NCBI GenBank assembly: GCA_021773235.1
Contig: JAJFKL010000030.1
Coordinates: forward strand, 1 to 64,000
Reading direction: 5' to 3'
DNA from: Gammaproteobacteria bacterium
Lineage (GTDB): Bacteria; Pseudomonadota; Gammaproteobacteria; Eutrophobiales; Eutrophobiaceae
Length of the DNA stretch: 64,000 nt
The notes beneath the pieces were generated by a model, which was given only the letters and a program-made list of their open reading frames with translations, had not been told where the DNA came from and did no database searches. Positions 1-64,000 of the stretch are shown piece by piece. Numbering within the stretch: the first letter of the stretch is position 1; every line of letters begins with the position of its first letter. The position numbers and the translations under genes were made by a program.

Positions 1-1023
1 ACAAAAGCCGCGGCTTGGCGTGAGGTCTGTGATGCTTGATCCAACAGTGGCAATCACCTTATGACCGTACATAAGTAGCCCGATAACTATCCCCACGCCA
101 CCGAGTAGCAATATCCAGATTGGCATTGCGGATTTTTGTGCTATCTCACCACCGCTTGTAACGATACTTACTATGGCAGCAACTGGGCCAACGGCATTGG
201 CTACATCATTCGAGCCGTGTGCGAAGGCCATGGCGCATGCAGTAAAAACCATGAGTACGCCAAATACACGTTCAACGTTACCAAACTGATAAGAGGTTTT
301 TTTATCTTCTTTGTTAGCAATCTTCTTGATAAAAAATGAGCCGATGCACGCACATATCACACCTATGAGAATACTGACGGCATAACATTCAGGTGTAGAT
401 AAATTCAAACCAATATGTTTTAGTCCTTTAAACATAGTGACTAGCGATATCATTGTGCCCGTTAGAAAAATATAACCAGGTACGTAGCGAACGGCATTTT
501 TCATCGGGTTTGATGTATCGAGTATCAGTTTTTGTACACTACGAAATAGTGCATAGGCTAAGGTGCCGGCGATCACTGGTGAGACTACCCAGCTTGCTGC
601 AATAGATCCGACCTTGGCCCACTTAACCGCTTCTATCCCTATGCCGACTGCTGCAAAACCAACAATCGCACCAACGATCGAATGTGTTGTTGATACAGGT
701 AGACCATATTTCGTGGCAATTAATAACCAAATACCCGCAGCTAATAACGCAGCAAGCATTCCGAAGACAAGTAGTTCCGGTGTACCAGAGAGTAAATCAG
801 CATCGATAATACCCTTGCGAATGGTGGAAGTAACCTGGCCTCCAGCGAGGAAGGCCCCGGCAAATTCAAAGATAGCGGCAACAATAACCGCACGTTTAAG
901 TGTCAGCGCCTTTGACCCAACCGACGTTGCCATTGCGTTGGCAACATCATTTGCGCCGATACCCCAGGCCATGAATAGGCCGAAGCAGCCCGCCAATATA
1001 AGATATATTGTTGTATGTTCCAT
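1..1023 (-). CDS. PiT family inorganic phosphate permease, 3' part cut by the window edge
   Basis: Low-affinity phosphate (metal-phosphate) permease of the inner membrane. The minus-strand frame opens with MEHTTIYLILAGCFGLFMAW at 1023 and stays open to base 1, so the C-terminus lies outside the window. Both signature repeats of the family are visible: GANDVANAMATSVGS near the N-terminus and HGSNDVANAVGPVAA in the second half, with many hydrophobic segments between them. It lies 11 bp downstream of the DUF47 gene on the same strand, the usual partner pair. The plus-strand frames here are shadows. Family assignment is firm; substrate (phosphate) is inferred from the family. Confidence 0.93.
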   Translation of the reverse strand, partial: MEHTTIYLILAGCFGLFMAWGIGANDVANAMATSVGSKALTLKRAVIVAAIFEFAGAFLAGGQVTSTIRKGIIDADLLSGTPELLVFGMLAALLAAGIWLLIATKYGLPVSTTHSIVGAIVGFAAVGIGIEAVKWAKVGSIAASWVVSPVIAGTLAYALFRSVQKLILDTSNPMKNAVRYVPGYIFLTGTMISLVTMFKGLKHIGLNLSTPECYAVSILIGVICACIGSFFIKKIANKEDKKTSYQFGNVERVFGVLMVFTACAMAFAHGSNDVANAVGPVAAIVSIVTSGGEIAQKSAMPIWILLLGGVGIVIGLLMYGHKVIATVGSSITDLTPSRGFC

Positions 1024-1034
1024 TGTGATTATTA

Positions 1035-1715
1035 TTATTTAGCCAGCATTAACTGTAGACGGTTACCGGTGCTTTGCGCTGTGTCAGCGAGGTCTCCGGT
1101 CCATTCGATAATTTTATAAATGAACATAACATCTATCGGTGGAAGTTCTTGTTCAGTTTTATAAAGTTCTGCGCGTAACTTGACCTGAATTTCGTCAGTT
1201 TCGCCTTCGATGATATGTAATTCTTCTATCATTTTTTTAACGCGTACCGCTTCATCGCCACGAAATCCGGTAGCAACTAGCTCGTCCAGTTCATTGATCG
1301 CCACCTGTGCTTGTCGGGTAGCATCGATACAACGTTTAAGAAATTCCATGTAGGCGCTGGCTATCGGACTTGGCAATGACATTTTTCGCCCTAGTGTTAG
1401 TCCCGAAATATCTTTTGCTCTATTGGCGATACTGTCTTGTAGATCTAATACTTCCAATACATCTCTTCGATCAATTGCCATGAAAAGACTAGACGGTAGA
1501 TGAAGGCGTAGTTCGTTCTTGATTTCATCGGCTTCGTGTTCGAGTTGAACCAGTTTTGCTTGAATTGTAGCCGCTTGATCCCAATCATTGCTAATGACAG
1601 ACTCAAAGTAAGGAATGAGTTCTTCCACGCATAACACCACGATATCGATATGTTTCTGTAATGGGGTTACCGGGGAACTTCCAAAAATCCGAGAAAAATA
1701 ATTAGATTGAGCCAT
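1035..1715 (-). CDS. DUF47 / PhoU-like phosphate transport accessory protein
   Basis: A 226-residue helical protein of the DUF47 (TIGR00153) family, distantly related to PhoU and commonly encoded with PiT permeases, where it is thought to modulate phosphate uptake. The sequence starts MAQSNYFSRIFGSSPVTPLQ and has the family's long amphipathic helices and acidic segments (EHEADEIKNELRLHL about residues 58-72, IIEGETDEIQVKLR about 168-181). It is the first gene of a two-gene minus-strand operon with the phosphate permease, 11 bp apart. The promoter should lie in 1716-1920. Function is from family and context, not from catalytic residues. Confidence 0.9.
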   Translation of the reverse strand: MAQSNYFSRIFGSSPVTPLQKHIDIVVLCVEELIPYFESVISNDWDQAATIQAKLVQLEHEADEIKNELRLHLPSSLFMAIDRRDVLEVLDLQDSIANRAKDISGLTLGRKMSLPSPIASAYMEFLKRCIDATRQAQVAINELDELVATGFRGDEAVRVKKMIEELHIIEGETDEIQVKLRAELYKTEQELPPIDVMFIYKIIEWTGDLADTAQSTGNRLQLMLAK

Positions 1716-1920
1716 TGATTATACGACCTATGGAATTGAGTCAAATTTCTGAAGTTGATACTTATTATGCTTAACTTCACTAAACGATTATTAGTTCTTA
1801 GCATTTCACAAAGATGTAATATAAAAAAGTTAATCTTTATTGTTTGCGGAATTGTATGCTGTATCTAGTGTAATTGTATAGCGTCAATTATCTTAAATAA
1901 GCATTAAATTGGCTTAAGCA

Positions 1921-1971
1921 TTACTTATTTATGTATATACTTGATTTACATCAATATACATAAATAAGTAA
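1921..1971. promoter_or_regulatory. 18-bp inverted repeat enclosing a perfect FNR/Anr-type site upstream of ppk
   Basis: The arms ttacttatttatgtatat (1921-1938) and atatacataaataagtaa (1954-1971) are exact reverse complements separated by 15 nt. Inside lies TTGATTTACATCAA (1941-1954), an exact match to the FNR/Anr consensus TTGAT-N4-ATCAA. Its centre, 1947.5, would sit at -41.5 for a transcript starting near 1989, with gataat at 1974-1979 as a possible -10. That geometry is a class II FNR activator site. The motif match and palindrome are seen directly; oxygen regulation of ppk is inferred. Confidence 0.6.
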
Positions 1972-2020
1972 GCGATAATCTACAAATATGGTGATTAAAA
2001 ATATTAAGACAGAAGCTGCA

Positions 2021-4087
2021 ATGGATACGAGTAACTTAAAACAACCTGAGCTATATATAAATCGCGAGTTGAGTCTTCTGGAATTCAACCGTCGTGTCTT
2101 TGAGCAAGCCAAGGATGAGAATAATCCATTACTAGAACGCTTACGCTTTCTTTGTATTGCCAGCACCAATCTGGATGAATTTTTTGAAATACGCGTCTCT
2201 GGTCTAAACCAGCAAGTTAAGTATGGTTCTGTGCAAACGGGAGAAGATAATTTAACCCCTGCTGAAATCTTAAAAAAGATTAGCGAAATCGCCCATGAAC
2301 TTGTTGAGGAACAATATAAGATTCTCAATGAGGTGCTTATCCCGGAGCTGTCTAAAGAAAAGATTCGCATTTTGCGTCGCGCTCAGTGGAAACCAAAATT
2401 ATCACGTTGGGTGAAACGCTATTTTAACCGAGAGCTGATACCCATATTAAGTCCTATAGGGCTGGATCCATCACACCCCTTTCCAAGAGTACTGAATAAA
2501 AATCTGTATTTTATCGTAACACTCGAAGGTAAAGATGCCTTCGGTCGTGAAGGTGGTTATGCCATTGTGCAGGCGCCGCGATCATTACCGCGTGTAATCG
2601 AAGTGCCAAAAGAACATTCAACACGGACGCACGATTTTATTTTACTGTCGTCAGTTTTACATGATCATGTCGGCGAATTATTTCCCGGCATGAAGGTAAA
2701 GGGGTGCTTTCAATTTCGTGTCACACGAAATAGTGACCTGTTTGTCGACGATGAAGAGATCGATGATTTACTGCGTGCGCTAGAAGGTGAGTTGCCTTCG
2801 CGACGTTATAATGATGCGGTGCGAATAGAGGTGGCTGACAATTGTCCCGAAGACATTATTAGTTTCCTGCTCGATCAATTTAAATTAACAGAAGATGTGC
2901 TGTACAAGGTTAATGGCCCGGTTAACTTAAATCGCTTACTCCAGCTGCATGACTTAGTTGATCGCCCTGACTTGGTTTACCCTGGCTTTACTCCGGATAT
3001 TCCACCGCGTTTATTAAAGACGACGAATATTTTTGAGACCTTACATAATGGCGATATCTTGCTATTACACCCCTTTCAATCATTTGCGCCAGTTGTTGAT
3101 TTCCTGCGACAAGCAGCTAGTGATCCAACGGTGCTGTCGGTAAAACAAACCTTGTATCGTACTGGAGATGACTCAGCGATCGTAATGGCATTAAAAGATG
3201 CTGCTCGCGCAGGCAAAGAAGTCACGGTTGTGATTGAATTGCGTGCACGCTTTGATGAAGAAGCGAATATTGAATTAGCGAGTGATCTGCAAGAAGCTGG
3301 TGCACATGTTGTTTATGGCGTGGTCGGATATAAAACGCATGCCAAGATGATCATGGTTGTTCGCAGGGAGGGTCGCGCCCTACGTCGTTATGTTCATTTA
3401 GGGACAGGGAACTACCATACGCGCACAGCAAGGTTGTATACAGACTATGGATTACTTACGGCAGACCAGGCAGTCGGTGAAGATGTTAATAAGCTGTTTC
3501 ATCAAATGACTGGGCTTGGTCGCGCTACAAAATTGAAAAAATTATTACAATCACCTTTTACCTTGCATAAAGGCATACTCGATTATATTACCCAGGAAAT
3601 AATAAATGCAAAGGCGGGTAAAGAGGCGCGTGTTATCGCCAAGATGAATGCATTAGTTGACCCTGAAATAATTCGCGCTTTGTATGAGGCATCTATGGCA
3701 GGTGTAAAAGTGGATTTAATCATCCGCGGCATCTGTTGTTTACGTCCCGGCATAAAAGGGATCTCAGACAATATTCAGGTTCGTTCAATCATCGGACGAT
3801 TTCTAGAACATACGCGTATTTATTACTTCCATAATGAAGGTGAGCCAAATCTTTTTTGTGCCAGTGCGGATTGGATGCCAAGAAATCTGTTTCACCGGGT
3901 AGAGGCGTGTTTTCCCATCGAAGAGAAACGACCACGAGATCAAGTTATTAAGTTTGGTCTACTGAATTACCTTACAGATAATACGCAGGCTTGGATATTA
4001 CAGTCCGACGGTAGTTATCGCCATGCAAAAGCCGGCAATGCTAAACCAAGATCCGCACAACAGGTGTTGCTTGATCAGTATTGCTAG
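2021..4087 (+). CDS. ppk1: polyphosphate kinase 1
   Basis: Reversibly transfers the gamma phosphate of ATP onto a growing polyphosphate chain. The protein carries the family N-terminal block (LYINRELSLLEFNRRVFEQA), the central block KTLYRTGDDSAIVMALKDAA, and the autophosphorylation motif HLGTGNYHTRTARLYTDYG with its His near residue 459. About 688 residues is normal for PPK1. The frame is open from an ATG at 1988, but 2021 is preferred: homologues begin close to this point and the FNR-positioned promoter would start transcription near 1989. It faces ppx convergently, 4 bp apart, coupling synthesis and degradation genes. Confidence 0.96.
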   Translation: MDTSNLKQPELYINRELSLLEFNRRVFEQAKDENNPLLERLRFLCIASTNLDEFFEIRVSGLNQQVKYGSVQTGEDNLTPAEILKKISEIAHELVEEQYKILNEVLIPELSKEKIRILRRAQWKPKLSRWVKRYFNRELIPILSPIGLDPSHPFPRVLNKNLYFIVTLEGKDAFGREGGYAIVQAPRSLPRVIEVPKEHSTRTHDFILLSSVLHDHVGELFPGMKVKGCFQFRVTRNSDLFVDDEEIDDLLRALEGELPSRRYNDAVRIEVADNCPEDIISFLLDQFKLTEDVLYKVNGPVNLNRLLQLHDLVDRPDLVYPGFTPDIPPRLLKTTNIFETLHNGDILLLHPFQSFAPVVDFLRQAASDPTVLSVKQTLYRTGDDSAIVMALKDAARAGKEVTVVIELRARFDEEANIELASDLQEAGAHVVYGVVGYKTHAKMIMVVRREGRALRRYVHLGTGNYHTRTARLYTDYGLLTADQAVGEDVNKLFHQMTGLGRATKLKKLLQSPFTLHKGILDYITQEIINAKAGKEARVIAKMNALVDPEIIRALYEASMAGVKVDLIIRGICCLRPGIKGISDNIQVRSIIGRFLEHTRIYYFHNEGEPNLFCASADWMPRNLFHRVEACFPIEEKRPRDQVIKFGLLNYLTDNTQAWILQSDGSYRHAKAGNAKPRSAQQVLLDQYC

Positions 4088-4091
4088 TGGT

Positions 4092-5597
4092 TTAGGTAAA
4101 AATTAATTTGTAGTCTGTTACTGAAAGATAATTCTTTTCTGTCTCAAGGTCAGCTTCAGTCAAAGGGTGATCCGCAAGCCAGTCATCCTGAAAATCTAGT
4201 TCGATCTTTTCCCCTTTAATCTTTATATCGATATCAGGTATCTTTATCGCATTTCGACTTCGATTTAATACTATTGCCAAGCGTAAGATAATGATTAGTT
4301 TTATAAGTTTGGTTTTAACATCGTCGGTAACCTGGTCGAACAGGTCCAGTGCAATTTTTCGTCGATGTAATCGAACCAGAATACTTAATAAAACTTGTTC
4401 CTGTCGTGAAAATCCGGGCATATCAGAATTGCTTAAAAGATAAGCCGCGTGTTTATGATACTGGTTATGTGCTATAGCTAAACCGACCTCATGTAAACGC
4501 GCTGCCCAGCGAATCATTTTTAGATCATCTCTTTTCTCTAACTTCCATTCAGCCTTGGCATTTTTGAATAAATGCTTGGTTATTTTTTCAACACGTTCGG
4601 CATGTTCAACATCAACACTGTATCGATTCATCAATCGATTGACGGTTTTGTCACGGACATCAATATCATGCTTACGGCCTATCTGGTCGTACAATAAACC
4701 TTCACGCAATGCCCCGTCCGAATATTCCATAGATTGAATTTCCAGTACTTCGAACACAGCAGACAACACAACTACACCACCGACAAAAACAGGTTTGCGA
4801 TTATCAGGGAGGGCTTCGAAATCAATTTTATTGATATGTCCGAAAGAAATAAGCGATTTTTTTAATTCAGATAAAGACTCAGGGCATATGACAGATTCAT
4901 TCCAGCCTTTGGCAATAATGACATCGAGTATTGCTCGTATAGTTCCAGAGGTGCCTATGGACTTGTCCCAGCCATAGTGATGATAGATGCCTTGTACATT
5001 TTCAAGTTCTTGTAGCGCTGCAATACGGGCTTTACGTAAGCGTTTCGTGGTTATCTCGCCATCATTAAAGAAACGTTTACTGATATTAACGCAACCCATA
5101 AACAAACTTTCAGTGATATCGGCGTCAAACCCCTTGCCAATGATAAGTTCAGTACTGCCACCACCAATATCTACAACCAGTCGTTTATCTTCATCGTTAA
5201 ATATTGTATTTGCCACACCAACATAAACCAAGCGTGCTTCTTCTCGACCGGAAATTATTTCTATCTTGTGCCCTAACGCGTTATTTGCTTGAGATAGAAA
5301 CTCAATGCCATTTCTAGCCTGGCGTAAGGTATTGGTTCCTACGGCACGAATATTGGAGGATGGTATGGTTTTTATACGTTGGCCAAATTTTTCCAGACAT
5401 TGTAGTGCTGTTTCGATTGCTTCATCTGTTAATCGATTTTTTTCATCAAGCCCGCCTGCTAGACGAACCATCTCTTTAATACGATCAACAACCAATGCTC
5501 GACCATCAACAACGTTGGCAACAATCATATGAAAACTATTTGATCCAAGATCAACAGCGGCGTAAGTTTCGTTAGTATCGGGCAAGAGTAGATTCAA
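4092..5597 (-). CDS. ppx: exopolyphosphatase / pppGpp phosphohydrolase family (Ppx/GppA)
   Basis: Processively hydrolyses terminal phosphate from polyphosphate, or pppGpp to ppGpp. At 501 residues it has the actin-like ATPase-fold motifs VDLGSNSFH (15-23) and VVDIGGGSTELIIG (near 140). A C-terminal HD-like domain follows (RWAARLHEVGLAIAHNQYHK, about 390-410). Length and domain layout fit full-length Ppx/GppA rather than the short form. Next to ppk, the polyphosphate role is more likely than GppA, but sequence alone cannot exclude pppGpp activity. It is convergent with ppk and divergent from the SixA-like gene, with about 107 bp between. Confidence 0.93.
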   Translation of the reverse strand: MNLLLPDTNETYAAVDLGSNSFHMIVANVVDGRALVVDRIKEMVRLAGGLDEKNRLTDEAIETALQCLEKFGQRIKTIPSSNIRAVGTNTLRQARNGIEFLSQANNALGHKIEIISGREEARLVYVGVANTIFNDEDKRLVVDIGGGSTELIIGKGFDADITESLFMGCVNISKRFFNDGEITTKRLRKARIAALQELENVQGIYHHYGWDKSIGTSGTIRAILDVIIAKGWNESVICPESLSELKKSLISFGHINKIDFEALPDNRKPVFVGGVVVLSAVFEVLEIQSMEYSDGALREGLLYDQIGRKHDIDVRDKTVNRLMNRYSVDVEHAERVEKITKHLFKNAKAEWKLEKRDDLKMIRWAARLHEVGLAIAHNQYHKHAAYLLSNSDMPGFSRQEQVLLSILVRLHRRKIALDLFDQVTDDVKTKLIKLIIILRLAIVLNRSRNAIKIPDIDIKIKGEKIELDFQDDWLADHPLTEADLETEKNYLSVTDYKLIFT

Positions 5598-5704
5598 CCG
5601 TGTGCAAATTATTGGGCAATGATTATCTTGATTGTTTGATATATAAGATAGATTTAAGATGAAAATGTAGCATACTTTGATAATTATTTATTGAGAAAAT
5701 TATT

Positions 5705-6214
5705 ATGAGTTTTTATTTATATCTCATGCGTCATGCGAAGTCAGACTGGTCTGGCCCTGGCACGTCTGACTATGACAGGCCTATCAATCATCGTGGTCAG
5801 AAAAATGCTAAACGAGTTGGAATATGGATGGCAGATAATAATTTCTTACCTGAGAAAATAGTATCCTCACCAGCAGTTCGTGCAAGACAAACAATTGGCA
5901 TCGTCAGTGATCAACTCAGAGATTCCCAAGTAAATATTGATTTTGACGAGGATCTTTACCTTGCCAGTCTTGATACCTTATTAGAGTCCGTGCAGCTATA
6001 CAAAAACGATGTGAATAGCTTGATGTTAGTTGCCCATAATCCCGGTCTAGACTATTTAGTGAATGATCTATTGAGTAGATCAAAAAGTACAGATTCAGGG
6101 CATATCGTTATGACAACGGCTAATCTGGCGATTTTTGAATATAAGGATGACAACTTTGATCCCGAGCAGGACAAGGGCACGCTAATAGAGTTTATTCAAC
6201 CGAAAGAACTTTAA
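5705..6214 (+). CDS. sixA: SixA-type phosphohistidine phosphatase
   Basis: Histidine-phosphatase superfamily (RHG) protein of 169 residues. The catalytic motif LMRHAKSDW places the phosphorylated His at residue 10, and the second catalytic His is in VAHNPGLDYL near residue 119, a SixA hallmark. SixA enzymes dephosphorylate phosphohistidine on HPt domains or phosphotransfer proteins; the target here is unknown. The ATG at 5705 follows an AT-rich leader with weak Shine-Dalgarno. It is divergent from ppx and may share the polyphosphate/phosphate-related promoter region, but that link is only positional. Confidence 0.88.
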   Translation: MSFYLYLMRHAKSDWSGPGTSDYDRPINHRGQKNAKRVGIWMADNNFLPEKIVSSPAVRARQTIGIVSDQLRDSQVNIDFDEDLYLASLDTLLESVQLYKNDVNSLMLVAHNPGLDYLVNDLLSRSKSTDSGHIVMTTANLAIFEYKDDNFDPEQDKGTLIEFIQPKEL

Positions 6215-6274
6215 TGTGCTTCGCCGCTCTAGTACATCCCTGCACCCGCGGCGTACAGTACATCCTGTACATAA
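6215..6274. other. convergent intergenic segment with a GC-rich inverted repeat
   Basis: Between the SixA-like gene and the minus-strand methyltransferase. The motif cgccgc about 6222-6227 pairs with gcggcg about 6249-6254, and gtacatcc occurs twice (about 6233 and 6261). It could serve as a bidirectional terminator, though no clear T-run follows; it looks more like a short dispersed repeat remnant. Confidence 0.3.
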
Positions 6275-7105
6275 TTATTTCTCCGCAACCAAATAAGCAA
6301 TCCAGCCAGCGTCAGCTTCGCCTTTAGTCTCAGGGATAAAGACGCCGTTACCTTCGCCGTCTTCATCAGCTTGTTCCCAATAAATAGTTGGCTTAAATCC
6401 AGCTTCGGTCAGCATGTCGGTTAATTCTGGTAGTGTCCATACACGCCACTCATACTCAAAGGCCTTCATCATTTTAGATCCGTCTTTAAATTTAAAATGA
6501 ATATAATTCTTCGCTATACCCGTTACCGGGCTGTACTTATGTTGATCCCATATATAAGTACAATGACTGTTTTTGGTTTTTTCTTTCATTTCCTGAAAGG
6601 CTTCATAGCCACCATACGCATCTAGAAAGAATATCCCGTCTTTTACCAAGGACTTATAAATGCTTTTAAAGTATTTAATGGTTAGTTGGCGTTCCTTCAA
6701 TAACCAGTAGCTAAAGTTCATCGCTAATATGATTTCGACCGGTTTGGTTTTTATCGTTAGAACATTATCGTTAATAATGTTGATACGTTTTGCCTGGTCG
6801 GGTGTTAATTTAGAAATTTTGTTCTTTTTGCCCCACGCTAAAACCTCTTTATCAAGATCTACGCTTATAGCAGTATTGGTTTTACGTCGTTTTATCCACT
6901 CGCAGGAAGTATTTGTTGTGCCACAAAAATCTTCTCTTAATGTTTTTGCCTGACGCTTTCGCAGCTTGGTAAACGTCGCATCAACAAAATCAATCTCAGA
7001 CTCTACACATTGTACGGACTCTTCATAGCAGATATGTTTGTCCGCCATTTCAGCCATTGATTTTTTAGAGTTAGAATTTGATTTCTTTTTATTATTTGAA
7101 GCCAT
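6275..7105 (-). CDS. class I SAM-dependent methyltransferase, target unknown
   Basis: A 276-residue protein with a Lys/Asn/Ser-rich N-terminal tail (MASNNKKKSNSNSKK) and a class I methyltransferase core. The motif I region is degenerate (LREDFCGTTNTSCEWIK about 56-72), followed by the acidic end of strand 2 in ISVDLDKEVLAWGKK and the motif IV stretch VEIILAMNFSYWLLKER. This arrangement is typical of small-molecule or unassigned class I methyltransferases rather than of a named RNA or protein methylase. It is monocistronic and divergent from djlA. The substrate cannot be deduced. Confidence 0.75.
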   Translation of the reverse strand: MASNNKKKSNSNSKKSMAEMADKHICYEESVQCVESEIDFVDATFTKLRKRQAKTLREDFCGTTNTSCEWIKRRKTNTAISVDLDKEVLAWGKKNKISKLTPDQAKRINIINDNVLTIKTKPVEIILAMNFSYWLLKERQLTIKYFKSIYKSLVKDGIFFLDAYGGYEAFQEMKEKTKNSHCTYIWDQHKYSPVTGIAKNYIHFKFKDGSKMMKAFEYEWRVWTLPELTDMLTEAGFKPTIYWEQADEDGEGNGVFIPETKGEADAGWIAYLVAEK

Positions 7106-7228
7106 GTTGATTACCGTTAAGATAGAAGTTAATACAAATTAATCGCGCTAGTGATCGATAAAAAGCGGGATTATAACGAATAGTAGTAACATATATTACA
7201 TTTATTACAAATTGGTGAAATTGAGCAT

Positions 7229-8011
7229 ATGAATTGGTGGGGAAAAATACTAGGCGGTGCCTTTGGTATGATGTTAGGTGGCCCTATAGGCGCTGTTTTA
7301 GGTGCTGCAATGGGGCACAACTTTGATAAAGGCTTATCGCAATCTGGCAATCAAACAGGCTTTGGTCGGCAAGAACGCGCTCAAACAATGTTTTATACCG
7401 CGACTTTCTCAGTCATGGGTCATGTCTGTAAAGCCGATGGGCAAGTAACAGATGATGAGATCGCGCTAGCCAAACAGGTTATGCAACAAATGGATATGGG
7501 TACTGCGCAACGCAAAGCAGCCATTGGTTTGTTTAACGAAGGCAAGAAAGACTCTTTCCCACTAAACGATATCATTAAACAATTTAAACAAGAGATAGGT
7601 TTTCGGCCAAACTTGTTACGCATGTTTATCGAAGTGCAGATCATGGCAGCGTATGCCGACGGTGTAATGGACCCGGCCGAACGTAAAGTTCTATTAAATA
7701 TTTGCCAATTACTTAATATATCACAACACGAGTTCGATCATCTCTGTGCGATGATTGGAGGTAGTGGATCATCAAAATCAGGGCGTAGTGATGGCTCTCC
7801 TACCCTAAAACAAGCCTATGTTGTTTTAGATATAGATAAAACAGCCAGTGTAAGTGAGATAAAGAAAGCTTATCGACGTTTATTAAGCCAGCATCATCCG
7901 GACAAGCTCGTTGCAAAAGGACTGCCAGAAGAAATGATGAAAGTTGCAGCAGATCGTACGCATGAGATTAGAAAAGCATATGAAGTGATAAAACAAGAAA
8001 AAGGTTTTTAA
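7229..8011 (+). CDS. djlA: DnaJ-like co-chaperone DjlA
   Basis: Membrane-anchored J-domain protein that stimulates DnaK at the inner membrane. The 260 residues run in the DjlA order: an N-terminal glycine-zipper-like membrane segment (ILGGAFGMMLGGPIGAVLGA, 7-26), a TerB-like helical domain (about 50-175, containing KADGQVTDDEIALAKQVM), a Ser/Gly linker, and a C-terminal J domain (about 190-260) with its HPD triad near 223-225 (SQHHPDKLVAKG). Length matches the family. It is divergent from the methyltransferase. The next gene begins 38 bp downstream and may be read through, but it is not a usual djlA partner. Confidence 0.93.
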   Translation: MNWWGKILGGAFGMMLGGPIGAVLGAAMGHNFDKGLSQSGNQTGFGRQERAQTMFYTATFSVMGHVCKADGQVTDDEIALAKQVMQQMDMGTAQRKAAIGLFNEGKKDSFPLNDIIKQFKQEIGFRPNLLRMFIEVQIMAAYADGVMDPAERKVLLNICQLLNISQHEFDHLCAMIGGSGSSKSGRSDGSPTLKQAYVVLDIDKTASVSEIKKAYRRLLSQHHPDKLVAKGLPEEMMKVAADRTHEIRKAYEVIKQEKGF

Positions 8012-8049
8012 CAATACGCATCACTATTTTTACAACGCAGGTATAAACT

Positions 8050-8436
8050 ATGAGATATAGTTATTTTTTAATTTTCGCGATGATTCCGGGCATTAGCTAT
8101 GCTTCAAGTGGGTGGGAAGCACTTTTAGGTATAGGTGCAATACGAATATTGTTGTTACTTTGGCCTATCATTTTGCCATTCTTTTTCTTGCCAAAAATAA
8201 ATAAGAGATTTGCGCATTACCTTGTATTAATAATTCTTGTCTATGGCATTCTTGGTTTATCTAGCGCCCCATTTTCATTTTTGTTACAGACAGGCTCTTG
8301 GTTTAATAGCTCTTTTTATGGCTGGGGATATGTATTGGCAACACAAGCTTTAGCATTTTGTTTATCTATTTACGTCTTGAGGCAATTTAGTGTGTTATGC
8401 ATAAAGGCTGTAGATGACTACTACACTCAGCATTAA
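8050..8436 (+). CDS. orphan small integral membrane protein in a cassette-like unit
   Basis: No family recognised. The 128 residues contain a probable signal/TM segment (YSYFLIFAMIPGISYASS) and three further hydrophobic stretches near 28-48, 53-75 and 90-115. The stop codon TAA begins the sequence taatactgct, which resembles the left end of the repeat that separates genes in the 42.4-46.5 kb array (consensus TAATGTCYGCT). It therefore looks like one unit of the same cassette-like system, here on the plus strand. ATG 8050 is preceded by a weak agg (caggtataaact). Function unknown. Confidence 0.7.
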   Translation: MRYSYFLIFAMIPGISYASSGWEALLGIGAIRILLLLWPIILPFFFLPKINKRFAHYLVLIILVYGILGLSSAPFSFLLQTGSWFNSSFYGWGYVLATQALAFCLSIYVLRQFSVLCIKAVDDYYTQH

Positions 8437-8460
8437 TACTGCTATCGATCCAAAGCAGAC
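8434..8460 (+). repeat. shortened copy of the 42-46 kb array repeat
   Basis: taatactgct (8434-8443) resembles the left end and tccaaagcagac (8449-8460) matches the right end (CCAAAGCRGAC) of the array repeat in gene orientation. The ggccgaa block and variable centre are missing. The left end contains the stop codon of the upstream gene, as in the main array. Confidence 0.5.
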
Positions 8461-8509
8461 TAAATGTCATTAGTCCAAAAACAGTAACTCTTACTTATAG
8501 GGAATGAGA

Positions 8510-8860
8510 ATGGATTTTCAAGAAATGTCTGAAGAGGAAGTTTTGGAGATAGCAAATCCAATCATGGATAACTTGATGGATGCATCTACAAGAATTGACC
8601 ATAAAGCACATATCCAAGACTTCACTGAAAGAATGAAAAAAATAGTTACCGAAGACTATCTTATAAATGTTTGTGAGCAGTATCAGTTAGAAAAAGGTTT
8701 TTTCGCTGATCGTCAGCTAGTTGCTGTATTCAGGCGCCCTGATTCTGCGGCTATAGTTTGGAAACAGTCTTTCACTAAGGCAAAGGGCGAGTTTGTTGCT
8801 GAAATGTTGCTGGTCTATCAAGATGGAAAATATCTTTGTGACCATGCAATGGTATTTTAG
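8510..8860 (+). CDS. orphan soluble protein in a cassette-like unit
   Basis: No family recognised. The protein is about 116 residues, acidic, predicted soluble and mostly helical (MDFQEMSEEEVLEIANPIMD at the N-terminus), ending in a beta-rich part (EMLLVYQDGKYLCDHAMVF). ATG 8510 is preferred to 8504 because aggga lies at a usable distance only from 8510. Upstream it is flanked by a right-end match to the 42-46 kb repeat (tccaaagcagac) and downstream by a left-end match (tgtccgcttctggccga). That is exactly the pair of half-sites that would surround a single unit of that array. Function unknown. Confidence 0.72.
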   Translation: MDFQEMSEEEVLEIANPIMDNLMDASTRIDHKAHIQDFTERMKKIVTEDYLINVCEQYQLEKGFFADRQLVAVFRRPDSAAIVWKQSFTKAKGEFVAEMLLVYQDGKYLCDHAMVF

Positions 8861-8888
8861 TGTTGCAAACATCTCTCCTTAATCGATC

Positions 8889-8912
8889 GTTATTGTCCGC
8901 TTCTGGCCGATC
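8889..8912 (+). repeat. left half of the 42-46 kb array repeat
   Basis: ttattgtccgcttctggccg and the following a match the gene-orientation left half AATGTCYGCTTCTGGCCGAA of the array repeats. The right half (CCAAAGCRGACAT) is absent; a terminator-like hairpin follows directly instead. Confidence 0.6.
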
Positions 8913-8945
8913 ACCGACTATTGTCGGTGTTTATCTTATGTTTTT
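8912..8945 (+). terminator. probable rho-independent terminator
   Basis: caccgac (8912-8918), loop tatt, gtcggtg (8923-8929): a perfect 7-bp GC-rich stem followed by a T-rich tract (tttatcttatgttttttc). It ends the two-gene cassette-like unit and isolates the RND exporter gene. Confidence 0.65.
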
Positions 8946-9079
8946 TCTTTCTTGTCTAGTGTGAAGTATCCTAGATACAAATCCCATAAAATGCTCCTAG
9001 AGAATCTATATAGTATTAAACTGTAGGAATAGATTTACTATCATTACATAAACAAACACTACTCAATTATTCAGGCAAC

Positions 9080-11395
9080 ATGGAAAAGACCATACAGTGG
9101 TTTGAAACAATACTCGGTGAATGGATTATAAAACACCGCTGGTGGATAATTTTCGTTTCACTGTTTGCTGTTATTGCCGCCGTCAGTGGGTCGCAGTTCC
9201 TGACTATTAGTAATGACACCAGGGTGTTTTTTAGCAAAGAAAACCCTCAGCTTCAGGCGCTTGAGGCGATGGAGAATACCTACAGCAGAATTGATAATAT
9301 CCTGTTTGCCATCGCACCCAAACAAGGGACTGTTTTTACAGCTAACACACTTAAAGCCGTCGAAGAACTGACTGAGGCGTCGTGGCAGATTCCCTATTCA
9401 AACCGGGTCGAATCCTTAAGCAATTTTCAGCATACCCGTTCGCAGGATGACACGCTATTTGTTGATGACCTGGTTCGGGACGCAGAACAGTTATCTGATG
9501 CACAGCTTGATGAAATTAAAACAATAGCGCTTTCCGATCCACGGCTTGTTAATTTGTTGATATCTGACTCCGGTCAGGTAACCGGTATCAATATCAATAT
9601 CCTCATGCCCGGTAAATCGAATGCCGAGGTTCCGGAGATCGCTGCTTTTTCCCGTCAGCTTGCCGATGATTTTCGTAGTCGCTATCCGCAGTTGGATATC
9701 CATACCAGCGGCGGTGTCATGTTGGACAATGCCTTTGCCGAAGCAAGTCAGGACGATATCAAGTCCTTGGTACCACTGATGTTTCTAACTTTGCTTGTTC
9801 TGGTAGGCATTAGCTTGCGTTCCTTCAGTGGCACAATGGCAGTTTTAATTGTTATTGTTTTTTCTACGGCAACCGCTATGGGTCTGGCGGGTTGGTTTGG
9901 TATTACTTTGACAGCTGCCTCGGTGGGAGCGCCAACCTTGATACTGACCCTGGCCGTCTCTGACAGCGTGCATCTGTTGGTGACGATGTTTCAGCAAATG
10001 CATCAGGGTAAAACGAAACAGGAAGCCATAGTCGAATCTGTGCGCATAAACCTTCACCCTGTCTTCCTGACCAGTGTCACCACAGTGGTTGGTTTTCTTA
10101 CCATGAATTTTTCGGATGCTCCTCCGTTTCGCGACCTGGGCAATATCGTTGCCATGGGCATCGTCGCGGCATTCATCTATTCCATTGTGTTATTACCTGC
10201 TTTGATGGCCGTTATTCCTGTAAGGGTTAAAGAACGCAAGAGTAGTGACAGTGGTAATGCTTGTGACCGTCTTGCCGAATTCGTAATCAACAATCGTCGG
10301 CCAGTACTTTGGGCTAGTTGCGCGGCAATATTACTTCTTACTGCCGGTACCTCCCGTATTGAACTGGACGATAATTTTATTGAATATTTTGATGATAGCT
10401 ATGACATTCGCGTCGCTACCGATTTTGTAAAAGACAATTTGCGCGGTTTTGATATTATTGAATATTCATTACCCTCCGGCGAAACCAGCGGCATTAATAA
10501 CCCGCAATATCTGAAAAACGTAGAAGCGTTTACCGACTGGTATCGACAACAGCCAAATGTCACTTCATTAAGCACCTTCACCGATACCGTTAAACTGCTT
10601 AATAAAAATATGCACAATGATGATCCGTCTTTTTACAGGATTCCTGAGAGCTGGGATCTGGCAGCGCAGTCACTTCTTCTCTACGAGATGTCTCTGCCAC
10701 TGGGACAAGACCTCAACAACCTTATCAATATCGACAAATCGGCGACACGGATGATCGTATTTTTTAGAGATATAACCAGTAAAGGTCTGCGTGATATGGA
10801 CACGAGGGCACGACAGTGGCTTAAGGAAAATACGCCCTCCATGCTTACCTACGGAACCGGTTTATCGATTATTTGGGCGCATATTTCCAAACGTAATATC
10901 AATAGCATGTTATTTGCTTCCTTTGGCGCGTTGGCCCTTATTTCTGCCATGATGATCTTTGCACTACGAAATTTTAGACTTGGCATGTTAAGTCTTATCC
11001 CGAATCTTACGCCGGCTATCGTTGGTTTCGGTTTATGGGGGCTGTTGTATGGCAGGGTCGGACTGGGGCTGTCAGTAGTTGTTGCCATGACGCTTGGTAT
11101 CGTGGTTGATGACACCGTGCATTTTATGAGCAAATATCTTCGTGCCCGTAGAGAATACGGGATGCAGCAATCCGATGCGATACGTTATACCTTTAAGACG
11201 GTGGGTACCGCCATGTGGGTCACAACAATAGCTTTGACAGCCGGTTTCCTGATACTTACCTTGTCTGGTTATCACATGAATGCCGATATGGGTCTGATGA
11301 CAGCGTTAACAATAACGTTGGCGCTGATACTTGATTTTTTATTGTTACCCGTTTTATTGATGAAATTTGATGTGACAACCACGAGTAGACTGTAG
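9080..11395 (+). CDS. RND superfamily (MMPL/HpnN-type) exporter
   Basis: A 771-residue inner-membrane transporter with the twofold RND layout. TM1 lies at about 21-40, a first periplasmic domain at about 45-225, and TMs 2-6 at about 230-380 with the conserved proton-relay stretch TLILTLAVSDSVHLLVTMF. TM7 is near 408, followed by a second periplasmic domain, and TMs 8-12 from about 610 contain VVAMTLGIVVDDTVHFMSKY. Length fits MMPL-like lipid exporters rather than the roughly 1,000-residue AcrB type. There is no adaptor or outer-membrane gene next to it. The substrate, lipid or hydrophobic compound, is inferred from family only. Confidence 0.88.
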   Translation: MEKTIQWFETILGEWIIKHRWWIIFVSLFAVIAAVSGSQFLTISNDTRVFFSKENPQLQALEAMENTYSRIDNILFAIAPKQGTVFTANTLKAVEELTEASWQIPYSNRVESLSNFQHTRSQDDTLFVDDLVRDAEQLSDAQLDEIKTIALSDPRLVNLLISDSGQVTGININILMPGKSNAEVPEIAAFSRQLADDFRSRYPQLDIHTSGGVMLDNAFAEASQDDIKSLVPLMFLTLLVLVGISLRSFSGTMAVLIVIVFSTATAMGLAGWFGITLTAASVGAPTLILTLAVSDSVHLLVTMFQQMHQGKTKQEAIVESVRINLHPVFLTSVTTVVGFLTMNFSDAPPFRDLGNIVAMGIVAAFIYSIVLLPALMAVIPVRVKERKSSDSGNACDRLAEFVINNRRPVLWASCAAILLLTAGTSRIELDDNFIEYFDDSYDIRVATDFVKDNLRGFDIIEYSLPSGETSGINNPQYLKNVEAFTDWYRQQPNVTSLSTFTDTVKLLNKNMHNDDPSFYRIPESWDLAAQSLLLYEMSLPLGQDLNNLINIDKSATRMIVFFRDITSKGLRDMDTRARQWLKENTPSMLTYGTGLSIIWAHISKRNINSMLFASFGALALISAMMIFALRNFRLGMLSLIPNLTPAIVGFGLWGLLYGRVGLGLSVVVAMTLGIVVDDTVHFMSKYLRARREYGMQQSDAIRYTFKTVGTAMWVTTIALTAGFLILTLSGYHMNADMGLMTALTITLALILDFLLLPVLLMKFDVTTTSRL

Positions 11396-11450
11396 ATGTT
11401 AAGTTTAAGCCAATATATTGCTTAGTTAAATTCTATACTGATTTCAGAGA

Positions 11451-12131
11451 TTAGATATCACACTTTTCTTTATACTTTTCTAACAAACTACATCCAGCTG
11501 GTGTCGATTTACTAAGCCAGTCTATAAGAAGCATTTCTTTTTCTTCTTGATTCAATTGCCAGTCTTGTTCGGTGTCTTTTATTTTGTTTAGTAAGTAGTA
11601 AAGGCAGATGCCGGCACTAACGGAAACGTTGTAGCTTTGTGTGAAGCCATGTATTGGAATCTGTACTTTATAGTCGGCCTTGTTTTCAAGTTCTTCGCTT
11701 AAGCCGGTTTCTTCACAACCGAAACATAGTGCCAGTTTTTCATCTACAGGCAATTCTTCTAGAGGAATGCAATCTTCGCTGAGTGTCAGAGCGACAACTT
11801 TATAATCTTGTTGTTGCAGGTTTTCTATACATGCTTTGCGTCCAATGCTTTCAGAGTAACAATCGAGCTCGACCCATTTTGCTGCGCCATTAACGACGTC
11901 ACGATTTATTTTGTGTTTATTTCGCTCTTGAATCGAATGGAGACTTTGAATGCCGAGACATTCACTGGTGCGCATAATGGCACTGGCATTTTGTGGTAGA
12001 TATATATCGTCAAGTACAACGGTTAGGTAACGAGTGCGTTGTTGTAGCTTTTCTTCTAATAAGGCAATACGGTCTTCATTAATGATCTGCGCAAATTTTC
12101 CGATGATATTAGAACGTTGCTCAGTGTTCAC
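11451..12131 (-). CDS. trmH: TrmH-type SPOUT RNA 2'-O-methyltransferase
   Basis: SpoU/TrmH family methyltransferase. Motif 1 is in YLPQNASAIMRTSECLG (about 46-62), motif 2 in LCFGCEETGLSEEL (about 136-149), and motif 3 in the knot region SYNVSVSAGICLYYLL (about 168-183). At 226 residues, including an N-terminal extension and short C-terminal tail, it resembles TrmH, which methylates G18 in tRNA, more than RlmB. The arginine in AIMRTSE is the usual catalytic residue. It lies 9 bp downstream of the fxsA-like gene on the same strand and is convergent with the RND gene. The exact RNA target is inferred. Confidence 0.82.
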   Translation of the reverse strand: MNTEQRSNIIGKFAQIINEDRIALLEEKLQQRTRYLTVVLDDIYLPQNASAIMRTSECLGIQSLHSIQERNKHKINRDVVNGAAKWVELDCYSESIGRKACIENLQQQDYKVVALTLSEDCIPLEELPVDEKLALCFGCEETGLSEELENKADYKVQIPIHGFTQSYNVSVSAGICLYYLLNKIKDTEQDWQLNQEEKEMLLIDWLSKSTPAGCSLLEKYKEKCDI

Positions 12132-12140
12132 GTTGTGAAT

Positions 12141-12569
12141 CTACTTTGAATCTGATTCCCAGTGTTCGCCTTCGATAATATTGCCAGCATCGGTTTGTCG
12201 AGTATTAATGTGAGATTGAATGAAGTTTGCAAGGAATGTTTGAGCGATTCGATGACGTAGTGCGGGTATTAATACCAAAAAGCCGAATACATCGGTGAAG
12301 AAACCGGGTGTTAAGAGTAGAGCGCCAGCGACAAGCAGCATTAATCCTTCAATTAACTCTGTTGCGGGCAGGTTTCCCTGATCCATGTTCATCTGAACCT
12401 TTGCAAGTGTTGATAAGCCCTGATGTCGTAATAGTGCAGCACCAAGCGCAGCAGTCCCGATAACGAGTATGATGGTATAGGCTGCGCCGAATACTTTGCC
12501 AATCTCGATTAATATCGCAATCTCGATTAATGGGATTGCCAGGAACATGAAAAATAGTATTTTAAACAA
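12141..12569 (-). CDS. fxsA: FxsA family membrane protein
   Basis: Cytoplasmic-membrane protein of the FxsA family, known for suppressing phage T7 exclusion in E. coli when overproduced; the cellular role is unclear. The hydrophobic segments FLAIPLIEIAILIEIG and TIILVIGTAALGAALLRHQG and the characteristic LVAGALLLTPGFFTDVFGFL are visible. No ATG precedes the first membrane segment at a good distance; TTG 12569 follows ggag by 9 nt and is preferred. The frame is open to TTG 12584, and ATG 12548 is the alternative. It probably shares a transcript with the trmH-like gene. Confidence 0.85.
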   Translation of the reverse strand: MFKILFFMFLAIPLIEIAILIEIGKVFGAAYTIILVIGTAALGAALLRHQGLSTLAKVQMNMDQGNLPATELIEGLMLLVAGALLLTPGFFTDVFGFLVLIPALRHRIAQTFLANFIQSHINTRQTDAGNIIEGEHWESDSK

Positions 12570-12677
12570 AAGATGAAGCTCCAACGCTTAATTTGAATAG
12601 CTAATGTGGCATTATTATTGATGTATGGGCAGAATACTAATTTACAAGACTAAAATTGAATTGCATTACGTAAGATC

Positions 12678-13010
12678 ATGACTAAAAAGACAGAACACCT
12701 ATTGGTGCTGAGTACCTGCCCGGGGTCAATATCAGCGAAAAAAATTGCTCAGGATCTGGTCACTGAAAAACTCGCGGCCTGCGTGAATATTGTGCCGGGT
12801 GTGCAATCATTTTTTTCATGGGTGGGTAAAGTGGATAAGGCAAATGAACTCTTGCTGGTCATAAAGACCACGTCCAATGAATATGAAGCACTGGAAAAAC
12901 GACTCAAAAAGTTACACCCATACGAACTTCCGGAAATTATTGCTGTCCCTATTCACACAGGTTCTGCTGAGTACCTGAACTGGATTAGCACAAATACCGG
13001 AAAATCATGA
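12678..13010 (+). CDS. cutA: CutA1 divalent-cation tolerance protein
   Basis: Small trimeric CutA1 protein of 110 residues. Family marks are visible: VLSTCPGSISAKKIAQDLV near the N-terminus, KLAACVNIVPGVQSFFSWVG with the conserved Cys, and the C-terminal HPYELPEIIAVPI. Bacterial CutA1 is linked genetically to copper tolerance, but a direct biochemical role is not settled. The stop overlaps the start of dsbD (ATGA), so the genes are translationally coupled, the same neighbourhood as in E. coli and many relatives. Confidence 0.95.
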   Translation: MTKKTEHLLVLSTCPGSISAKKIAQDLVTEKLAACVNIVPGVQSFFSWVGKVDKANELLLVIKTTSNEYEALEKRLKKLHPYELPEIIAVPIHTGSAEYLNWISTNTGKS

Positions 13011-14836
13011 TTCAAATTCGTAACGCTTTATTTTTAGTTATTGTTCTATTTTCACTGTCTGTCAATGCCGGTGAAATAACGAACAAATTAAGCGATCTAT
13101 TATCATTTCAAGGATCAGCCTCTTCTGATGAAATCCTGGATCCGGAAATCGCTTTTCTTGTTAGCGCTGAAGTTCTGCCTGATGGGCAGTTACATTTAAA
13201 CTGGGATATTAAACCGGGGTATTATCTTTACAAGAATAAATTTTCAGCAACGATTGATAATCCAAACATAAGTTTTAATAAGCTTCACTTTCCTGCAGGG
13301 AAAGAAAAAGAAGATCCCGCGTTCGGTCAGGTTGAGGTCTACTACGGTCAGGACAAAGCATCAGCATCGATTACACTTAGTGACGCTAACCTGAAAGAAT
13401 TCAACCTTAATGTCGCTTATCAAGGTTGCAAAGAAGATTCTGTTTGTTACCCACCAATTAAAAAAACCTTAGCTGTTGCTTTACCCGCTTCATTTGATTT
13501 ACAAGCGAGTGAAAATAACGCAACGAATGAACCACTACTTTCCGAACAAGATTCAATCACGAAAAAATTAAAAGATAAAAATCTATTATTTAATATTATT
13601 TCTTTTTTTGGTTTTGGTTTATTACTTTCGTTGACTCCTTGTGTGTTCCCTATGATACCTATTCTGTCAGGCATTATTGTTGGGGAAGGAAGTCGAATAA
13701 CGCGAACAAGGGGCATCACACTTTCATTAAGTTATGTCATCGCCATGGCATTAACCTATGCCGTGCTCGGTATGGTTGCAGGTTTATTTAGTCTTAACCT
13801 ACAGGCAGCTTCACAAAATGTTTGGGTATTAAGTTTATTCAGCGCGGTATTTGTTTTTCTTGCCCTGTCTATGTTTGGTTTTTATGAATTGCAATTACCA
13901 TCAAGCTGGCAAAGCAAATTATCGCCTAAGCCTGGGGAAGCTAACCGCGGCACTTTAAAAGGCGCGGCTGTCATGGGTGTATTATCGGCCATTATTGTAG
14001 GCCCCTGTGTTGCACCACCATTAGCAGGCGCTTTGTTCTATATTAGTCAAACAGGAGATGCGTTGTTAGGTGGCTTTGCCTTGTTTGCAATGGGGCTTGG
14101 TTTTGGCGTGCCGCTATTAATTATTGGTGCTACCTCTGGCGAGTTGTTGCCACGCGCAGGCGCCTGGATGGAATCTATCAAACGACTCTTTGGCGTTGTT
14201 ATGTTGGGTGTTGCGATATGGTTTCTGGAGCGAGTTCTCCCGGAACCAATTGTCTTGATTCTTTGGGCTGCACTATTTATATCCACTGCAGTTTTTATCG
14301 GGGCGTTAGATCGAATAGAACAAACGACAACACAATGGCAGCGCTTATGGAAAGGGCTGGGCTTAGTCATGTTGGTCTACGGCGTTATCTTAATAGTCGC
14401 TGCTGCAAATGGCGGTGGAACCGTCTTAAAACCATTCACTCAATATTCTAATCAAGCAACTGCAGAAACGTTGCCCTTTAGTTATATAGTCAGTCTTGAG
14501 GAACTCGACAAGGAATTACAACAAGCAAAGAATGATGGTAAGCCCGTGATGTTAGATTTTTATGCAGATTGGTGTGTCGTCTGTAAAGAAATGGAAACCT
14601 ATACCTTTAGCGATCCATCTGTGCGCGAAGGCTTAAAACAATTTACCTTGCTGAAGGTTGATGTCACTAAAAACAATGATCTTGATAAAGCATTTTTAAA
14701 ACAGTTTGATCTTTTTGGTCCGCCTGCAATTTTATTTTTTAATTCAAACAGTACTGAGATAAAATCTCATCGACTCGTCGGTTTTGTAAAGGCTAAACCG
14801 TTCTTAAAACATCTTACCGAAGCAATATCTTTATGA
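13007..14836 (+). CDS. dsbD: thiol:disulfide interchange protein DsbD
   Basis: Carries electrons from cytoplasmic thioredoxin across the inner membrane to periplasmic partners (DsbC, cytochrome-c maturation proteins). All three domains and their Cys pairs are present. The alpha domain has C141 and C147 (GCKEDSVCYPP) after an N-terminal signal peptide. The beta membrane domain at about 195-480 has C212 (LTPCVFP) and C334 (GPCVAPP). The gamma thioredoxin domain has CVVC at 523-526. The 609 residues are slightly longer than E. coli DsbD. It overlaps cutA upstream and the tlpA-like gene downstream by 4 bp each, forming one operon. Confidence 0.96.
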   Translation: MIQIRNALFLVIVLFSLSVNAGEITNKLSDLLSFQGSASSDEILDPEIAFLVSAEVLPDGQLHLNWDIKPGYYLYKNKFSATIDNPNISFNKLHFPAGKEKEDPAFGQVEVYYGQDKASASITLSDANLKEFNLNVAYQGCKEDSVCYPPIKKTLAVALPASFDLQASENNATNEPLLSEQDSITKKLKDKNLLFNIISFFGFGLLLSLTPCVFPMIPILSGIIVGEGSRITRTRGITLSLSYVIAMALTYAVLGMVAGLFSLNLQAASQNVWVLSLFSAVFVFLALSMFGFYELQLPSSWQSKLSPKPGEANRGTLKGAAVMGVLSAIIVGPCVAPPLAGALFYISQTGDALLGGFALFAMGLGFGVPLLIIGATSGELLPRAGAWMESIKRLFGVVMLGVAIWFLERVLPEPIVLILWAALFISTAVFIGALDRIEQTTTQWQRLWKGLGLVMLVYGVILIVAAANGGGTVLKPFTQYSNQATAETLPFSYIVSLEELDKELQQAKNDGKPVMLDFYADWCVVCKEMETYTFSDPSVREGLKQFTLLKVDVTKNNDLDKAFLKQFDLFGPPAILFFNSNSTEIKSHRLVGFVKAKPFLKHLTEAISL

Positions 14837-15399
14837 AACAATGGCAATTAATCTTTGCAGTGCTTGTTGTCGCCCTATTCTCGGCTTTTGGTGGTTATCA
14901 ATTACATCTACACTTAAAGCAAGACAAGAAGTCTGATGTAGTGAGGGCGGTACATAACCCGATTGCGCCAGAAAGTGTAATCGGTACAAAAGTTGAAGAC
15001 TTTAGTCTCTCTGATTCAAACGGTGAATTACGCAGTTTGTCGGAGTGGAGTGATAAAGTCATCGTTTTAAACTTTTGGGCTACCTGGTGTGCGCCATGCC
15101 GTGAAGAAATTCCTGCCTTTGTCGAACTACAGCAACAATACGAAAGTAAAGGTTTACAGTTTATTGGGATCGCATTACAAGAAGCTGAAGAAGTACGTGG
15201 TTTTATGGAAGAGTTTAATGTTAACTACCCTTCTCTGGTCGGAGGCGATGAAGTGATCCAGGCCGCAAAACGACTAGGTAATGATATCGGTGCCCTGCCG
15301 TATACAGTTATCATTGATATCAATGGTGAAATTGTCTTTACCAGACGCGGTCCCCTGTCAAAAACCGATGCAGAATCGGTTATTAAAGCGCTCCTTTAA
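14833..15399 (+). CDS. TlpA/ResA-like membrane-anchored thioredoxin
   Basis: A periplasmic thiol-disulfide oxidoreductase of 188 residues. It has an N-terminal uncleaved TM anchor (LIFAVLVVALFSAFGGY, about 6-22), then a thioredoxin fold with FWATWCAPCREE (C86, C89) and a cis-Pro region in ALPYTVIIDINGE. It is translationally coupled to dsbD (ATGA overlap), so it probably receives its electrons from DsbD. Members of this group reduce apocytochrome c or other periplasmic disulfides; which one cannot be told here. Confidence 0.88.
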   Translation: MKQWQLIFAVLVVALFSAFGGYQLHLHLKQDKKSDVVRAVHNPIAPESVIGTKVEDFSLSDSNGELRSLSEWSDKVIVLNFWATWCAPCREEIPAFVELQQQYESKGLQFIGIALQEAEEVRGFMEEFNVNYPSLVGGDEVIQAAKRLGNDIGALPYTVIIDINGEIVFTRRGPLSKTDAESVIKALL

Positions 15400-15502
15400 A
15401 CGCAAACACGCTTAATAACAGGTTCGTATTCCCTTCAAAATACTGTTAACATCCATAAAAAAGCGTCTAAAATCGTTAAAATGTACTTTTTAGGGGAATA
15501 TT

Positions 15503-15940
15503 TTGAAGTTTCTTGTATTGCATGGTCCAAATCTCAACCTTTTAGGCGAGCGTGAGCCCGAAGTTTATGGCACCACAACGCTAGCCGAGATCGATGCGAG
15601 CCTGATTGAATTAGCCAAGGGTAAGGGGCATGAGCTGTCAGCATTTCAAAGTAACGCAGAGCATGAGTTGATTGATCAGATTCATGCGGCTAAAAAGTCA
15701 GGCATTGATTTTATTTTAATCAACCCGGGTGCATTCACCCATACTAGTATTGCGATTCGCGATGCAATGCTGGGGACACAGTTACCGTTCATTGAAGTGC
15801 ATCTATCAAATGTCTTTTCACGAGAAGAATTTAGACAACACTCATTTTTATCCGATATCGCTGTAGCTGTGATTAGTGGTCTTGGTGCTTATGGTTATGA
15901 ACTTGCTCTGCTAGGTGCAGAGCGTCACTTACAACAATAA
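15503..15940 (+). CDS. aroQ: type II 3-dehydroquinate dehydratase
   Basis: Third step of the shikimate pathway: converts 3-dehydroquinate to 3-dehydroshikimate. Type II signatures are clear: [18 protein letters not shown] with the catalytic Tyr, [29 protein letters not shown], and [17 protein letters not shown] with the catalytic His. 145 residues is standard. The coding frame begins with ttg in gggaatattttgaag at 15503, a plausible TTG start behind gggga. It is followed 19 bp later by accB, the common aroQ-accB-accC order in gammaproteobacteria. Confidence 0.96.
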
Positions 15941-15959
15941 ATAAAAAGTAAATTTTAGA

Positions 15960-16439
15960 ATGGATATCAGAAAAGTAAAAAAATTAATCGAGTTACTCGA
16001 AGAGTCTGGCATAGCAGAAATAGAAATTCATGAAGGCGAAGAGTCTGTGCGTATCAGCCGTGGCTCAACAATTGCGCCAGCTCAAACAATGATCAATGTG
16101 CCGCAGGCTCAAGCTGTGCCTGCTGTACAAGCGAGTGAAACAATCAAATCGCATCTAGCCACAGACGAAGGAACAGCAAGCGACAATTATGCCGATCAGG
16201 GTCATGTTGTTACTTCTCCGATGGTGGGTATTTTTTACTTATCACCATCACCTGAAGAACCAGAATTTGTTAGTAGAGGGCAGAATGTCAAAACAGGTGA
16301 GATTCTTTGCATAATCGAAGCGATGAAGATCATGAACCAAATCGAATCTGATGTGAGTGGTAAATTAGTCAGAACATTGGTTGAAAATGGAGAAGCAGTC
16401 GAATATGGACAGCCACTATTCATTATTGACCCTTCTTAA
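15960..16439 (+). CDS. accB: acetyl-CoA carboxylase biotin carboxyl carrier protein
   Basis: Carries the carboxyl group on biotin during malonyl-CoA formation. The C-terminal biotinyl domain has the EAMKIMNQ motif, biotinylated Lys at residue 123, and the domain's 'thumb' region [16 protein letters not shown] that marks acetyl-CoA carboxylase BCCPs. The N-terminal dimer region ([20 protein letters not shown]) is joined by an Ala/Gln/Pro/Val-rich flexible linker. It lies between aroQ and accC, 61 bp before accC. A non-standard hairpin (aagcgcacgctt) sits in the gap but no clear terminator. Confidence 0.97.
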
Positions 16440-16500
16440 GTCATAAGCGCACGCTTAAACAGCGTTTTTCAAAAAAGAATTTTATAGAGTACTTTTATTC

Positions 16501-17844
16501 ATGTTAGAAAAAGTTGTCATTGCAAACCGAGGCGAGATAGCGCTTCGAATACTCAGAGCATGTAAAGAACTAGGTATTAAAACGGTTGCTGCCTACTCAG
16601 AGGCCGATCGTGATCAAAAGCACGTTTTTCTTTCCGATGAGTCCGTTTGTATTGGACCCGCCGCCTCCATTGATAGTTATTTAAATATCCCCGCGGTGAT
16701 CAGTGCAGCAGAAGTTACCGATGCTGTAGCAATACATCCGGGTTATGGTTTCCTCTCAGAGAATGCAGATTTTGCAGAGCGAGTTGAGCAAAGCGGTTTT
16801 GTTTTTATTGGTCCAAAAGCAGAGACGATTCGCTTAATGGGCGATAAAGTTTCAGCCATCAGAGCAATGAAGAAGGCCGGAATACCTTGTGTGCCTGGTT
16901 CAGATGGTCCATTAGGTGATGATCAGGCTAAATTAAAAAAGACCGCTAAGGAGATTGGTTACCCGGTTATTATCAAGGCTGCGGGTGGTGGTGGTGGTCG
17001 AGGTATGCGCGTTGTTCATAGTGAAGCAAGTTTAATTAAATCTATAACATTAACACGTGCTGAAGCTGCTTCGGCGTTTGGGAATGATGTGGTTTACATG
17101 GAAAAGTTTCTTGAGCATCCACGCCATGTTGAAATTCAAATCCTTGCTGATGAACACGGCGATGTTATTTATCTGGGCGAACGCGATTGTTCTATGCAGC
17201 GACGCCATCAAAAGGTAATAGAAGAAGCCCCTGCCCCTGGTTTGGATGAAGCAACCAGAAAGAAAATCGGTGAGCGTTGTGTCGAAGCATGCAAAGAGAT
17301 CTCCTATCGTGGCGCAGGGACATTTGAGTTTCTCTATGAAAATGGTGAATTTTATTTCATTGAGATGAATACCCGCGTTCAAGTAGAGCACCCGGTTACC
17401 GAGATGATTACCGGTGTTGATATCGTTAAAGAGCAATTGCTTATCGCTAGTGGTGAGCCGTTAGGTTATAAGCAAGATGATATTAAAATTAGAGGCCATG
17501 CCATTGAATGCCGTATCAATGCTGAAGACCCGGTAAATTTTATGCCGTCACCCGGTACTATTGAGCATTATCATCCGCCAGGTGGTTTTGGTATCCGCGT
17601 TGATACCCATGTTTATCAGGGATACAAGGTTCCGCCGCACTATGACTCTATGGTCGGTAAATTAATTGCGCATGCTGAGACCAGAGAATTAGCATTAACG
17701 CGATTATCAATGGCCTTATCGGAGATTGTTATCGATGGCATTAAAACCAATATTCCACTGCATCAAGAGCTGGTTCAAGATACCGCTTTTATGGCGGGGG
17801 GTACTGATATCCATTATCTGGAGAGTAAACTTGGAATTAAATAA
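16501..17844 (+). CDS. accC: acetyl-CoA carboxylase biotin carboxylase subunit
   Basis: ATP-grasp enzyme that carboxylates biotin on BCCP. It shows the N-terminal [20 protein letters not shown], the glycine-rich ATP loop ([14 protein letters not shown], about 160-173), the metal/bicarbonate motif [17 protein letters not shown] (about 285-301) and the C-terminal biotin carboxylase domain ([13 protein letters not shown]). The 447 residues are full length. It is transcribed with accB. A 276-bp repeat-containing gap separates it from prmA. Confidence 0.97.
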
Positions 17845-18120
17845 AACCAATTCTAAAAATTGTCTTTGTTATGCGATACAACGTGCCGTTCATTATGGGT
17901 TATCCATGGTAGCTGCGTCAGTTCGGCAACTGCTCCCGGCGTTGCTCTACCTCCTGCATCCATGCAGTCGTCCGTGCTCAAATGCTCACAGAGCAGGATC
18001 TCCTCATGTATTAACTATACACTCCGGTTTTCCGCGCGGCTCTTCCTTGCTCTCACATAAAAATCCTAATTTTTAGAAGTGGTTTTTGTAATAGAGCGCA
18101 TTTGGCGAGTCTTATAAATT
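17845..18120. repeat. intergenic dispersed-repeat block (first copy)
   Basis: No gene supported. It contains ctacctcctgcatccatgca (from 17947) with the palindrome ctgcatccatgcag, then ggatctcctcatgtattaac, and gctctcacataaaaatccta followed by atttttagaagt near 18080. The same modules occur in reverse complement at 63766-63910, beside the TrmB-like gene. Short open frames across it are translations of the repeat. Confidence 0.6.
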
Positions 18121-19029
18121 ATGACCTGGCTTCAACTTGAACTTGAAACAAATCAAACTCAAGCTGAAGAGCTCTCGGAATTACTAGAACAATTTGGTGC
18201 CGTCTCTGTTTCTTTAACAGCGTCTAGTGATGAACCTTTGTTCGACACTCAAGAACAGCTACAAAACCCGAGCGAAGACCAAAGCGACAATAATAAACTT
18301 TGGCAGAAGACGCGTGTTATAGCGCTTCTACATCCCGATTCTGATCTGGATATTATGCTGGTTTGTTTGCGTGACCGCATTGGCGCTGACAATATCTATC
18401 AACATAAAATTGAGTTGTTGAAAGATAAAGACTGGGTTGGCGAGTTTAAAGCCGAGCACCAACCACTGTATTTTTCTGATCGGGTTTGTATTTCACCAAG
18501 CTGGTGTGATCAACCTGAAAATAGCATTCCAACTCTGGTTCTTGATCCTGGTTTAGCCTTTGGCACCGGTGCACATCCAACAACTTCACTATGTATCGAA
18601 TGGCTTGCTGAAAACGATCTGACAAATAAGGTTGTGATTGATTATGGCTGCGGTTCAGGAATCCTGGCGATGGTTGCCGCGATTCTGGGTGCAAAAAAAG
18701 TGTATGCCGTTGATATAGATAAACAGGCCTTACAAGCCGCGATGGATAATATAGAAAGGAATAATCTGTCTGAGATAATCATAGTGGGTCATGTTAATGA
18801 CTGTGTTCTTCCGGTTGCAGATATCTTGATTGCGAATATATTGATGAACCCCTTGAAAGAATTAGTTAGCAAATTTTCTGAGCTGACCAAGACTGAAGGG
18901 GATATCATTTTGTCCGGATTATTGCATGTTCAAGCGGAAGAATGCTTGGACGCGTATGGCGCTTGTTTTAATATGGATGAACCTGTCTTTAACTCAGAGT
19001 GGACGCGTTTACATGGTATTAAAAAGTAA
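18121..19029 (+). CDS. prmA: ribosomal protein L11 methyltransferase
   Basis: Trimethylates ribosomal protein L11. The 302 residues show the N-terminal substrate-recognition domain beginning MTWLQLELETNQTQAEELSE, the linker motif DPGLAFGTGAHPTTSLCIEW, the SAM-binding motif VIDYGCGSGILAMVAA (about 178-193) and the active-site-like NILMNPLKEL. The stop overlaps the next gene's ATG (taATG). This accBC-prmA-(zinc ribbon)-dusB-fis order is conserved in many gammaproteobacteria. Confidence 0.95.
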   Translation: MTWLQLELETNQTQAEELSELLEQFGAVSVSLTASSDEPLFDTQEQLQNPSEDQSDNNKLWQKTRVIALLHPDSDLDIMLVCLRDRIGADNIYQHKIELLKDKDWVGEFKAEHQPLYFSDRVCISPSWCDQPENSIPTLVLDPGLAFGTGAHPTTSLCIEWLAENDLTNKVVIDYGCGSGILAMVAAILGAKKVYAVDIDKQALQAAMDNIERNNLSEIIIVGHVNDCVLPVADILIANILMNPLKELVSKFSELTKTEGDIILSGLLHVQAEECLDAYGACFNMDEPVFNSEWTRLHGIKK

Positions 19030-20204
19030 TGTTTACAGTTTGTCCTAAATGCACAAAACAATTTCGCCTCTATGCAGAACATATTGCAGCTGCGTCTGGT
19101 CAGGTTCGTTGTGGTTTTTGTCATGCACAGTTCAATGCCCTGGATCATTTGCACGATGAGCCGCTATCAAATGAAACAATAAACAAGATTACTCAGCCAG
19201 AACCTGAACTTGGGCAAGAGTTAGTTATAGAGCCAGCTTCAGAACTTCCAAAGCATGAAGAGCCTGAGCTCGACGAGTTAGAGAATAGATTATTAGATAC
19301 ATCCGACGAGAGTCATAGTGGGCAAGTATCAGAAGTAGAGCCCGATTTTGATATCCCAGATTATGATGAGCCTGAGGTGTTAATTCCTCCGGATAATGGC
19401 TTATTAAATACAATTGATGAAAGCAATAGTGAAGAAATACTCACAGCTGATGATCAAGCAATAACTTCAGAGCTGGGGCAGCATGAAAAATCGCAACCTG
19501 CTGATCATGATTTAATCATTTCAAACAGTGCGGGAAATAGCGAAGACGAGCTGGATACGGCTATACATGAAATTGGTGTCGATGATGCCGCTGAAGAAAA
19601 CAAGATAGAAGTTAAGGGTGAAGTGTTTAGCGAGAATACGCCGGATCCGATTGAATCAGTAGAAAGAGAAACGCATTATGATTTTCCTGATGCGGACGAA
19701 ATTTTGTCAGAAGAGCCGACAAAACGACGGTGGATAGCTACGCTTTTTTGGACTAGCGCCTGTTTTGTAGGGCTGATAGCTATTACCTTACAGTTAGCTT
19801 GGTTTAATCGTGATCTGATTTCGATGAAATACCCGCAAGTAACACCTTTTGTAAAGCAAGCGTGCGATGAATTTGATTGTAGAATTTTACGGCATCGAGA
19901 TACGCAGGCTATCAAGCTAGTGAATCGAGATGTACGTTTGCATCCTAACTATCAAGACACATTATTAGTGAATGCCACTATGAATAACGAACTGTCTGTA
20001 CACCAGCCATACCCTCGAGTGCAACTTACTCTGTTTGACACGTCGGGTTCTTTGTTGGGGCATAGAAAATTTATACCTAGTGAATATCTTGATGAAAGTA
20101 TTGATCTGGATTCAGGCATGCCGATCAATATTCCGGTACATTTTGTGCTTGAAGTGAGCGGCCCAACAGCTGGTGCAGTTAGTTTTGAATTTAGGTTTCT
20201 TTAA
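19029..20204 (+). CDS. zinc-ribbon (MJ0042) and DUF3426 membrane protein
   Basis: Unknown function but a recognised architecture. An N-terminal zinc ribbon has two CxxC pairs (VCPKCTKQFRL and VRCGFCHAQF, residues 4-42), followed by a long, very acidic low-complexity region (about 45-230). One TM helix follows (WIATLFWTSACFVGLIAITL, about 233-252), then a C-terminal DUF3426 domain with several Cys (QACDEFDCRILRHRD). Its start overlaps the prmA stop, so the two are co-translated. The C-terminal domain is likely periplasmic. The gene is a frequent neighbour of prmA and dusB-fis. Confidence 0.85.
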   Translation: MFTVCPKCTKQFRLYAEHIAAASGQVRCGFCHAQFNALDHLHDEPLSNETINKITQPEPELGQELVIEPASELPKHEEPELDELENRLLDTSDESHSGQVSEVEPDFDIPDYDEPEVLIPPDNGLLNTIDESNSEEILTADDQAITSELGQHEKSQPADHDLIISNSAGNSEDELDTAIHEIGVDDAAEENKIEVKGEVFSENTPDPIESVERETHYDFPDADEILSEEPTKRRWIATLFWTSACFVGLIAITLQLAWFNRDLISMKYPQVTPFVKQACDEFDCRILRHRDTQAIKLVNRDVRLHPNYQDTLLVNATMNNELSVHQPYPRVQLTLFDTSGSLLGHRKFIPSEYLDESIDLDSGMPINIPVHFVLEVSGPTAGAVSFEFRFL

Positions 20205-20324
20205 AAAGTAACTGATTTTATTCAGCAAAAATAAGCTGCTTTCATAGATAAAAATTAACCGTTATTATAAGTCATAAAAATAATTCGTCTTACCCATTCT
20301 TATAGTTAATAGCGTAGCTGTTTC

Positions 20325-21302
20325 ATGTTTATAGGGTCCCATAGACTTAAAAATAATCTGGTGCTCGCCCCTATGGCGGGTGTTACTGATCAGCCTTTCC
20401 GACTACTGTGTCGTGAATTGGGTGCGGGTCTTGTCATCTCGGAAATGATTACATCAAACCCTGCCTTATTTCACACTCGTAAAACACAACTACGTTTAAC
20501 AAATAAAGGCGAGCCAGAACCAAGAGCGGTACAAATTGCCGGGGCTGTGCCAAAACAAATGGCAGAAGCAGCGGTGTTTAATGTTCAGCATGGCGCAGAG
20601 ATAATTGATATCAATATGGGTTGTCCTGCAAAGAAAGTGTGCAATCTAATGGCCGGCTCAGCATTATTAAGAGACGAGCAGCTCGTTGCCGATATCCTTG
20701 AGTCAGTTGTGAAAGCAGTTTCTGTCCCTGTAACGTTAAAAATAAGAACCGGGTGGGATAAAGAAAATCGTAATGCCTTAAGTATCGCCAATATCGCCGA
20801 ATCTTCAGGTATTCAGGCGCTTACCGTTCATGGTCGTACTCGGGCGTGTGCGTTTACAGGCGTTGCTGAACACGAGACTGCGGGAGAGATAAAGGCTCGC
20901 GTCAATATTCCGGTAATAGCCAATGGTGATATTACGACTCCTGAAGTAGCGGCTGAAATACTAAAGACATATGGTGTTGATGGGATAATGATTGGCCGAG
21001 CAGCACAGGGAAACCCCTGGATATTCCGCGAAATCAGCCATTATCTAGAAACCGGTGAAATATTAGAATCACCCAGTTCTCTAGAAGTCAGCCGTACATT
21101 GATCAGGCATGTACAACATTTGCATCAGTTTTATGGGGAAGTCCAAGGTGTTCGCATCGCGCGTAAGCATATCGCTTGGTATTGCAAGCAACAACACAAT
21201 GCGAATGTATTTCGCGCGGTAATTAACCGTATTGAAGAGTCAGAAGAACAAATAGACGTCATAAAGAATTATTTTGAAGGACAGCAGATATTAGCAGCAT
21301 GA
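20325..21302 (+). CDS. dusB: tRNA-dihydrouridine synthase B
   Basis: FMN-dependent reduction of specific uridines in tRNA. TIM-barrel signatures: VLAPMAGVTDQPFRLLCREL (about 12-31), the motif INMGCPAKKVCNLMAGSALL with the catalytic Cys, KIRTGWD, VHGRTR, IANGDI and GIMIGRAAQGNPW. 325 residues is standard. It overlaps fis by 4 bp (ATGA). In E. coli the dusB-fis operon is controlled from upstream of dusB; the AT-rich 120 bp upstream here is the likely promoter region. Confidence 0.96.
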   Translation: MFIGSHRLKNNLVLAPMAGVTDQPFRLLCRELGAGLVISEMITSNPALFHTRKTQLRLTNKGEPEPRAVQIAGAVPKQMAEAAVFNVQHGAEIIDINMGCPAKKVCNLMAGSALLRDEQLVADILESVVKAVSVPVTLKIRTGWDKENRNALSIANIAESSGIQALTVHGRTRACAFTGVAEHETAGEIKARVNIPVIANGDITTPEVAAEILKTYGVDGIMIGRAAQGNPWIFREISHYLETGEILESPSSLEVSRTLIRHVQHLHQFYGEVQGVRIARKHIAWYCKQQHNANVFRAVINRIEESEEQIDVIKNYFEGQQILAA

Positions 21303-21580
21303 TAAAAACAAAACTAAGAAAACAAACTGCGCATGATCGTGGTGAAACACCTGAGAGGTGTTTGGCAGATAACGTGCAAAGAGCAATGGAAGCCTATTTT
21401 GATGATCTGGATGGCCATGAAGCAAGTAATCTCCATGGCTTGTTCTTAGAAGAAGTGGAAAAACCATTCTTCGAGGTCGTTATGAAATACACGCAGGGCA
21501 ATATAACCCATGCTGCAAAAATACTGGGTCTAAATAGAGTGACCTTGCGTAGTCGATTAAAAAAATACGGATTGGATTAA
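21299..21580 (+). CDS. fis: nucleoid-associated DNA-binding protein Fis
   Basis: Dimeric DNA-bending regulator of rRNA promoters and site-specific recombination. The 93 residues end in the Fis helix-turn-helix [20 protein letters not shown]. The N-terminal region contains the family segment [20 protein letters not shown]. It is translationally coupled to dusB. Because Fis also assists several DNA recombination systems, it could act on the mobile arrays in this window, but nothing in the sequence shows that. Confidence 0.96.
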
Positions 21581-21635
21581 TATACTAACTACCCCTATTC
21601 ATTCGAATGGGTGCTACCGAGAGGAAATTTGTGTT

Positions 21636-23198
21636 ATGCCAACAGTAAAGCGTGCGCTGGTCAGCGTTTCTGATAAGTCTGGAATTGTTGAACTATGTAA
21701 GGGGCTAAATGAACTTGGCATTGGCATTCTCTCAACAGGTGGGACAGCAAAATTATTAGCCGATAATAATATTGATGTTGTCGAGGTCTCAGACTATACC
21801 GGTTTCCCTGAAATGATGGATGGCAGGGTTAAATCCTTACATCCCAAGATTCTTGGTGGTTTATTAGGCAGACGAGGAACCGATGACGCTGTCATGCAAG
21901 AGCACGAAATCGATGGTATTGACCTTGTCGTTGTTAATTTATACCCCTTTGAACAAACAGTAAGCAAACCCGATTGTACTTTGGCTGATGCGATAGAGAA
22001 TATCGATATTGGTGGGCCTGCTATGTTGCGTTCAGCGGCAAAAAATCATGCTTCAGTCACCGTTGTTGTAGATACAGCAGATTACGATGTTGTCTTAAAA
22101 GAAATAAAAGAAAACAATGCCAGCGTCAGTGATGAAACTCGATTCTGCTTGGCACAAAAAGTATTCGCGCATACCGCAAACTACGATGCAAATGTATCAA
22201 ATTATCTGGGCGCACTAGATGAAACAAAAGAACCGATTGATTTCCCGTTGACCTACTCGACGCAATTCAAAAAGCGACAAGAGCTACGTTATGGCGAAAA
22301 CCCGCATCAATCGGCAGCGTTTTATACCGAACCGAATCCACCAGCAGGAACTCTAGCTAGTGCAAAGCAAATTCAAGGCAAAGAACTGTCCTATAATAAT
22401 ATTGCTGATACAGATGCTGCACTGGAATGTGTACTGTCATTTAAAGAAACAGCATGTGTGATAGTTAAACATGCAAACCCTTGCGGCGTTGCAATTGGTG
22501 GTTCTGTACTTGAAGCCTACGACCGAGCTTATGCGACGGACCCCACATCAGCCTTTGGTGGCATCATTGCTTTTAATAAAGAACTCGATGTTGAAACAGC
22601 AAAAGCTATTGTTGAACGACAATTTGTAGAAGTGATTATTGCGCCAAGTATTGCGCCCGAGTGTATTGAAATAATTGCCAGCAAAAAAGGTGTACGACTA
22701 TTAGAAGCAGGCAAGCGTGAAGGCACGATTCAACAACTCAATATGAAACGCGTTAGTGGCGGTTTGTTGGTTCAAGACAATGATCAAGGCGTAATAACAA
22801 GAGAAGGTCTTAAAGTAGTAACAAAGAGAGCGCCAAGCGGTCAGGAAATTAACGACCTGATTTTTGCCTGGCATGTTGTTAAATACGTTAAATCAAATGC
22901 CATCATCTATGCGAAGAATAATCAAACCATAGGTATTGGCGCTGGACAGATGAGCCGTGTCTATAGTGCCCGTATTGCTGCAATAAAAGCAGCAGACGAA
23001 AAGTTGGAAGTAGCCGGCTCGGTAATGGCATCAGATGCCTTCTTCCCGTTTCGAGATGGCCTTGACTCCGCGGCAGACGTTGGCGTAAAGGCCGTCATTC
23101 AACCAGGTGGTTCAATGCGCGATGATGAGGTTATTGCAGCAGCGGATGAACATGATATAGCAATGGTCTTCACCGGCATTCGCCACTTCCTCCACTGA
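21636..23198 (+). CDS. purH: bifunctional AICAR formyltransferase / IMP cyclohydrolase
   Basis: The last two steps of IMP synthesis. The N-terminal MGS-like IMP cyclohydrolase domain (about 1-145) has [27 protein letters not shown] and [16 protein letters not shown]. The C-terminal AICAR transformylase domain has [25 protein letters not shown] and [10 protein letters not shown]. 520 residues is usual. The start follows a good Shine-Dalgarno (gagagga). A short palindrome (cattcgaatg) lies just upstream. It is followed by a small repeat element that overlaps its stop codon and then by purD. Confidence 0.97.
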
Positions 23199-23319
23199 CG
23201 GGCATATTTCTTGTTACTTCTTCGTTGCAATCTTCGCTGCGCTACTCATGTATTAGATATACATTCCGTTGCTCACTCACGATTGCGCCTCGAATTAACA
23301 AAAAATCTACTCCGTCAGT
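23194..23319. repeat. 126-bp MITE-like element with terminal inverted repeats
   Basis: actgacgg (23194-23201) and ccgtcagt (23312-23319) are inverted, and a second inverted pair ttgtta (23211-23216) / taacaa (23296-23301) sits at nearly the same spacing inside. The interior includes ctcatgtattagatatacat and tccg, close to the module in the repeat blocks at 18.0 and 63.9 kb. It overlaps the purH stop codon. There is no coding capacity. Confidence 0.5.
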
Positions 23320-23344
23320 CCAGATGTATAAATAAGAGTTTTAT

Positions 23345-24628
23345 ATGAAAGTATTAATCGTAGGTGGTGGTGGTCGTGAGCATGCCTTGGCATGGAAGGC
23401 GGCGCAGTCAGATAAAGTTGATCAAGTTTATGTTGCACCCGGAAATGCAGGCACTGCAACTGAAAATAAATTAACGAATGTCGCCATTGGTGCGGAAGAT
23501 CTGCCGGCATTAAAAGCCTTTGCTGAAAAAGAAGAAATAGACCTAACCATCATTGGTCCAGAAGTTCCCTTGGTTGCCGGTATTGTCGATGCGTTTCAAC
23601 AAGCAGGGCTTGCATGTTTTGGTCCCTCGAAAGCCGCCGCGATTCTGGAAGGTTCAAAATCATTCACAAAAGACTTCTTAAAGAAATATAACATTCCTAC
23701 TGCAGACTACGATGTCTTTACAGAAGTCGAACCTGCAATCACATACGTAAAATCACAATCGGTTCCCATCGTAATAAAAGCAGACGGTTTAGCTGCGGGT
23801 AAAGGCGTTGTGATTGCGATGACAGAAGAAGACGCAATTAGCACCATTGAAGATATGTTGTCTGGCAATAAATTTGGCGAAGCCGGTCATCGTGTTGTCG
23901 TAGAAGAATTTCTTGAAGGTGAAGAAGCCAGTTTTATTGTCATGGTCGATGGCAAAAATATTTTACCGCTTGCGAGTTCTCAAGATCACAAAGCGCGTGA
24001 TGAAGGAGACACCGGCCCAAATACCGGTGGCATGGGTGCTTACTCTCCAGCCCCGGTTGTCGATGCAGCAATGCATGACCGAATAATGCAAGAAGTCATT
24101 ATTCCTACAGTAGAAGGCATGGAAAGCGAAGGCAGAACCTATACTGGTTTTCTTTATGCAGGGATTATGATCACTAAAGACGGCACGCCCAAGACACTCG
24201 AGTTTAATTGTCGTTTCGGTGATCCAGAAACACAGCCCATTATGATGCGACTCAAAAGTGATTTGGTTGAACTTTGCCTTGCTGCAACCAAAGGCAGTCT
24301 CAATGAATGCAACGCGGATTGGGATGATCGTGCGGCATTAGGTGTTGTTACCGCATCAGCAGGCTACCCTGCCAGTGCGAGTAAAGGCGATGTAATAAGC
24401 GGGCTAGAAAATGCGAACAACGAAACGGCAAAAGTTTTCCATGCCGGCACCAAGAATGACAACGGTGATATTGTTACCGCCGGTGGTCGCGTACTTTGTG
24501 TCACTGGTTTAGGTGAGTCAGTCACACAAGCACAAGCGCAAGCCTACAAGTCACTAAACGAAATCAGCTATGAAGGCATGTTCTATAGAAAAGATATTGG
24601 TTATCGAGCTATAAAAAGAGAAAAATAA
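23345..24628 (+). CDS. purD: phosphoribosylamine-glycine ligase
   Basis: ATP-grasp enzyme of purine synthesis, joining glycine to phosphoribosylamine. Signatures: MKVLIVGGGGREHALAWK at the N-terminus, IIGPEVPLVAGIVD, IKADGLAAGKGVVIA, the GARS signature RFGDPETQPIMMRL and SSQDHKARDEGDTGPNTGGM. The 427 residues are full length. It follows purH after the MITE-like element, as in many gammaproteobacterial purHD operons, and is convergent with intI with only 14 bp between. Confidence 0.97.
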   Translation: MKVLIVGGGGREHALAWKAAQSDKVDQVYVAPGNAGTATENKLTNVAIGAEDLPALKAFAEKEEIDLTIIGPEVPLVAGIVDAFQQAGLACFGPSKAAAILEGSKSFTKDFLKKYNIPTADYDVFTEVEPAITYVKSQSVPIVIKADGLAAGKGVVIAMTEEDAISTIEDMLSGNKFGEAGHRVVVEEFLEGEEASFIVMVDGKNILPLASSQDHKARDEGDTGPNTGGMGAYSPAPVVDAAMHDRIMQEVIIPTVEGMESEGRTYTGFLYAGIMITKDGTPKTLEFNCRFGDPETQPIMMRLKSDLVELCLAATKGSLNECNADWDDRAALGVVTASAGYPASASKGDVISGLENANNETAKVFHAGTKNDNGDIVTAGGRVLCVTGLGESVTQAQAQAYKSLNEISYEGMFYRKDIGYRAIKREK

Positions 24629-24642
24629 ATTTTTCTTTTCAG

Positions 24643-25629
24643 TTAAAGATTGTCCAGTGGTGATTTAACACCACGGCCTCCTTTTTTAACAACATGGGTA
24701 TAAATTTCGGTTTGACTGACATCAGAATGCCCAAGTAGTTCTTGTATCGTTCGTAGGTCATAACCTTGTTCAAGCAAACGTGTTGCAAAGCTGTGTCTGA
24801 ATGTATGAGACGTTGCTCGCTTCATAATATTTGTGTTCTTTACGGCTCGCCGGACATTTTTTTGTACCCAGCTTTCATGAATGTGATGACGCTTTATCCT
24901 GCCATCCCTGGGATCTTTAGCGATATTTGAAGCTGGGAAAATATATTGCCATTTAAATTCAGACTCGGCATTTTTATATTTGCGGGATAGCGCATAGGGT
25001 AAATAAACAATGCCATGGCCGCGTGACAAATCATAATCATGTGTTTGTTTTGTATTTGATATTTGTTCACCAAGAGGCTCAATCAGGGAAGTAGGCAATA
25101 CGGTGGTTCTTTGTTTCTTGCCTTTGCTCTCACGAACAACGATCTGATTCATGGAAAAATCAATGTCTTGAATACGCAAACGGCAACACTCCATTAACCG
25201 TAACCCACACCCATACATGATCTTGCCCATTAAATGATAGATGCCAGATAGATTGTTAATAACAGATAAGGCTTCTTCATGACTCAAAACAACCGGGATC
25301 CTTGTTTTGGTTTTTGCGTAAGAAAATTGCAACGCGCCCAAATCAATATCCAGAAACTGTCTATACATGAAAACCAGTGCATTTAACGCCGTTCTTTGTG
25401 TAGCAGGTGCAACATGTCTGTCGACAGCGAGATGCGACAAAAAAGCGTCTACTTCCGTTGACCCCATCTCTTCGGGGTGTTTCATTTTGTGGAATCGAAT
25501 ATAATAAATTATCCAATACAAATAGGTTTTCTCGGTACTATAGGCAAGACCTTTTTTGCGAATAAATAAACGGAGTTTAGGAATGAATTTTTTAGAGCCC
25601 GAGTCAATCGGTACAGGGATGTCGTCCAT
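24643..25629 (-). CDS. intI: integron integrase (tyrosine recombinase IntI)
   Basis: Catalyses attI x attC recombination to capture or release gene cassettes. At 328 residues it shows the SAM-like N-terminal domain (about 16-95) and a catalytic domain with R144 (GLRLMECC), H275-x-x-R278 (SHTFRHSF), H301 (LLGHSD) and nucleophile Y310 (EIYTHV). The extra stretch before the HxxR box (about 200-255, ending [18 protein letters not shown]) is the insertion that separates IntI from XerC/XerD. It is intact, with aaagga about 11 nt before the ATG. Transcription points away from the cassettes, the standard integron layout. No LexA-type box was seen upstream. Confidence 0.95.
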
Positions 25630-25963
25630 AGTAAGAGTCCTTTCTTATTAGCTATCCTTTAAGCCATGTATATTACGATCCTAATTATCAAGAAGACAAG
25701 TATGCAATATATTCATAGCATGATTGAACCACACTGTTTGAAGGATTTATTTACAAAATCAATAGTTTACAAATACACAACAAACCTGTTTTCAAAAATA
25801 AATATTATCCAGATAACATAGCCATGGCCGCTTATTTTTTAGCATAAAATGTAAGAAACCGTAACATATTGAAATGGAATGATAATTAATGAAAAATTCA
25901 TGTTGCATAAAAAGTAAAACAAAAGTCGAAAACTACGGCCATGGCCGTAAAATAAACTGTTAG
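25630..25963. promoter_or_regulatory. integron attI / Pc region
   Basis: This 334-bp AT-rich spacer between intI and cassette 1 should hold attI, the intI promoter and the cassette promoter Pc. The junction core gttagat lies at 25959-25965 and matches GTTRRRY. Two near-identical palindromes centred on ccatgg occur at 25821-25830 (gccatggccg) and 25936-25949 (acggccatggccgt), the second 9 bp before the core; they may be integrase or accessory-protein sites. A weak candidate Pc is ttagca (25839) - 17 nt - taacat (25862). The exact attI extent cannot be fixed. Confidence 0.65.
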
Positions 25964-26404
25964 ATGGAACTAGAGATGAAAAAAATACTAGCAATAGTAG
26001 CGATATTATTTGGAATATTACAGTTCATGCCAATTATTCATTTCCCCGATATATCTTTAGCTCTTATCAGTGCTGGCACATCGAAATCAATAAATATGTT
26101 TGTAGTATTTTTACTGCCGCTATTAACTCTAACGTCGGGCGTAATGGCATTATTTAAAACCAAGATTGGTTTGATTTCATTAATGGGTGTTTTTTCTATT
26201 TATTTTATTATCAGTGTTTTGGGTTTCGCTAAACTTAAATTTTGGGAGTATCTATCTACTGACTACATGCCTAGCATAGGACGTATTGAGTTGATTACTT
26301 TTGGAAATTGTATCTTTTTCATAGTTTTATTAGTTTTAATCTATTTTAATATTTTTCCATCTAACCAGCGCCTCAACTCGACGCCAAAAAACGGCGCGAG
26401 TTAG
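25964..26404 (+). CDS. cassette 1: orphan membrane protein
   Basis: No family recognised. The 146 residues carry four hydrophobic segments (for example ILAIVAILFGILQFM, MFVVFLLPLLTLTSGVMALF, LISLMGVFSIYFIISVLGF and IFFIVLLVLIYF). ATG 25964 overlaps the recombination core; a second in-frame ATG at 25976 is equally plausible. The last 14 or so residues (NQRLNSTPKNGAS) are encoded by the attC site itself, so the natural stop comes from attC. As the first cassette it should be the best expressed from Pc. Confidence 0.75.
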   Translation: MELEMKKILAIVAILFGILQFMPIIHFPDISLALISAGTSKSINMFVVFLLPLLTLTSGVMALFKTKIGLISLMGVFSIYFIISVLGFAKLKFWEYLSTDYMPSIGRIELITFGNCIFFIVLLVLIYFNIFPSNQRLNSTPKNGAS

Positions 26405-26418
26405 ACTTATCGTTAGGT
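26359..26418 (+). repeat. attC1 recombination site
   Basis: R'' atctaac at 26359-26365 and R' gttaggt at 26412-26418; the interior ctcaactcgacgcc / ggcgcgagttag forms the stem. R'' is the exact complement of gttagat, the start of cassette 1, as expected for an intact cassette. Confidence 0.9.
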
Positions 26419-26424
26419 GCTCAA

Positions 26425-26757
26425 ATGCCCAGTGAATTTAAATGGACTTCAAAAATATTTGTATGGCTAGTAGTTATTGTCTTAGCGGGAGCTATTTTCA
26501 GCTACAACATGCCAAGAAATCCAAGCCCAGGAGTAACTGTGTTTCTTCCGGGATATCAATTAATCGAGATAGCGATAAGTCTATTTGGTATAGCTTTATT
26601 AATGGTTATGTTTCGTAAACGAAGCATTTTTCCAAACTTTGAATTAAATTGGTTAGAATCGTTCGTGGCACTTAATGGTGCCGCATTATTTATCGCTCCG
26701 TTTACTTACTTGCTGTTTGAGTTTTTATTACAGGTGGTTACCAATGTTGGCACCTAA
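26425..26757 (+). CDS. cassette 2: orphan membrane protein
   Basis: No family recognised. 110 residues with three predicted TM segments: KIFVWLVVIVLAGAIFSY (about 9-26), LIEIAISLFGIALLMVMF (about 46-63) and ALFIAPFTYLLFEFLL (about 88-103). ATG 26425 lies 7 nt after the attC core, leaving no room for its own promoter, so it must be read from Pc or a neighbour. The stop codon lies inside R'' of attC2 (acctaac). Confidence 0.72.
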   Translation: MPSEFKWTSKIFVWLVVIVLAGAIFSYNMPRNPSPGVTVFLPGYQLIEIAISLFGIALLMVMFRKRSIFPNFELNWLESFVALNGAALFIAPFTYLLFEFLLQVVTNVGT

Positions 26758-26838
26758 CAAGGCGCCCCAGTTGACGCACAAAAGCGTCGCTCCTATCGTC
26801 GCTATGCTTTTGGCGCCAACTGAGCTTGAACGTTATAT
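26752..26838 (+). repeat. attC2 recombination site
   Basis: R'' acctaac at 26752-26758 complements gttaggt, the start of cassette 2; R' gttatat is at 26832-26838. The stem gcgccccagttgacgc / ttggcgccaactgagc spans an 87-bp site with a longer loop than its neighbours. Confidence 0.88.
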
Positions 26839-26855
26839 TGCAGGAGAAATTGATC

Positions 26856-27287
26856 GTGGCCTCACCACCTATTACTGATCGAACATATGCCTACTTTGCC
26901 GTTACAGGTAAAGGTAGTTGCGCCCCGATTTCTAAAGCTCTGGGCTTGGAAAGCACAAATTCTTGGTCGGAGGGCGACATTCGCCCTCGGGATGGGAAAC
27001 CCTACAATTTCATGCGTTGGAGTCTCGAGAGTGGCTTGGTTGATACCCATCCAATCGATGAGCACATTGAGAAACTGTTATCTGTGCTTACTCCGCTTAA
27101 GCAAGAACTTGCTTCCCTGTCTAAATCCTACGAGCTGACCTTGCAATGTGTTGGCTACTTTCATCCAAGCGGCCATGGCATTCACTTTTCTAAGTCAACT
27201 GTTGAGCAAATTGCGAGTCTCTCACTTTGTATAGATGCGGATTTCTATTATGTTAGTGATAATGGCCACGAGCTGGATTACCACTGA
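26856..27287 (+). CDS. cassette 3: DUF4279 domain protein
   Basis: Resembles DUF4279: an N-terminal YAYFAVTGKGSCAPISKALG followed by a SWSEGDIRPRDG turn, a helix-rich middle (HIEKLLSVLTPLKQELASL), then LQCVGYFHPSGHGIHFSKST. Members often occur as small orphan or immunity-type genes, but no activity is established. GTG 26856 is chosen because aggag (26842-26846) precedes it at 9 nt; the frame is also open from TTG 26826 inside attC2. About 143 residues, predicted cytoplasmic. Possession of its own Shine-Dalgarno suggests efficient translation. Confidence 0.78.
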   Translation: MASPPITDRTYAYFAVTGKGSCAPISKALGLESTNSWSEGDIRPRDGKPYNFMRWSLESGLVDTHPIDEHIEKLLSVLTPLKQELASLSKSYELTLQCVGYFHPSGHGIHFSKSTVEQIASLSLCIDADFYYVSDNGHELDYH

Positions 27288-27296
27288 AAAACTGCA

Positions 27297-27369
27297 ATAT
27301 AACAATCGCATGCAGTCGGACAAAGTGCTCGCTACGCGCGCACTTTGCCGCTGATGCGAGGCGTTATAT
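27297..27369 (+). repeat. attC3 recombination site
   Basis: R'' atataac at 27297-27303 is the exact complement of gttatat that starts cassette 3; R' gttatat is at 27363-27369. The interior stem is cggacaaagtgc / gcactttgccg around tcgctacgcgc. Confidence 0.88.
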
Positions 27370-27382
27370 GCCTTAAAAAGAT

Positions 27383-27736
27383 ATGAAGCTAGAAAGGAGT
27401 CAATTTCTAAAAGAATTAAAGGAAACATTTCCAGAATTAACATCAAAGATTAATTCAGAGGAAGGTTTATCTACATTCGAAATGGATGTATTTTGTGATT
27501 TTACACAGAAAAATATTAATGATGGTGAAAAAGAAGTCGTTGTTGCATGTTTTAAAATTGCAGAAAAATATTATAGAGAAAGCAATAATAATTTTAAAAA
27601 TGTAATCTCAACTTGTTTTATTGAGGATTTATTGTTTGAAAATACAAAGAAAAATTATCGTGAATGGGCTTGGAAACTATTCCCTAAAATTCTAAAAGAG
27701 GATTATATTTCATTTCATGGTAAGTCAGGCATATAA
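27383..27736 (+). CDS. cassette 4: orphan soluble protein
   Basis: Function unknown. The 117 residues are predicted cytoplasmic and helical: LERSQFLKELKETFPELTSK at the N-terminus, a central DGEKEVVVACFKIAEKYYRE, and a conserved-looking end LFENTKKNYREWAWKLFPKI. It resembles small uncharacterised DUF-type proteins (possibly DUF7674), but the assignment is a guess. The stop lies in the R'' site of attC4. The coding sequence is strongly AT-rich compared with the core genes. Confidence 0.68.
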   Translation: MKLERSQFLKELKETFPELTSKINSEEGLSTFEMDVFCDFTQKNINDGEKEVVVACFKIAEKYYRESNNNFKNVISTCFIEDLLFENTKKNYREWAWKLFPKILKEDYISFHGKSGI

Positions 27737-27796
27737 CAAATCACTCCAAAGCGACGCGCGAAAAAGCCCGCGCGCCGCTGAGTTCAAACGTTAGCG
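27731..27796 (+). repeat. attC4 recombination site
   Basis: R'' atataac at 27731-27737 complements the start of cassette 4 (gttatat); R' gttagcg is at 27790-27796. The interior cactccaaagcgacgcgcg ... gcccgcgcgccgctgagtt is nearly identical to attC6 and attC8. Confidence 0.92.
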
Positions 27797-27806
27797 GAGA
27801 ACAAAA

Positions 27807-28400
27807 ATGAAAATGCTATATATCTTTTTAACGGTTGTAATTCTTTCAGGCTGTGTGCCAGGAAATACCCGTGTAGATCTTGAAAATGCTCGCATCGCTG
27901 ACAAAGCGCAAAAAAATGGAGATTGGAATACTGCTAGAAAACATTGGGCGATAGCAGTAACAAATGCTAATCCACGCGATGTCTCGCCCCAAGGTATGGC
28001 GATTTATAATTATGAATATGGCAGAGCCCTTGGCGTTACCTGTCATTTTGAATCATCTGAAGTCTATTTATTAAGAGCACATGAGATAGATGTAAAATCA
28101 AACGGGCCTTACTTTAATGATTTAATAGAATTAGCCCGTTTGAATTTAGACCAAAAAAAATGGGATAAAACTATTGAATATTATGACAAGGTCATGCCTG
28201 AACTTGAACGAATAAATGCAGAGGAGGACTCCCCGCATGAATTTGCAAATCTATTAGATGAATATGCAGAGGCATTGGAAGGTCTTAATAAGTCTGAAGC
28301 AAGCAGCTATCGACAGAAAGCTAGTGACATTCGAGATAAAAACCCCAAAGGCTATTCAATTACGGACAGAACACCATATGGATCACAATGTACTAATTAA
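27807..28400 (+). CDS. cassette 5: TPR-like lipoprotein
   Basis: An N-terminal lipobox signal (MLYIFLTVVILSGC, Cys about 17) predicts a lipoprotein. The 197 residues continue with repeated helix pairs resembling tetratricopeptide repeats: NGDWNTARKHWAIAV, FESSEVYLLRAHEID and LDQKKWDKTIEYYDKVMPEL. gcggagaa lies just upstream of ATG 27807 and starts inside the attC core. No family name can be given; a scaffold role in the envelope is a guess from the architecture. Confidence 0.78.
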   Translation: MKMLYIFLTVVILSGCVPGNTRVDLENARIADKAQKNGDWNTARKHWAIAVTNANPRDVSPQGMAIYNYEYGRALGVTCHFESSEVYLLRAHEIDVKSNGPYFNDLIELARLNLDQKKWDKTIEYYDKVMPELERINAEEDSPHEFANLLDEYAEALEGLNKSEASSYRQKASDIRDKNPKGYSITDRTPYGSQCTN

Positions 28401-28403
28401 AAC

Positions 28404-28465
28404 CGCTAACAAGTCGCTCAAATTCGACGCGCAAAAAGCGCGCGCGTCTTAGCTAGACGTTAGGT
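28404..28465 (+). repeat. attC5 recombination site
   Basis: R'' cgctaac at 28404-28410 complements gttagcg, the start of cassette 5; R' gttaggt is at 28459-28465. Stem around aattcgacgcgcaaaaagcg. Confidence 0.9.
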
Positions 28466-28469
28466 GCAC

Positions 28470-28796
28470 ATGAGCTATATAACAATAATTTGTTTTTTAG
28501 TTGCCATTTATTTTTCAATTCGAAATTGGAAGTCCCTTGCGAAAATCACAGAGAGATTAGAGCAAAACCATAAAGGTGATTTTCTTAAGTATGGAGATGC
28601 TATTACAGATGGTGAAAGTGCTAGTTTTACTTCAAAGTTGTGGTACTGGAAGCTCATTCATCAATCTAAACACAAAGCATTAGATGATATAGAACTATCA
28701 ACTCTTTGTGTTCGAGCAAAATATAATGATTATTTTGCTGCTAGTTTCTTTTTTGCATCTGTAGTATTTTTTATATTCAATGCAATATACACCTAA
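28470..28796 (+). CDS. cassette 6: orphan membrane protein
   Basis: No family recognised. About 108 residues with an N-terminal TM segment (YITIICFLVAIYFSI) and a C-terminal one (FAASFFFASVVFFIFNAIY), and a charged 60-residue region between them. ATG 28470 is taken; GTG 28464 inside the attC core is in frame and possible. The stop falls within R'' of attC6. No promoter space precedes it. Confidence 0.7.
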   Translation: MSYITIICFLVAIYFSIRNWKSLAKITERLEQNHKGDFLKYGDAITDGESASFTSKLWYWKLIHQSKHKALDDIELSTLCVRAKYNDYFAASFFFASVVFFIFNAIYT

Positions 28797-28855
28797 CAAG
28801 TCACTCCAAAGCGACGCGCGAAAAGCCCGCGCGCCGCTGAGTTAAAACGTTAGGC
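28791..28855 (+). repeat. attC6 recombination site
   Basis: R'' acctaac at 28791-28797 complements gttaggt at the start of cassette 6; R' gttaggc is at 28849-28855. The interior is nearly identical to attC4 and attC8. Confidence 0.92.
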
Positions 28856-28862
28856 ACTAGTT

Positions 28863-29351
28863 ATGAGGCATTTTCTTTTTGTTATAGCTATTTTTATTAC
28901 TGTAGATGTCAATTGTGAAAATAATTTAATTGATGCCACAAAATTATTTGATGATAGGCGTCAATTAGATCAAGTTACTAATCTAGTGTTAGATACAGCA
29001 TTCGATTCATATAAAGAATTTTATAAAACTCATTCTTGCAGTTTGTCTGATAATGATGGTCCTCCGTGCCAAGTTCGAATGCTGGCTGTAATGTATGCAA
29101 ATACATTAAATTTTGGTGAATGGCGCTATCCCATGGTTAATTATCCAACTTTAGCATTTGCTCCAATACCGGGAACGTTAAATCATGGAGATATAGTCAT
29201 TGCTATACATAGCATAACAAAGCGAAACGATGGGTACGATTATCACTTTGTAGTAGCAGATGGAGATCGAGGGCAATCTGGAAATACTACTTATAGAGTT
29301 AAGATGGTTAACGGGAGGTATGAATGTCACTATGTTTCTTCAGTAGATTAA
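28863..29351 (+). CDS. cassette 7: orphan exported protein
   Basis: No family recognised. The 162 residues begin with a likely signal peptide (MRHFLFVIAIFITVDVNC), followed by a mixed alpha/beta domain with three Cys in total (HSCSLSDNDGPPCQVRM and YECHYVSSVD) that could form a disulfide. The segment HGDIVIAIHSITKR and DYHFVVADGDRGQSGNTTY look like beta hairpins. Probably periplasmic. ATG 28863 is 7 nt after the core. Confidence 0.7.
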   Translation: MRHFLFVIAIFITVDVNCENNLIDATKLFDDRRQLDQVTNLVLDTAFDSYKEFYKTHSCSLSDNDGPPCQVRMLAVMYANTLNFGEWRYPMVNYPTLAFAPIPGTLNHGDIVIAIHSITKRNDGYDYHFVVADGDRGQSGNTTYRVKMVNGRYECHYVSSVD

Positions 29352-29352
29352 T

Positions 29353-29431
29353 GCCTAACAAGAAAATCCAGCTGACCTTCGAAAGCGTCGCTTCGCTCTG
29401 CTTTCTCGGCCAGCTGATTTAGACGTTATGC
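29353..29431 (+). repeat. attC7 recombination site
   Basis: R'' gcctaac at 29353-29359 complements gttaggc at the start of cassette 7; R' gttatgc is at 29425-29431. Stem ccagctga / tcggccagctga with a gcgtcgcttcgctc loop. Confidence 0.88.
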
Positions 29432-29447
29432 GAATAAAACGTAAATC

Positions 29448-30068
29448 ATGAGCGAAGTCGGAATTATATCTCTTGGTTATCGACTGCTGTCGGATCTGTG
29501 GGGTTTGGTTCGTGGTAAAAAACGTAGGCTATCTGAATCAGAGATAATTCAATTACGAAAAAAATGGAAAGAAGAATTTGAAACTAAATTACTAGAGAGA
29601 AGAAGGGACGGATTAACAACGGATGTAATTATCCGTGACATGAAAAGAATAGATAAATATCCTGAATCAGATGAAAAAGATAAAGGTATTTCACCTTGGT
29701 TTAAAGTTGGATTAATGAGTACTTATCATAAAGGTATATTAACTGGTCTCAGGTGGGGCAACTTAAAACTAGATGGAGAAAACTATCGATTTCGAGATTA
29801 TGTTAATAAAGAACAGGGGGATATCAAAGTTATCCTAATCGGTTATATTCCATATGAAAATATAGAGCATGTTGATTGGGATGGTGATGAATACGAGGGG
29901 CATCCTCACATTTACTGTTACTTTGATGCAACGAAAAAAGAACCCTATGAAAAACTAGCTTTTTGTAAAGAGAATTATCACAATGAGTTCCCTTTTTATA
30001 CTGAAGTTGCAGAATTTAACGATGTTAGAAAAAGAAGTAAGAAACTTAAAATTGATGATTTCGCATAA
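29448..30068 (+). CDS. cassette 8: orphan soluble protein
   Basis: No family recognised. At 206 residues it is the largest cassette protein. A basic helical N-terminal part (RGKKRRLSESEIIQLRKKWK, about 23-42) is followed by a beta-rich second half (IKVILIGYIPYENIEHVDWD, FPFYTEVAEFNDVRKR). Predicted cytoplasmic; the basic helix could bind nucleic acid, but no known motif supports it. The stop lies in attC8 R''. Confidence 0.7.
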   Translation: MSEVGIISLGYRLLSDLWGLVRGKKRRLSESEIIQLRKKWKEEFETKLLERRRDGLTTDVIIRDMKRIDKYPESDEKDKGISPWFKVGLMSTYHKGILTGLRWGNLKLDGENYRFRDYVNKEQGDIKVILIGYIPYENIEHVDWDGDEYEGHPHIYCYFDATKKEPYEKLAFCKENYHNEFPFYTEVAEFNDVRKRSKKLKIDDFA

Positions 30069-30128
30069 CAAGGCACTCCAAAGCGACGCGCGAAAAAGCC
30101 TGCGCGCCGCTGAGTTAAAACGTTATGT
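30063..30128 (+). repeat. attC8 recombination site
   Basis: R'' gcataac at 30063-30069 complements gttatgc at the start of cassette 8; R' gttatgt is at 30122-30128. The interior differs from attC4 and attC6 by only a few bases. Confidence 0.92.
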
Positions 30129-30433
30129 GTATGAATAATTTGAGAGTCAGTAAAACAGTAAGTGAATATAAAGCTAATCTCATAGTTTACGGAGAGAAAT
30201 TAAAAAATATTTCTGAGGTTGAAGTTAAAATTAGCGAGCATGAATACGCTTCATTCATTTATGCAAAAAAAGAATTTAATGCTGTAGAAATAATGGAAGA
30301 TGATTCTGGTGTATGGGTGGAATTTTGGAAAGTTGATGCAGATGAAGCACATCACGATACATCTTATAACTCGTATGAAGATGCATATACTCCGATAGAA
30401 AAGTGGCTGGCTGATGAAAATAAAAACACATAA
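30125..30433 (+). CDS. cassette 9: orphan soluble protein
   Basis: No family recognised. 102 acidic residues, predicted alpha/beta: ISEVEVKISEHEYASFIYAK, then IMEDDSGVWVEFWKVDADEA and a C-terminal helix YTPIEKWLADENKNT. ATG 30125 is built from the attC core (gttATG); ATG 30131 is the alternative. The stop is inside R'' of attC9. Confidence 0.68.
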   Translation: MCMNNLRVSKTVSEYKANLIVYGEKLKNISEVEVKISEHEYASFIYAKKEFNAVEIMEDDSGVWVEFWKVDADEAHHDTSYNSYEDAYTPIEKWLADENKNT

Positions 30434-30517
30434 CCAGTATCTCAACCCGACGCCGGAAAGCATCGCGGCGCTACGCGGTAAGTTTCTTGGCGGCGCCGGG
30501 TTAGAAAAACGTTATGC
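30428..30517 (+). repeat. attC9 recombination site
   Basis: R'' acataac at 30428-30434 complements gttatgt at the start of cassette 9; R' gttatgc is at 30511-30517. Stem tctcaacccgacgcc / ggcgccgggttagaa; 90 bp with a longer apical part. Confidence 0.88.
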
Positions 30518-30540
30518 ACATCAATAAGGAGATTAATATT

Positions 30541-30933
30541 ATGAAACCTAGCATCGTCAATATCATCTACTTTGTCCTGGGATTAATTTTATTTGGTTCT
30601 GTGCCTGGAATACTTGACGTCTTTATGAAAAACTCAGAAAGCATCTTTGTTGCGCTTTACAACTCTAGTATATTAATTATTTATTCAGTCGCATCGATAG
30701 TTGCTATTATTGGCTTACGTAAACGAGCTTCATGGTCAAGGTGGGTAAGCTTCGCAGTAACTGGGACTCAATCTATTATAATAGTGGCCGGCGGAGTATA
30801 TTTTTATTTTGTAGATTTTGAAAAAGGAATGGTTTTCGTTTTAATTGCAGTTATATATGGAATTCCAGCTTCATTTCTTACCTATAAAATTTTTGCGAGT
30901 ATTCCTCTAAAAGAATATTTATCAAATGCATAA
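30541..30933 (+). CDS. cassette 10: orphan membrane protein
   Basis: No family recognised. 130 residues with four predicted TM helices (IVNIIYFVLGLILFG, IFVALYNSSILIIYSVASIV, WVSFAVTGTQSIIIVAGGVY and MVFVLIAVIYGIPASFLTY). ATG 30541 is preferred over 30514 because aaggag (30526-30531) precedes it at 9 nt. The stop is in the R'' box of a truncated attC. Confidence 0.75.
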   Translation: MKPSIVNIIYFVLGLILFGSVPGILDVFMKNSESIFVALYNSSILIIYSVASIVAIIGLRKRASWSRWVSFAVTGTQSIIIVAGGVYFYFVDFEKGMVFVLIAVIYGIPASFLTYKIFASIPLKEYLSNA

Positions 30934-30954
30934 CAAGAATCTCAACCCGACGCC
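30928..30954 (+). repeat. attC10, truncated
   Basis: R'' gcataac (30928-30934) correctly complements gttatgc of cassette 10, and the next 20 bases follow attC9 (tctcaacccgacgcc). The match stops at 30954, and the loop, second arm and R' box are missing. An IS3-like remnant follows. Confidence 0.8.
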
Positions 30955-31081
30955 AATCTTCGATGAATAAAGTGGACACCTTAACCTAACTAAGAGGTGT
31001 CATATGAAAACAGGTCGCATGAAAAAAGTGCGTTACAGTAATGAGTTTAAATTTACTGCTATCAAAAGACATAATCCATGA
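30955..31081 (+). mobile_element. IS3-family-like insertion sequence remnant
   Basis: About 125 bp. An aagtggacacc-type end is followed by a short frame starting at 31004 that reads MKTGRMKKVRYSNEFKFTAI and then KRHNP stop. This is the N-terminus of an IS3-type OrfA (YSNEFKFTAIK resembles YSxEFKxxAVK). A 7-bp inverted repeat (gacacct ... aggtgtc) precedes the ATG. The remaining transposase and the right end are missing. Confidence 0.65.
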
Positions 31082-31117
31082 TGCCAATAGGCACACATTC
31101 GTGCTACACTTTGCTGC
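31082..31117 (+). promoter_or_regulatory. candidate toxin-antitoxin promoter/operator
   Basis: tgccaataggca (31082-31093) and gcacacattcgtgc (31091-31104) are overlapping inverted repeats just ahead of a possible -10 tacact (31105-31110). A CopG-type antitoxin would be expected to bind such a site. Inference from position. Confidence 0.35.
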
Positions 31118-31396
31118 ATGAAACCAATCAACTGGAACTCCACTAAAAATCAACAGCTTATCTCTGAGCGTGGCATTTCATTTGAAGATATAGTTTTCTA
31201 TTTGCAACAAGGTGCGTTATTAGATGATATAGAGCATCCAAATGGTGACAAATACCCAAACCAACGAGTGTTTGTCGTAAACATAGATGATTACGCTTAT
31301 CTTGTTCCATATATAGAAACCCGGAAAGAGATATTTTTAAAAACAGTAATTCCTAGTAGAAAGGCTACAAAGGAATATTTGGGAGAATTATCATGA
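31118..31396 (+). CDS. BrnT-like toxin of a type II toxin-antitoxin pair
   Basis: 92 residues resembling BrnT (DUF497) ribonuclease-fold toxins: an N-terminal INWNSTKNQQLISERGISFE in place of the family's WDxxKNxxNxxKHGVSFE, then DDIEHPNGDKYPNQRVFVV, YLVPYIETR and the C-terminal IPSRKATKEYL (family ISARxAxxxE). It overlaps the downstream CopG-like gene by 4 bp (ATGA), the typical order toxin-antitoxin for BrnTA. It probably slows translation by cutting RNA, by family analogy. Confidence 0.78.
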   Translation: MKPINWNSTKNQQLISERGISFEDIVFYLQQGALLDDIEHPNGDKYPNQRVFVVNIDDYAYLVPYIETRKEIFLKTVIPSRKATKEYLGELS

Positions 31397-31713
31397 GCAC
31401 CCCTAAACTTAGTAAAGAAGAAAAACAGATTCTTAAAGATTTTGAAGCAGGTGAATTCAAATCTATTCTTACGCCAAAACGTAAGAAAATGTTGCAAGCT
31501 GCTGCAGAAGAAACTTTTAAAAAAGATAAACGCATTAACATCCGTATATCTAGTCGTGATCTTGAGTCACTACAAAGGCGTGCACTTGAAGAAGGCATCC
31601 CTTATCAAACATTAGTTTCTAGTGTTCTACACAAATATGTTTCAGGTGGTCTACACGACATTATGGCTAACAAGGCGCTCAACACGGGCACAAAAAAGCA
31701 TCGCGCCGGTTAG
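31393..31713 (+). CDS. CopG/BrnA-like antitoxin
   Basis: 106 residues. A helical N-terminal part (LSKEEKQILKDFEAGEFKSI) contacts toxin in this family, and a ribbon-helix-helix-like C-terminal part (RINIRISSRDLESLQRRALE, EGIPYQTLVSSVLHKYVSG) binds DNA. It is coupled to the toxin by a 4-bp overlap. The last 15 or so residues (ANKALNTGTKKHRAG) are encoded by attC11, so the reading frame runs through the recombination site; the tail would change if the cassette moved. Confidence 0.8.
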   Translation: MSTPKLSKEEKQILKDFEAGEFKSILTPKRKKMLQAAAEETFKKDKRINIRISSRDLESLQRRALEEGIPYQTLVSSVLHKYVSGGLHDIMANKALNTGTKKHRAG

Positions 31714-31727
31714 CTAGAACGTTAACC
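31665..31727 (+). repeat. attC11 recombination site, last recognisable of the array
   Basis: R'' ggctaac at 31665-31671 and R' gttaacc at 31721-31727 enclose gcgctcaacacgggc / gcgccggttagc. R'' predicts a cassette start gttagcc, which is not present upstream, agreeing with loss of that boundary at the IS remnant. Confidence 0.82.
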
Positions 31728-31748
31728 GACTAACAAAACTTATAAATT

Positions 31749-32198
31749 ATGCGTTACGAATCGAAACCAGAAACAGCAAAAGGAATCGCAATCTTTACTG
31801 CGACATTCGGTGTTATCTTGCTTTACTTTGCTGGCTTTGTCGCTTCAGGATTTGCCTCGGTTGTTCTTGTTGTCTTTGGTTTAACCTTGCTCATTTTGAC
31901 AGTAATCGCGGCGACTGCCTGCTATTCTGTAACACTCGATCGCGCGTCGGGATCGGTTATCAAAGCATTCAATTCACGCATAGTTAATCGTAAATGGGAG
32001 TATCGTATCGATCAGTTTAATTCCGTCGACGTTGCCGTTGGTGGCAGAGGGGCGTTCGGTGAAGGCATCGTCGTATATTCCGCACAGCTGAAAGGTTCGA
32101 GAACGCTTCGTATAAGCCCTTGGCACGATGATAGAACTAAGGTTGAACTCGAGGCGGAGAAGATTGCGGATTACTTGAGCATTCCGTTTAACCACTGA
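31749..32198 (+). CDS. orphan membrane protein after the last attC
   Basis: No family recognised. 149 residues with two N-terminal TM helices (about 13-35 and 37-58, AIFTATFGVILLYFAGFVAS and VVLVVFGLTLLILTVIAATA). A soluble beta-rich domain follows (YSVTLDRASGSVIKAF and VDVAVGGRGAFGEGIVVYSA), similar in outline to bacterial PH-like membrane proteins. It starts 21 bp after the attC11 core but no attC follows it, so it may be a cassette that lost its attC or ordinary flanking DNA. Confidence 0.68.
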   Translation: MRYESKPETAKGIAIFTATFGVILLYFAGFVASGFASVVLVVFGLTLLILTVIAATACYSVTLDRASGSVIKAFNSRIVNRKWEYRIDQFNSVDVAVGGRGAFGEGIVVYSAQLKGSRTLRISPWHDDRTKVELEAEKIADYLSIPFNH

Positions 32199-32234
32199 TA
32201 AAATGAGCAAAACACGCGTCACTATCAATACCGT

Positions 32235-32600
32235 ATGACCTATGATGCATTCAATAAATTTTGTCGCTCACTCACTGCTACTTCATACGTTGTTCAATGG
32301 GGAAATTCTCATGTATGGAAAGTAGGCGGAAAGGTATTTGCAATTGGCGGCTGGGAAAAGGCTGGTAAATCTGCATTCACATTTAAAACGTCCGAGTCTG
32401 ACTTTCTTTTCCTGAGTGACGAGCCCGGTTATCGCCCAGCGCCTTACTTTGCCTCTCGCGGTATGAAGTGGATACAGCAGCACGATAGCTCGATTATTGA
32501 GGAGGATGAGCTTAAATATTATCTCAAAGAATCTTATCGTATTGTTTCATTGGGGCTAAGCAAGAAAAAGCAAAAAGAACTTGGTCTTAATCAAGACTAA
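32235..32600 (+). CDS. MmcQ/YjbR-like protein
   Basis: 121 residues of the MmcQ/YjbR (CyaY-like fold) family: MTYDAFNKFCRSLTATSYVV, the core segment VWKVGGKVFAIGGWEKAGKS, and SRGMKWIQQHDSSI. The family has a CyaY-like fold and is sometimes annotated as DNA-binding, but the role is unknown. The stop codon lies in gactaac, and the same gactaacaaaa occurs at 31728, before the preceding gene. Confidence 0.8.
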   Translation: MTYDAFNKFCRSLTATSYVVQWGNSHVWKVGGKVFAIGGWEKAGKSAFTFKTSESDFLFLSDEPGYRPAPYFASRGMKWIQQHDSSIIEEDELKYYLKESYRIVSLGLSKKKQKELGLNQD

Positions 32601-32648
32601 CAAAAATTGTATGACAAATATTCACAACAACTTATGGTCTTAGGTTTC

Positions 32649-33149
32649 TTACGGGAATGCATTTCCAATCTTTTTTAATTCATTTTGTAAGTCTGATTCT
32701 TCAAGATTATCTAACGGCAAAAGCATAAACAATTTCAATCGGTGCTCCAATACCTCGTAGGCTTTCTTAAATAACTCTCGTTGTTCATCATCGCTTAACG
32801 TTGGTTGGTCTGGATCATCAATACCCCAATGCGCTGTTATCGCTTGTCCATTCCAAATTGGGCAAGTTTCATTTGCCGCACGGCCGCAGACGGTAAAGAC
32901 AAAATCCAGGCTTGGAGCGTCACTTCCTGCAAACTCATCCCAACTTTTGCTTCGGAAGGCATTAGTTTTGAAATCTTTCGATTTTAATAATTCAATGGCA
33001 AAAGGGTTTACTTTGCCTCTTGGTTTGCTGCCGGCACTGAAAGCCATGAACCGATCTGCTCCTAATCGTTGCAAAATTGCTTCCGCCATAATGCTGCGAG
33101 CAGAGTTCCCGGTACAAAGAAACAAAACGTTAAAACTTTTCTGCGACAT
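32649..33149 (-). CDS. arsC: arsenate reductase, low-molecular-weight phosphatase type
   Basis: Reduces arsenate to arsenite. The P-loop CTGNSARS (C12-R18) is of the low-molecular-weight tyrosine-phosphatase fold, and a second pair VCGRAANETCP has the Cys-x6-Cys spacing of thioredoxin-coupled ArsC, which relays a disulfide to thioredoxin. ATG 33149 (MSQKSFNVLFLC) fits the family start; the frame extends to 33194. It is divergent from arsR across an operator-like region, so ArsR probably represses both sides. Confidence 0.88.
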   Translation of the reverse strand: MSQKSFNVLFLCTGNSARSIMAEAILQRLGADRFMAFSAGSKPRGKVNPFAIELLKSKDFKTNAFRSKSWDEFAGSDAPSLDFVFTVCGRAANETCPIWNGQAITAHWGIDDPDQPTLSDDEQRELFKKAYEVLEHRLKLFMLLPLDNLEESDLQNELKKIGNAFP

Positions 33150-33178
33150 GATCATTTTTAATTTGGTGAATTCAGATA

Positions 33179-33215
33179 ATATATGGTTGATCATATATAT
33201 GTCTAGACGTATATT
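33179..33215. promoter_or_regulatory. candidate ArsR operators
   Basis: Two inverted repeats precede arsR: atatatg-gttgat-catatat (33179-33198) and one centred on gtctagac (33201-33208) with flanking atatat / gtatat. Position between divergent arsC and arsR-acr3 suits ArsR binding. Seen as palindromes; binding is inferred. Confidence 0.5.
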
Positions 33216-33221
33216 GGTTAA

Positions 33222-33575
33222 ATGAAGATAACGCCTGAAATATTATTGAAATCATTATCAGACCAGACTCGTCTGCGTAGCGTGATGTTGTTAATGCAAG
33301 AAGGAGAGCTTTGCGTTTGTGAATTAACTTACGCACTGGATCTGATACAACCCAAAATATCCCGACACTTAGCTTCATTAAGAGATATGCGGCTTGTTAT
33401 CGATAGGCGCTCCGGTCAATGGGTTTATTACAGCATTAATTCAGATCTACCCTCATGGGCAAAGGAATTGTTACAGGCATCGCTAAAAGGAAGTTTGAAT
33501 GATAAACAACATAAAACTGATCTTAAGAAATTAAAAAAAATGTCTAACCGTCCGGAAAATCGGATCTGCGCTTAA
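33222..33575 (+). CDS. arsR: ArsR-family arsenic-responsive repressor
   Basis: Winged-helix repressor of 117 residues. The alpha-3 motif [11 protein letters not shown] has the two-Cys ELCVCDL-type As(III) site, followed by the recognition helix [17 protein letters not shown] and wing [14 protein letters not shown]. It lies 26 bp before the arsenite transporter, on the same strand. Repression relieved by As(III) is the family behaviour. The ATG has almost no Shine-Dalgarno, which may reflect a leaderless or very short leader. Confidence 0.93.
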
Positions 33576-33601
33576 AAATTACAAGTGAAGGATTAAATCA
33601 G

Positions 33602-34771
33602 ATGACTGGAAAAAAACATGATATGGGTTTATTTGAGCGTTACCTAACGCTTTGGGTTGGGCTATGCATAGTCTTTGGAATTCTATTGGGACAATTCGCC
33701 CCGACCTTTGCTAAGACACTTGATGGTATGAGTATCGTTATTAATGGTGCGCCGATAATCTCCATCCCTATCGCTATTTGTTTATTCTTCATGATGTATC
33801 CGATCATGGTGAAAATAGATTTTGCAGAAGTTGTCAAAGCAGGAAAGAGTATTAAGCCCGTTGGCTTAACCTTATTTGTTAACTGGGCGATCAAACCTTT
33901 TACGATGTATCTCATCGCCACTGTCTTTCTTGGCGTGCTCTTCAAAGGGCTAATCGGTGCTGAAGCATTAGATTACGTCAAGATGCCATTCGGACTAGAT
34001 TTAGCTGTTGGTGCTGAATATGGTTCTGGTACGGTAGTAATGCAAGACGGTGTCAAGATGCTAGCTGTTCCTTTGTGGCGTAGTTATTTGGCGGGATGTA
34101 TCTTGTTAGGTATCGCACCTTGTACGGCGATGGTGTTGGTCTGGGGCTATTTAGCTAAAGGTAATGATGGCCATACGTTGGTGATGGTGGCGGTCAATTC
34201 TTTAATCATGCTTGTCCTCTTTGGTGTGTTAGGTGGTTTTCTACTGGGTGTAGGACAATTACCAGTGCCTTGGCAGGCATTACTCTTATCCATAGGCATT
34301 TATGTTGCGTTACCCTTGGTAGCAGGGTTTTTCTCCAGAAAATGGATTATCGCAAATAAAGGGAAAGACTGGTTTGAAGAGAAATTTTTGCACCTGCTCA
34401 CACCAGTCACGATCACTGCATTGCTGTTAACATTAGTGTTACTTTTTTCTTTCAAAGGCGATGTCATTATCGCTAATCCATTGACGATTCTTTGGATAGC
34501 TATTCCATTATTCATTCAAACGGTTTTCATTTTTTCAATTACCTACGGTGCTGCTCGGTTTATGAATTTCTCTTACGAGAATGCCGCGCCTACAGCAATG
34601 ATAGGTGCATCAAATCATTTTGAAGTGGCTATTGCGACCGCCGTTATGTTGTTTGGTTTATCCTCTGGTGCGGCACTAGCGACAGTTGTTGGTGTTTTAA
34701 TCGAGGTTCCTTTAATGCTTGCGCTAGTAGCATTTTGTAAAAAGACGAAAGGATGGTTTTCAGAAACTTGA
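33602..34771 (+). CDS. acr3: ACR3-family arsenite efflux permease
   Basis: Inner-membrane arsenite exporter of 389 residues with about ten TM segments. Family marks include [20 protein letters not shown] near the N-terminus, [20 protein letters not shown] with the essential Cys, and [20 protein letters not shown] near the C-terminus. aagga precedes the ATG. It is cotranscribed with arsR; with arsC this forms a minimal arsenate resistance set. It is sometimes annotated arsB, but the sequence is of the ACR3 family. Confidence 0.94.
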
Positions 34772-34835
34772 GTCTGATGGCTTAAGAATCGTATTGATGC
34801 CGACCTCATTAGTGTCCAATTGCTTGATATTTGGC

Positions 34836-34863
34836 TTGTAACCGCCTTATAAGCCCGTATACT
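34836..34863 (+). promoter_or_regulatory. sigma-70-like promoter of deaD
   Basis: ttgtaa (34836-34841), 16-nt spacer, tatact (34858-34863). Predicted start near 34870 would give a leader of about 70 nt. deaD genes often have regulated leaders, but no specific element is visible. Confidence 0.5.
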
Positions 34864-34942
34864 CGCGGCTTCTTGTCGCCCAATAAAGGATAATCTCGGC
34901 GTACAAGCTGATTTCTCGTTCCATATCCAAAGGTAGCCCCCC

Positions 34943-36757
34943 ATGAGCAATACTGACGACGCCCCCAATCTGACTTTTGAAGACTTAACACTTTCTGCGC
35001 CCATCATGAAGGCGCTAAAAAAAGTCGGCTATGAAACGCCTTCTCCAATACAGGCTGAAATTATTCCTCATGTAGCGGATGGTCGGGATGTCATTGGGCA
35101 GGCGCAAACCGGTACCGGTAAAACGGCTGCTTTTGCCTTGCCGCTGTTGTCAAACATCGACCTGAAGTTAACGACCCCTCAAGTTTTGGTCTTGGCGCCA
35201 ACACGTGAGCTAGCGATTCAGGTTGCTGAGGCCTTTCAAACATATGCGTCCTTTCTTAAGGGCTTCCATGTTTTACCTATTTATGGTGGTCAGGAATATG
35301 GCGTACAGTTGCGCCAACTCAAGCGTGGTGTACATGTCGTTGTCGGCACACCCGGACGTGTCATGGATCATATGCGCCGCGGTACTTTGAAACTGGATAA
35401 ATTACGCTGTCTGGTATTGGACGAAGCCGATGAAATGTTACGCATGGGTTTTATTGATGATGTTGAGTGGGTGCTAGAACAGCTACCTGAGCAACGTCAG
35501 ATTGCATTGTTTTCAGCAACCATGCCGTCTGAGATCCGAAAGATCTCAAAAAAATATTTAAACAATCCCGAACAAATCACCATCAAAACAAAAAGTATTA
35601 CGGCAGATACGATTCGCCAACGCTACTTGATGGTGAATGGTAGACAAAAGCTTGAAGCTTTAACCACCATTCTTGAAAGCATGACCTTTAGCGCAATCCT
35701 TATATTTGTGCGCACCAAGGTTGAAACCATGGAGCTAACCGAAAAATTGTCAGCACGTGGTTATGCCTGTACTGCATTGAATGGTGATATTACGCAGAAG
35801 ATACGCGAGCAAACCATCAACAAATTAAAGTCCGGTAAAATTGATATGTTGATTGCAACCGATGTCGCTGCCCGTGGACTGGATGTTGAACGTATTAGTC
35901 ATGTTATCAACTATGATATTCCAAGTGATCCAGAGGCTTATACTCATCGCATTGGACGAACCGGAAGAGCGGGTCGTACGGGTGAGGCCATTGTCTTTGT
36001 CACAAACCGTGAACAACGTTTGTTGAGCATGATAGAAAGAGTGACCGGTAAAAAAATCGAGCGCATGCATATGCCAACGGTTGAAACAATCAATCAGGAA
36101 CGTATTGTACGTTTTAAACAAAGTATTACAGATACCTTAGATAGCACGGACACAGAACTTTTTCATTCTATCATTGAAGAATACCAACTTGAGTCGGGTC
36201 GTTCGGCAATGGATATTGCAACAGCATTGGCAAAGATCGCACAAGGTGGCGAGCCGTTTCTAATGAAGAAACAGCAAGAACAGAAACGAGATCGATCGCG
36301 TAATGATCGTGAGCGTGATAAACCACGCGGAGAAGGACGTCGAGACAAGTCACGTGATGCTGATAGACAACGGACGCCGAGACAATCAAGACCCGATCGC
36401 GATATGGAACGTTTTCGATTGGAAGTCGGCAACGAGCATGAAGTGAAGGTCAACAATATTGTCGGTGCTATTGCTAATGAAGCGGGTGTTGATAGTCAGT
36501 ACATCAAGAACGTAACCATCCATGAGAATTACTCAACTGTGGATTTGCCGATGGGCATGCCTAATGATCTATTTAAGGCGATGAAAAAAGTCTGGGTGTC
36601 AGGACAGCAGCTTAAAATTTCACGAATGAGTGATAATTCAGGCGCGTCTGAAAAACCAAAGAATAAGAAAGAAAAGAAACCCACTTCATCTAAGAAAAGT
36701 AGTGCTAATAAGGATAAAAAAAGGTCGCCTAAGCGTAAGCCTAAACCTGCCAGTTAA
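34943..36757 (+). CDS. deaD: DEAD-box RNA helicase DeaD/CsdA
   Basis: ATP-dependent RNA helicase acting in ribosome assembly and mRNA decay, especially in the cold. Ordered motifs: Q motif (YETPSPIQAEII), Walker A AQTGTGKTAAF, PTRELAIQV, TPGRVMDH, DEAD (VLDEADEMLRMGF, about 156-168), SAT, ATDVAARGLDV and HRIGRTGRAGRTG. It has a DbpA-type RNA-binding domain (about 490-565) preceded by a basic Arg/Asp-rich linker and followed by a Lys/Ser-rich tail. The 604 residues fit DeaD. Its 3' end overlaps the convergent hisH by 17 bp. Confidence 0.95.
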   Translation: MSNTDDAPNLTFEDLTLSAPIMKALKKVGYETPSPIQAEIIPHVADGRDVIGQAQTGTGKTAAFALPLLSNIDLKLTTPQVLVLAPTRELAIQVAEAFQTYASFLKGFHVLPIYGGQEYGVQLRQLKRGVHVVVGTPGRVMDHMRRGTLKLDKLRCLVLDEADEMLRMGFIDDVEWVLEQLPEQRQIALFSATMPSEIRKISKKYLNNPEQITIKTKSITADTIRQRYLMVNGRQKLEALTTILESMTFSAILIFVRTKVETMELTEKLSARGYACTALNGDITQKIREQTINKLKSGKIDMLIATDVAARGLDVERISHVINYDIPSDPEAYTHRIGRTGRAGRTGEAIVFVTNREQRLLSMIERVTGKKIERMHMPTVETINQERIVRFKQSITDTLDSTDTELFHSIIEEYQLESGRSAMDIATALAKIAQGGEPFLMKKQQEQKRDRSRNDRERDKPRGEGRRDKSRDADRQRTPRQSRPDRDMERFRLEVGNEHEVKVNNIVGAIANEAGVDSQYIKNVTIHENYSTVDLPMGMPNDLFKAMKKVWVSGQQLKISRMSDNSGASEKPKNKKEKKPTSSKKSSANKDKKRSPKRKPKPAS

Positions 36758-37382
36758 GAAAGTTTTTTAATAATCTTAAGCCATCGTGTTGGCTTTTTTC
36801 AGGATGAAATTGGGTTGCGAATAAATTATCTCTCGCAACCGCAGAAGTATATTTACAAATATAACCGGTAGACCCTGCAATATCTGAATCAAGTTCCGGC
36901 TTTACATAATAGCTGTGAACAAAGTAAAACCGACTCTCATCCTCGATGCCTTCCCATAGTGGATGTGATTTCTCTTGCTTAACCTGATTCCAACCCATAG
37001 ATGGAATCTTGTAGATGTCGCCATTCTCATCGATTTGATTATCCGTAAAACGAATAACATTGCCGGGTAAAATGCCTAAGCCATTTACACCACCATCTTC
37101 ATCACTGTGAGCCATTAGCGATTGCAAACCAAGACAAATGCCAAGGAAAGGTTTGTTTAAAATGCATTCTCGAATGGCCTCATCCAATTCTTGTTCTTTG
37201 AGATGAGCCATACATTGACCAATCGCACCCTGACCAGGAAAAACGACTTTATCTGCCTTGAGTATTTCATCAGGTTTATTACTGATAGCGATAGACTGAT
37301 CGCTGTTAGCAACCGTTTCGAGTGCTTTTGCAACAGAACGTAGATTACTGCTGCCGTAATCAAGAACAATGATCTTAGACAT
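36741..37382 (-). CDS. hisH: imidazole glycerol phosphate synthase glutaminase subunit
   Basis: Class I glutamine amidotransferase that supplies ammonia to HisF in histidine synthesis. The nucleophile elbow GICLGLQSLM (Cys near 82), the HSYYVKPE segment and the catalytic TQFHPEKSQHDG are present. 213 residues is normal. It follows hisB by 17 bp on the same strand. The usual next genes, hisA and hisF, are not here; instead the convergent deaD ends inside hisH's 3' end. Confidence 0.95.
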   Translation of the reverse strand: MSKIIVLDYGSSNLRSVAKALETVANSDQSIAISNKPDEILKADKVVFPGQGAIGQCMAHLKEQELDEAIRECILNKPFLGICLGLQSLMAHSDEDGGVNGLGILPGNVIRFTDNQIDENGDIYKIPSMGWNQVKQEKSHPLWEGIEDESRFYFVHSYYVKPELDSDIAGSTGYICKYTSAVARDNLFATQFHPEKSQHDGLRLLKNFLNWQV

Positions 37383-37399
37383 GGTTTCGCTCGATAGAC

Positions 37400-37993
37400 T
37401 TACAAGGCGCCTTTTGTGGACGGCAATATACCCTCCATCCGTGGATCCTGTTCTACAGCAACACGCAATGCTCGACCAAAGGCCTTAAAGATCGTCTCGG
37501 CAATATGGTGTGAGTTGCGACCACGGAGATTATCGATGTGTAAAGTCATCATCGCGTGATTGATGAAACCCTGAAAGAATTCAAAGATTAAATCGACATC
37601 AAAATCGCCGACGCGTGCGCGAGGATAATTTGCGCTATATTCCAGACCTGGGCGACCGGAACAGTCTATCACTACACGAGAAAGTGCTTCGTCGAGTGGC
37701 ACATAAGCATGTGCATAACGGCGTATGCCCTTTTTGTCTGCTAATGCCTGAGTAAATGCCTGGCCGAGTGTAATGCCCACATCTTCAACAGTGTGGTGAG
37801 CATCAATGTCGAGATCGCCATTGGCTTTGATGCTGATATCAAACATTCCATGACGCGCGATCTGATCTATCATGTGCTCCAGAAATGGAACGCCAATATC
37901 AAGATCGGACTTCCCCTCGCCATCAAGATTTAAGGAAACCTCGATTTGAGTTTCTTTTGTGTCGCGTTTAACCGTCGCGGTACGATTGCTCAT
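37400..37993 (-). CDS. hisB: imidazoleglycerol-phosphate dehydratase
   Basis: Manganese enzyme that dehydrates imidazole glycerol phosphate. The monofunctional 197-residue form shows the metal motifs [21 protein letters not shown] and the equivalent HNSHH-like [22 protein letters not shown] 37993 ([12 protein letters not shown]) is chosen because aggtgg precedes it and it matches the family start; the frame extends to 38053. It heads the hisB-hisH pair and is divergent from hemF. Confidence 0.95.
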
Positions 37994-38068
37994 TGAACTA
38001 CCACCTGAAAAAATTAGCGTGATAGGATAGCGTCCTAAAGACATTATTACCAATTAACGGATAGAAAA

Positions 38069-38980
38069 ATGATCGATATTGATAGCATTAAACGTTATTT
38101 ATATTCCCAGCAGGAGCGTATCTGCAATGCAATGACACAATTGGACAAAACCTTGGAGTTAAAAGAGGACAATTGGGATCGTGAAGGCGGTGGTGGTGGC
38201 CGAAGTCGGGTGATGCAAAGGGGCCAGATTTTTGAGCAAGGTGGTATCAATTTTTCCCATGTCCATGGTGATAATTTACCTCCGTCTGCAACGGCGAATA
38301 GACCAGAACTGGCAGGTCGATCATTTCAAGCATTGGGCAACTCACTGGTGATCCATCCCTTAAACCCATATGTACCAACAACACATATGAATATACGGTT
38401 TTTTATTGCTGAGAAAGAAGGCGAAGAACCCATTTGGTGGTTCGGTGGTGGTTTCGATCTGACGCCGTATTACGGTTTTGAAGATGATGCTAAGTCTTGG
38501 CACCAAAAAGCCAAAGCCGCTTGTGAGGGTTTTGGTGACGACAATACTCACGCCAAATATAAGCAATGGTGCGATGAATACTTTTATCTGAAACATCGCG
38601 ATGAGCAAAGAGGCATTGGTGGCTTGTTTTACGATGACCTAAACGAATGGGGTTTTGAGTCCTGTTTTGAGTTTATGCAGAGTGTTGGCGATCATTTCTT
38701 AAAGGCCTATCTTCCTATTGTGATCAAGCGTACGGAAATTCCCTATAAGGAACGCGAACGTGAATTCCAGCTCTATCGCCGCGGACGTTATGTTGAATTC
38801 AATTTAATTCATGATCGTGGGACACTGTTTGGCCTACAGTCAGGCGGACGTACAGAATCTATCTTGATGTCTTTACCGCCCTTAGTGCGCTGGGAATACA
38901 ATTGGCAACCTGCTCGCGGTACGCCAGAAGCGGAACTTTATGATGTGTTTTTGAAACCAAAAGATTGGCTGAAGGCTTGA
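38069..38980 (+). CDS. hemF: oxygen-dependent coproporphyrinogen III oxidase
   Basis: Aerobic heme-synthesis step that decarboxylates two propionates of coproporphyrinogen III. Motifs: [57 protein letters not shown] and [15 protein letters not shown]. 303 residues is standard. The presence of HemF implies growth with oxygen. Its end overlaps a small membrane protein. Confidence 0.96.
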
Positions 38981-39153
38981 GAACCGAACTCATTGGATTA
39001 TTAAGTTCGTTTGCAGCGATTATTATATTTCTATCGCTACGCTATTTTTATAAACACCGGTTTGAAGACAATATAATTCAGGGTAAGCAAAAAATTATAG
39101 GGGTTGTGGTAGTAATAATTTCAATCCTAATCGCTTTGTTCTTGATGAGGTAG
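38965..39153 (+). CDS. small two-TM protein overlapping hemF
   Basis: A 62-residue frame with two hydrophobic helices ([18 protein letters not shown] and [17 protein letters not shown]) and a charged loop. Possible TTG starts are 38965 and 38977, the latter interlocked with the hemF stop (tTGA), which would allow translational coupling. No family recognised and no ATG, so it may not be expressed. Confidence 0.45.
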
Positions 39154-39160
39154 TGGCTGA

Positions 39161-39598
39161 TTAAGTTTTAAGCCAAAACGTTACTGGCCCATCGTTGATT
39201 AGACTTACCTGCATTTCGGCACCGAAGACACCCGTTTCAACACTTGTGAATTGCTGGCGAGCATAGGCAATTAGATACTCAAAGAGTTGTTTCCCCAGTT
39301 CTGGTGCTGCTGCACTGGAAAAGCTCGGTCTCAATCCTTTCTGTGTATCAGCGGCTAATGTGAATTGCGGGACAAGTAATAAACCGCCTTTAATGTCCTG
39401 CAAGCTCAGATTCATTTTGTCCTGTTCATCAGGAAAAACTCGGTAATCAATTAGTTTTTGAAATAAGCGTTGGGCTTGTTTTTCGGAGTCATTCTTTTCG
39501 ATACCAACCAACACGAGAAGTCCTGTATTGATTGAGGCAACGGTATCACCATCGACGGTGACCTGGGCTTGAGTAACGCGTTGTAGCAGACCAATCAT
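39161..39598 (-). CDS. dtd: D-aminoacyl-tRNA deacylase
   Basis: Removes D-amino acids from mischarged tRNA. The 145 residues have the active-site motif LVPQFTLAADTQKGLRPSF and the Gly-cisPro motif NDGPVTFWL. The N-terminus MIGLLQRVTQAQVTVDGD fits the family. It is convergent with the small hemF-linked frame and followed upstream by a tiny membrane protein gene on the same strand. Confidence 0.95.
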   Translation of the reverse strand: MIGLLQRVTQAQVTVDGDTVASINTGLLVLVGIEKNDSEKQAQRLFQKLIDYRVFPDEQDKMNLSLQDIKGGLLLVPQFTLAADTQKGLRPSFSSAAAPELGKQLFEYLIAYARQQFTSVETGVFGAEMQVSLINDGPVTFWLKT

Positions 39599-39632
39599 TT
39601 ATGACTGGGCAATATTGCTTGGGCTGCTAACG

Positions 39633-39785
39633 CTATATTATCTTGAGAAAATCGAGGATATTAACAGCAAAGATTGCAACGGCAGCAACAAGCACAACCC
39701 AGTCCATGTTTCTACGTGCGAGAAAGCCAGTGAAGTGCAAAATTAGAACCACCACCGACAAAATATAGACAATGTAAAAAAGCAT
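39633..39785 (-). CDS. 50-residue two-TM protein
   Basis: Short frame MLFYIVYILSVVVLILHFTG ... ending FLKII, with two hydrophobic helices separated by LARRNMDW. gaggga lies 8 nt before the ATG, a good Shine-Dalgarno, which argues that it is translated. It lies between rpiA and dtd on the same strand. No family recognised. The positively charged loop suggests both ends face the periplasm or membrane by the positive-inside rule. Confidence 0.6.
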   Translation of the reverse strand: MLFYIVYILSVVVLILHFTGFLARRNMDWVVLVAAVAIFAVNILDFLKII

Positions 39786-39898
39786 CTATTGATTCCCTCT
39801 AATATTTGAAAGACATTGTTATTATTGTATCTATTCTAAGCTAAACCATGTCTATTAAGCCAACATTATGTATAAATTAAGCGACAAGTGTCTCAATT

Positions 39899-40552
39899 TT
39901 ATTGTGTATTAACGCCATTATCGCTTGCTATCAGTAAAATATCGGCAGGTCGGTGTGCAAATAGGCCATTCGTCACCGCTCCGACAATTTGATTTAGACT
40001 CTGCTCTAGTTCAAGCGGGTTCTCAATCTTCATATTGTGCACATCAATAATGATATTGCCATTATCGGTAGTAAAGCCCTCGCGTAATTTTGGCTGGCCA
40101 CCGAGTTTTGCAATCTGTCGGGCAACATAACTCTGAGCCATCGGAATCACCTCAATAGGTAAAGGAAAAGACCCCAAAGTTGGCACCATCTTGCTGTCAT
40201 CAATAATGCAGACGAATTGCTTACTGGCAGCCGCGACAATTTTCTCTCTGGTTAATGCGCCACCACCACCCTTAATTAAATGACGATGCTTTGTCGCTTC
40301 ATCTGCACCATCGACATAGACCGGAATTTCTATGACGCTGTTAAGCGCAAGCACCGGGATATTATGCTGCCTCAATAATTCTTCGCTGGCATCTGAGCTG
40401 GAAACTGCGCCCTCGATGCGGTGTTTTATCTTGGCAAGTTCATCGATAAAAAAGTTAACCGTACTGCCCGTGCCTACCCCGACGATAGTATCGTCTTCTA
40501 TGTAATTGATGGCCGCTTTTGCGACCTCTTTTTTCTTAGCGTCTTGCGACAT
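39899..40552 (-). CDS. rpiA: ribose-5-phosphate isomerase A
   Basis: Interconverts ribose-5-phosphate and ribulose-5-phosphate. Motifs [44 protein letters not shown] and [18 protein letters not shown] are all present; 217 residues is standard. It is divergent from ilvA across a 48-bp gap, the rpiA-ilvA arrangement of many gammaproteobacteria. Confidence 0.96.
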
Positions 40553-40600
40553 AGTTTGCTCCGCAGAAAAATATGTTTGTGGTGAAGTAAATGTTATCTT

Positions 40601-42127
40601 ATGACCATGTTTGATGAATACAATAATCTAATTGAAGAAGCCAGTCGACGTATCTATGCCGTTGCCAAGCGAACAGATCTGGATCACGCGCCGCAACTGT
40701 CACTTCGGCACAAGAATAACATTTGGTTAAAACGTGAGGATCAGCAACCGGTTTTCTCTTATAAGCTGCGTGGCGCTTACAATATGATCGCGTCACTACC
40801 CGAAGCCGATCGTGAGCGCGGCGTGATTACTGCCTCCGCAGGGAATCATGCTCAAGGTGTGGCCATGGCCACGGAAGGCTTGAAGATGAAGGCGATCATC
40901 GTTATGCCAAAAACCACGCCAGACATTAAGGTCAATTCTGTTAAGCGCATGGGCGCTGATGTGATCTTGCATGGTAATACTTACGATGATGCCAAAGATT
41001 ACGCAATCAACATGTCGAAAGAAAAAGGCATGTGTTATGTCCCTCCTTATGATCATCCGCTGATCATTGCCGGGCAAGCAACGGTAGGTGTCGAGCTGAT
41101 AGAGCAACATCCCTCAACGCCAGATATTATTTTTGTACCCATCGGCGGCGGAGGTTTGATTGCGGGTATCGCCGCTTATACTCAAGCGAATTATCCCGAT
41201 ATAAAAATCATTGGTGTTGAACCCGATGAAGCACCCTGTATGCATCATGCAATCGAAGCAGGTGAACGTGTTGTATTAGATAAGATCGGTATCTTTGCAG
41301 ATGGTGCTGCGGTTAAACAAGCCGGCGAGGAAAATTACCGAATCACAAAAGAATTGGTTGATGAGATCTTATTAGTCAGCATCGATGAAATCTGCGCTTC
41401 AGTAAAAGATATCTTCGAAGATACACGATCAATCCCTGAGCCTGCTGGCGCATTAGCGCTTGCTGGTCTAAAACAGTATGTGGCTAGAGAAGGAATAGAG
41501 GATCAGGAACTGGTTGCTATCTTTAGCGGCGCAAATGTAAATTTTGATCGCCTGCGACATATCGCAGAATTAACAGCGTTGGGTGAAAACCAGGAAGCCT
41601 TGATCTCAATCATGATCCCCGAACGCCCGGGTAGCTTTCAACATCTTTGTCGTGATCTTGGTCCACGATTGATTACTGAATTCAATTATCGTTATGGCGA
41701 TGATAAAGATGCTTATGTCTTTGCCGGTGTTCAGCTTAAACAAGGTGTTGAAGAAAAAAATAAGTTGATCGAACACTTAAAAGAAAAAAATTATAACGTA
41801 GTCGATTTAAGTAACGATGATGTTGCAAAAATGCATATCCGCCACATGGTCGGTGGTCATGCGCCTCAAGCGGGTGATGAAATCATCTATCGTTTTGAGT
41901 TTCCAGAGCGATCAGGTGCATTACTACATTTCTTAACAGAAATGGGTGAGCGCTGGAATATTAGTTTGTTCCATTATCGTAACCATGGTGCTGCCTATGG
42001 TCGTGTATTGATGGGTTTTCAAGTCAAAGAGAATGAAAAAGAAGAATTTCAAAAGTTTGTAGATAAGCTGGGGATTCCGTATTGGGATGAGTCAGATAAT
42101 CCTGCGTATCAGACTTTTTTGCGTTAA
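40601..42127 (+). CDS. ilvA: threonine ammonia-lyase, biosynthetic
   Basis: PLP enzyme converting threonine to 2-oxobutanoate, first step of isoleucine synthesis. PLP Lys is K55 ([10 protein letters not shown]); [16 protein letters not shown] and the glycine-rich [12 protein letters not shown] phosphate loop are visible. Two C-terminal ACT-like domains (about 330-508, [20 protein letters not shown] and [20 protein letters not shown]) indicate the allosteric, isoleucine-inhibited form. ATG 40607 is a possible alternative. A repeat block follows. Confidence 0.96.
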
Positions 42128-42189
42128 TTTTTTTAAATTTTTATTCTGGTTGGATTTCTAATTTCTTTTGAAATTGGTTTCGCCTTTTA

Positions 42190-42440
42190 TGGCGAGTCAC
42201 TTTTCTTTGAGTGGTCAAAGAAAAGTAACCAAAAGAAAGACCACCCCAATGCCTTGCCCTGCGGATACCCTCGGCATCACTCTATTTAAATGGCACTCGC
42301 ATACGGACTCCTCGACTCTGTCTCCTGATTCGTTCTACCTCCTGCATCCATGCAGTCGTGTCCTAATGCGCTCTCGCAACATCCATGTTGCTCAACCATT
42401 AAAATAGAGTAATACCTCGGCAAGTCACAAGGGGATTAAA
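42190..42440 (+). repeat. dispersed repeat, left flank of the 42-46 kb array
   Basis: Intergenic, no real gene. It has the hairpin cttttctttg ... caaagaaaag, then taaccaaaagaaagaccacc, ctacctcctgcatccatgca, gcaacatccatgttgctcaa and ends near ctcggcaagtcacaagggga. The same order occurs in reverse complement at 46568-46785, and related copies are at 59305-59516 and 59600-59800. The whole 42128-42454 gap is this repeat plus AT-rich flank. Confidence 0.75.
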
Positions 42441-42454
42441 ATCAAAAAATAGTT

Positions 42455-42512
42455 AATGTCTGCTTTGAGTTATCGAAATGAAAACTCAGCTTTCGGCCAG
42501 TAGCGGACATTA
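42455..42512. repeat. array repeat Ra
   Basis: Ends aatgtctgcttt and ggccagtagcggacatt. The adjacent minus-strand gene's stop TAA (42510-42512) overlaps the repeat end. Lies 14 bp from the flanking dispersed repeat. Confidence 0.8.
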
Positions 42513-42890
42513 AGTTTTTAATTCAGTATCTGGTTGAATTGGCTTGTTAGTAGACAATCGCCACCCGGCTAAGAAAGCAACGATCACACCTACAAAGAGA
42601 AAAATGTACCAAGATATTTCAAAAAATCCTAATACCATGCAAACAGAATATGAAAAGAAATAAGTAAAAAATGAGGCAAAGATAATTCTGTTTGTTGCAG
42701 GTGAAGACTTTGATTGATTAACACCAAAATAATAAGTAATAGAGCACGGGATGGTAAATAAAAAAGCGTAAAAAGTAGACACAATGATTATTTGTGTTTT
42801 TTCTATCGGCGCTTGCCAACTTCCATATAAATTAGCAGTAATAGCTGTAACAAAAAGCATGATTGAATATATAAATATTTTTTTATTCAT
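42510..42890 (-). CDS. array unit 1: orphan membrane protein
   Basis: No family recognised. 126 residues with four predicted TM helices (FIYSIMLFVTAITANLYGS, IIVSTFYAFLFTIPCSITYY, IIFASFFTYFFSYSVCMVLG, FEISWYIFLFVGVIVAFLAG) and a polar tail. The ATG is 8 nt from repeat Rb and the stop overlaps Ra, so the whole inter-repeat space is coding. Strongly AT-rich, unlike core genes. Confidence 0.75.
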   Translation of the reverse strand: MNKKIFIYSIMLFVTAITANLYGSWQAPIEKTQIIIVSTFYAFLFTIPCSITYYFGVNQSKSSPATNRIIFASFFTYFFSYSVCMVLGFFEISWYIFLFVGVIVAFLAGWRLSTNKPIQPDTELKT

Positions 42891-42898
42891 TATTTAGT

Positions 42899-42955
42899 TA
42901 TTGTCCGCTTTGGACATTCTAATTGTCACTCATGTTTCGGCCATAAGCAGACATC
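42899..42955. repeat. array repeat Rb
   Basis: Ends ttgtccgctttgg and ggccataagcagacat, centre attgtcactcatg. The stop TGA of the next unit overlaps it (tcatgtct in reverse: TGATGTC). Confidence 0.85.
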
Positions 42956-43310
42956 ATGACAAATAAAAATATGACATAAGATTTCCTAAAAAAGGAGCAA
43001 GATATATAGTCACAAACCCTAAAAATTGAATTAATCCATCTATACCCCGCGTTTTACACAGATAGTAAGGAATAACAATTGGCCAGAACATGAATGCATA
43101 GAATGGCCAATCAAGCCCCCATAATTCATTCTTATTAATTGCATCAGCATTAGCCCAATAAGCAATTGCTACAGAAAATACAAAGAACCAAGTAGTGTAA
43201 AGGGTATTACTTATATCAAACTCACGAAAACCCAGAACTGCACCATAAATAGTAAGTACAAAACTGGATATTAATATAACTAGAATAAAAAACGTTTTAC
43301 TATTTTTCAT
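42954..43310 (-). CDS. array unit 2: orphan membrane protein
   Basis: No family recognised. About 118 residues with four hydrophobic segments: TFFILVILISSFVLTIYG, TTWFFVFSVAIAYW, FYAFMFWPIVIPYYLC and LIQFLGFVTIYLAPFLGNLM. The DWPFYAFMFWPIVIPYY segment is Trp/Pro-rich. ATG 43310 is preferred; the frame extends to TTG 43319 within the repeat Rc. The stop TGA is shared with Rb. Confidence 0.75.
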   Translation of the reverse strand: MKNSKTFFILVILISSFVLTIYGAVLGFREFDISNTLYTTWFFVFSVAIAYWANADAINKNELWGLDWPFYAFMFWPIVIPYYLCKTRGIDGLIQFLGFVTIYLAPFLGNLMSYFYLS

Positions 43311-43317
43311 TGTTTTC

Positions 43318-43376
43318 AATTAGCCTGCTTTGAGTCGAACTTAACATCATTCTTATTCCGGCCATAAGCGGACATT
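43318..43376. repeat. array repeat Rc
   Basis: Ends cctgctttgag (diverged) and ggccataagcggacatt. The right end is well conserved; the left end has lost the tgtcc block. Confidence 0.75.
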
Positions 43377-43377
43377 T

Positions 43378-43755
43378 CTAACTAGACCGATTATTAGCTA
43401 ATTTAGTAATAGCTAAACAAACTAAATAAGCTATTAAAGCACCTGTGTACGTTGCAATTATAGGCGTATGAGTTTGTTGATAAGCTATGTCTTCCCCATA
43501 CGACTCAGGATAGTACGATGGTTCTAAAAGGAACCAAGCTATAACTGCCCCAATTATTAAATTGATTGTCGTATAGATATATTCAAATTTTGGAGCTGAA
43601 ATAAATGAGATCAATACGGTCATAAATGCAGCACCAAATCCCATAGCAGGCAAATGCCACATACCTAAAATATCTGGAACAGCGCTAAAAGCTAATGCGC
43701 CAAAAAAGAAGGCACCAAAAACTGAAAACAAAGATATTGTCCATTTTTTAATCAT
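43378..43755 (-). CDS. array unit 3: orphan membrane protein
   Basis: No family recognised. 125 residues, four TM helices (SLFSVFGAFFFGALAFSAV, MGFGAAFMTVLISFISA, TTINLIIGAVIAWFLL and IIATYTGALIAYLVCLAITK) with a periplasmic-looking acidic loop PSYYPESYGEDIAYQQTH. ATG 43755 is 34 nt from repeat Rd; the stop TAG lies 2 nt from Rc. Confidence 0.75.
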   Translation of the reverse strand: MIKKWTISLFSVFGAFFFGALAFSAVPDILGMWHLPAMGFGAAFMTVLISFISAPKFEYIYTTINLIIGAVIAWFLLEPSYYPESYGEDIAYQQTHTPIIATYTGALIAYLVCLAITKLANNRSS

Positions 43756-43789
43756 ATAATTATGAATGTATTTTCATTAAGAATTAAAT

Positions 43790-43847
43790 AATGTCCGCTT
43801 TGGAGTATTGTTATTGTCACTCATAATTCGGCCAGAAGCAGACATTA
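43790..43847. repeat. array repeat Rd
   Basis: Among the best-preserved copies: aatgtccgctttgg at one end, ggccagaagcagacatt at the other, centre agtattgttattgtcactca. The next unit's stop TAA is inside it (TAATGTC in gene orientation). Confidence 0.88.
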
Positions 43848-44363
43848 GACATATGTCTTATGTATCATTGACATATTGTTTACTTCACCTAAGTACTTCA
43901 TTCCTAAAAACCCAGCAAACTCTTTGGCTTTAACTTCTGCATTTTCATGCCACCTTTCAATAACGAGGCCATATATACTATAAAACGGAATTTTATGAAT
44001 AATATTTAGAGAAGATACGGTATTACTTCCAGACATTCCATTTTTACCCCAAGCTATACCTTCATATTCGCTCAAATCTATAACTTTCTTTTTTATCGGT
44101 TTCTTAAGCATCATTAGCTCAAACGTTAAAATATTATTTTGTGAAGAAAGCGTATATTTCTTCCACATCAAACTAATTAATAAACTAGGTAAAATAACAA
44201 TGATTGCTAATATTGAGAAAGGGTTAAACAAGTCATTACCTTCTTTTAAATGCTCATAAACTGCTAACCCAAAAATCACAAGAGCAGATATAAATATCAG
44301 AAGAAAAAACTGATACACATAATGATGTATAACTATGTCATCATTAATTATCTTATAGCGCAT
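43845..44363 (-). CDS. array unit 4: orphan membrane protein
   Basis: No family recognised. 172 residues: two TM helices near 18-37 (YQFFLLIFISALVIFGLAV) and 47-66 (FSILAIIVILPSLLISLMW), followed by a roughly 100-residue cytoplasmic-looking domain that resembles a small PH-like beta fold (KKYTLSSQNNILTFELMMLK, PFYSIYGLVIERWHENAEV). The stop TAA overlaps Rd. ATG 44363 is 33 nt from Re. Confidence 0.75.
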   Translation of the reverse strand: MRYKIINDDIVIHHYVYQFFLLIFISALVIFGLAVYEHLKEGNDLFNPFSILAIIVILPSLLISLMWKKYTLSSQNNILTFELMMLKKPIKKKVIDLSEYEGIAWGKNGMSGSNTVSSLNIIHKIPFYSIYGLVIERWHENAEVKAKEFAGFLGMKYLGEVNNMSMIHKTYV

Positions 44364-44396
44364 TTCATATCCTTAATTCTTTTCTAAGTATATTTT

Positions 44397-44453
44397 AATG
44401 TCTGCTTTTGATTGTTCTTAATATAACTCTCATTTCGGCCAGAAGCAGACATT
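44397..44453. repeat. array repeat Re
   Basis: Ends aatgtctgcttttg and ggccagaagcagacatt, centre attgttcttaatataactct. The stop of unit 5 (TAA) abuts it. Confidence 0.85.
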
Positions 44454-44454
44454 A

Positions 44455-44823
44455 TTAATTATTTGACCTCATACAGTTTGGCCATACTGAAAGCTCACCA
44501 TTTTCCCATTTCATAATCATCAGCGCTTTAAAGTTTTCAAACTCAGGATAGTCCTTTCTACAAACTAGTATTTTCTGCTCTCCATAACACTCTGGTTCAG
44601 TTTCTATATTGATTCGATCAAAATCTACAGCTACTTCAAATAAAGAATTGCCGCCAAAAGGAAAGTTAAAGTCTGCCCCTAGGGTTAAATATTTATCTTC
44701 TAAGTTTATGTATATTTCGTATTTTAATTTCTCACCTTCATAATAATAATATTGCATCTTATCTGGTTCGGATAAGCCTTCCTCTATAGGCTCGCAACCA
44801 AGAAATTCTGTAATTGAATCCAT
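44455..44823 (-). CDS. array unit 5: orphan soluble protein
   Basis: No family recognised. About 122 residues, the only clearly soluble member of the array: an acidic N-terminus (ITEFLGCEPIEEGLSEPDKM), a beta-rich middle (LKYEIYINLEDKYLTLGADF) and a Trp/Cys-containing end (MKWENGELSVWPNCMRSNN). ATG 44823 has aggga about 10 nt upstream; the frame also opens at TTG 44847. The plain alpha/beta look is reminiscent of immunity-type proteins, but this is not evidence of function. Confidence 0.72.
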   Translation of the reverse strand: MDSITEFLGCEPIEEGLSEPDKMQYYYYEGEKLKYEIYINLEDKYLTLGADFNFPFGGNSLFEVAVDFDRINIETEPECYGEQKILVCRKDYPEFENFKALMIMKWENGELSVWPNCMRSNN

Positions 44824-44865
44824 TTTCAGTTTATCCCTGAGAACCAACTATATTTCAACGTACAC

Positions 44866-44920
44866 TTTATCCGTTTTGCGTATTTTAAAGTCATTAGTAT
44901 TTCGGCCAGAAGCAGACATT
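44866..44920. repeat. array repeat Rf
   Basis: Right end ggccagaagcagacatt intact; left end degenerate (ctttatccgttttg). The stop TAA of unit 6 is within it. Confidence 0.75.
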
Positions 44921-45272
44921 AATTATATACATAACCAAAAAAAGCTAATGTCCCTATGATTAATAATCCATGTAGCATGTACCAGTTAGTAGCAGTTACC
45001 TTTCCATTATCAATCTCTGTATCTTCTATAAATAGTTTGTATCGAGTACGTAATACAGAGGATGGAGGGATAGTCACAAGTTTTCCTTCAAGTATTTTAC
45101 TATCATCACATACTTTAAAAAGAACAGTATCTTTAATGGTTATTTTATCAGGAGATTGAAAAAGTTCTTTGTCATCTACTTTTATACTAATATGAATTGT
45201 GAACCATAGGTGCTTAGCTAAAGCATGAGAAGATATATCAATTGTGTGATTTTTCCATTGATGAATAGCCAT
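44919..45272 (-). CDS. array unit 6: orphan protein with C-terminal TM
   Basis: No family recognised. 117 residues: a beta-rich soluble domain with MAIHQWKNHTIDISSHALAK, FTIHISIKVDDKELFQSPD and KLVTIPPSSVLRTRYKLFIE, then one C-terminal TM helix (YMLHGLLIIGTLAFFGYVY). Such tail-anchored small domains occur in uncharacterised DUF families. The stop overlaps Rf. Confidence 0.72.
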   Translation of the reverse strand: MAIHQWKNHTIDISSHALAKHLWFTIHISIKVDDKELFQSPDKITIKDTVLFKVCDDSKILEGKLVTIPPSSVLRTRYKLFIEDTEIDNGKVTATNWYMLHGLLIIGTLAFFGYVYN

Positions 45273-45295
45273 AATAACTACTATTTTCCGTTTGA

Positions 45296-45353
45296 ATTAT
45301 ATCCACTTTCGATTGCTTTCATTGTAACTCTCAATTCGGCCAGAAGCAGACCT
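45296..45353. repeat. array repeat Rg
   Basis: Ends atatccactttcg and ggccagaagcagacctt; the centre attgctttcattgtaactct is like Rd and Re. A diverged copy. Confidence 0.7.
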
Positions 45354-45382
45354 TTCTCTTTTATTTTCTTGCTTATAATGTT

Positions 45383-45721
45383 TCATGCTGAATTTTTATT
45401 TCTTCTAAGTATTTCCCATAATGGCAAGGCTAGAATAACAACAAAAATCACAAAAATAATTCCTATAAACTCCCCGCCTTCATTTAAATAACCTGAGTAT
45501 TTGCCCACTGCTTTTGAACTGCCAAAGACACCCACATACGCCAGAAATATACTCATAGAGAAAAGAGCTAATGGGAAAAATAACAATAAAGGTCTTTCTA
45601 TATAAAAAGTATATTCAATACAGCACCATATAAAAAAGATTAAAAATGGTACTGCCCATAAGACAAATACAATCCTGAGAAACAAAGTGTCTTCAATTGC
45701 CTTTTCAAGATATTCCCACAT
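45383..45721 (-). CDS. array unit 7: orphan membrane protein
   Basis: No family recognised. 112 residues with three TM helices (IVFVLWAVPFLIFFIWCCIE, LLLFFPLALFSMSIFLAYVG, FIGIIFVIFVVILALPLW) and a basic C-terminus (EILRRNKNSA). Unlike most units its stop lies about 30 bp from the repeat. ATG 45721 is 27 nt from Rh. Confidence 0.75.
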   Translation of the reverse strand: MWEYLEKAIEDTLFLRIVFVLWAVPFLIFFIWCCIEYTFYIERPLLLFFPLALFSMSIFLAYVGVFGSSKAVGKYSGYLNEGGEFIGIIFVIFVVILALPLWEILRRNKNSA

Positions 45722-45748
45722 TCTATTTATACAATATCAATTGTTAAT

Positions 45749-45806
45749 TATGTCCGCTTTGGAACTGTTTTATTGGGTCTCATATTTCGGCCAATAGAGG
45801 ACATTA
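45749..45806. repeat. array repeat Rh
   Basis: Ends tatgtccgctttgg and ggccaatagaggacatta, centre aactgttttattgggtctca. Confidence 0.82.
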
Positions 45807-45829
45807 TGAGTTAGAAAAATGTATGGCAA

Positions 45830-46378
45830 TCATAATTCTGGCTGTAACGAAAAAGAGTTTATAATCCGTCCATATTTAGACTCTTTTCCTTCTAATGCTA
45901 AGTGTTCATTAATTTTAATAGAATTTACAAAATTAGAATTAGAACATAACTTGTAGCTATAATTTTCATTATAAATATCTTTTACATAAATTGGATTATT
46001 ACAAGTCCTACTAACCTTAGTACTATATTTTTTATATATTTTTCCCGTTGTATGAAAATCATCCCCGTTATTTTTAATAATTACTGCCGGTATACTAAAT
46101 ATAATTACAGCATACGAAAGACCGACTAAAATTGGATATAAGCTAAATAGTAATAATGGCTTCTCTTTTAACGTGTTTTTAGGATGCTTATCCAGATATA
46201 TTGGGATAAACAATATAATTCCAATAATCCAAGAATAGATTCCAATTTTGTCTTTAGAAAAATCACTTGGCGTAAAATCTATCCAAAGTCCATAGACACT
46301 AAATAATGTTATTAATAGAATAAATAAAGTGTATGACTTTGCTCGTATTCCATCACCATCTCTAAATAATAAAGGCAT
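45830..46378 (-). CDS. array unit 8: orphan membrane protein
   Basis: No family recognised. 182 residues, the longest of the array. Four TM segments in the first 110 residues (YTLFILLITLFSVYGLWI, IYSWIIGIILFIPIYL, PLLLFSLYPILVGLSYAVII) are followed by a soluble C-terminal domain with two Cys (SRTCNNPIYVKDIY, YKLCSNSNF). It is the promoter-side unit of the minus-strand array. Confidence 0.74.
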   Translation of the reverse strand: MPLLFRDGDGIRAKSYTLFILLITLFSVYGLWIDFTPSDFSKDKIGIYSWIIGIILFIPIYLDKHPKNTLKEKPLLLFSLYPILVGLSYAVIIFSIPAVIIKNNGDDFHTTGKIYKKYSTKVSRTCNNPIYVKDIYNENYSYKLCSNSNFVNSIKINEHLALEGKESKYGRIINSFSLQPEL

Positions 46379-46416
46379 ATAAATATTTTAATAATAAAGC
46401 ATTAAACTGAATAACT

Positions 46417-46480
46417 TAATGTCAGCTTTGGGTCGTTAGCTGAATATTAACATTTTAACCAATCACTAAAAGCAGACATA
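46417..46480. repeat. array repeat Ri, outermost
   Basis: aatgtcagctttggg at one end, aaagcagacat at the other; the ggcc block is replaced (aaccaatcacta). Its outer position matches the edge of the array. Confidence 0.65.
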
Positions 46481-46567
46481 TTTAATATCACTTTGAATAG
46501 ATTCTATTTATAGAAAAGAGATGATATTTAAATCATTCAAACCTACTTCAAATGGGGTAGGTTTTAT

Positions 46568-46785
46568 AAATCCCCTTATGACTTGCCGAAACATTCTTCT
46601 ATTTTAATGGTTGAGCAACAGGACGTTGCGAAAGCGTATTGGCGACAGGGACGTCGCCTATACGCGTGCCATTGAAATAGAAAAATGCATAGGGTATCCG
46701 CAGGACAAGACATTAGGGTGCCCTTCTCTTTGGTTACTTATCTCTTGGGCACGCAAGAGAAAGTAACTCGTCATCAGACGAAATC
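46568..46785 (-). repeat. dispersed repeat, right flank of the array, inverted
   Basis: Reverse-complement counterpart of 42190-42440: tccccttatgacttgccg, ttttaatggttgagcaacag, gggtatccgc, and the hairpin region ctctttggttacttatctct ... gcaagagaaagtaactcg. The 46481-46832 gap holds nothing else recognisable. Confidence 0.72.
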
Positions 46786-46832
46786 AGAGATTACAAAGAC
46801 TGGTTAACCTGAACGGCTAACGCCATAACATT

Positions 46833-47435
46833 TTAATCGTTTTGCCGAAAACGATAAATCGCAATCTCACCTAATAAATTAGGAAACAATTTCATGCCCA
46901 GACTACTTTGGTGTTCATGATCAACTGTTGCGCGATCTAATATTTCAATATTATTTGCGCCACATAAGTTTTCAAAATCGGTTAGCGTGCACAGATGTAT
47001 ATTGGGTGTGTTATACCATTCATAGGGTAGTGTTTTTGACTTTGGCATATGTCCGGCTAATGCAAGTTGAATACGGTTCTTCCAATGACCCATGTTTGGA
47101 AAGGTTACAATCGCTTCGCGGCCTACACGTGTCATTTCTTTTAGTAGTTTGTCTGGATAGCGAATCGCTTGTAGTGTTTGTGTCATGATCACATAGTCAA
47201 ACGTGTCTTTCTTGAATTCAGACAGGCCTTTATCCAGATCGGTTTGAATAACGTCTACGCCTTTATGAATACATTGCACAATGTTTTCTTCATCTATTTC
47301 TAGGCCATAACCTTTCACTTCTTGATGTTGTTGTAGATGCGCCATTAATGTTCCATCACCACAACCTAAATCAAGTGCGCGCGAACCGGGTTTGATCCAT
47401 TCGGCAATTAGGGCCTGATCTGTTCTTAAACTCAT
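46833..47435 (-). CDS. metW: MetW, methionine biosynthesis-associated methyltransferase-like protein
   Basis: 200-residue class I methyltransferase-like protein with SAM motif [16 protein letters not shown] (about 20-35) and [20 protein letters not shown]. MetW is encoded with MetX and is needed for, or modulates, homoserine acylation in proteobacteria. It overlaps the metX stop by 4 bp (ATGA), the conserved metX-metW arrangement. Confidence 0.94.
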
Positions 47436-48586
47436 GCGATGCCAAGACCTTCTGCAATTCGATCAAGTGCGGTACTCATGACTTGATGGTAACGCGGGAT
47501 AGGCATTAGGAAAGAATCATGCCCCTGTTTTGACTGGATCTCGATATAGCTGACGCACTTATCAGCATCAAGTAGGGCACTCACGATTTCCTGGGAACGT
47601 TCGGGTGAAAAGCGCCAGTCACTGCTAAAGGAGATAACCAGAAATTCTGCGGTAGCGGGTGCCAGTGCTTTGGCCAAGCTGCCCCCAGTTTCACTAGCGG
47701 GGTCAAAATAATCCAGCACCTTAGTTAGTAGTAGATAACTGTTTGCATCGAATCGACCAACAAAAGCACGTCCCTGATAACGTAAGTAACTCTCGATCTG
47801 AAATTCAGCTTCGTAACCAAATTTTATTTCGCCATCACGAAGTTCTCGACCAAATTTTTCATCTAGTGCATCGTCAGATAAATACGTAATATGCCCGAGC
47901 ATTCTCGCCAGCATTAATCCAAGTTCAGGTTTATTGTCATTTTCATAATAATGGCCGTCATTAAAATTTTGATCAGATCGAATCGCCTGACGAGCGACTT
48001 CATTAAACGCGATATTTTGCGTAGATAGTTTAGGCGCTGCCGCGATGACAAAGGTATGTTTGAGCCGGTCTGGGTAGGCAATCGACCATTCTAAACATTG
48101 CATGCCTCCAAGACTGCCACCAATAATAACGGCCCAGACATCAATACCAAGCTGGTCGGCGAGCATGGTTTGGGTTTTAACCCAGTCTTTGACTGTCACC
48201 AGTGGAAAGTCGGGACCATAGGGTTTGCCAGTATCGGCGTTTGTGGTTAGTGGTCCTGTTGATCCGCTACAGCCACCAATATTATTTGGGCTAACAACAA
48301 AAAAGCGATTGGTATCGATGGCCTTGTTAGGACCAATTGCATTATCCCACCAGCCCGGTTTCTTATCTTGTGGAGTATGGTAACCGGCAACATGATGATC
48401 ACCGCTTAGTGCATGACAGATCAATATGGCATTAGAACGTTCTTTATTTAATTCACCATAAGTTTCATAAACAATATCAAAGCCATGCAATTCGCTACCC
48501 GAGGCGAGCGCCAGCGATTCGCTAAAATGCGCTGTCTTTGGTTCAACCAATCCGACATTATCAACAGGTTTTGTGCCTTCTAGCAT
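47432..48586 (-). CDS. metX: homoserine O-acyltransferase MetX
   Basis: Alpha/beta-hydrolase-fold enzyme that acylates homoserine (acetyl or succinyl) in methionine synthesis. The nucleophile Ser158 lies in [12 protein letters not shown]; the catalytic His is in SKQGHDSFL near the C-terminus; [12 protein letters not shown] and [12 protein letters not shown] are family marks. 384 residues. With MetW as partner the proteobacterial enzymes are often succinyltransferases, but acyl preference cannot be decided from this reading. Confidence 0.95.
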
Positions 48587-48670
48587 GTGTATTAATTACG
48601 ATTAAGGTTCAAAGAAACGTTTTTGAAAATTGATTACCTAATAAAAGTGACATATTAGAGGTAATTTTGA

Positions 48671-48967
48671 TCAGGTGCCATCTGATAAACTTTTAAACCA
48701 ACCAGGTAGTTGTGTCGGTTGTTTTATTCTCATTTGCTTGTCTCTATGTTTCTGACCGCTCATTAGTTTTATTTCTGATTGTTTAACGCTGAATTCGTTC
48801 GCAAGGTAATTAATGATGTGTTGATTAGCTTTGTTATCGACTGGCGGCGCATTGATTCTTAACTTTAGCCTGTCACCATGTAAACCTGTTATAGCGTTCT
48901 CTTTTGCCCGGGGTTTGACATGGATATTGAGTAGCAGATCTTTCCCGCGCCATTCAAAGAATTTCAC
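48671..48967 (-). CDS. yggU: DUF167 family protein (YggU)
   Basis: 98-residue protein of the YggU/DUF167 family, unknown function: LLLNIHVKPRAKENAITGLH, LKLRINAPPVDNKANQHIIN and a conserved SGQKHRDKQ. The start is GTG 48967. It lies 5 bp downstream of yggT on the same strand, the conserved yggS-proC-yggT-yggU cluster. Confidence 0.9.
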   Translation of the reverse strand: MKFFEWRGKDLLLNIHVKPRAKENAITGLHGDRLKLRINAPPVDNKANQHIINYLANEFSVKQSEIKLMSGQKHRDKQMRIKQPTQLPGWFKSLSDGT

Positions 48968-48972
48968 ACTTG

Positions 48973-49554
48973 TCAGTAGGACAATCTTGCGCCCAGATCC
49001 ATTAATGGTGAGACCAATAGTATGATCATGAGCTGCAGAACTATGATGGCGATCATGGGCGAAAAATCAAAACCACCCGCTGGAGGAATCAATCGTCGCG
49101 CCGGTTTTAAAATCGGCTCACTTAACTGATACATGATTACCGTAATTGGATTATAAGCGCCCGGATTAACCCAACTGATCACAATCTGAATAATGATAAT
49201 AAACATGTGTACGTAGATGACTGTTTTTAATAGGTTCGCTATTATCAAAACAAACAAGCCCGGTGGTGCCGGGACATGACTACTGCTTACCAATGCAATC
49301 ATGATTATTTCTAATCCTTGCAGGATTAGTAGAAAGATTATTGATGGCCAATCAATACCGAGATAACCCGGGATAAATCGTCGCAATGGCTTTATAACCG
49401 GATTCGTTATCTTGACCAGAAATTGAGATAGAGGATTATAAAAATCAGCTCTAACTCGTGCTAACAAGTAGCGTAGTAACACCGCTAGGATATAAAGACC
49501 AAAGACGATCTCTATTAGATAAAGAGCAGCTTGTGCAAAATAATTACCACCCAT
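48973..49554 (-). CDS. yggT: YggT family membrane protein
   Basis: 193-residue inner-membrane protein with two YGGT repeats, each with paired hydrophobic helices and a short motif (NPLSQFLVKITNPVIKPLRR and NPITVIMYQLSEPILKPARR). The function is unsettled; relatives affect osmotic-stress tolerance or cell-division-linked processes. It is 2 bp downstream of proC. Confidence 0.93.
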   Translation of the reverse strand: MGGNYFAQAALYLIEIVFGLYILAVLLRYLLARVRADFYNPLSQFLVKITNPVIKPLRRFIPGYLGIDWPSIIFLLILQGLEIIMIALVSSSHVPAPPGLFVLIIANLLKTVIYVHMFIIIIQIVISWVNPGAYNPITVIMYQLSEPILKPARRLIPPAGGFDFSPMIAIIVLQLMIILLVSPLMDLGARLSY

Positions 49555-49556
49555 AC

Positions 49557-50381
49557 TTATTCACCTAATAATTGAGATAACTCGATAGAGCGTTCTTTAG
49601 CTGCGTTCATAGCTTCTTGTACCAATTCTTCTAGCTTACCCTGTTGGAATGTATTCAATGCCTGCTCTGTTGTACCACCGGGAGAGGTCACTTGTTTTCT
49701 AAGCTCTGCAAGATCAGAAGCAGATAACAATGCCATCTTCGCTGCGCCGAGTGCTGTCTCTATGGTTAATAACCGTGCATGCTCATTGCTTAGCCCCATG
49801 TCCGTTGCCGCCTTTTCCATTGCTTCCATAAAATAGAAGAAATACGCAGGTCCACTGCCGGATAATGCCGTTACCGCGTCCATCAGGTCTTCTGTATCCA
49901 GCCAGATCGCTGTGCCTACAGAGCGCATCATGGCTTCAGCCGTATTCTTCTGCGTATCAGTTGCATGCTCATTGGCAAATAAAGCGGCGGCACCTGCTTG
50001 AATCAAGGCGGGCGTATTGGGCATAACTCGAATAACCGCAGCGGGTTCTTCTAGCCATTCAGTCAGGGAATCGAGGTTTATCCCAGCAGCGATAGAGATT
50101 AGCATCTTCGAGCTACCTTTTACTGAATTAGCAAGATTGCTGACCACCTGATGCATTACCTGTGGTTTAACAGCGAGGACAATAACATCAGCATTGGCTA
50201 CGGCCTCTGCGTTATTCTCCAAAGTGCTTATACCAAATAGTTGGGTTATATTTTGACGTTGCTCCGCATCAGGATCCGTAGCCAATAGGCGTTCTGTTTT
50301 GATGCCATTGTTAATTAGCCCGCCGATCAGGCTGCGTGACATGTTGCCGCAGCCGATGAATGTTATGTTGCAATTTTCCAT
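49557..50381 (-). CDS. proC: pyrroline-5-carboxylate reductase
   Basis: Last step of proline synthesis. Rossmann motif ITFIGCGNMSRSLIGGLI (6-23), RVMPNTPALIQAGAAALF, and the signature ALSGSGPAYFFYFMEAMEKA. 274 residues is standard. It sits between yggS and yggT in the usual cluster. Confidence 0.96.
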   Translation of the reverse strand: MENCNITFIGCGNMSRSLIGGLINNGIKTERLLATDPDAEQRQNITQLFGISTLENNAEAVANADVIVLAVKPQVMHQVVSNLANSVKGSSKMLISIAAGINLDSLTEWLEEPAAVIRVMPNTPALIQAGAAALFANEHATDTQKNTAEAMMRSVGTAIWLDTEDLMDAVTALSGSGPAYFFYFMEAMEKAATDMGLSNEHARLLTIETALGAAKMALLSASDLAELRKQVTSPGGTTEQALNTFQQGKLEELVQEAMNAAKERSIELSQLLGE

Positions 50382-50426
50382 TTAACTAAATTAGTTTTAC
50401 GTTTTGAATTTTATTATGCCAGTTTA

Positions 50427-51125
50427 TCAATTTGTTTGTTTTGTTGCATTGCGCGGGCCAAATAGCGCAGTACCAATGCGAACGATGGTAGCGCCTTCTG
50501 CGATTGCCGCTGTCATATCCTGAGTTGTCCCGATAGAGAGTGTGTCAAGCTCAGGCCTAGATATACTCAATTTCTGTAGTTTTTGATTTAAAGTCGAAAA
50601 AGGGATTTTTTGATCTTCGAAGTTGCTCGCTGGTGCTGGTAATGACATCAAACCGCGTACTTTTAATCTCTTAAATTGCTCAAGCTCCTCTATAAAATCA
50701 TCAACCTCGTCCAATATGATGCCTGCCTTACTATCTTCGCCGCTGATATTGATTTGTACACATATATTTAATGCTGCCAAGGACTCAGGTCGTGTTTCAT
50801 TCAGGCGTCGAGCTATCTTGATCCTGTCTATGGTATGCACCCAATCGAAATGGTGCGCAATCTGGCTGGTTTTATTTGATTGGACTGGGCCTATGAAATG
50901 CCAAATTAGGTCTGGATTATCGATAGCATCAATCTTTTCTAGCGCTTCCTGGCAGTAATTCTCACCGAAATGGCGCTGTCCTTCGTTTATAGCGGCCATA
51001 ATCTCATCAACGTTTCGTGTTTTACTGACCGCCAGAAGACAAACAGATGACGCACCACGTTTAAAGCGTTTTTCTGCTAGGCTTATCTCATTGTGTATAT
51101 GCGCAAGATTTTCGATAATTTTCAT
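50427..51125 (-). CDS. yggS: YggS/PLPBP pyridoxal-phosphate homeostasis protein
   Basis: PLP-binding protein with an alanine-racemase-like barrel. The PLP Lys is in CLLAVSKTRNVDEI; HFGENYCQEALEKI, WHFIGPVQSNKTSQIA and LSIGTTQDMTAAIAEGATIV are family marks. It buffers PLP and affects amino-acid balance. The 232 residues start at 51125. It is divergent from pilT over a 181-bp intergenic region, the arrangement seen in Pseudomonas. Confidence 0.95.
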   Translation of the reverse strand: MKIIENLAHIHNEISLAEKRFKRGASSVCLLAVSKTRNVDEIMAAINEGQRHFGENYCQEALEKIDAIDNPDLIWHFIGPVQSNKTSQIAHHFDWVHTIDRIKIARRLNETRPESLAALNICVQINISGEDSKAGIILDEVDDFIEELEQFKRLKVRGLMSLPAPASNFEDQKIPFSTLNQKLQKLSISRPELDTLSIGTTQDMTAAIAEGATIVRIGTALFGPRNATKQTN

Positions 51126-51306
51126 AAAAAAGAGGCTATTACAGTAGTCTATAATTTAAAATATCAGTAAGATTGATAAAGTATTAGGGGTGAAACAATA
51201 ATAATAGTCACGGTTTTTCAATTTCACCCAACTTTGCATGTAGAAAACATAGAATAATATTGCAACATGCTTAGTCAATTATGTCATTACCTAGTGGGAG
51301 GTATAA

Positions 51307-52341
51307 ATGGATATCGGTGAGCTCTTAGCCTTCGGTGTAAAAAATGGTAGTTCGGATCTGCATCTATCGGCAGGCGAACCCCCTATGATACGTGTTGATG
51401 GCGATATGCGCCGCATCAATGTTCCGACTATGGATCATAAAGATGTGCATGACATGGTTTATGACATCATGAACGATAAACAGCGTAAGGATTACGAAGA
51501 GTTCTTGGAATGTGACTTTTCATTTGAAATTCCTGGACTGGCACGTTTTCGTGTTAATGCCTTTAACCAGAACCGTGGTTCTGGTGCTGTATTTAGAACT
51601 ATTCCCTCTGAAATCCTTTCGCTCGAACAACTCGGCGCGCCTGGTATCTTTAAAGAAATCTCGGATACACCTCGTGGTGTGGTGCTGGTGACAGGACCAA
51701 CCGGTTCGGGTAAGTCAACGACACTGGCGGCAATGGTGGACCATAAGAATGATTCCGAATACGGACATATCTTAACGGTTGAGGATCCAATCGAATTTGT
51801 ACACGTTAGTAAAAAATGTCTGATTAACCAGCGTGAAGTGCATCGTGACACACTCGGATTTAACGAAGCATTGCGTTCAGCACTGCGTGAAGATCCCGAT
51901 GTGATACTGGTTGGTGAAATGCGAGATCTGGAAACGATTCGATTAGCATTGTCAGCTGCTGAAACAGGTCACTTGGTATTTGGTACTCTGCATACCAGTT
52001 CTGCGGCAAAGACCATTGACCGTGTTGTCGATGTATTCCCAGCAGCGGAAAAAGATATGATCCGTGCGATGTTATCTGAATCACTGAAGTCGGTAATATC
52101 ACAAACATTATTAAAAAAACAAGGTGGCGGTCGTGTTGCCGCACATGAGATCATGATGGGTACCCCTGCAATTCGTAACCTGATCCGCGAAAACAAGATC
52201 GCTCAGATGTATTCAGCTATCCAAACAGGACAACAGTTTGGCATGAAAACATTAGATCAGGATCTACAGCAACTTGTGCAGAAGAATGTGGTAACACGTC
52301 AGGAAGCCCTGTCGAAATGTGCAAATAAAGATAATTTCTAA
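51307..52341 (+). CDS. pilT: type IV pilus retraction ATPase PilT
   Basis: Hexameric ATPase that drives pilus disassembly and twitching. Walker A GPTGSGKST (130-138), Asp-box region VEDPIEFVH, Walker B DVILVGEMRD, His box LVFGTLHTSSAAKT and the PilT-specific C-terminal AIRNLIREN are visible. 344 residues is standard for PilT. ggaggt precedes ATG 51307. It heads a run of three retraction-type ATPase genes with no pilin gene nearby. Confidence 0.96.
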   Translation: MDIGELLAFGVKNGSSDLHLSAGEPPMIRVDGDMRRINVPTMDHKDVHDMVYDIMNDKQRKDYEEFLECDFSFEIPGLARFRVNAFNQNRGSGAVFRTIPSEILSLEQLGAPGIFKEISDTPRGVVLVTGPTGSGKSTTLAAMVDHKNDSEYGHILTVEDPIEFVHVSKKCLINQREVHRDTLGFNEALRSALREDPDVILVGEMRDLETIRLALSAAETGHLVFGTLHTSSAAKTIDRVVDVFPAAEKDMIRAMLSESLKSVISQTLLKKQGGGRVAAHEIMMGTPAIRNLIRENKIAQMYSAIQTGQQFGMKTLDQDLQQLVQKNVVTRQEALSKCANKDNF

Positions 52342-52380
52342 TTACAATTATTAAGTAATCCCTGATTCAGGAGAGGTCGA

Positions 52381-53547
52381 ATGGAAAGAGAACAGGCGAT
52401 AAAATTCATGCGCGATCTTCTCAAGCTAATGATTGAGAAGGGAGGTTCCGATTTATTTATCACAGTTGGCTTTCCACCTGCGATGAAGGTTCATGGCAAG
52501 ATGACGCCAGTATCCAAAACCGAACTTACACCTGAAAACACCAAAGCACTCGCTTATGCTGTCATGAATGACAAGCAGTTGAAGGAATATGAAGCGACCA
52601 AAGAATGTAACTTTGCTGTTGCCCCTGTCGGCATAGGTCGATTCCGTGCCAATGCGTTTATCCAACAGAGTTTTTGTGGCTTGGTTATGCGTGTTATTGA
52701 AACCGATGTGCCGAATCTGGATAAACTCGGATTACCAGAGGTTTTGAAAGACGTGGTAATGACCAAGAATGGGTTGGTTATTATGGTGGGTGGTACTGGT
52801 TCAGGTAAATCGACATCATTAGCGGCTATGCTCGATTATCGAAATGCCAATACTTATGGTCATATCATTACGATTGAGGATCCAATTGAGTACGTACACC
52901 CGCATAAAAACTGCATCATCATGCAGCGTGAAGTCGGTGTCGATTGTGATGATTGGGAAATAGCGTTAAAGAATACCTTGCGTCAGGCACCCGATGTAAT
53001 TCTATTGGGTGAGATACGAGACAAAGATACCATGGAATTTGGAATCGCCTTTGCGGAAACAGGTCACTTGGCAATGGCAACCTTGCATGCGAATAGTTCT
53101 AACCAGGCATTGGATCGTATTATTAACTTCTTCTCAGAAGAACGTAAAATGCAGTTGTTGATGGATTTATCCCTCAACCTAAAGGCGGTTATCTCGCAGC
53201 GCTTGCTAAAAACAGTCGATGGTAAGGGTCGTGCTGCTGCGATCGAAATCCTACTCAATTCACCCTTGATTTCAGACTTGATCCTAAAGGGAGAAGTGCA
53301 CGAGATCAAAAACATCATGTCTAAATCAAACGAATTGGGAATGAAGACCTTTGACCAAGCGCTATTTGATTTATTTGAAGCAGACAAGATTAAACTTGAA
53401 GATGCCTTACGCTCGGCTGATTCGATGAATGAATTACGTTTACGCATAAAACTTGAAGGAAAAGCCGCAAAAGGAGGCGATGCATTAGAAGGATTAGACC
53501 ATCTCAGCCTCGAAGAGACGGAAGAAGATTCTGGCATGATGCGTTAG
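52381..53547 (+). CDS. pilU: PilU-type pilus retraction ATPase
   Basis: PilT paralogue of 388 residues. Walker A VGGTGSGKST ends near 145, with VEDPIEYVH-like IEDPIEYVHPHKNC, Walker B DVILLGEIRD and LHANSSNQALDRIINFF. The longer C-terminal tail (about 365-388, acidic, EGLDHLSLEETEEDSG) fits PilU, which assists PilT in force generation. It starts 39 bp after pilT with agagg upstream. Confidence 0.93.
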   Translation: MEREQAIKFMRDLLKLMIEKGGSDLFITVGFPPAMKVHGKMTPVSKTELTPENTKALAYAVMNDKQLKEYEATKECNFAVAPVGIGRFRANAFIQQSFCGLVMRVIETDVPNLDKLGLPEVLKDVVMTKNGLVIMVGGTGSGKSTSLAAMLDYRNANTYGHIITIEDPIEYVHPHKNCIIMQREVGVDCDDWEIALKNTLRQAPDVILLGEIRDKDTMEFGIAFAETGHLAMATLHANSSNQALDRIINFFSEERKMQLLMDLSLNLKAVISQRLLKTVDGKGRAAAIEILLNSPLISDLILKGEVHEIKNIMSKSNELGMKTFDQALFDLFEADKIKLEDALRSADSMNELRLRIKLEGKAAKGGDALEGLDHLSLEETEEDSGMMR

Positions 53548-53608
53548 TCGATCCGATTATTTAATAGATTGTTGAAGACATAATAAGAAAAGGTAACGTT
53601 AATACCCC

Positions 53609-54664
53609 ATGGATATAACACCTTATTTAAAACTGATGGTTGAAAAAGATGCCTCCGATCTTTTTTTGACGACCAACTCCCCAATCAAGGTCAAGATTGA
53701 AGGCAAGGCCACTCCGGTAGGCAAGACGGTATTAACTGCTGATCTGACCCAGGCCGCAGCCTACGCAATAATGAATGATCACCAAAAAAAGACTTTTGAA
53801 GAAACAATGGAATGTGACTTTGCTATTCCTCTGGAGGATAAAGCCCGGTTCCGGGTCAATGTCTTTCGCCAAAGAGGTGCAGTTGGTATGGTCCTACGCC
53901 GCATTCCGAATGAAATTCCGACCACAGAACAGCTTGGTGTTCCTGATATATTAAATGAACTTATTGAGAACAAGCGAGGACTGATCCTGATGGTTGGAGG
54001 AACCGGTTCCGGTAAGTCGACCACCCTGGCGGCGATGATCAATCATCGTAATACTACTATGTCGGGGCATATATTAACCATCGAGGACCCGGTCGAATTC
54101 AGTCATCCAAATATCAAGTCTCTACTTAATCAACGCGAGGTCGGTGTAGATACGCAGTCTTATGCGAACGCACTGAAGGCCTCTCTTCGTGAAGCACCAG
54201 ATGTGATTTTAATCGGTGAAATTCGAGACAGGCTAACTATGGAGGCTGCACTTGAGTTATCTAATACTGGCCATCTGGCAATATCCACCTTGCACGCGAA
54301 TAATGCGAACCAGGCCATGGAACGCGTGATTAATATGTTTCCACAGGATTACCATAAGCAATTATTTATGGACTTGTCATTGAATGTTCGAGCAATAATT
54401 TCGCAACGATTGGTATTGGCAGTTGATGGAAAACGGTGTGCAGCGATTGAGATCCTGATTAATACGCCACATATAGCAGAACTTATTCTCAAGGGTGAGA
54501 TAGATGAAATTAAGGAGGCCATGGATTCAAGTGGACAAAGAGGCATGCAGACTTTTGATCAGGCGCTATTAAATTTATATAAAGAAGAGCGTATAGACTT
54601 GGAGGAAGCATTGAGAAATGCCGACTCAAGAACCAATCTTGAGAATAAGATTAGTTTTGGTTAA
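53609..54664 (+). CDS. third PilT/PilU-family retraction ATPase
   Basis: Another retraction-type ATPase of 351 residues: Walker A VGGTGSGKST (129-138), IEDPVEFSHPNIKSLLNQRE, Walker B DVILIGEIRD and LHANNANQAMERVINMFPQD. It is closer to PilU than to PilT over the nucleotide-binding part (VGGTGSG, LHANN) but lacks the long PilU tail. An intact third gene directly after pilT-pilU is less common; specialised retraction or surface sensing is possible. A terminator follows. Confidence 0.88.
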   Translation: MDITPYLKLMVEKDASDLFLTTNSPIKVKIEGKATPVGKTVLTADLTQAAAYAIMNDHQKKTFEETMECDFAIPLEDKARFRVNVFRQRGAVGMVLRRIPNEIPTTEQLGVPDILNELIENKRGLILMVGGTGSGKSTTLAAMINHRNTTMSGHILTIEDPVEFSHPNIKSLLNQREVGVDTQSYANALKASLREAPDVILIGEIRDRLTMEAALELSNTGHLAISTLHANNANQAMERVINMFPQDYHKQLFMDLSLNVRAIISQRLVLAVDGKRCAAIEILINTPHIAELILKGEIDEIKEAMDSSGQRGMQTFDQALLNLYKEERIDLEEALRNADSRTNLENKISFG

Positions 54665-54685
54665 TAAAAAATAAAATTCAGCTAT

Positions 54686-54711
54686 AAAAAAGGGGCTATA
54701 TGCCCCTTTTT
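54686..54711 (+). terminator. rho-independent terminator of the pilT operon
   Basis: aaaaaggggc - tata - tgccccttttt: GC-rich stem with a T-run directly after it. Confidence 0.88.
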
Positions 54712-54783
54712 GCTTTAATAAAACCAGAAAGTTGCCGATAGAAGGTGTATAGATATCGTTAATTCAGGGTTTTGAGGTTTTCA

Positions 54784-55200
54784 TTGAGAGAATTTATCCG
54801 ACATCCTACGTCAGTGCCTTTCCAGCTTGATATGCTGGATGGTGAGATTAATCATGGCATTAATACTTTAAATAATGTCAGTTTTGGTGGTGTCGCTTGT
54901 ATATGTTCTGCGCCTATTAAAGAAGGCACGACGGTTAAAATGAAAATAGAATGTGTTAATCCAAATTTTGAAATAACCGGTAAGGCGGTTTGGTGCCGCT
55001 TAAAAAATGATCTATATGAAATTGGAATAGAGTTTATTGTGAGCAAGGATCAAGTATTTCATCTACGCATGATCGAGCAGATTTGCCATATAGAACATTA
55101 TCGACATGAACTGTTGAAGAATGAAGGTCGAAAAATTGATAGCGAGGAAGCTGCAACAGAATGGATAGAGAAATATGCGGGTAATTTTCCAACGGCATAA
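54784..55200 (+). CDS. PilZ domain protein (c-di-GMP receptor type)
   Basis: About 138 residues. The c-di-GMP-binding signature is present: an Arg-rich start REFIRHPTSVP (RxxxR-type) and NVSFGG (D/N-x-S-x-x-G), followed by VWCRLKNDLYEIGIEFI as the beta barrel. No ATG fits; TTG 54784 lies 5-6 nt after gaggt and is preferred, TTG 54772 is the alternative. A C-terminal helical tail could contact a partner. Located after three pilus-retraction ATPases, so a link to motility or surface behaviour is plausible. Confidence 0.82.
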   Translation: MREFIRHPTSVPFQLDMLDGEINHGINTLNNVSFGGVACICSAPIKEGTTVKMKIECVNPNFEITGKAVWCRLKNDLYEIGIEFIVSKDQVFHLRMIEQICHIEHYRHELLKNEGRKIDSEEAATEWIEKYAGNFPTA

Positions 55201-55212
55201 ACAAACAATATT

Positions 55213-56838
55213 ATGGATAAGAAAAAACATATCCCTCTGACAGGGTTTCAAGTACTCAATAGCGCTTCATTAAATAAAGGTACTGCCTTTACTGAAGAAG
55301 AACGTGAGCAATATAACTTGCGCGGACTTTTGCCGCCAAAAGTTGTCTCATCTGAAACGCAATTGAAAAGAACACTCAATAATCTACGCCGGACGCATGA
55401 TGATATAGAAAAATATATTTTCCTAACCGCATTGCAGTCACGGAATGAACGCTTGTTTTATAGGCTAGTGATTAATCATATCGAAGAAGTCATGCCTTTA
55501 ATCTACACACCAACCGTTGGTCAGGCGTGTAAGGAATATGCGCATTTGTACCGTAGGCCAAGGGGTATGTATATCACCGCAAATGACAAAGGTGACATCA
55601 AAGAGATATTAAATAATTGGCCCTATAAGGATATCAAAGTCATCGTTGTAACTGATGGTGAACGTATACTAGGCTTAGGTGACTTGGGTGCTAATGGTAT
55701 TGGGATACCAATAGGAAAATTAGCTTTGTATGTTGCCTGTGCTGGTATCCCACCGCATCAATGCCTACCCATTATGCTCGATGTCGGCACCAACAATGTT
55801 GAGTACTTGCACGATGACTTCTATCTTGGTTTAGCTCAAAGCCGAATAACCGGTGATGAGTATAATGATTTTGTCGATGAATTTGTTCAGGGCGTAAAAG
55901 AAGTCTTTCCACAAGCCTTGATTCAGTTTGAAGATTTTCTAACACCCAATGCGTACACCCTATTAAATAAATATCGCGATGAAGTGCTTTGTTTTAATGA
56001 TGATATTCAAGGTACTGCAGGTGTTGCTCTAGCAGGCGTGTATGCAAGCACGCGAATTTCAGGATTAAATTTCAAAGACATGAAGATCATGTTTCTGGGT
56101 GCAGGTTCCGCAGCAACGGGTATAGCAGATTTATTATGTTATGCCCTGCAGCAAGAGGGTTTGTCAGAAGAAGAAGCTAGAGAACGATTATGGTTTGTTG
56201 ATGTAGAAGGCCTCGTTGTAAAAGGCCGTAAGGGATTGATGTCGCATAATAAACCTTATATGCATGAGCATGAACAACTTGGATTTATCGATGCGATTAA
56301 TGATATCAAACCCAATGTATTGATAGGCGCAACAGGTGCCCCGAATACCTTTACGCGAGGTGTCATTGAGGCTATGTCCAGTGTAAACGATCGACCAACG
56401 ATCTTTGCGCTTTCCAATCCCACCTCGCGTGCTGAATGCACCGCGTTAGAAGCCTATGAATGGAGTCATGGCAAAGTCATCTTTGCCAGTGGCAGCCCGT
56501 TTCCTGCACTCGATTATGAAGGTAAGAAGTACACGCCGGGACAGGGTAATAATGTCTATATTTTTCCAGGGATTGGCCTTGGTACAATAATTAGCAAAGC
56601 ACTCGTTATTACTGAAGATATGTTTTTGGTTGCGGCAAGAAAATTGGCAGAACAAGTTAATCAGGAAGACCTTGATAAAGGCATGATCTACCCGCCATTA
56701 AATACCATACGCGAAGTCTCATACAATATAGCCTTGGCCGTTGCTGAAGATGCCTATGAATCAAAGGTTACAGACTCTGAAAGGCCTGATGATCTGGAAG
56801 AGAGGATTAGGAACTATATGTATGACCCAGACTATTAA
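55213..56838 (+). CDS. maeA: NAD-dependent malic enzyme (oxaloacetate-decarboxylating)
   Basis: Oxidatively decarboxylates malate to pyruvate. Malic-enzyme motifs: YTPTVGQACKEYAHLYRRPR, the NAD(P) fold GAGSAATGIADLLCYAL, FNDDIQGTAGVALAGVYAST and ANPTSRAECTALEAY-like SNPTSRAECT. The 541 residues and lack of a phosphotransacetylase domain place it with MaeA/SfcA rather than MaeB. It starts 12 bp after the PilZ gene, possibly cotranscribed by chance proximity. Confidence 0.93.
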   Translation: MDKKKHIPLTGFQVLNSASLNKGTAFTEEEREQYNLRGLLPPKVVSSETQLKRTLNNLRRTHDDIEKYIFLTALQSRNERLFYRLVINHIEEVMPLIYTPTVGQACKEYAHLYRRPRGMYITANDKGDIKEILNNWPYKDIKVIVVTDGERILGLGDLGANGIGIPIGKLALYVACAGIPPHQCLPIMLDVGTNNVEYLHDDFYLGLAQSRITGDEYNDFVDEFVQGVKEVFPQALIQFEDFLTPNAYTLLNKYRDEVLCFNDDIQGTAGVALAGVYASTRISGLNFKDMKIMFLGAGSAATGIADLLCYALQQEGLSEEEARERLWFVDVEGLVVKGRKGLMSHNKPYMHEHEQLGFIDAINDIKPNVLIGATGAPNTFTRGVIEAMSSVNDRPTIFALSNPTSRAECTALEAYEWSHGKVIFASGSPFPALDYEGKKYTPGQGNNVYIFPGIGLGTIISKALVITEDMFLVAARKLAEQVNQEDLDKGMIYPPLNTIREVSYNIALAVAEDAYESKVTDSERPDDLEERIRNYMYDPDY

Positions 56839-56910
56839 AAGCGCATTTTAAGAAGTACCTTTTAAAATATTTATAATATTAATTTCAAAAAGTTTATATA
56901 GACTAACTAT

Positions 56911-58056
56911 ATGAACATATTTAAATCTCGACGACAGTTTTTACAATACGCCATGCTTGGACTAAGTAGTGTGGCAATTCCCTCTCTGGCTAAAACAGAC
57001 AAGCGTAATGCTATTGGCTTAATCAAAGAAACCTGGCTTGATAAAAACCTCAATATCGAAATACCTAAAGGCAGTGTCATTCGTCAAATTGCACAATCAA
57101 GCCTGCCGGTAATTAATAATAAAACGTTTCTTTGGCATAGCGCGCCCGATGGTGGTGCCTGTTTCGCAACAGAAGATGACGGTTGGATCTATGTCTCTAA
57201 CAGCGAAATGAAAAATAAGAAAGGCGGCGTTGGTGCAATCAGATTTAACAATAAAGGTAAGATTGTTGACGCTTATTCCATTCTAAATAATACATCACGT
57301 AATTGTGCCGGGGGTAAGACGCCGTGGAATACATGGTTATCTTGTGAAGAGTCAGGAGACCACGGGCAGGTCTATGAATGTGACCCTACAGGCCAACAAA
57401 CCGCAATAGTTCGACCGGCTATGGGGAGCTTTAACCATGAAGCAGCGGCAGTAGATCCACATAGCGGTTATGTTTATCTAACCGAAGATCTAAGGGATGG
57501 TTGCTTTTATCGCTTCAAGCCAAACAGTAAAAATAACTTATCCGGAGGCACACTTGAAGTTGCGGTGCCAAACAAAAATGTATTGTCATGGAAAAAAATA
57601 GACGACCCCTTAGCACAAACAAAACCGACACGTTACCAAGTGATGGAAGCTGCACGTTTTAAAGGTGGCGAAGGCATTGTTTATCACAACAAGCAGATAT
57701 TCTTTACAACAAAGATCGATAATATTGTTTGGGCATACCATACCCAGACCTATTTAATTTCTAAGGTCTACGATGCAGCCGATTATCAATTACCTTTACT
57801 CTACGGTGTTGATAATATCGAAGTCTCTCAATCAGGTGAACTGTTGATCGCTGAAGACGGTGGCAATATGCAGATCATTGCTTTGGATCATAACTATGAA
57901 CCGCATGTGCTTGTTGATGTCCTCGGACAAGACAGATCAGAGATCACCGGCCCTGCTTTTTCGCCAGATGGTAAACGTTTGTATTTTTCTTCACAGAGAG
58001 GGAAAACAGGTAGAGATAAAGACGGGATAACGTATGAGATTACATTTTCAAATTAA
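56911..58056 (+). CDS. PhoX-like (DUF839) phosphatase family protein
   Basis: 381 residues with a Tat-type signal (KSRRQFLQYAMLGLSSVAIP, 5-24), so probably exported folded. The body has the DUF839/PhoX beta-propeller features: WLSCEESGDHGQVYECDP, GSFNHEAAAVDPHSGYVYLT, EDLRDGCFYRF and a C-terminal GPAFSPDGKRLYFSSQRG. PhoX enzymes are Ca/Fe-dependent alkaline phosphatases; this shorter form may be a relative with another substrate. It supports the phosphate theme but expression control is not visible. Confidence 0.85.
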   Translation: MNIFKSRRQFLQYAMLGLSSVAIPSLAKTDKRNAIGLIKETWLDKNLNIEIPKGSVIRQIAQSSLPVINNKTFLWHSAPDGGACFATEDDGWIYVSNSEMKNKKGGVGAIRFNNKGKIVDAYSILNNTSRNCAGGKTPWNTWLSCEESGDHGQVYECDPTGQQTAIVRPAMGSFNHEAAAVDPHSGYVYLTEDLRDGCFYRFKPNSKNNLSGGTLEVAVPNKNVLSWKKIDDPLAQTKPTRYQVMEAARFKGGEGIVYHNKQIFFTTKIDNIVWAYHTQTYLISKVYDAADYQLPLLYGVDNIEVSQSGELLIAEDGGNMQIIALDHNYEPHVLVDVLGQDRSEITGPAFSPDGKRLYFSSQRGKTGRDKDGITYEITFSN

Positions 58057-58067
58057 AAATACATCAT

Positions 58068-58095
58068 AAAAAAGCCCGGATAAACCGGGCTTTTT
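58068..58095. terminator. bidirectional terminator
   Basis: aaaaagcccgg - ataaa - ccgggcttttt between the convergent PhoX-like and peroxiredoxin genes; A/T runs on both sides serve both strands. Confidence 0.88.
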
Positions 58096-58116
58096 AATAT
58101 TACAGCTGTAAACGAA

Positions 58117-58722
58117 TTATAGACTGCCTTCGTTTTCAGAAAGATAAGCAGCAACGCCATCAGGGCTTGCTTGCATTCCTTTATCTCCTTTATTCCAACC
58201 AGCAGGACAGACTTCGCCATGCTCTTCGTGGAATAAGAGAGCATCAACCATGCGGATCATTTCATCAACGTCACGACCTAAAGGAAGATCATTAACCACC
58301 TGATGTCTGACTACACCATTGGTATCAATCAAGAAAGAGCCACGATAAGCAACTGCGCCATCAGGTGTTTCAACATCATAGTCTTTACAGATGCCGTGCG
58401 TCAGATCAGCGACCAACGGATAAGCAACTTCACCTATACCGCCGTTATTTACTGGCGTGTTACGCCATGCGTTATGGGTAAAGTGAGAATCGATAGAAAC
58501 ACCTATAACTTGAGTATTACGTTTTTCAAATTCAGGGATACGCTTACTAAAAGCGATTAATTCAGATGGGCAAACAAAGGTGAAATCCAATGGATAAAAG
58601 AAGATAACAGCATTCTTGCCTTTAATTTGCTCTTTCAAGTTAAATGCATCAACGATAGTGCCATCGGCTAATACAGCTGGTGCAGTAAAATCAGGCGCTT
58701 CACGGCCAACTAATACAGACAT
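58117..58722 (-). CDS. 2-Cys peroxiredoxin (AhpC/Prx1 type)
   Basis: Thiol peroxidase that reduces hydrogen and organic peroxides. Peroxidatic C51 in FTFVCPSELIAF and resolving C172 in GEVCPAGWN. 201 residues. The GG(V/I)G-type loop (NNGGIGEVAYPL) and the extended C-terminus suggest a hyperoxidation-sensitive typical 2-Cys enzyme. No ahpF next to it, so thioredoxin probably recycles it. cactaatactcctta region upstream gives an aaggag-type Shine-Dalgarno. Confidence 0.93.
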   Translation of the reverse strand: MSVLVGREAPDFTAPAVLADGTIVDAFNLKEQIKGKNAVIFFYPLDFTFVCPSELIAFSKRIPEFEKRNTQVIGVSIDSHFTHNAWRNTPVNNGGIGEVAYPLVADLTHGICKDYDVETPDGAVAYRGSFLIDTNGVVRHQVVNDLPLGRDVDEMIRMVDALLFHEEHGEVCPAGWNKGDKGMQASPDGVAAYLSENEGSL

Positions 58723-58875
58723 TACTAATACTCCTTAGAGATGTTTTATGGGTTTGTGTTGTTAAAGGTAGAGAAACTAATTTGAAAGGAAGCTTATAAT
58801 TACAGTCTCATACTAAATAACGAGACGCATTATTACAGAGTTTGATTGTTATTAGAATAGATCTAAAAAAAGAGA

Positions 58876-58898
58876 TGACTATTTGTCCAGTACAAATA
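58876..58898 (-). terminator. possible terminator of the DksA-like gene
   Basis: actatttg - tccagta - caaatagt: perfect 8-bp but AT-rich stem just beyond the minus-strand stop, followed on that strand by catctcttttttt. Confidence 0.45.
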
Positions 58899-58916
58899 GT
58901 TTGATTAAAGAAGGAC

Positions 58917-59183
58917 TTATCTTAACTGGCTATCTTTACTACCACGGCGATTAATACCGGTGAAGGCAACCTTTTTCTTATCGAGTTCAGATTGGCAATT
59001 AACACAGAAACGAACACCGGGAATGGCTTCTCTGCGTGCTTGCGGAATTTCAGCATCACATTCTTCGCAATGCGTTAAGCTCTCGCCCACAGGCATTTCG
59101 CTACGTGCTTGCTTAATGGCATCTTTGATGCTCGCATCGATTTGTTCTTGAACGGCTCCTTCTGGAGCCCAACCGGTTGCCAT
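58917..59183 (-). CDS. DksA/TraR C4-type zinc-finger protein (YbiI-like)
   Basis: 88 residues with the C4 zinc-finger of the DksA/TraR family: HCEECDAEIPQARREAI followed by VRFCVNCQSELD. It lacks the long DksA coiled coil, so it resembles YbiI-type small members rather than the ppGpp cofactor. The N-terminal helical half (EQIDASIKDAIKQARSEM) replaces the coiled coil. Role unknown, perhaps RNA polymerase binding. Confidence 0.88.
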   Translation of the reverse strand: MATGWAPEGAVQEQIDASIKDAIKQARSEMPVGESLTHCEECDAEIPQARREAIPGVRFCVNCQSELDKKKVAFTGINRRGSKDSQLR

Positions 59184-59304
59184 GTTTTTTCCTATTTAAT
59201 GGTGTTTTGTTGTAATTGGATTATTAAAAGTAGGTTAAATTTGGGGATTGTGCAACTTTGTTGCATGAATTTGGATTATTCAGTTCTTTTTAGCTTAGTT
59301 TTTC

Positions 59305-59516
59305 GTCTGATGACGAGTTACTTTTCTTTGCGTGATCAAAGAAAAGTAACCAAAAGAAAGACCACCCCAATAGCTTGTCCTGGGGATACCCTCATCCTTA
59401 TTCCATTTTAAACGGCCCGCGTATAGACGACGTCCCTGTCGCCAATACGCTTTCGCAACATCCATGTTGCTCAACCATTTAAAATGGAACAAGGACGAGG
59501 CAAGCAATAAGGGGGA
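59305..59516 (+). repeat. dispersed repeat, same family as 42.2 and 46.6 kb
   Basis: cttttctttg - cgtgat - caaagaaaag hairpin, taaccaaaagaaagaccacc, ggggataccc, gcaacatccatgttgctcaa, ending gcaagcaataaggggga. The 59184-59304 stretch before it is only AT-rich promoter-like DNA of the upstream gene. Confidence 0.75.
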
Positions 59517-59599
59517 GATTAACGATTTAGCTAAGGGGCAACGCTTTGCACTGTTCCGTTATGCTTTGCTGAGGAGGTGGGCTGTTATCGGGTTAACTG

Positions 59600-59815
59600 T
59601 GTACGACTGCATGGACGCAGGAGGTAGAGTAATGTCGGGAGCAATTACCGAGGACGCACAGTTAAGTGCATTAGGACAGGATGTCCACATGCGCGACCCG
59701 AATAACAGTACGCCGACGAGGGGAGCCGCTAGGCCAAAGTATCCGGGTGCCTTTCTCTTTGGTTACTTATCTCTTGGGCATGCAAGAGAAAGTAACTCGA
59801 CGTAAAAGGCGAAAA
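59600..59815 (-). repeat. dispersed repeat, inverted partner copy
   Basis: cgactgcatggacgcaggag and gtagag, then cctttctctttggttactta and tctcttgggcatgcaagaga hairpin, agtaactcg. In reverse complement it matches the family. With 59305-59516 it forms a long inverted arrangement. No gene supported across 59184-59856. Confidence 0.7.
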
Positions 59816-59856
59816 CTATTTATAAAGAAAACTAAGAATATAGGGGGGCACACTCA

Positions 59857-60297
59857 TTAGACAAGCCATCCTTTTTTTTCTGCTTTTTTGGTATACCAAA
59901 TCAAAAATGTAGCAACTACTAAGGGCAAAACAATCATCATAATAATTTCGAAAGGGTTAAATTTGATTGTCGTGATCGAAACATTAATTGTATGAATCAT
60001 TGTTACTATGATCCCAAGTAATGAGGCGATAAAGAAATATAATGCAGTTGATTTTCTAAATAGAAGTAATAGACAACCAAGAGATCCAATAATAACGCCA
60101 ATTCCAAAGCCTGCGGTTGCCCATATGGGTCGACCTTCTATGATGGCGCGATGTGTTTCTGGGAATGCAGCAAGGGCTTCTGCGGTTGCATTTATTTGCC
60201 AGAAAAAATTCGCGCTGCCCATAACATTCCAAATTAGCATAAACACACTGATTGCCCAGAAACTCCAGTGAACTTTATTGTTGCTGTTATCGTTCAT
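59857..60297 (-). CDS. orphan inner-membrane protein
   Basis: No named family. About 146 residues with four TM helices: WSFWAISVFMLIWNVMGSAN, AGFGIGVIIGSLGCLLLLF, ALYFFIASLLGIIVTMIHT and FEIIMMIVLPLVVATFLIWY. The N-terminal FW...LIWNxMGxxNFFW motif recurs in small sugar- or stress-related membrane proteins of unknown role. ATG 60297 (MNDNSNNKVHW) has gagaga upstream; the frame runs to 60363. Located downstream of nfsA on the same strand with a small gap. Confidence 0.78.
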   Translation of the reverse strand: MNDNSNNKVHWSFWAISVFMLIWNVMGSANFFWQINATAEALAAFPETHRAIIEGRPIWATAGFGIGVIIGSLGCLLLLFRKSTALYFFIASLLGIIVTMIHTINVSITTIKFNPFEIIMMIVLPLVVATFLIWYTKKAEKKGWLV

Positions 60298-60372
60298 TGT
60301 TTTTCTCTCATATAAATAAATTGATGATTTATATTTTGAATTATCATAAAGGCTCAGACCCAAATAATATTT

Positions 60373-61110
60373 TTACTTTAAAATAAATCCACGGTCTTTT
60401 AGATATGGATTCATATGTGGCCTTGCTTCTTTTACTAGCATGTCTGCGATTTTTTCGCTCCACGCCGTTTCTTTTTTCCCGTTGGTTCTGCTTCGATAGT
60501 ATTCGCGGACTTGTTCGTCGTATTCAGAAATGGCTGTTGTATCGTTATCATCTTGATAGTGGTCAGTTTTTAAAACAACTGATAATGGCAGCCTTGGTTT
60601 CGTTTCCGGGTCTTGTGCGGGATAACCTAGGCACATTCCAAAGACTGGGTAGACTAATTTTGGTAGCTCAAGCAGATCAGAGACTTCTGCAATGTTATTA
60701 CGGATGCCGCCGATATATACACCCTCAATACCTAGTGATTGTGCTGCTGTCAGTACATTTTGGGCAAACAATGCGACGTCCACGGTCGCAGTTATAAACT
60801 GTTCTGTGTAGCCGGCTTCCATTTTACTATTGTGCATATCACAGACTAATTTATGCCGATTCATATCAGCACAAAACACGAGAAATCTAGATGCATGCTC
60901 TACATACGGTTGACCACCGGCTAAGTCGACTAACAGTTTGCGTTTGTTTTTATCTTCAACTTGAATCACGGTGCAGGCTTGGATAAAACTGGATGTCGCT
61001 GCTGCCTGACCACATTTAATCAATTCTTCAAGTACTGTTTGTGGAATAGTCTGGTCGGTAAACTTGCGTACCGAGCGATGCGACTGTAATAAGGTGATGA
61101 CTTCGTTCAT
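60373..61110 (-). CDS. nfsA: oxygen-insensitive NADPH nitroreductase NfsA
   Basis: FMN flavoprotein that reduces nitroaromatics, quinones and chromate in two-electron steps. The 245 residues fit NfsA rather than the shorter NfsB: SHRSVRKFTDQTIPQTVLEE, QACTVIQVEDKNKRK, GIEGVYIGGIRNN and the C-terminal RPHMNPYLKDRGF. The ATG is at 61110. It may share a transcript with the downstream membrane-protein gene. Confidence 0.93.
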   Translation of the reverse strand: MNEVITLLQSHRSVRKFTDQTIPQTVLEELIKCGQAAATSSFIQACTVIQVEDKNKRKLLVDLAGGQPYVEHASRFLVFCADMNRHKLVCDMHNSKMEAGYTEQFITATVDVALFAQNVLTAAQSLGIEGVYIGGIRNNIAEVSDLLELPKLVYPVFGMCLGYPAQDPETKPRLPLSVVLKTDHYQDDNDTTAISEYDEQVREYYRSRTNGKKETAWSEKIADMLVKEARPHMNPYLKDRGFILK

Positions 61111-61178
61111 GATAATTTCTGTATTTCCATTAGTCGACTGTTGTGATGGTAAGGTCTATCTGATTCTGATTGGTATTG

Positions 61179-61256
61179 TTACTGGATTTTTAATATTACC
61201 CGATACAGTTCATGACCGCTTACATAATACTTCTTCTCAAATAGATTAATAAACCC
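61179..61256 (-). pseudogene. C-terminal fragment of a TrmB-like methyltransferase
   Basis: The minus strand reads GFINLFEKKYYVSGHELYRV then ILKIQ stop. It matches 16 of 20 residues of the C-terminal end DFISPFEKKYYDSGHELYRV of the intact TrmB-like gene at 63084-63746, yet the DNA is clearly diverged. No start or upstream part of the gene was found. It lies on the opposite side of the Na/Pi gene in the same orientation. Confidence 0.75.
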
Positions 61257-61371
61257 ATTGAAACCGGCTAATAACAGGTCTTGGTAATTTCATAAGGTTT
61301 ATACTAGTTAATTTCAAAATACTGGTTTATATTTTAATCAATAACATTATTTAGATGATGTCTTATTGCAG

Positions 61372-63033
61372 ATGGAATATTTCAATGCATTGCTAGGTGG
61401 TTTGGGGCTGTTTCTGGTAGGCATATGGTTAATGACCGATGGCTTGAAGCTGGCTGCAGGTGATGCATTAAAATCAATACTGCAAAATTGGACCAAGTCC
61501 CCTGTAAACGGCTTGGTCACCGGGTTTTCAATTACTGCTTTGGTCCAATCCTCAAGCGCAATCACTGTAGCGACGATTGGTTTTGCAAATGCGGGCCTGA
61601 TCAATTTGCAACAGGCTGTCTGGGTTATCTTCGGTAGCAATGTCGGTACGACCATGACCGGATGGATAGTCGCGTTAATAGGTTTCAAGATAAATCTCGA
61701 GGCTTATGCATTACCCCTGATAGGCATAGGCATGATCATTCGCATGACCGGTGGTGAGAGTCGTCGTCTGGCGGTTGGCCAGGCGATACTCGGCTTTGGT
61801 CTGTTCTTTCTGGGTATCAGTGTCTTGAAAGAAACCTTTATGGGGCTGGGGGCAAGTGTACAACTTCCGAGCATGATGGAAGGTGATCTACAAGCCTTGA
61901 TGATCTATCTCTTCATTGGTCTTGTCTTAACAACACTGATGCAATCATCGAGCGCGGCGATTGTGGTTACATTGACTGCCGCAGAAGGCGGCCTGATCCC
62001 ATTGAGTGCGGCGGCGGCCACCGTTATCGGAGCAAACCTGGGGACAACATCAACTGCCTTAATCGCTGTTCTGGGTGCGACACCGACAGCAAAGCGGGTT
62101 GCAGTCTGTCATATATTGTTTAATGTCATCACTGCGGTCATTGCTATTATTATGATGTCGCCGATCTTATGGTTAGTCGCCTGGGTACAATCGTCCTTGA
62201 ATATAGTGCCATCTATTTCTACAACCCTGGCCATATTCCATACAGTGTTTAATATCCTTGGTGTGATCCTGATGTTGCCCCTGGCTAAACGACTGGTGAA
62301 ATTTCTACAGTTACAGTTCATTTCCAGAGAAGAACTTGCCGGTAAGCCGAAATACCTGGATAAAAATGTTATCACCATACCGGCGGTCGCTATCGATGCC
62401 CTGTTTAAAGAGTTAATCAATATTAACGAATTTGCTATTAGCGCAACGACGTCAATACTGAGTCAGGAAGACGCAAACTGTAGCAATCTCGATAAAGATA
62501 CGGGCATTATAGTTAATCTAACGACCGAGGTGGGAAGCTTTATAGCAGGCCTAAGTAAACAGGATCTGTCAGATGACATTGCACATTCGTTACCAGAGAT
62601 GATCCTGATTGCGCAACAATATGTATTGTTAATGGACTTGGCAAAAGATGTTGTCGCCCTGCAAAATAAGATACACGTCTCCGAAGAAGAACAAACCGTT
62701 ATTGAAGCTATGACCAATTTGAGAAAGCTGACAGTGTATACATTAGAAAATACAATCTATAGCGAGGCTGATAAAAAAGATGAGGCCCTGAACAAGGCCT
62801 TTGATGAACTGGAAGATATGTACGAGGGTTTTAAACTGATTGTTTTCAAGGTTGGTGCAAAAGGTAAATTGGGAATGGTAACGGTTGATGCCATAGTACA
62901 TCAGGCCAGCCTTATCAAGCGTATGGGCAAGCTCAGTATTAAATCAATAAGAGGCATGAATAAGATTGCAGAGTTGATGGAGATTACGGTAGAGAAAAAT
63001 GATGATGGAATTGAAGAGGAGGCTGATGCATAA
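61372..63033 (+). CDS. Na/Pi cotransporter family protein with PhoU-like tail
   Basis: Sodium-dependent phosphate importer (PF02690 type). The two inverted QSSS repeats are clear: LVQSSSAITVATIGFANAGL and LMQSSSAAIVVTLTAAEGGL, with about eight TM helices in residues 1-320. A C-terminal PhoU-like helical domain (about 340-553) is present. ATG 61372 (MEYFNALLGGLGLFLVGIWL) is taken; the frame also opens at TTG 61366. It gives the organism a second phosphate uptake route besides the Pit permease at the left edge. Confidence 0.92.
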   Translation: MEYFNALLGGLGLFLVGIWLMTDGLKLAAGDALKSILQNWTKSPVNGLVTGFSITALVQSSSAITVATIGFANAGLINLQQAVWVIFGSNVGTTMTGWIVALIGFKINLEAYALPLIGIGMIIRMTGGESRRLAVGQAILGFGLFFLGISVLKETFMGLGASVQLPSMMEGDLQALMIYLFIGLVLTTLMQSSSAAIVVTLTAAEGGLIPLSAAAATVIGANLGTTSTALIAVLGATPTAKRVAVCHILFNVITAVIAIIMMSPILWLVAWVQSSLNIVPSISTTLAIFHTVFNILGVILMLPLAKRLVKFLQLQFISREELAGKPKYLDKNVITIPAVAIDALFKELININEFAISATTSILSQEDANCSNLDKDTGIIVNLTTEVGSFIAGLSKQDLSDDIAHSLPEMILIAQQYVLLMDLAKDVVALQNKIHVSEEEQTVIEAMTNLRKLTVYTLENTIYSEADKKDEALNKAFDELEDMYEGFKLIVFKVGAKGKLGMVTVDAIVHQASLIKRMGKLSIKSIRGMNKIAELMEITVEKNDDGIEEEADA

Positions 63034-63049
63034 AAATATATAATTCAGA

Positions 63050-63067
63050 TTTCGCCTAAAGGCGAAA
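63050..63067. terminator. hairpin between convergent genes
   Basis: tttcgcc - taaa - ggcgaaa, a perfect 7-bp stem between the Na/Pi and TrmB-like genes. No strong T-run, so rated as weak bidirectional terminator. Confidence 0.5.
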
Positions 63068-63083
63068 CCAATTTAAAGAAAAA

Positions 63084-63746
63084 CTAGAAAGTAGAAACTC
63101 GATATAACTCGTGCCCACTATCATAATACTTTTTTTCAAATGGACTGATAAAATCAATTGTTTCAACACTATCCATTATCACATTTTTATTCGTTACTAT
63201 TTCCATTGCTTGTTTATATTCTTCTGCATAGATCTGCCAATTGGTTCTTAATTCAATTTGATCACATAGGCTAATCATTTCCGGAAACACAGGATGGCCA
63301 TGCCAGCGGCGTTTTAGTTGGTTTTTCTTTGGCCAAGGATTTGGATAAAGCAGATAGTGTTTTTTAATATTCCAGTTTGATTGTTTAATCATTCGCCAGA
63401 TATCAATGACGTCGGCTCTTATCAATATCAAATTATCTTTATCATAAAAATTATCATTTGATATAAATTTATCTAGACGTTTTTCTGATTTGTCGATACC
63501 GACTATTAATGCATCAGTATTTTGTTTAGATAAAATGTGGCTGCTTTCACCAGTGCCACAACCAGAGTCGAGTATTATAGGCATGTCTAAACTATTTATT
63601 ATTTCATTCGTTTTATGAAATATTTCAGCACTAAATGGCCGGTACGGTTTTCTAAACGAATTAGTTAGATGCTTTCTTACACTGTTTTCAAGATCTTTAT
63701 GAACGGCGGTCTGGTTGCTGGTAACGATGCTTGACTTAGTGGTCAT
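63084..63746 (-). CDS. trmB: TrmB-like tRNA (guanine-N7)-methyltransferase
   Basis: 220-residue class I methyltransferase: RKPYRPFSAEIFHKTNEII, SAM motif LDSGCGTGESSHIL (about 59-72), IGIDKSEKR-type VGIDKSEKRLDKF, and the TrmB signature LLYPNPWPKKNQLKRRWHGH with HPVFPEM. It differs from standard TrmB in a short N-terminus and SGHELYR end, so it may be the diverged TrmB paralogue group. A fragment of a second such gene lies at 61179-61256. Confidence 0.85.
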   Translation of the reverse strand: MTTKSSIVTSNQTAVHKDLENSVRKHLTNSFRKPYRPFSAEIFHKTNEIINSLDMPIILDSGCGTGESSHILSKQNTDALIVGIDKSEKRLDKFISNDNFYDKDNLILIRADVIDIWRMIKQSNWNIKKHYLLYPNPWPKKNQLKRRWHGHPVFPEMISLCDQIELRTNWQIYAEEYKQAMEIVTNKNVIMDSVETIDFISPFEKKYYDSGHELYRVSTF

Positions 63747-63765
63747 TAATCCGGAAGGGTACTTC

Positions 63766-63910
63766 TAAAAATTAGTATTTATTCGTGAGAGCGAGGAAGC
63801 ACCGCGCACACGACTGCATGGATGCAGGAGATAGAGCGACGCAGGAAGCCAAAGCCGAGAACCGCAGTGTATAATTAATACATGAGGAGATCCTGCCCTG
63901 TGGGTATTCG
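63766..63910 (-). repeat. dispersed-repeat block (inverted copy of 17.9-18.1 kb)
   Basis: In reverse complement it repeats ggatctcctcatgtattaat, ctcctgcatccatgcagtcg and gctctcac ... ctaatttttagaagt from the accC-prmA gap. The rest of the window to 64000 shows no supportable gene. Confidence 0.6.
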
Positions 63911-64000
63911 AGCACGGAGCTGACGCGGCTTACCATGAATGATTTAGTATGGAACGGCATATTAATCGCGGAAAAAGACAATTTTAAGAGGTACCCTGAA

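Follow-up and report, generated by a model that had tools for sequence, protein, structure and literature searches.

The block at 42.1-46.8 kb of the window (the whole stretch of 64,000 nucleotides analysed here) is probably an integron-like cassette array, with flanking repeats that are not the ends of a transposon. The evidence comes from the anatomy of the block, the recurrence of its head at other loci, the different cassettes found at constant head positions and the empty sites in related genomes. Followed in the direction of its ORFs, the block would lead from the end of metW through a copy of a dispersed repeat (RepB), a hairpin-bearing linker, an attI-like site and eight cassettes to a second repeat copy (RepA) that belongs to the convergent gene ilvA. 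Between RepA and RepB lie eight co-oriented small ORFs, each closed by a 57-nt repeat; the array comprises eight repeats of about 57 nt (42455-45805) and a diverged ninth site (46418-46480), with ORFs and repeats all on the minus strand. With up to three mismatches allowed, CGGCCAGAAGCAGACATT occurs eight times in the window, seven of them inside the array, against 0.02 occurrences expected, and the array is not a chance occurrence. Starting behind the head, the first cassette ORF (182 aa, 45830-46378) is followed by repeat r8 (45749-45805, 67.4 bits), after which ORFs and repeats alternate: 112 aa (45383-45721) and r7 (45298-45354, 66.4 bits), 117 aa (44919-45272) and r6 (44864-44920, 61.6 bits), 130 aa (44455-44847) and r5 (44397-44453, 75.1 bits), 172 aa (43845-44363) and r4 (43790-43846, 79.3 bits), 125 aa (43378-43755) and r3 (43320-43376, 63.8 bits), 121 aa (42954-43319) and r2 (42899-42955, 71.0 bits), and finally 126 aa (42510-42890) and r1 (42455-42511, 64.2 bits), the last cassette site, beside RepA; these scores come from a model built on the same array repeats. 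The stop codons of six of the eight ORFs lie within 2 bp of a repeat. The ORFs of 130 and 117 aa have no Pfam match and the other six have none over the cut-off.

The arms of the array repeats are conserved in sequence. Across 48 array repeats and 14 pairs, 80.7% were paired, yet covariation was no higher than in shuffles, contrary to expectation for folded attC sites, and a set of eight repeats likewise gave no excess; the reading of the sites as folded hairpins was therefore rejected and an attC-like folded substrate is not claimed. A search for the arm pattern in a collection of genome contigs returned 37 stretches; the length of the loop differed in many of these, and they serve as a lead only.

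The array begins at a head module, which consists of the dispersed repeat, a linker of about 85 bp and a site of about 64 nt bearing the arms of the array repeats. Here the outer part is RepB, the linker (46481-46568, minus strand) contains the hairpin CCTACCCCATTTGAAGTAGG and recurs in other heads, and the head site (46416-46480, minus strand) is attI-like in position, with diverged sequence but arms as in the array repeats. The module was found at ten loci of three congeneric genomes, chosen from matches rather than by a census: the window, L078, L079 and L080 in the genome of the window (G000), L126 and L128 in G009, and L133, L134, L135 and L137 in G003, with the dispersed repeat only partial in L134, L135 and L137. 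In each case it lies directly 3' of a host gene and in the sense direction of that gene. Linker and site occur together at L141, L083 and L198 and the site alone at L085, L125 and L127; 16 head sites, including that of the window, align with each other. At the nuoN locus of G000, the ORFs behind the head run opposite to it.

Comparison of the same loci between species revealed a constant head position with differing cassettes 3' of sspB, of an msbA-like gene and of a nuoN-like gene (host gene names assigned by Pfam), as expected of a fixed primary site with variable cassettes, the site being analogous to attI and not attI itself. Downstream of sspB, two ORFs precede the last repeat in G000, nine in G009 and one in G003, while G006 has a lone repeat and G011 none. 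Downstream of the msbA-like gene there are three ORFs in G000 and one in G003; the gap is about 130 bp in G011, 147 bp in G005, 5 bp in G001 and 92 bp in G004, and about 549 bp at the msbA locus of G009 hold no head match. The contents 3' of the nuoN-like gene also differ between G000 and G003. A blastn comparison of 26 array stretches, which included the classical array, gave two matches of at least 100 nt. One, with 96.4% identity across 476 nt, falls at one and the same sspB locus, and the other has 71% identity across 101 nt. In tblastx there are hints that some cassettes of different arrays are distant relatives. Gene labels of cupredoxin and thioredoxin-like were dropped, having no Pfam match. 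Empty sites were also found. In the congeners G006 and G009, ilvA and metW are adjacent and the entire 42.1-46.8 kb block is absent, and in G011 the two genes are still close together, separated by several hundred bp of unrelated content. The MgtE|GGCT site is empty in G006 (about 40 bp) and G007 (52 bp). Loss could account for some of the empty sites.

The preliminary description had identified a dispersed repeat on one side of the array with an inverted copy on the other, and BLAST and profile searches agree. The repeat is about 280 bp long. RepA (42162-42438, plus strand) is sense-oriented and lies 35 bp 3' of ilvA; it contains a terminator-like hairpin (42179-42196) and a nested module (about 42304-42364) that is also matched by itself elsewhere. 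RepB (46569-46794, minus strand) lies 39 bp 3' of metW, and its profile match continues beyond the dispersed part to 46409. The two share 67.6% identity over 250 columns (E 1e-21), with inverted arms at 42219-42303/46659-46743 (85 nt, 80% identity) and 42386-42437/46569-46620 (52 nt, 88%). The mapped ends place the pair at the array boundary, as had been proposed; the spacing, given earlier as 14 and 88 bp, is 16 bp from the end of RepA to the first repeat and 88 bp from the ninth site to RepB. A second inverted pair reported near 59.3-59.8 kb is likewise present, at 59288-59515 (plus) and 59665-59833 (minus). The inverted geometry of RepA and RepB most likely reflects the convergent orientation of the genes on either side of the array, both of which are followed at the 3' end by a repeat in their own sense direction.

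This geometry had at first suggested a compound element of about 4.6 kb or an invertible segment. In the former case, two MITE-like repeats would have carried a 4.6-kb unit into the space between ilvA and metW, a mechanism that has been proposed for MITE-flanked class 1 integrons. The empty sites in G006 and G009 fit such a movement, as does a second bracketed block, L128 of G009, which is absent from G006 and G007, and a 6-bp direct repeat, CTGGTT, stands directly outside both ends. Nevertheless, this is the only direct repeat in the outer flanks and was equalled in 303 of 1000 shuffles, and the ends are diverged rather than near-identical and are not each other's nearest copies: RepA is closest to the msbA-locus head (90.4%, among 20 other copies), and RepB has its best match at 81.5%, with RepA outside its top eight of the 20 copies compared. 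Only these pairwise identities are used, since a tree of the 21 copies has several weak nodes. A tail copy accompanies just three of the ten heads, one of them as an 83-bp remnant, and none of the eight ORFs encodes a transposase over the Pfam cut-off. Thus, of the features of a composite or MITE-bounded transposon, the empty site was found and near-identical ends and a target-site duplication were not; the target-duplication shuffles, the nearest copies and the longest exact match led us to set this aside as the main reading, and we regard it as unlikely. Class 1 integrons of Acinetobacter offer a comparison, in that a cassette array there also lies between two non-coding repeats of a few hundred bp; in those integrons the 439-bp MITEs are identical, run in the same direction and have 5-bp target repeats (PMC3934969). 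The copies here differ from those in being diverged, inverted and without convincing target repeats, and one of them belongs to the head of the array. As for inversion, recombination between RepA and RepB could flip the array, and the repeats are indeed inverted with a 23-nt exact match. That is their longest exact shared stretch, however, and their identity is low; the eight ORFs include no recombinase or invertase over the Pfam cut-off, head-to-repeat polarity is identical in the mapped arrays with a head, and no flipped allele was seen, so that an invertible segment is scarcely credible. The preliminary description had also held that relatives with the same array but no flanking repeats would speak against its reading. 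Such arrays exist within the class, at other loci: the dispersed repeat is missing from the fetched stretches of L083 (with only 252 bp before the match), L085 and L127, as well as from L125 and L130, whose arrays are cut by contig ends.

Chromosomal integrons and CALIN, which are attC clusters lacking an integrase, carry co-oriented small ORFs, mostly unknown, each with a 3' site. The block resembles them in these respects and in its distinct head site, fixed platform and varying contents. Nevertheless, there are distinguishable differences: its sites have no attC core and show conservation at the level of sequence, the locus has no IntI, and there are several small platforms per genome, each by the 3' end of a host gene. 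The block might be a remnant of the classical integron of the window with decayed attC sites, as the true IntI (24643-25629; TIGR02249, 420.9 bits), which stands beside another array, is only 17 kb away. However, RYYYAAC...GTTRRRY pairs are absent from 42440-46500 on either strand, whereas the classical array has two and three by strand; two controls, 24 and 11.5 kb long, each have one per strand. None of the nine repeats holds both attC core motifs in order, and GTTRRRY alone occurs in one. This core-motif search led us to reject decayed attC sites, and in other genomes, too, the repeats make up a coherent family that has a head site of its own; descent from the classical integron is thus very improbable. 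It could also be argued that no recombination system is involved, and that small accessory genes pile up between convergent genes among repeats that are self-spreading dispersed palindromes or terminators. Palindromes sharing the array-repeat arms do occur in many Proteobacteria, and the arms show no covariation, but self-spreading elements would sit poorly with one repeat per ORF, at its 3' end and always in the same direction, with the presence at one end of a head site that is distinct and conserved, and with differing contents at the same place. We consider this explanation quite unlikely.

A candidate enzyme for the integron-like array is suggested by contig C71 of G009, which opens with the C-terminus of a tyrosine recombinase (PF00589); its stop codon lies 114 bp upstream of a head site, which is followed by 13 repeat matches. 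The fragment and its relatives display what we take to be the H-x-x-R, LLGH and Tyr elements. There are small tyrosine recombinases, FimB-like in their size of about 200 aa, which the G009 fragment resembles in its PF00589 match; its similarity to IntI is remote (integrase_gron E 2e-4, with 20.7 bits where the cut-off is 265). At the thresholds used, the recombinase was found neither in the genome of the window (80.9% complete, 50 contigs) nor in 51 of the 53 family genomes, including the array-rich G004. At 36 loci picked by recombinase alone (L209-L244; the sequence behind the stop is shorter than 400 bp in L210 and L215), a strict same-arm palindrome lay within 400 bp of the recombinase stop in three, two of them from one genome, and this low count makes the link between recombinase and site suggestive only. 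Adding L155 and L171, which were chosen for the site, gives five of 38; a further relative, L246, has less than 60 bp behind the stop. A general scan for inverted repeats downstream of the recombinases returned mostly terminator-like structures.

We infer that the head and array sites would be where cassettes enter and leave through a site-specific recombinase, possibly a tyrosine recombinase of the catalytic domain only that is supplied in trans or has since been lost. The 5' end of RepB would be a terminator-like hairpin, and the repeat copies may insulate the array from host transcription. More tentatively, and with less confidence than in the cassette-array reading itself, the block might represent a second kind of integron beside the classical one, in which small platforms, headed by a terminator repeat that a linker joins to an attI-like site of about 64 nt, receive cassettes with 57-nt non-attC sites by means of a catalytic-domain-only tyrosine recombinase remote from IntI; on this view, the sites next to members of the same recombinase family in distant Proteobacteria would be kindred ones. 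None of the papers listed by searches of a largely open-access literature describes these sites. If cassettes do exchange at these sites, gene capture in arrays extends beyond IntI/attC integrons, and arrays of this type would escape searches that look for attC. The candidate recombinase, together with the sites of the head and of the cassettes, forms a directly assayable set. Furthermore, an array can come to lie between inverted repeats without a transposon, where convergent genes share a 3' repeat.

Among 33 profile matches of the dispersed repeat in the chosen loci, 24 are 5'-intact, some of them representing one locus in several species and thus not independent; in 20 of the 24 the next ORF upstream (at least 90 aa) is on the same strand, within 150 bp in 18, while three have an opposite ORF and one has no upstream ORF of 90 aa, its nearest smaller ORF being opposite. 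The strand opposite to RepB matches the Rfam family TwoAYGGAY (RF01731; 46563-46728, plus strand, 53.1 bits, gathering score 43). The gathering score is also exceeded by the copy at 59.3 kb and by one in L004, whereas RepA has no match and, in a search of 12 loci, the copies in the 11 other than L004 fell below it. Since only these three copies match, no function is based on the label; the repeat differs from the TwoAYGGAY RNA in being dispersed in many copies and in that the match falls on its antisense strand. No phage sequence matched. A consensus scan of the block gave 13 promoter-like sites, fewer than in shuffles (23.8), none such in the linker, and four terminator-like sites against 2.0 expected, the last being the basis for the proposed terminator role; the terminator-like hairpin is the top-scoring stem in only six of 24 copies. 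Five plasmid records match, each over only about 50 bp of RepA.

The preliminary description had reported a dispersed repeat in inverted copies around an array of small genes, and this pair is real: the arms align at 42219-42303 with 46659-46743 and at 42386-42437 with 46569-46620, and both copies, RepA on the left (42162-42438, plus strand) and RepB on the right (46794-46569, minus strand), were matched by profile. The best explanation of the block is an integron-like cassette array with RepB inside its head, RepA being the 3' repeat of a convergent gene. Its cassettes would move by a mechanism, and with an enzyme, that we infer.

Between RepA and RepB lie eight minus-strand ORFs of 112-182 aa, none of which (0/8) passed the cut-off in a Pfam search, and the block is flanked by the genes for threonine dehydratase (ilvA) and metW. 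Each ORF carries one ~57-nt repeat at its 3' end, no more than 2 bp from the stop codon in six of the eight (by coordinates). The repeats score 61.6-79.3 bits, which is high by construction since the model was built from them; at 46418-46480 there is a ninth site, which has diverged. At E 0.01, at least one match was found in 15 of 53 family genomes, with 24 in the genome of the window, 24 in G009 and 20 in G004. A lone match to a repeat arm, with two mismatches, lies far from the array at 8892-8909 (minus strand).

On sequence comparison, RepB is part of the array start rather than a chance neighbour, because dispersed repeat, linker and head site recur together as one unit, the head module. 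In the window it occupies 46409-46794, the right end of the block; the same genome has copies 3' of an msbA-like gene, sspB and a nuoN-like gene, and six further loci in G009 and G003 bring the total to ten, the dispersed repeat being only partly present in three. Linker and site are seen at L141, L083 and L198; L085, L125 and L127 have just the site. The 16 aligned head sites give a consensus that begins ATGTCTGCTTTT and finishes CGACCCAAAGCAGACATTA; the array repeats have these same arms. Read on the plus strand, r1, the array repeat next to RepA, matches the head site weakly (E 1e-4), as is possible because r1 is an imperfect palindrome; a second, truncated head may lie at RepA.

The contents of the same head place differ across genomes. 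At sspB, the head is shared by G000 (the genome of the window), G009 and G003, and the ORFs preceding the last repeat number 2, 9 and 1, respectively; G006 has a single repeat and G011 none. G000 and G009 share 96-97% identity in a 152-aa ORF at this locus (L079:3536-4011, L126:7375-7850), which begins within a truncated array repeat and has no Pfam match; for the flanks the figure is 90-91%. Contents of the msbA-like|GGDEF interval also differ between G000 and G003; G006 has the head site followed by ~6.5 kb, the gaps between matched ends are ~130 (G011), ~147 (G005), ~5 (G001) and ~92 bp (G004), and the ~549 bp in G009 gave no head match. The nuoN-like locus likewise differs between G000 and G003, its ORFs in G000 being oriented opposite to the head. 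Between ilvA and metW, the stops are 20 bp apart in G006 and overlap in G009, and in G011 several hundred bp of other sequence intervene. None of the remaining congeners was found to have the two genes adjacent. The MgtE|GGCT interval is empty in G006 (~40 bp) and G007 (~52 bp).

Two readings of the inverted geometry had been proposed, a compound element of ~4.6 kb and an invertible segment, and neither is supported. Among 21 copies compared, RepA and RepB are not each other's nearest, and a 6-bp direct repeat at the block ends, sought as a target duplication, was no better than in shuffles. A tail copy is present at three of the ten heads, namely the window, L128 (MgtE|GGCT in G009) and L133, where it is an 83-bp remnant at an exonuclease gene of G003. 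In the window and L128, each repeat sits 3' of one host gene of a convergent pair, and inverted orientation is therefore expected. Like r1 beside RepA, a 66-nt stretch adjoins the L128 tail copy; it matches part of a G004 array at 94% identity.

In the chosen loci, 24 copies of the dispersed repeat retain an intact 5' end; the next upstream ORF is on the same strand for 20 of them, and at most 150 bp away for 18 of these. Both RepA and RepB have a terminator-like hairpin at their 5' ends; among the 24 copies, six have this hairpin as their highest-scoring stem. A search of the 2.87-Mb draft genome with RepA gave 35 matches, many of them partial. Read on the opposite strand, RepB and the 59.3-kb copy score above the Rfam cut-off for TwoAYGGAY, which RepA does not reach. 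RepA also contains a nested module (42304-42364), a repeat within a repeat, matched alone at many sites in G000 and its relatives. Another inverted dispersed-repeat pair, at 59259-60372, comes with a 168-aa ORF lacking a Pfam match; at this place G009 and G007 have ~30 and ~56 bp between matched ends, and G006 and G003 other sequence. A different inverted repeat (17923-18080 and 63761-63918, ~45.7 kb apart) is 84-88% identical over three stretches.

The array repeats are not attC sites of the classical type. The RYYYAAC...GTTRRRY core is absent from the 42.2-46.8 kb array and its repeats, and occurs two and three times, by strand, in the window's classical array. The arms keep their sequence among 48 repeats and show no more covariation than shuffles. 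The classical IntI (24643-25629, minus strand) scores 420.9 bits against TIGR02249 (cut-off 265); beside it, at about 25964-32600, runs a series of small ORFs with attC-like repeats between them, a classical integron.

A candidate for the enzyme, a lead and not proof, comes from C71, a contig of G009 that starts within a tyrosine recombinase gene (PF00589); its stop lies 114 bp upstream of a head site, after which 13 repeat matches follow. Relatives align over about 195-200 aa, and recombinases of this type would be too short for both IntI domains. They were found in 41 of 299 phylum genomes (E 1e-30), 4 of 143 class genomes (E 1e-15) and 2 of 53 family genomes (E 1e-8), the last search finding none in G000. 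No palindrome with the same arms lay within 400 bp of the gene in 33 of 36 loci selected by recombinase; a short one lies 3' of the gene in G096 (two genes), G215 and two sphingomonad loci, the latter two selected for the site and not for the recombinase. On the sphingomonad contig L155, same-arm sites lie at 407, 1022, 1477 and 2201, and the stop codon of a small tyrosine recombinase gene directly abuts the last of these.
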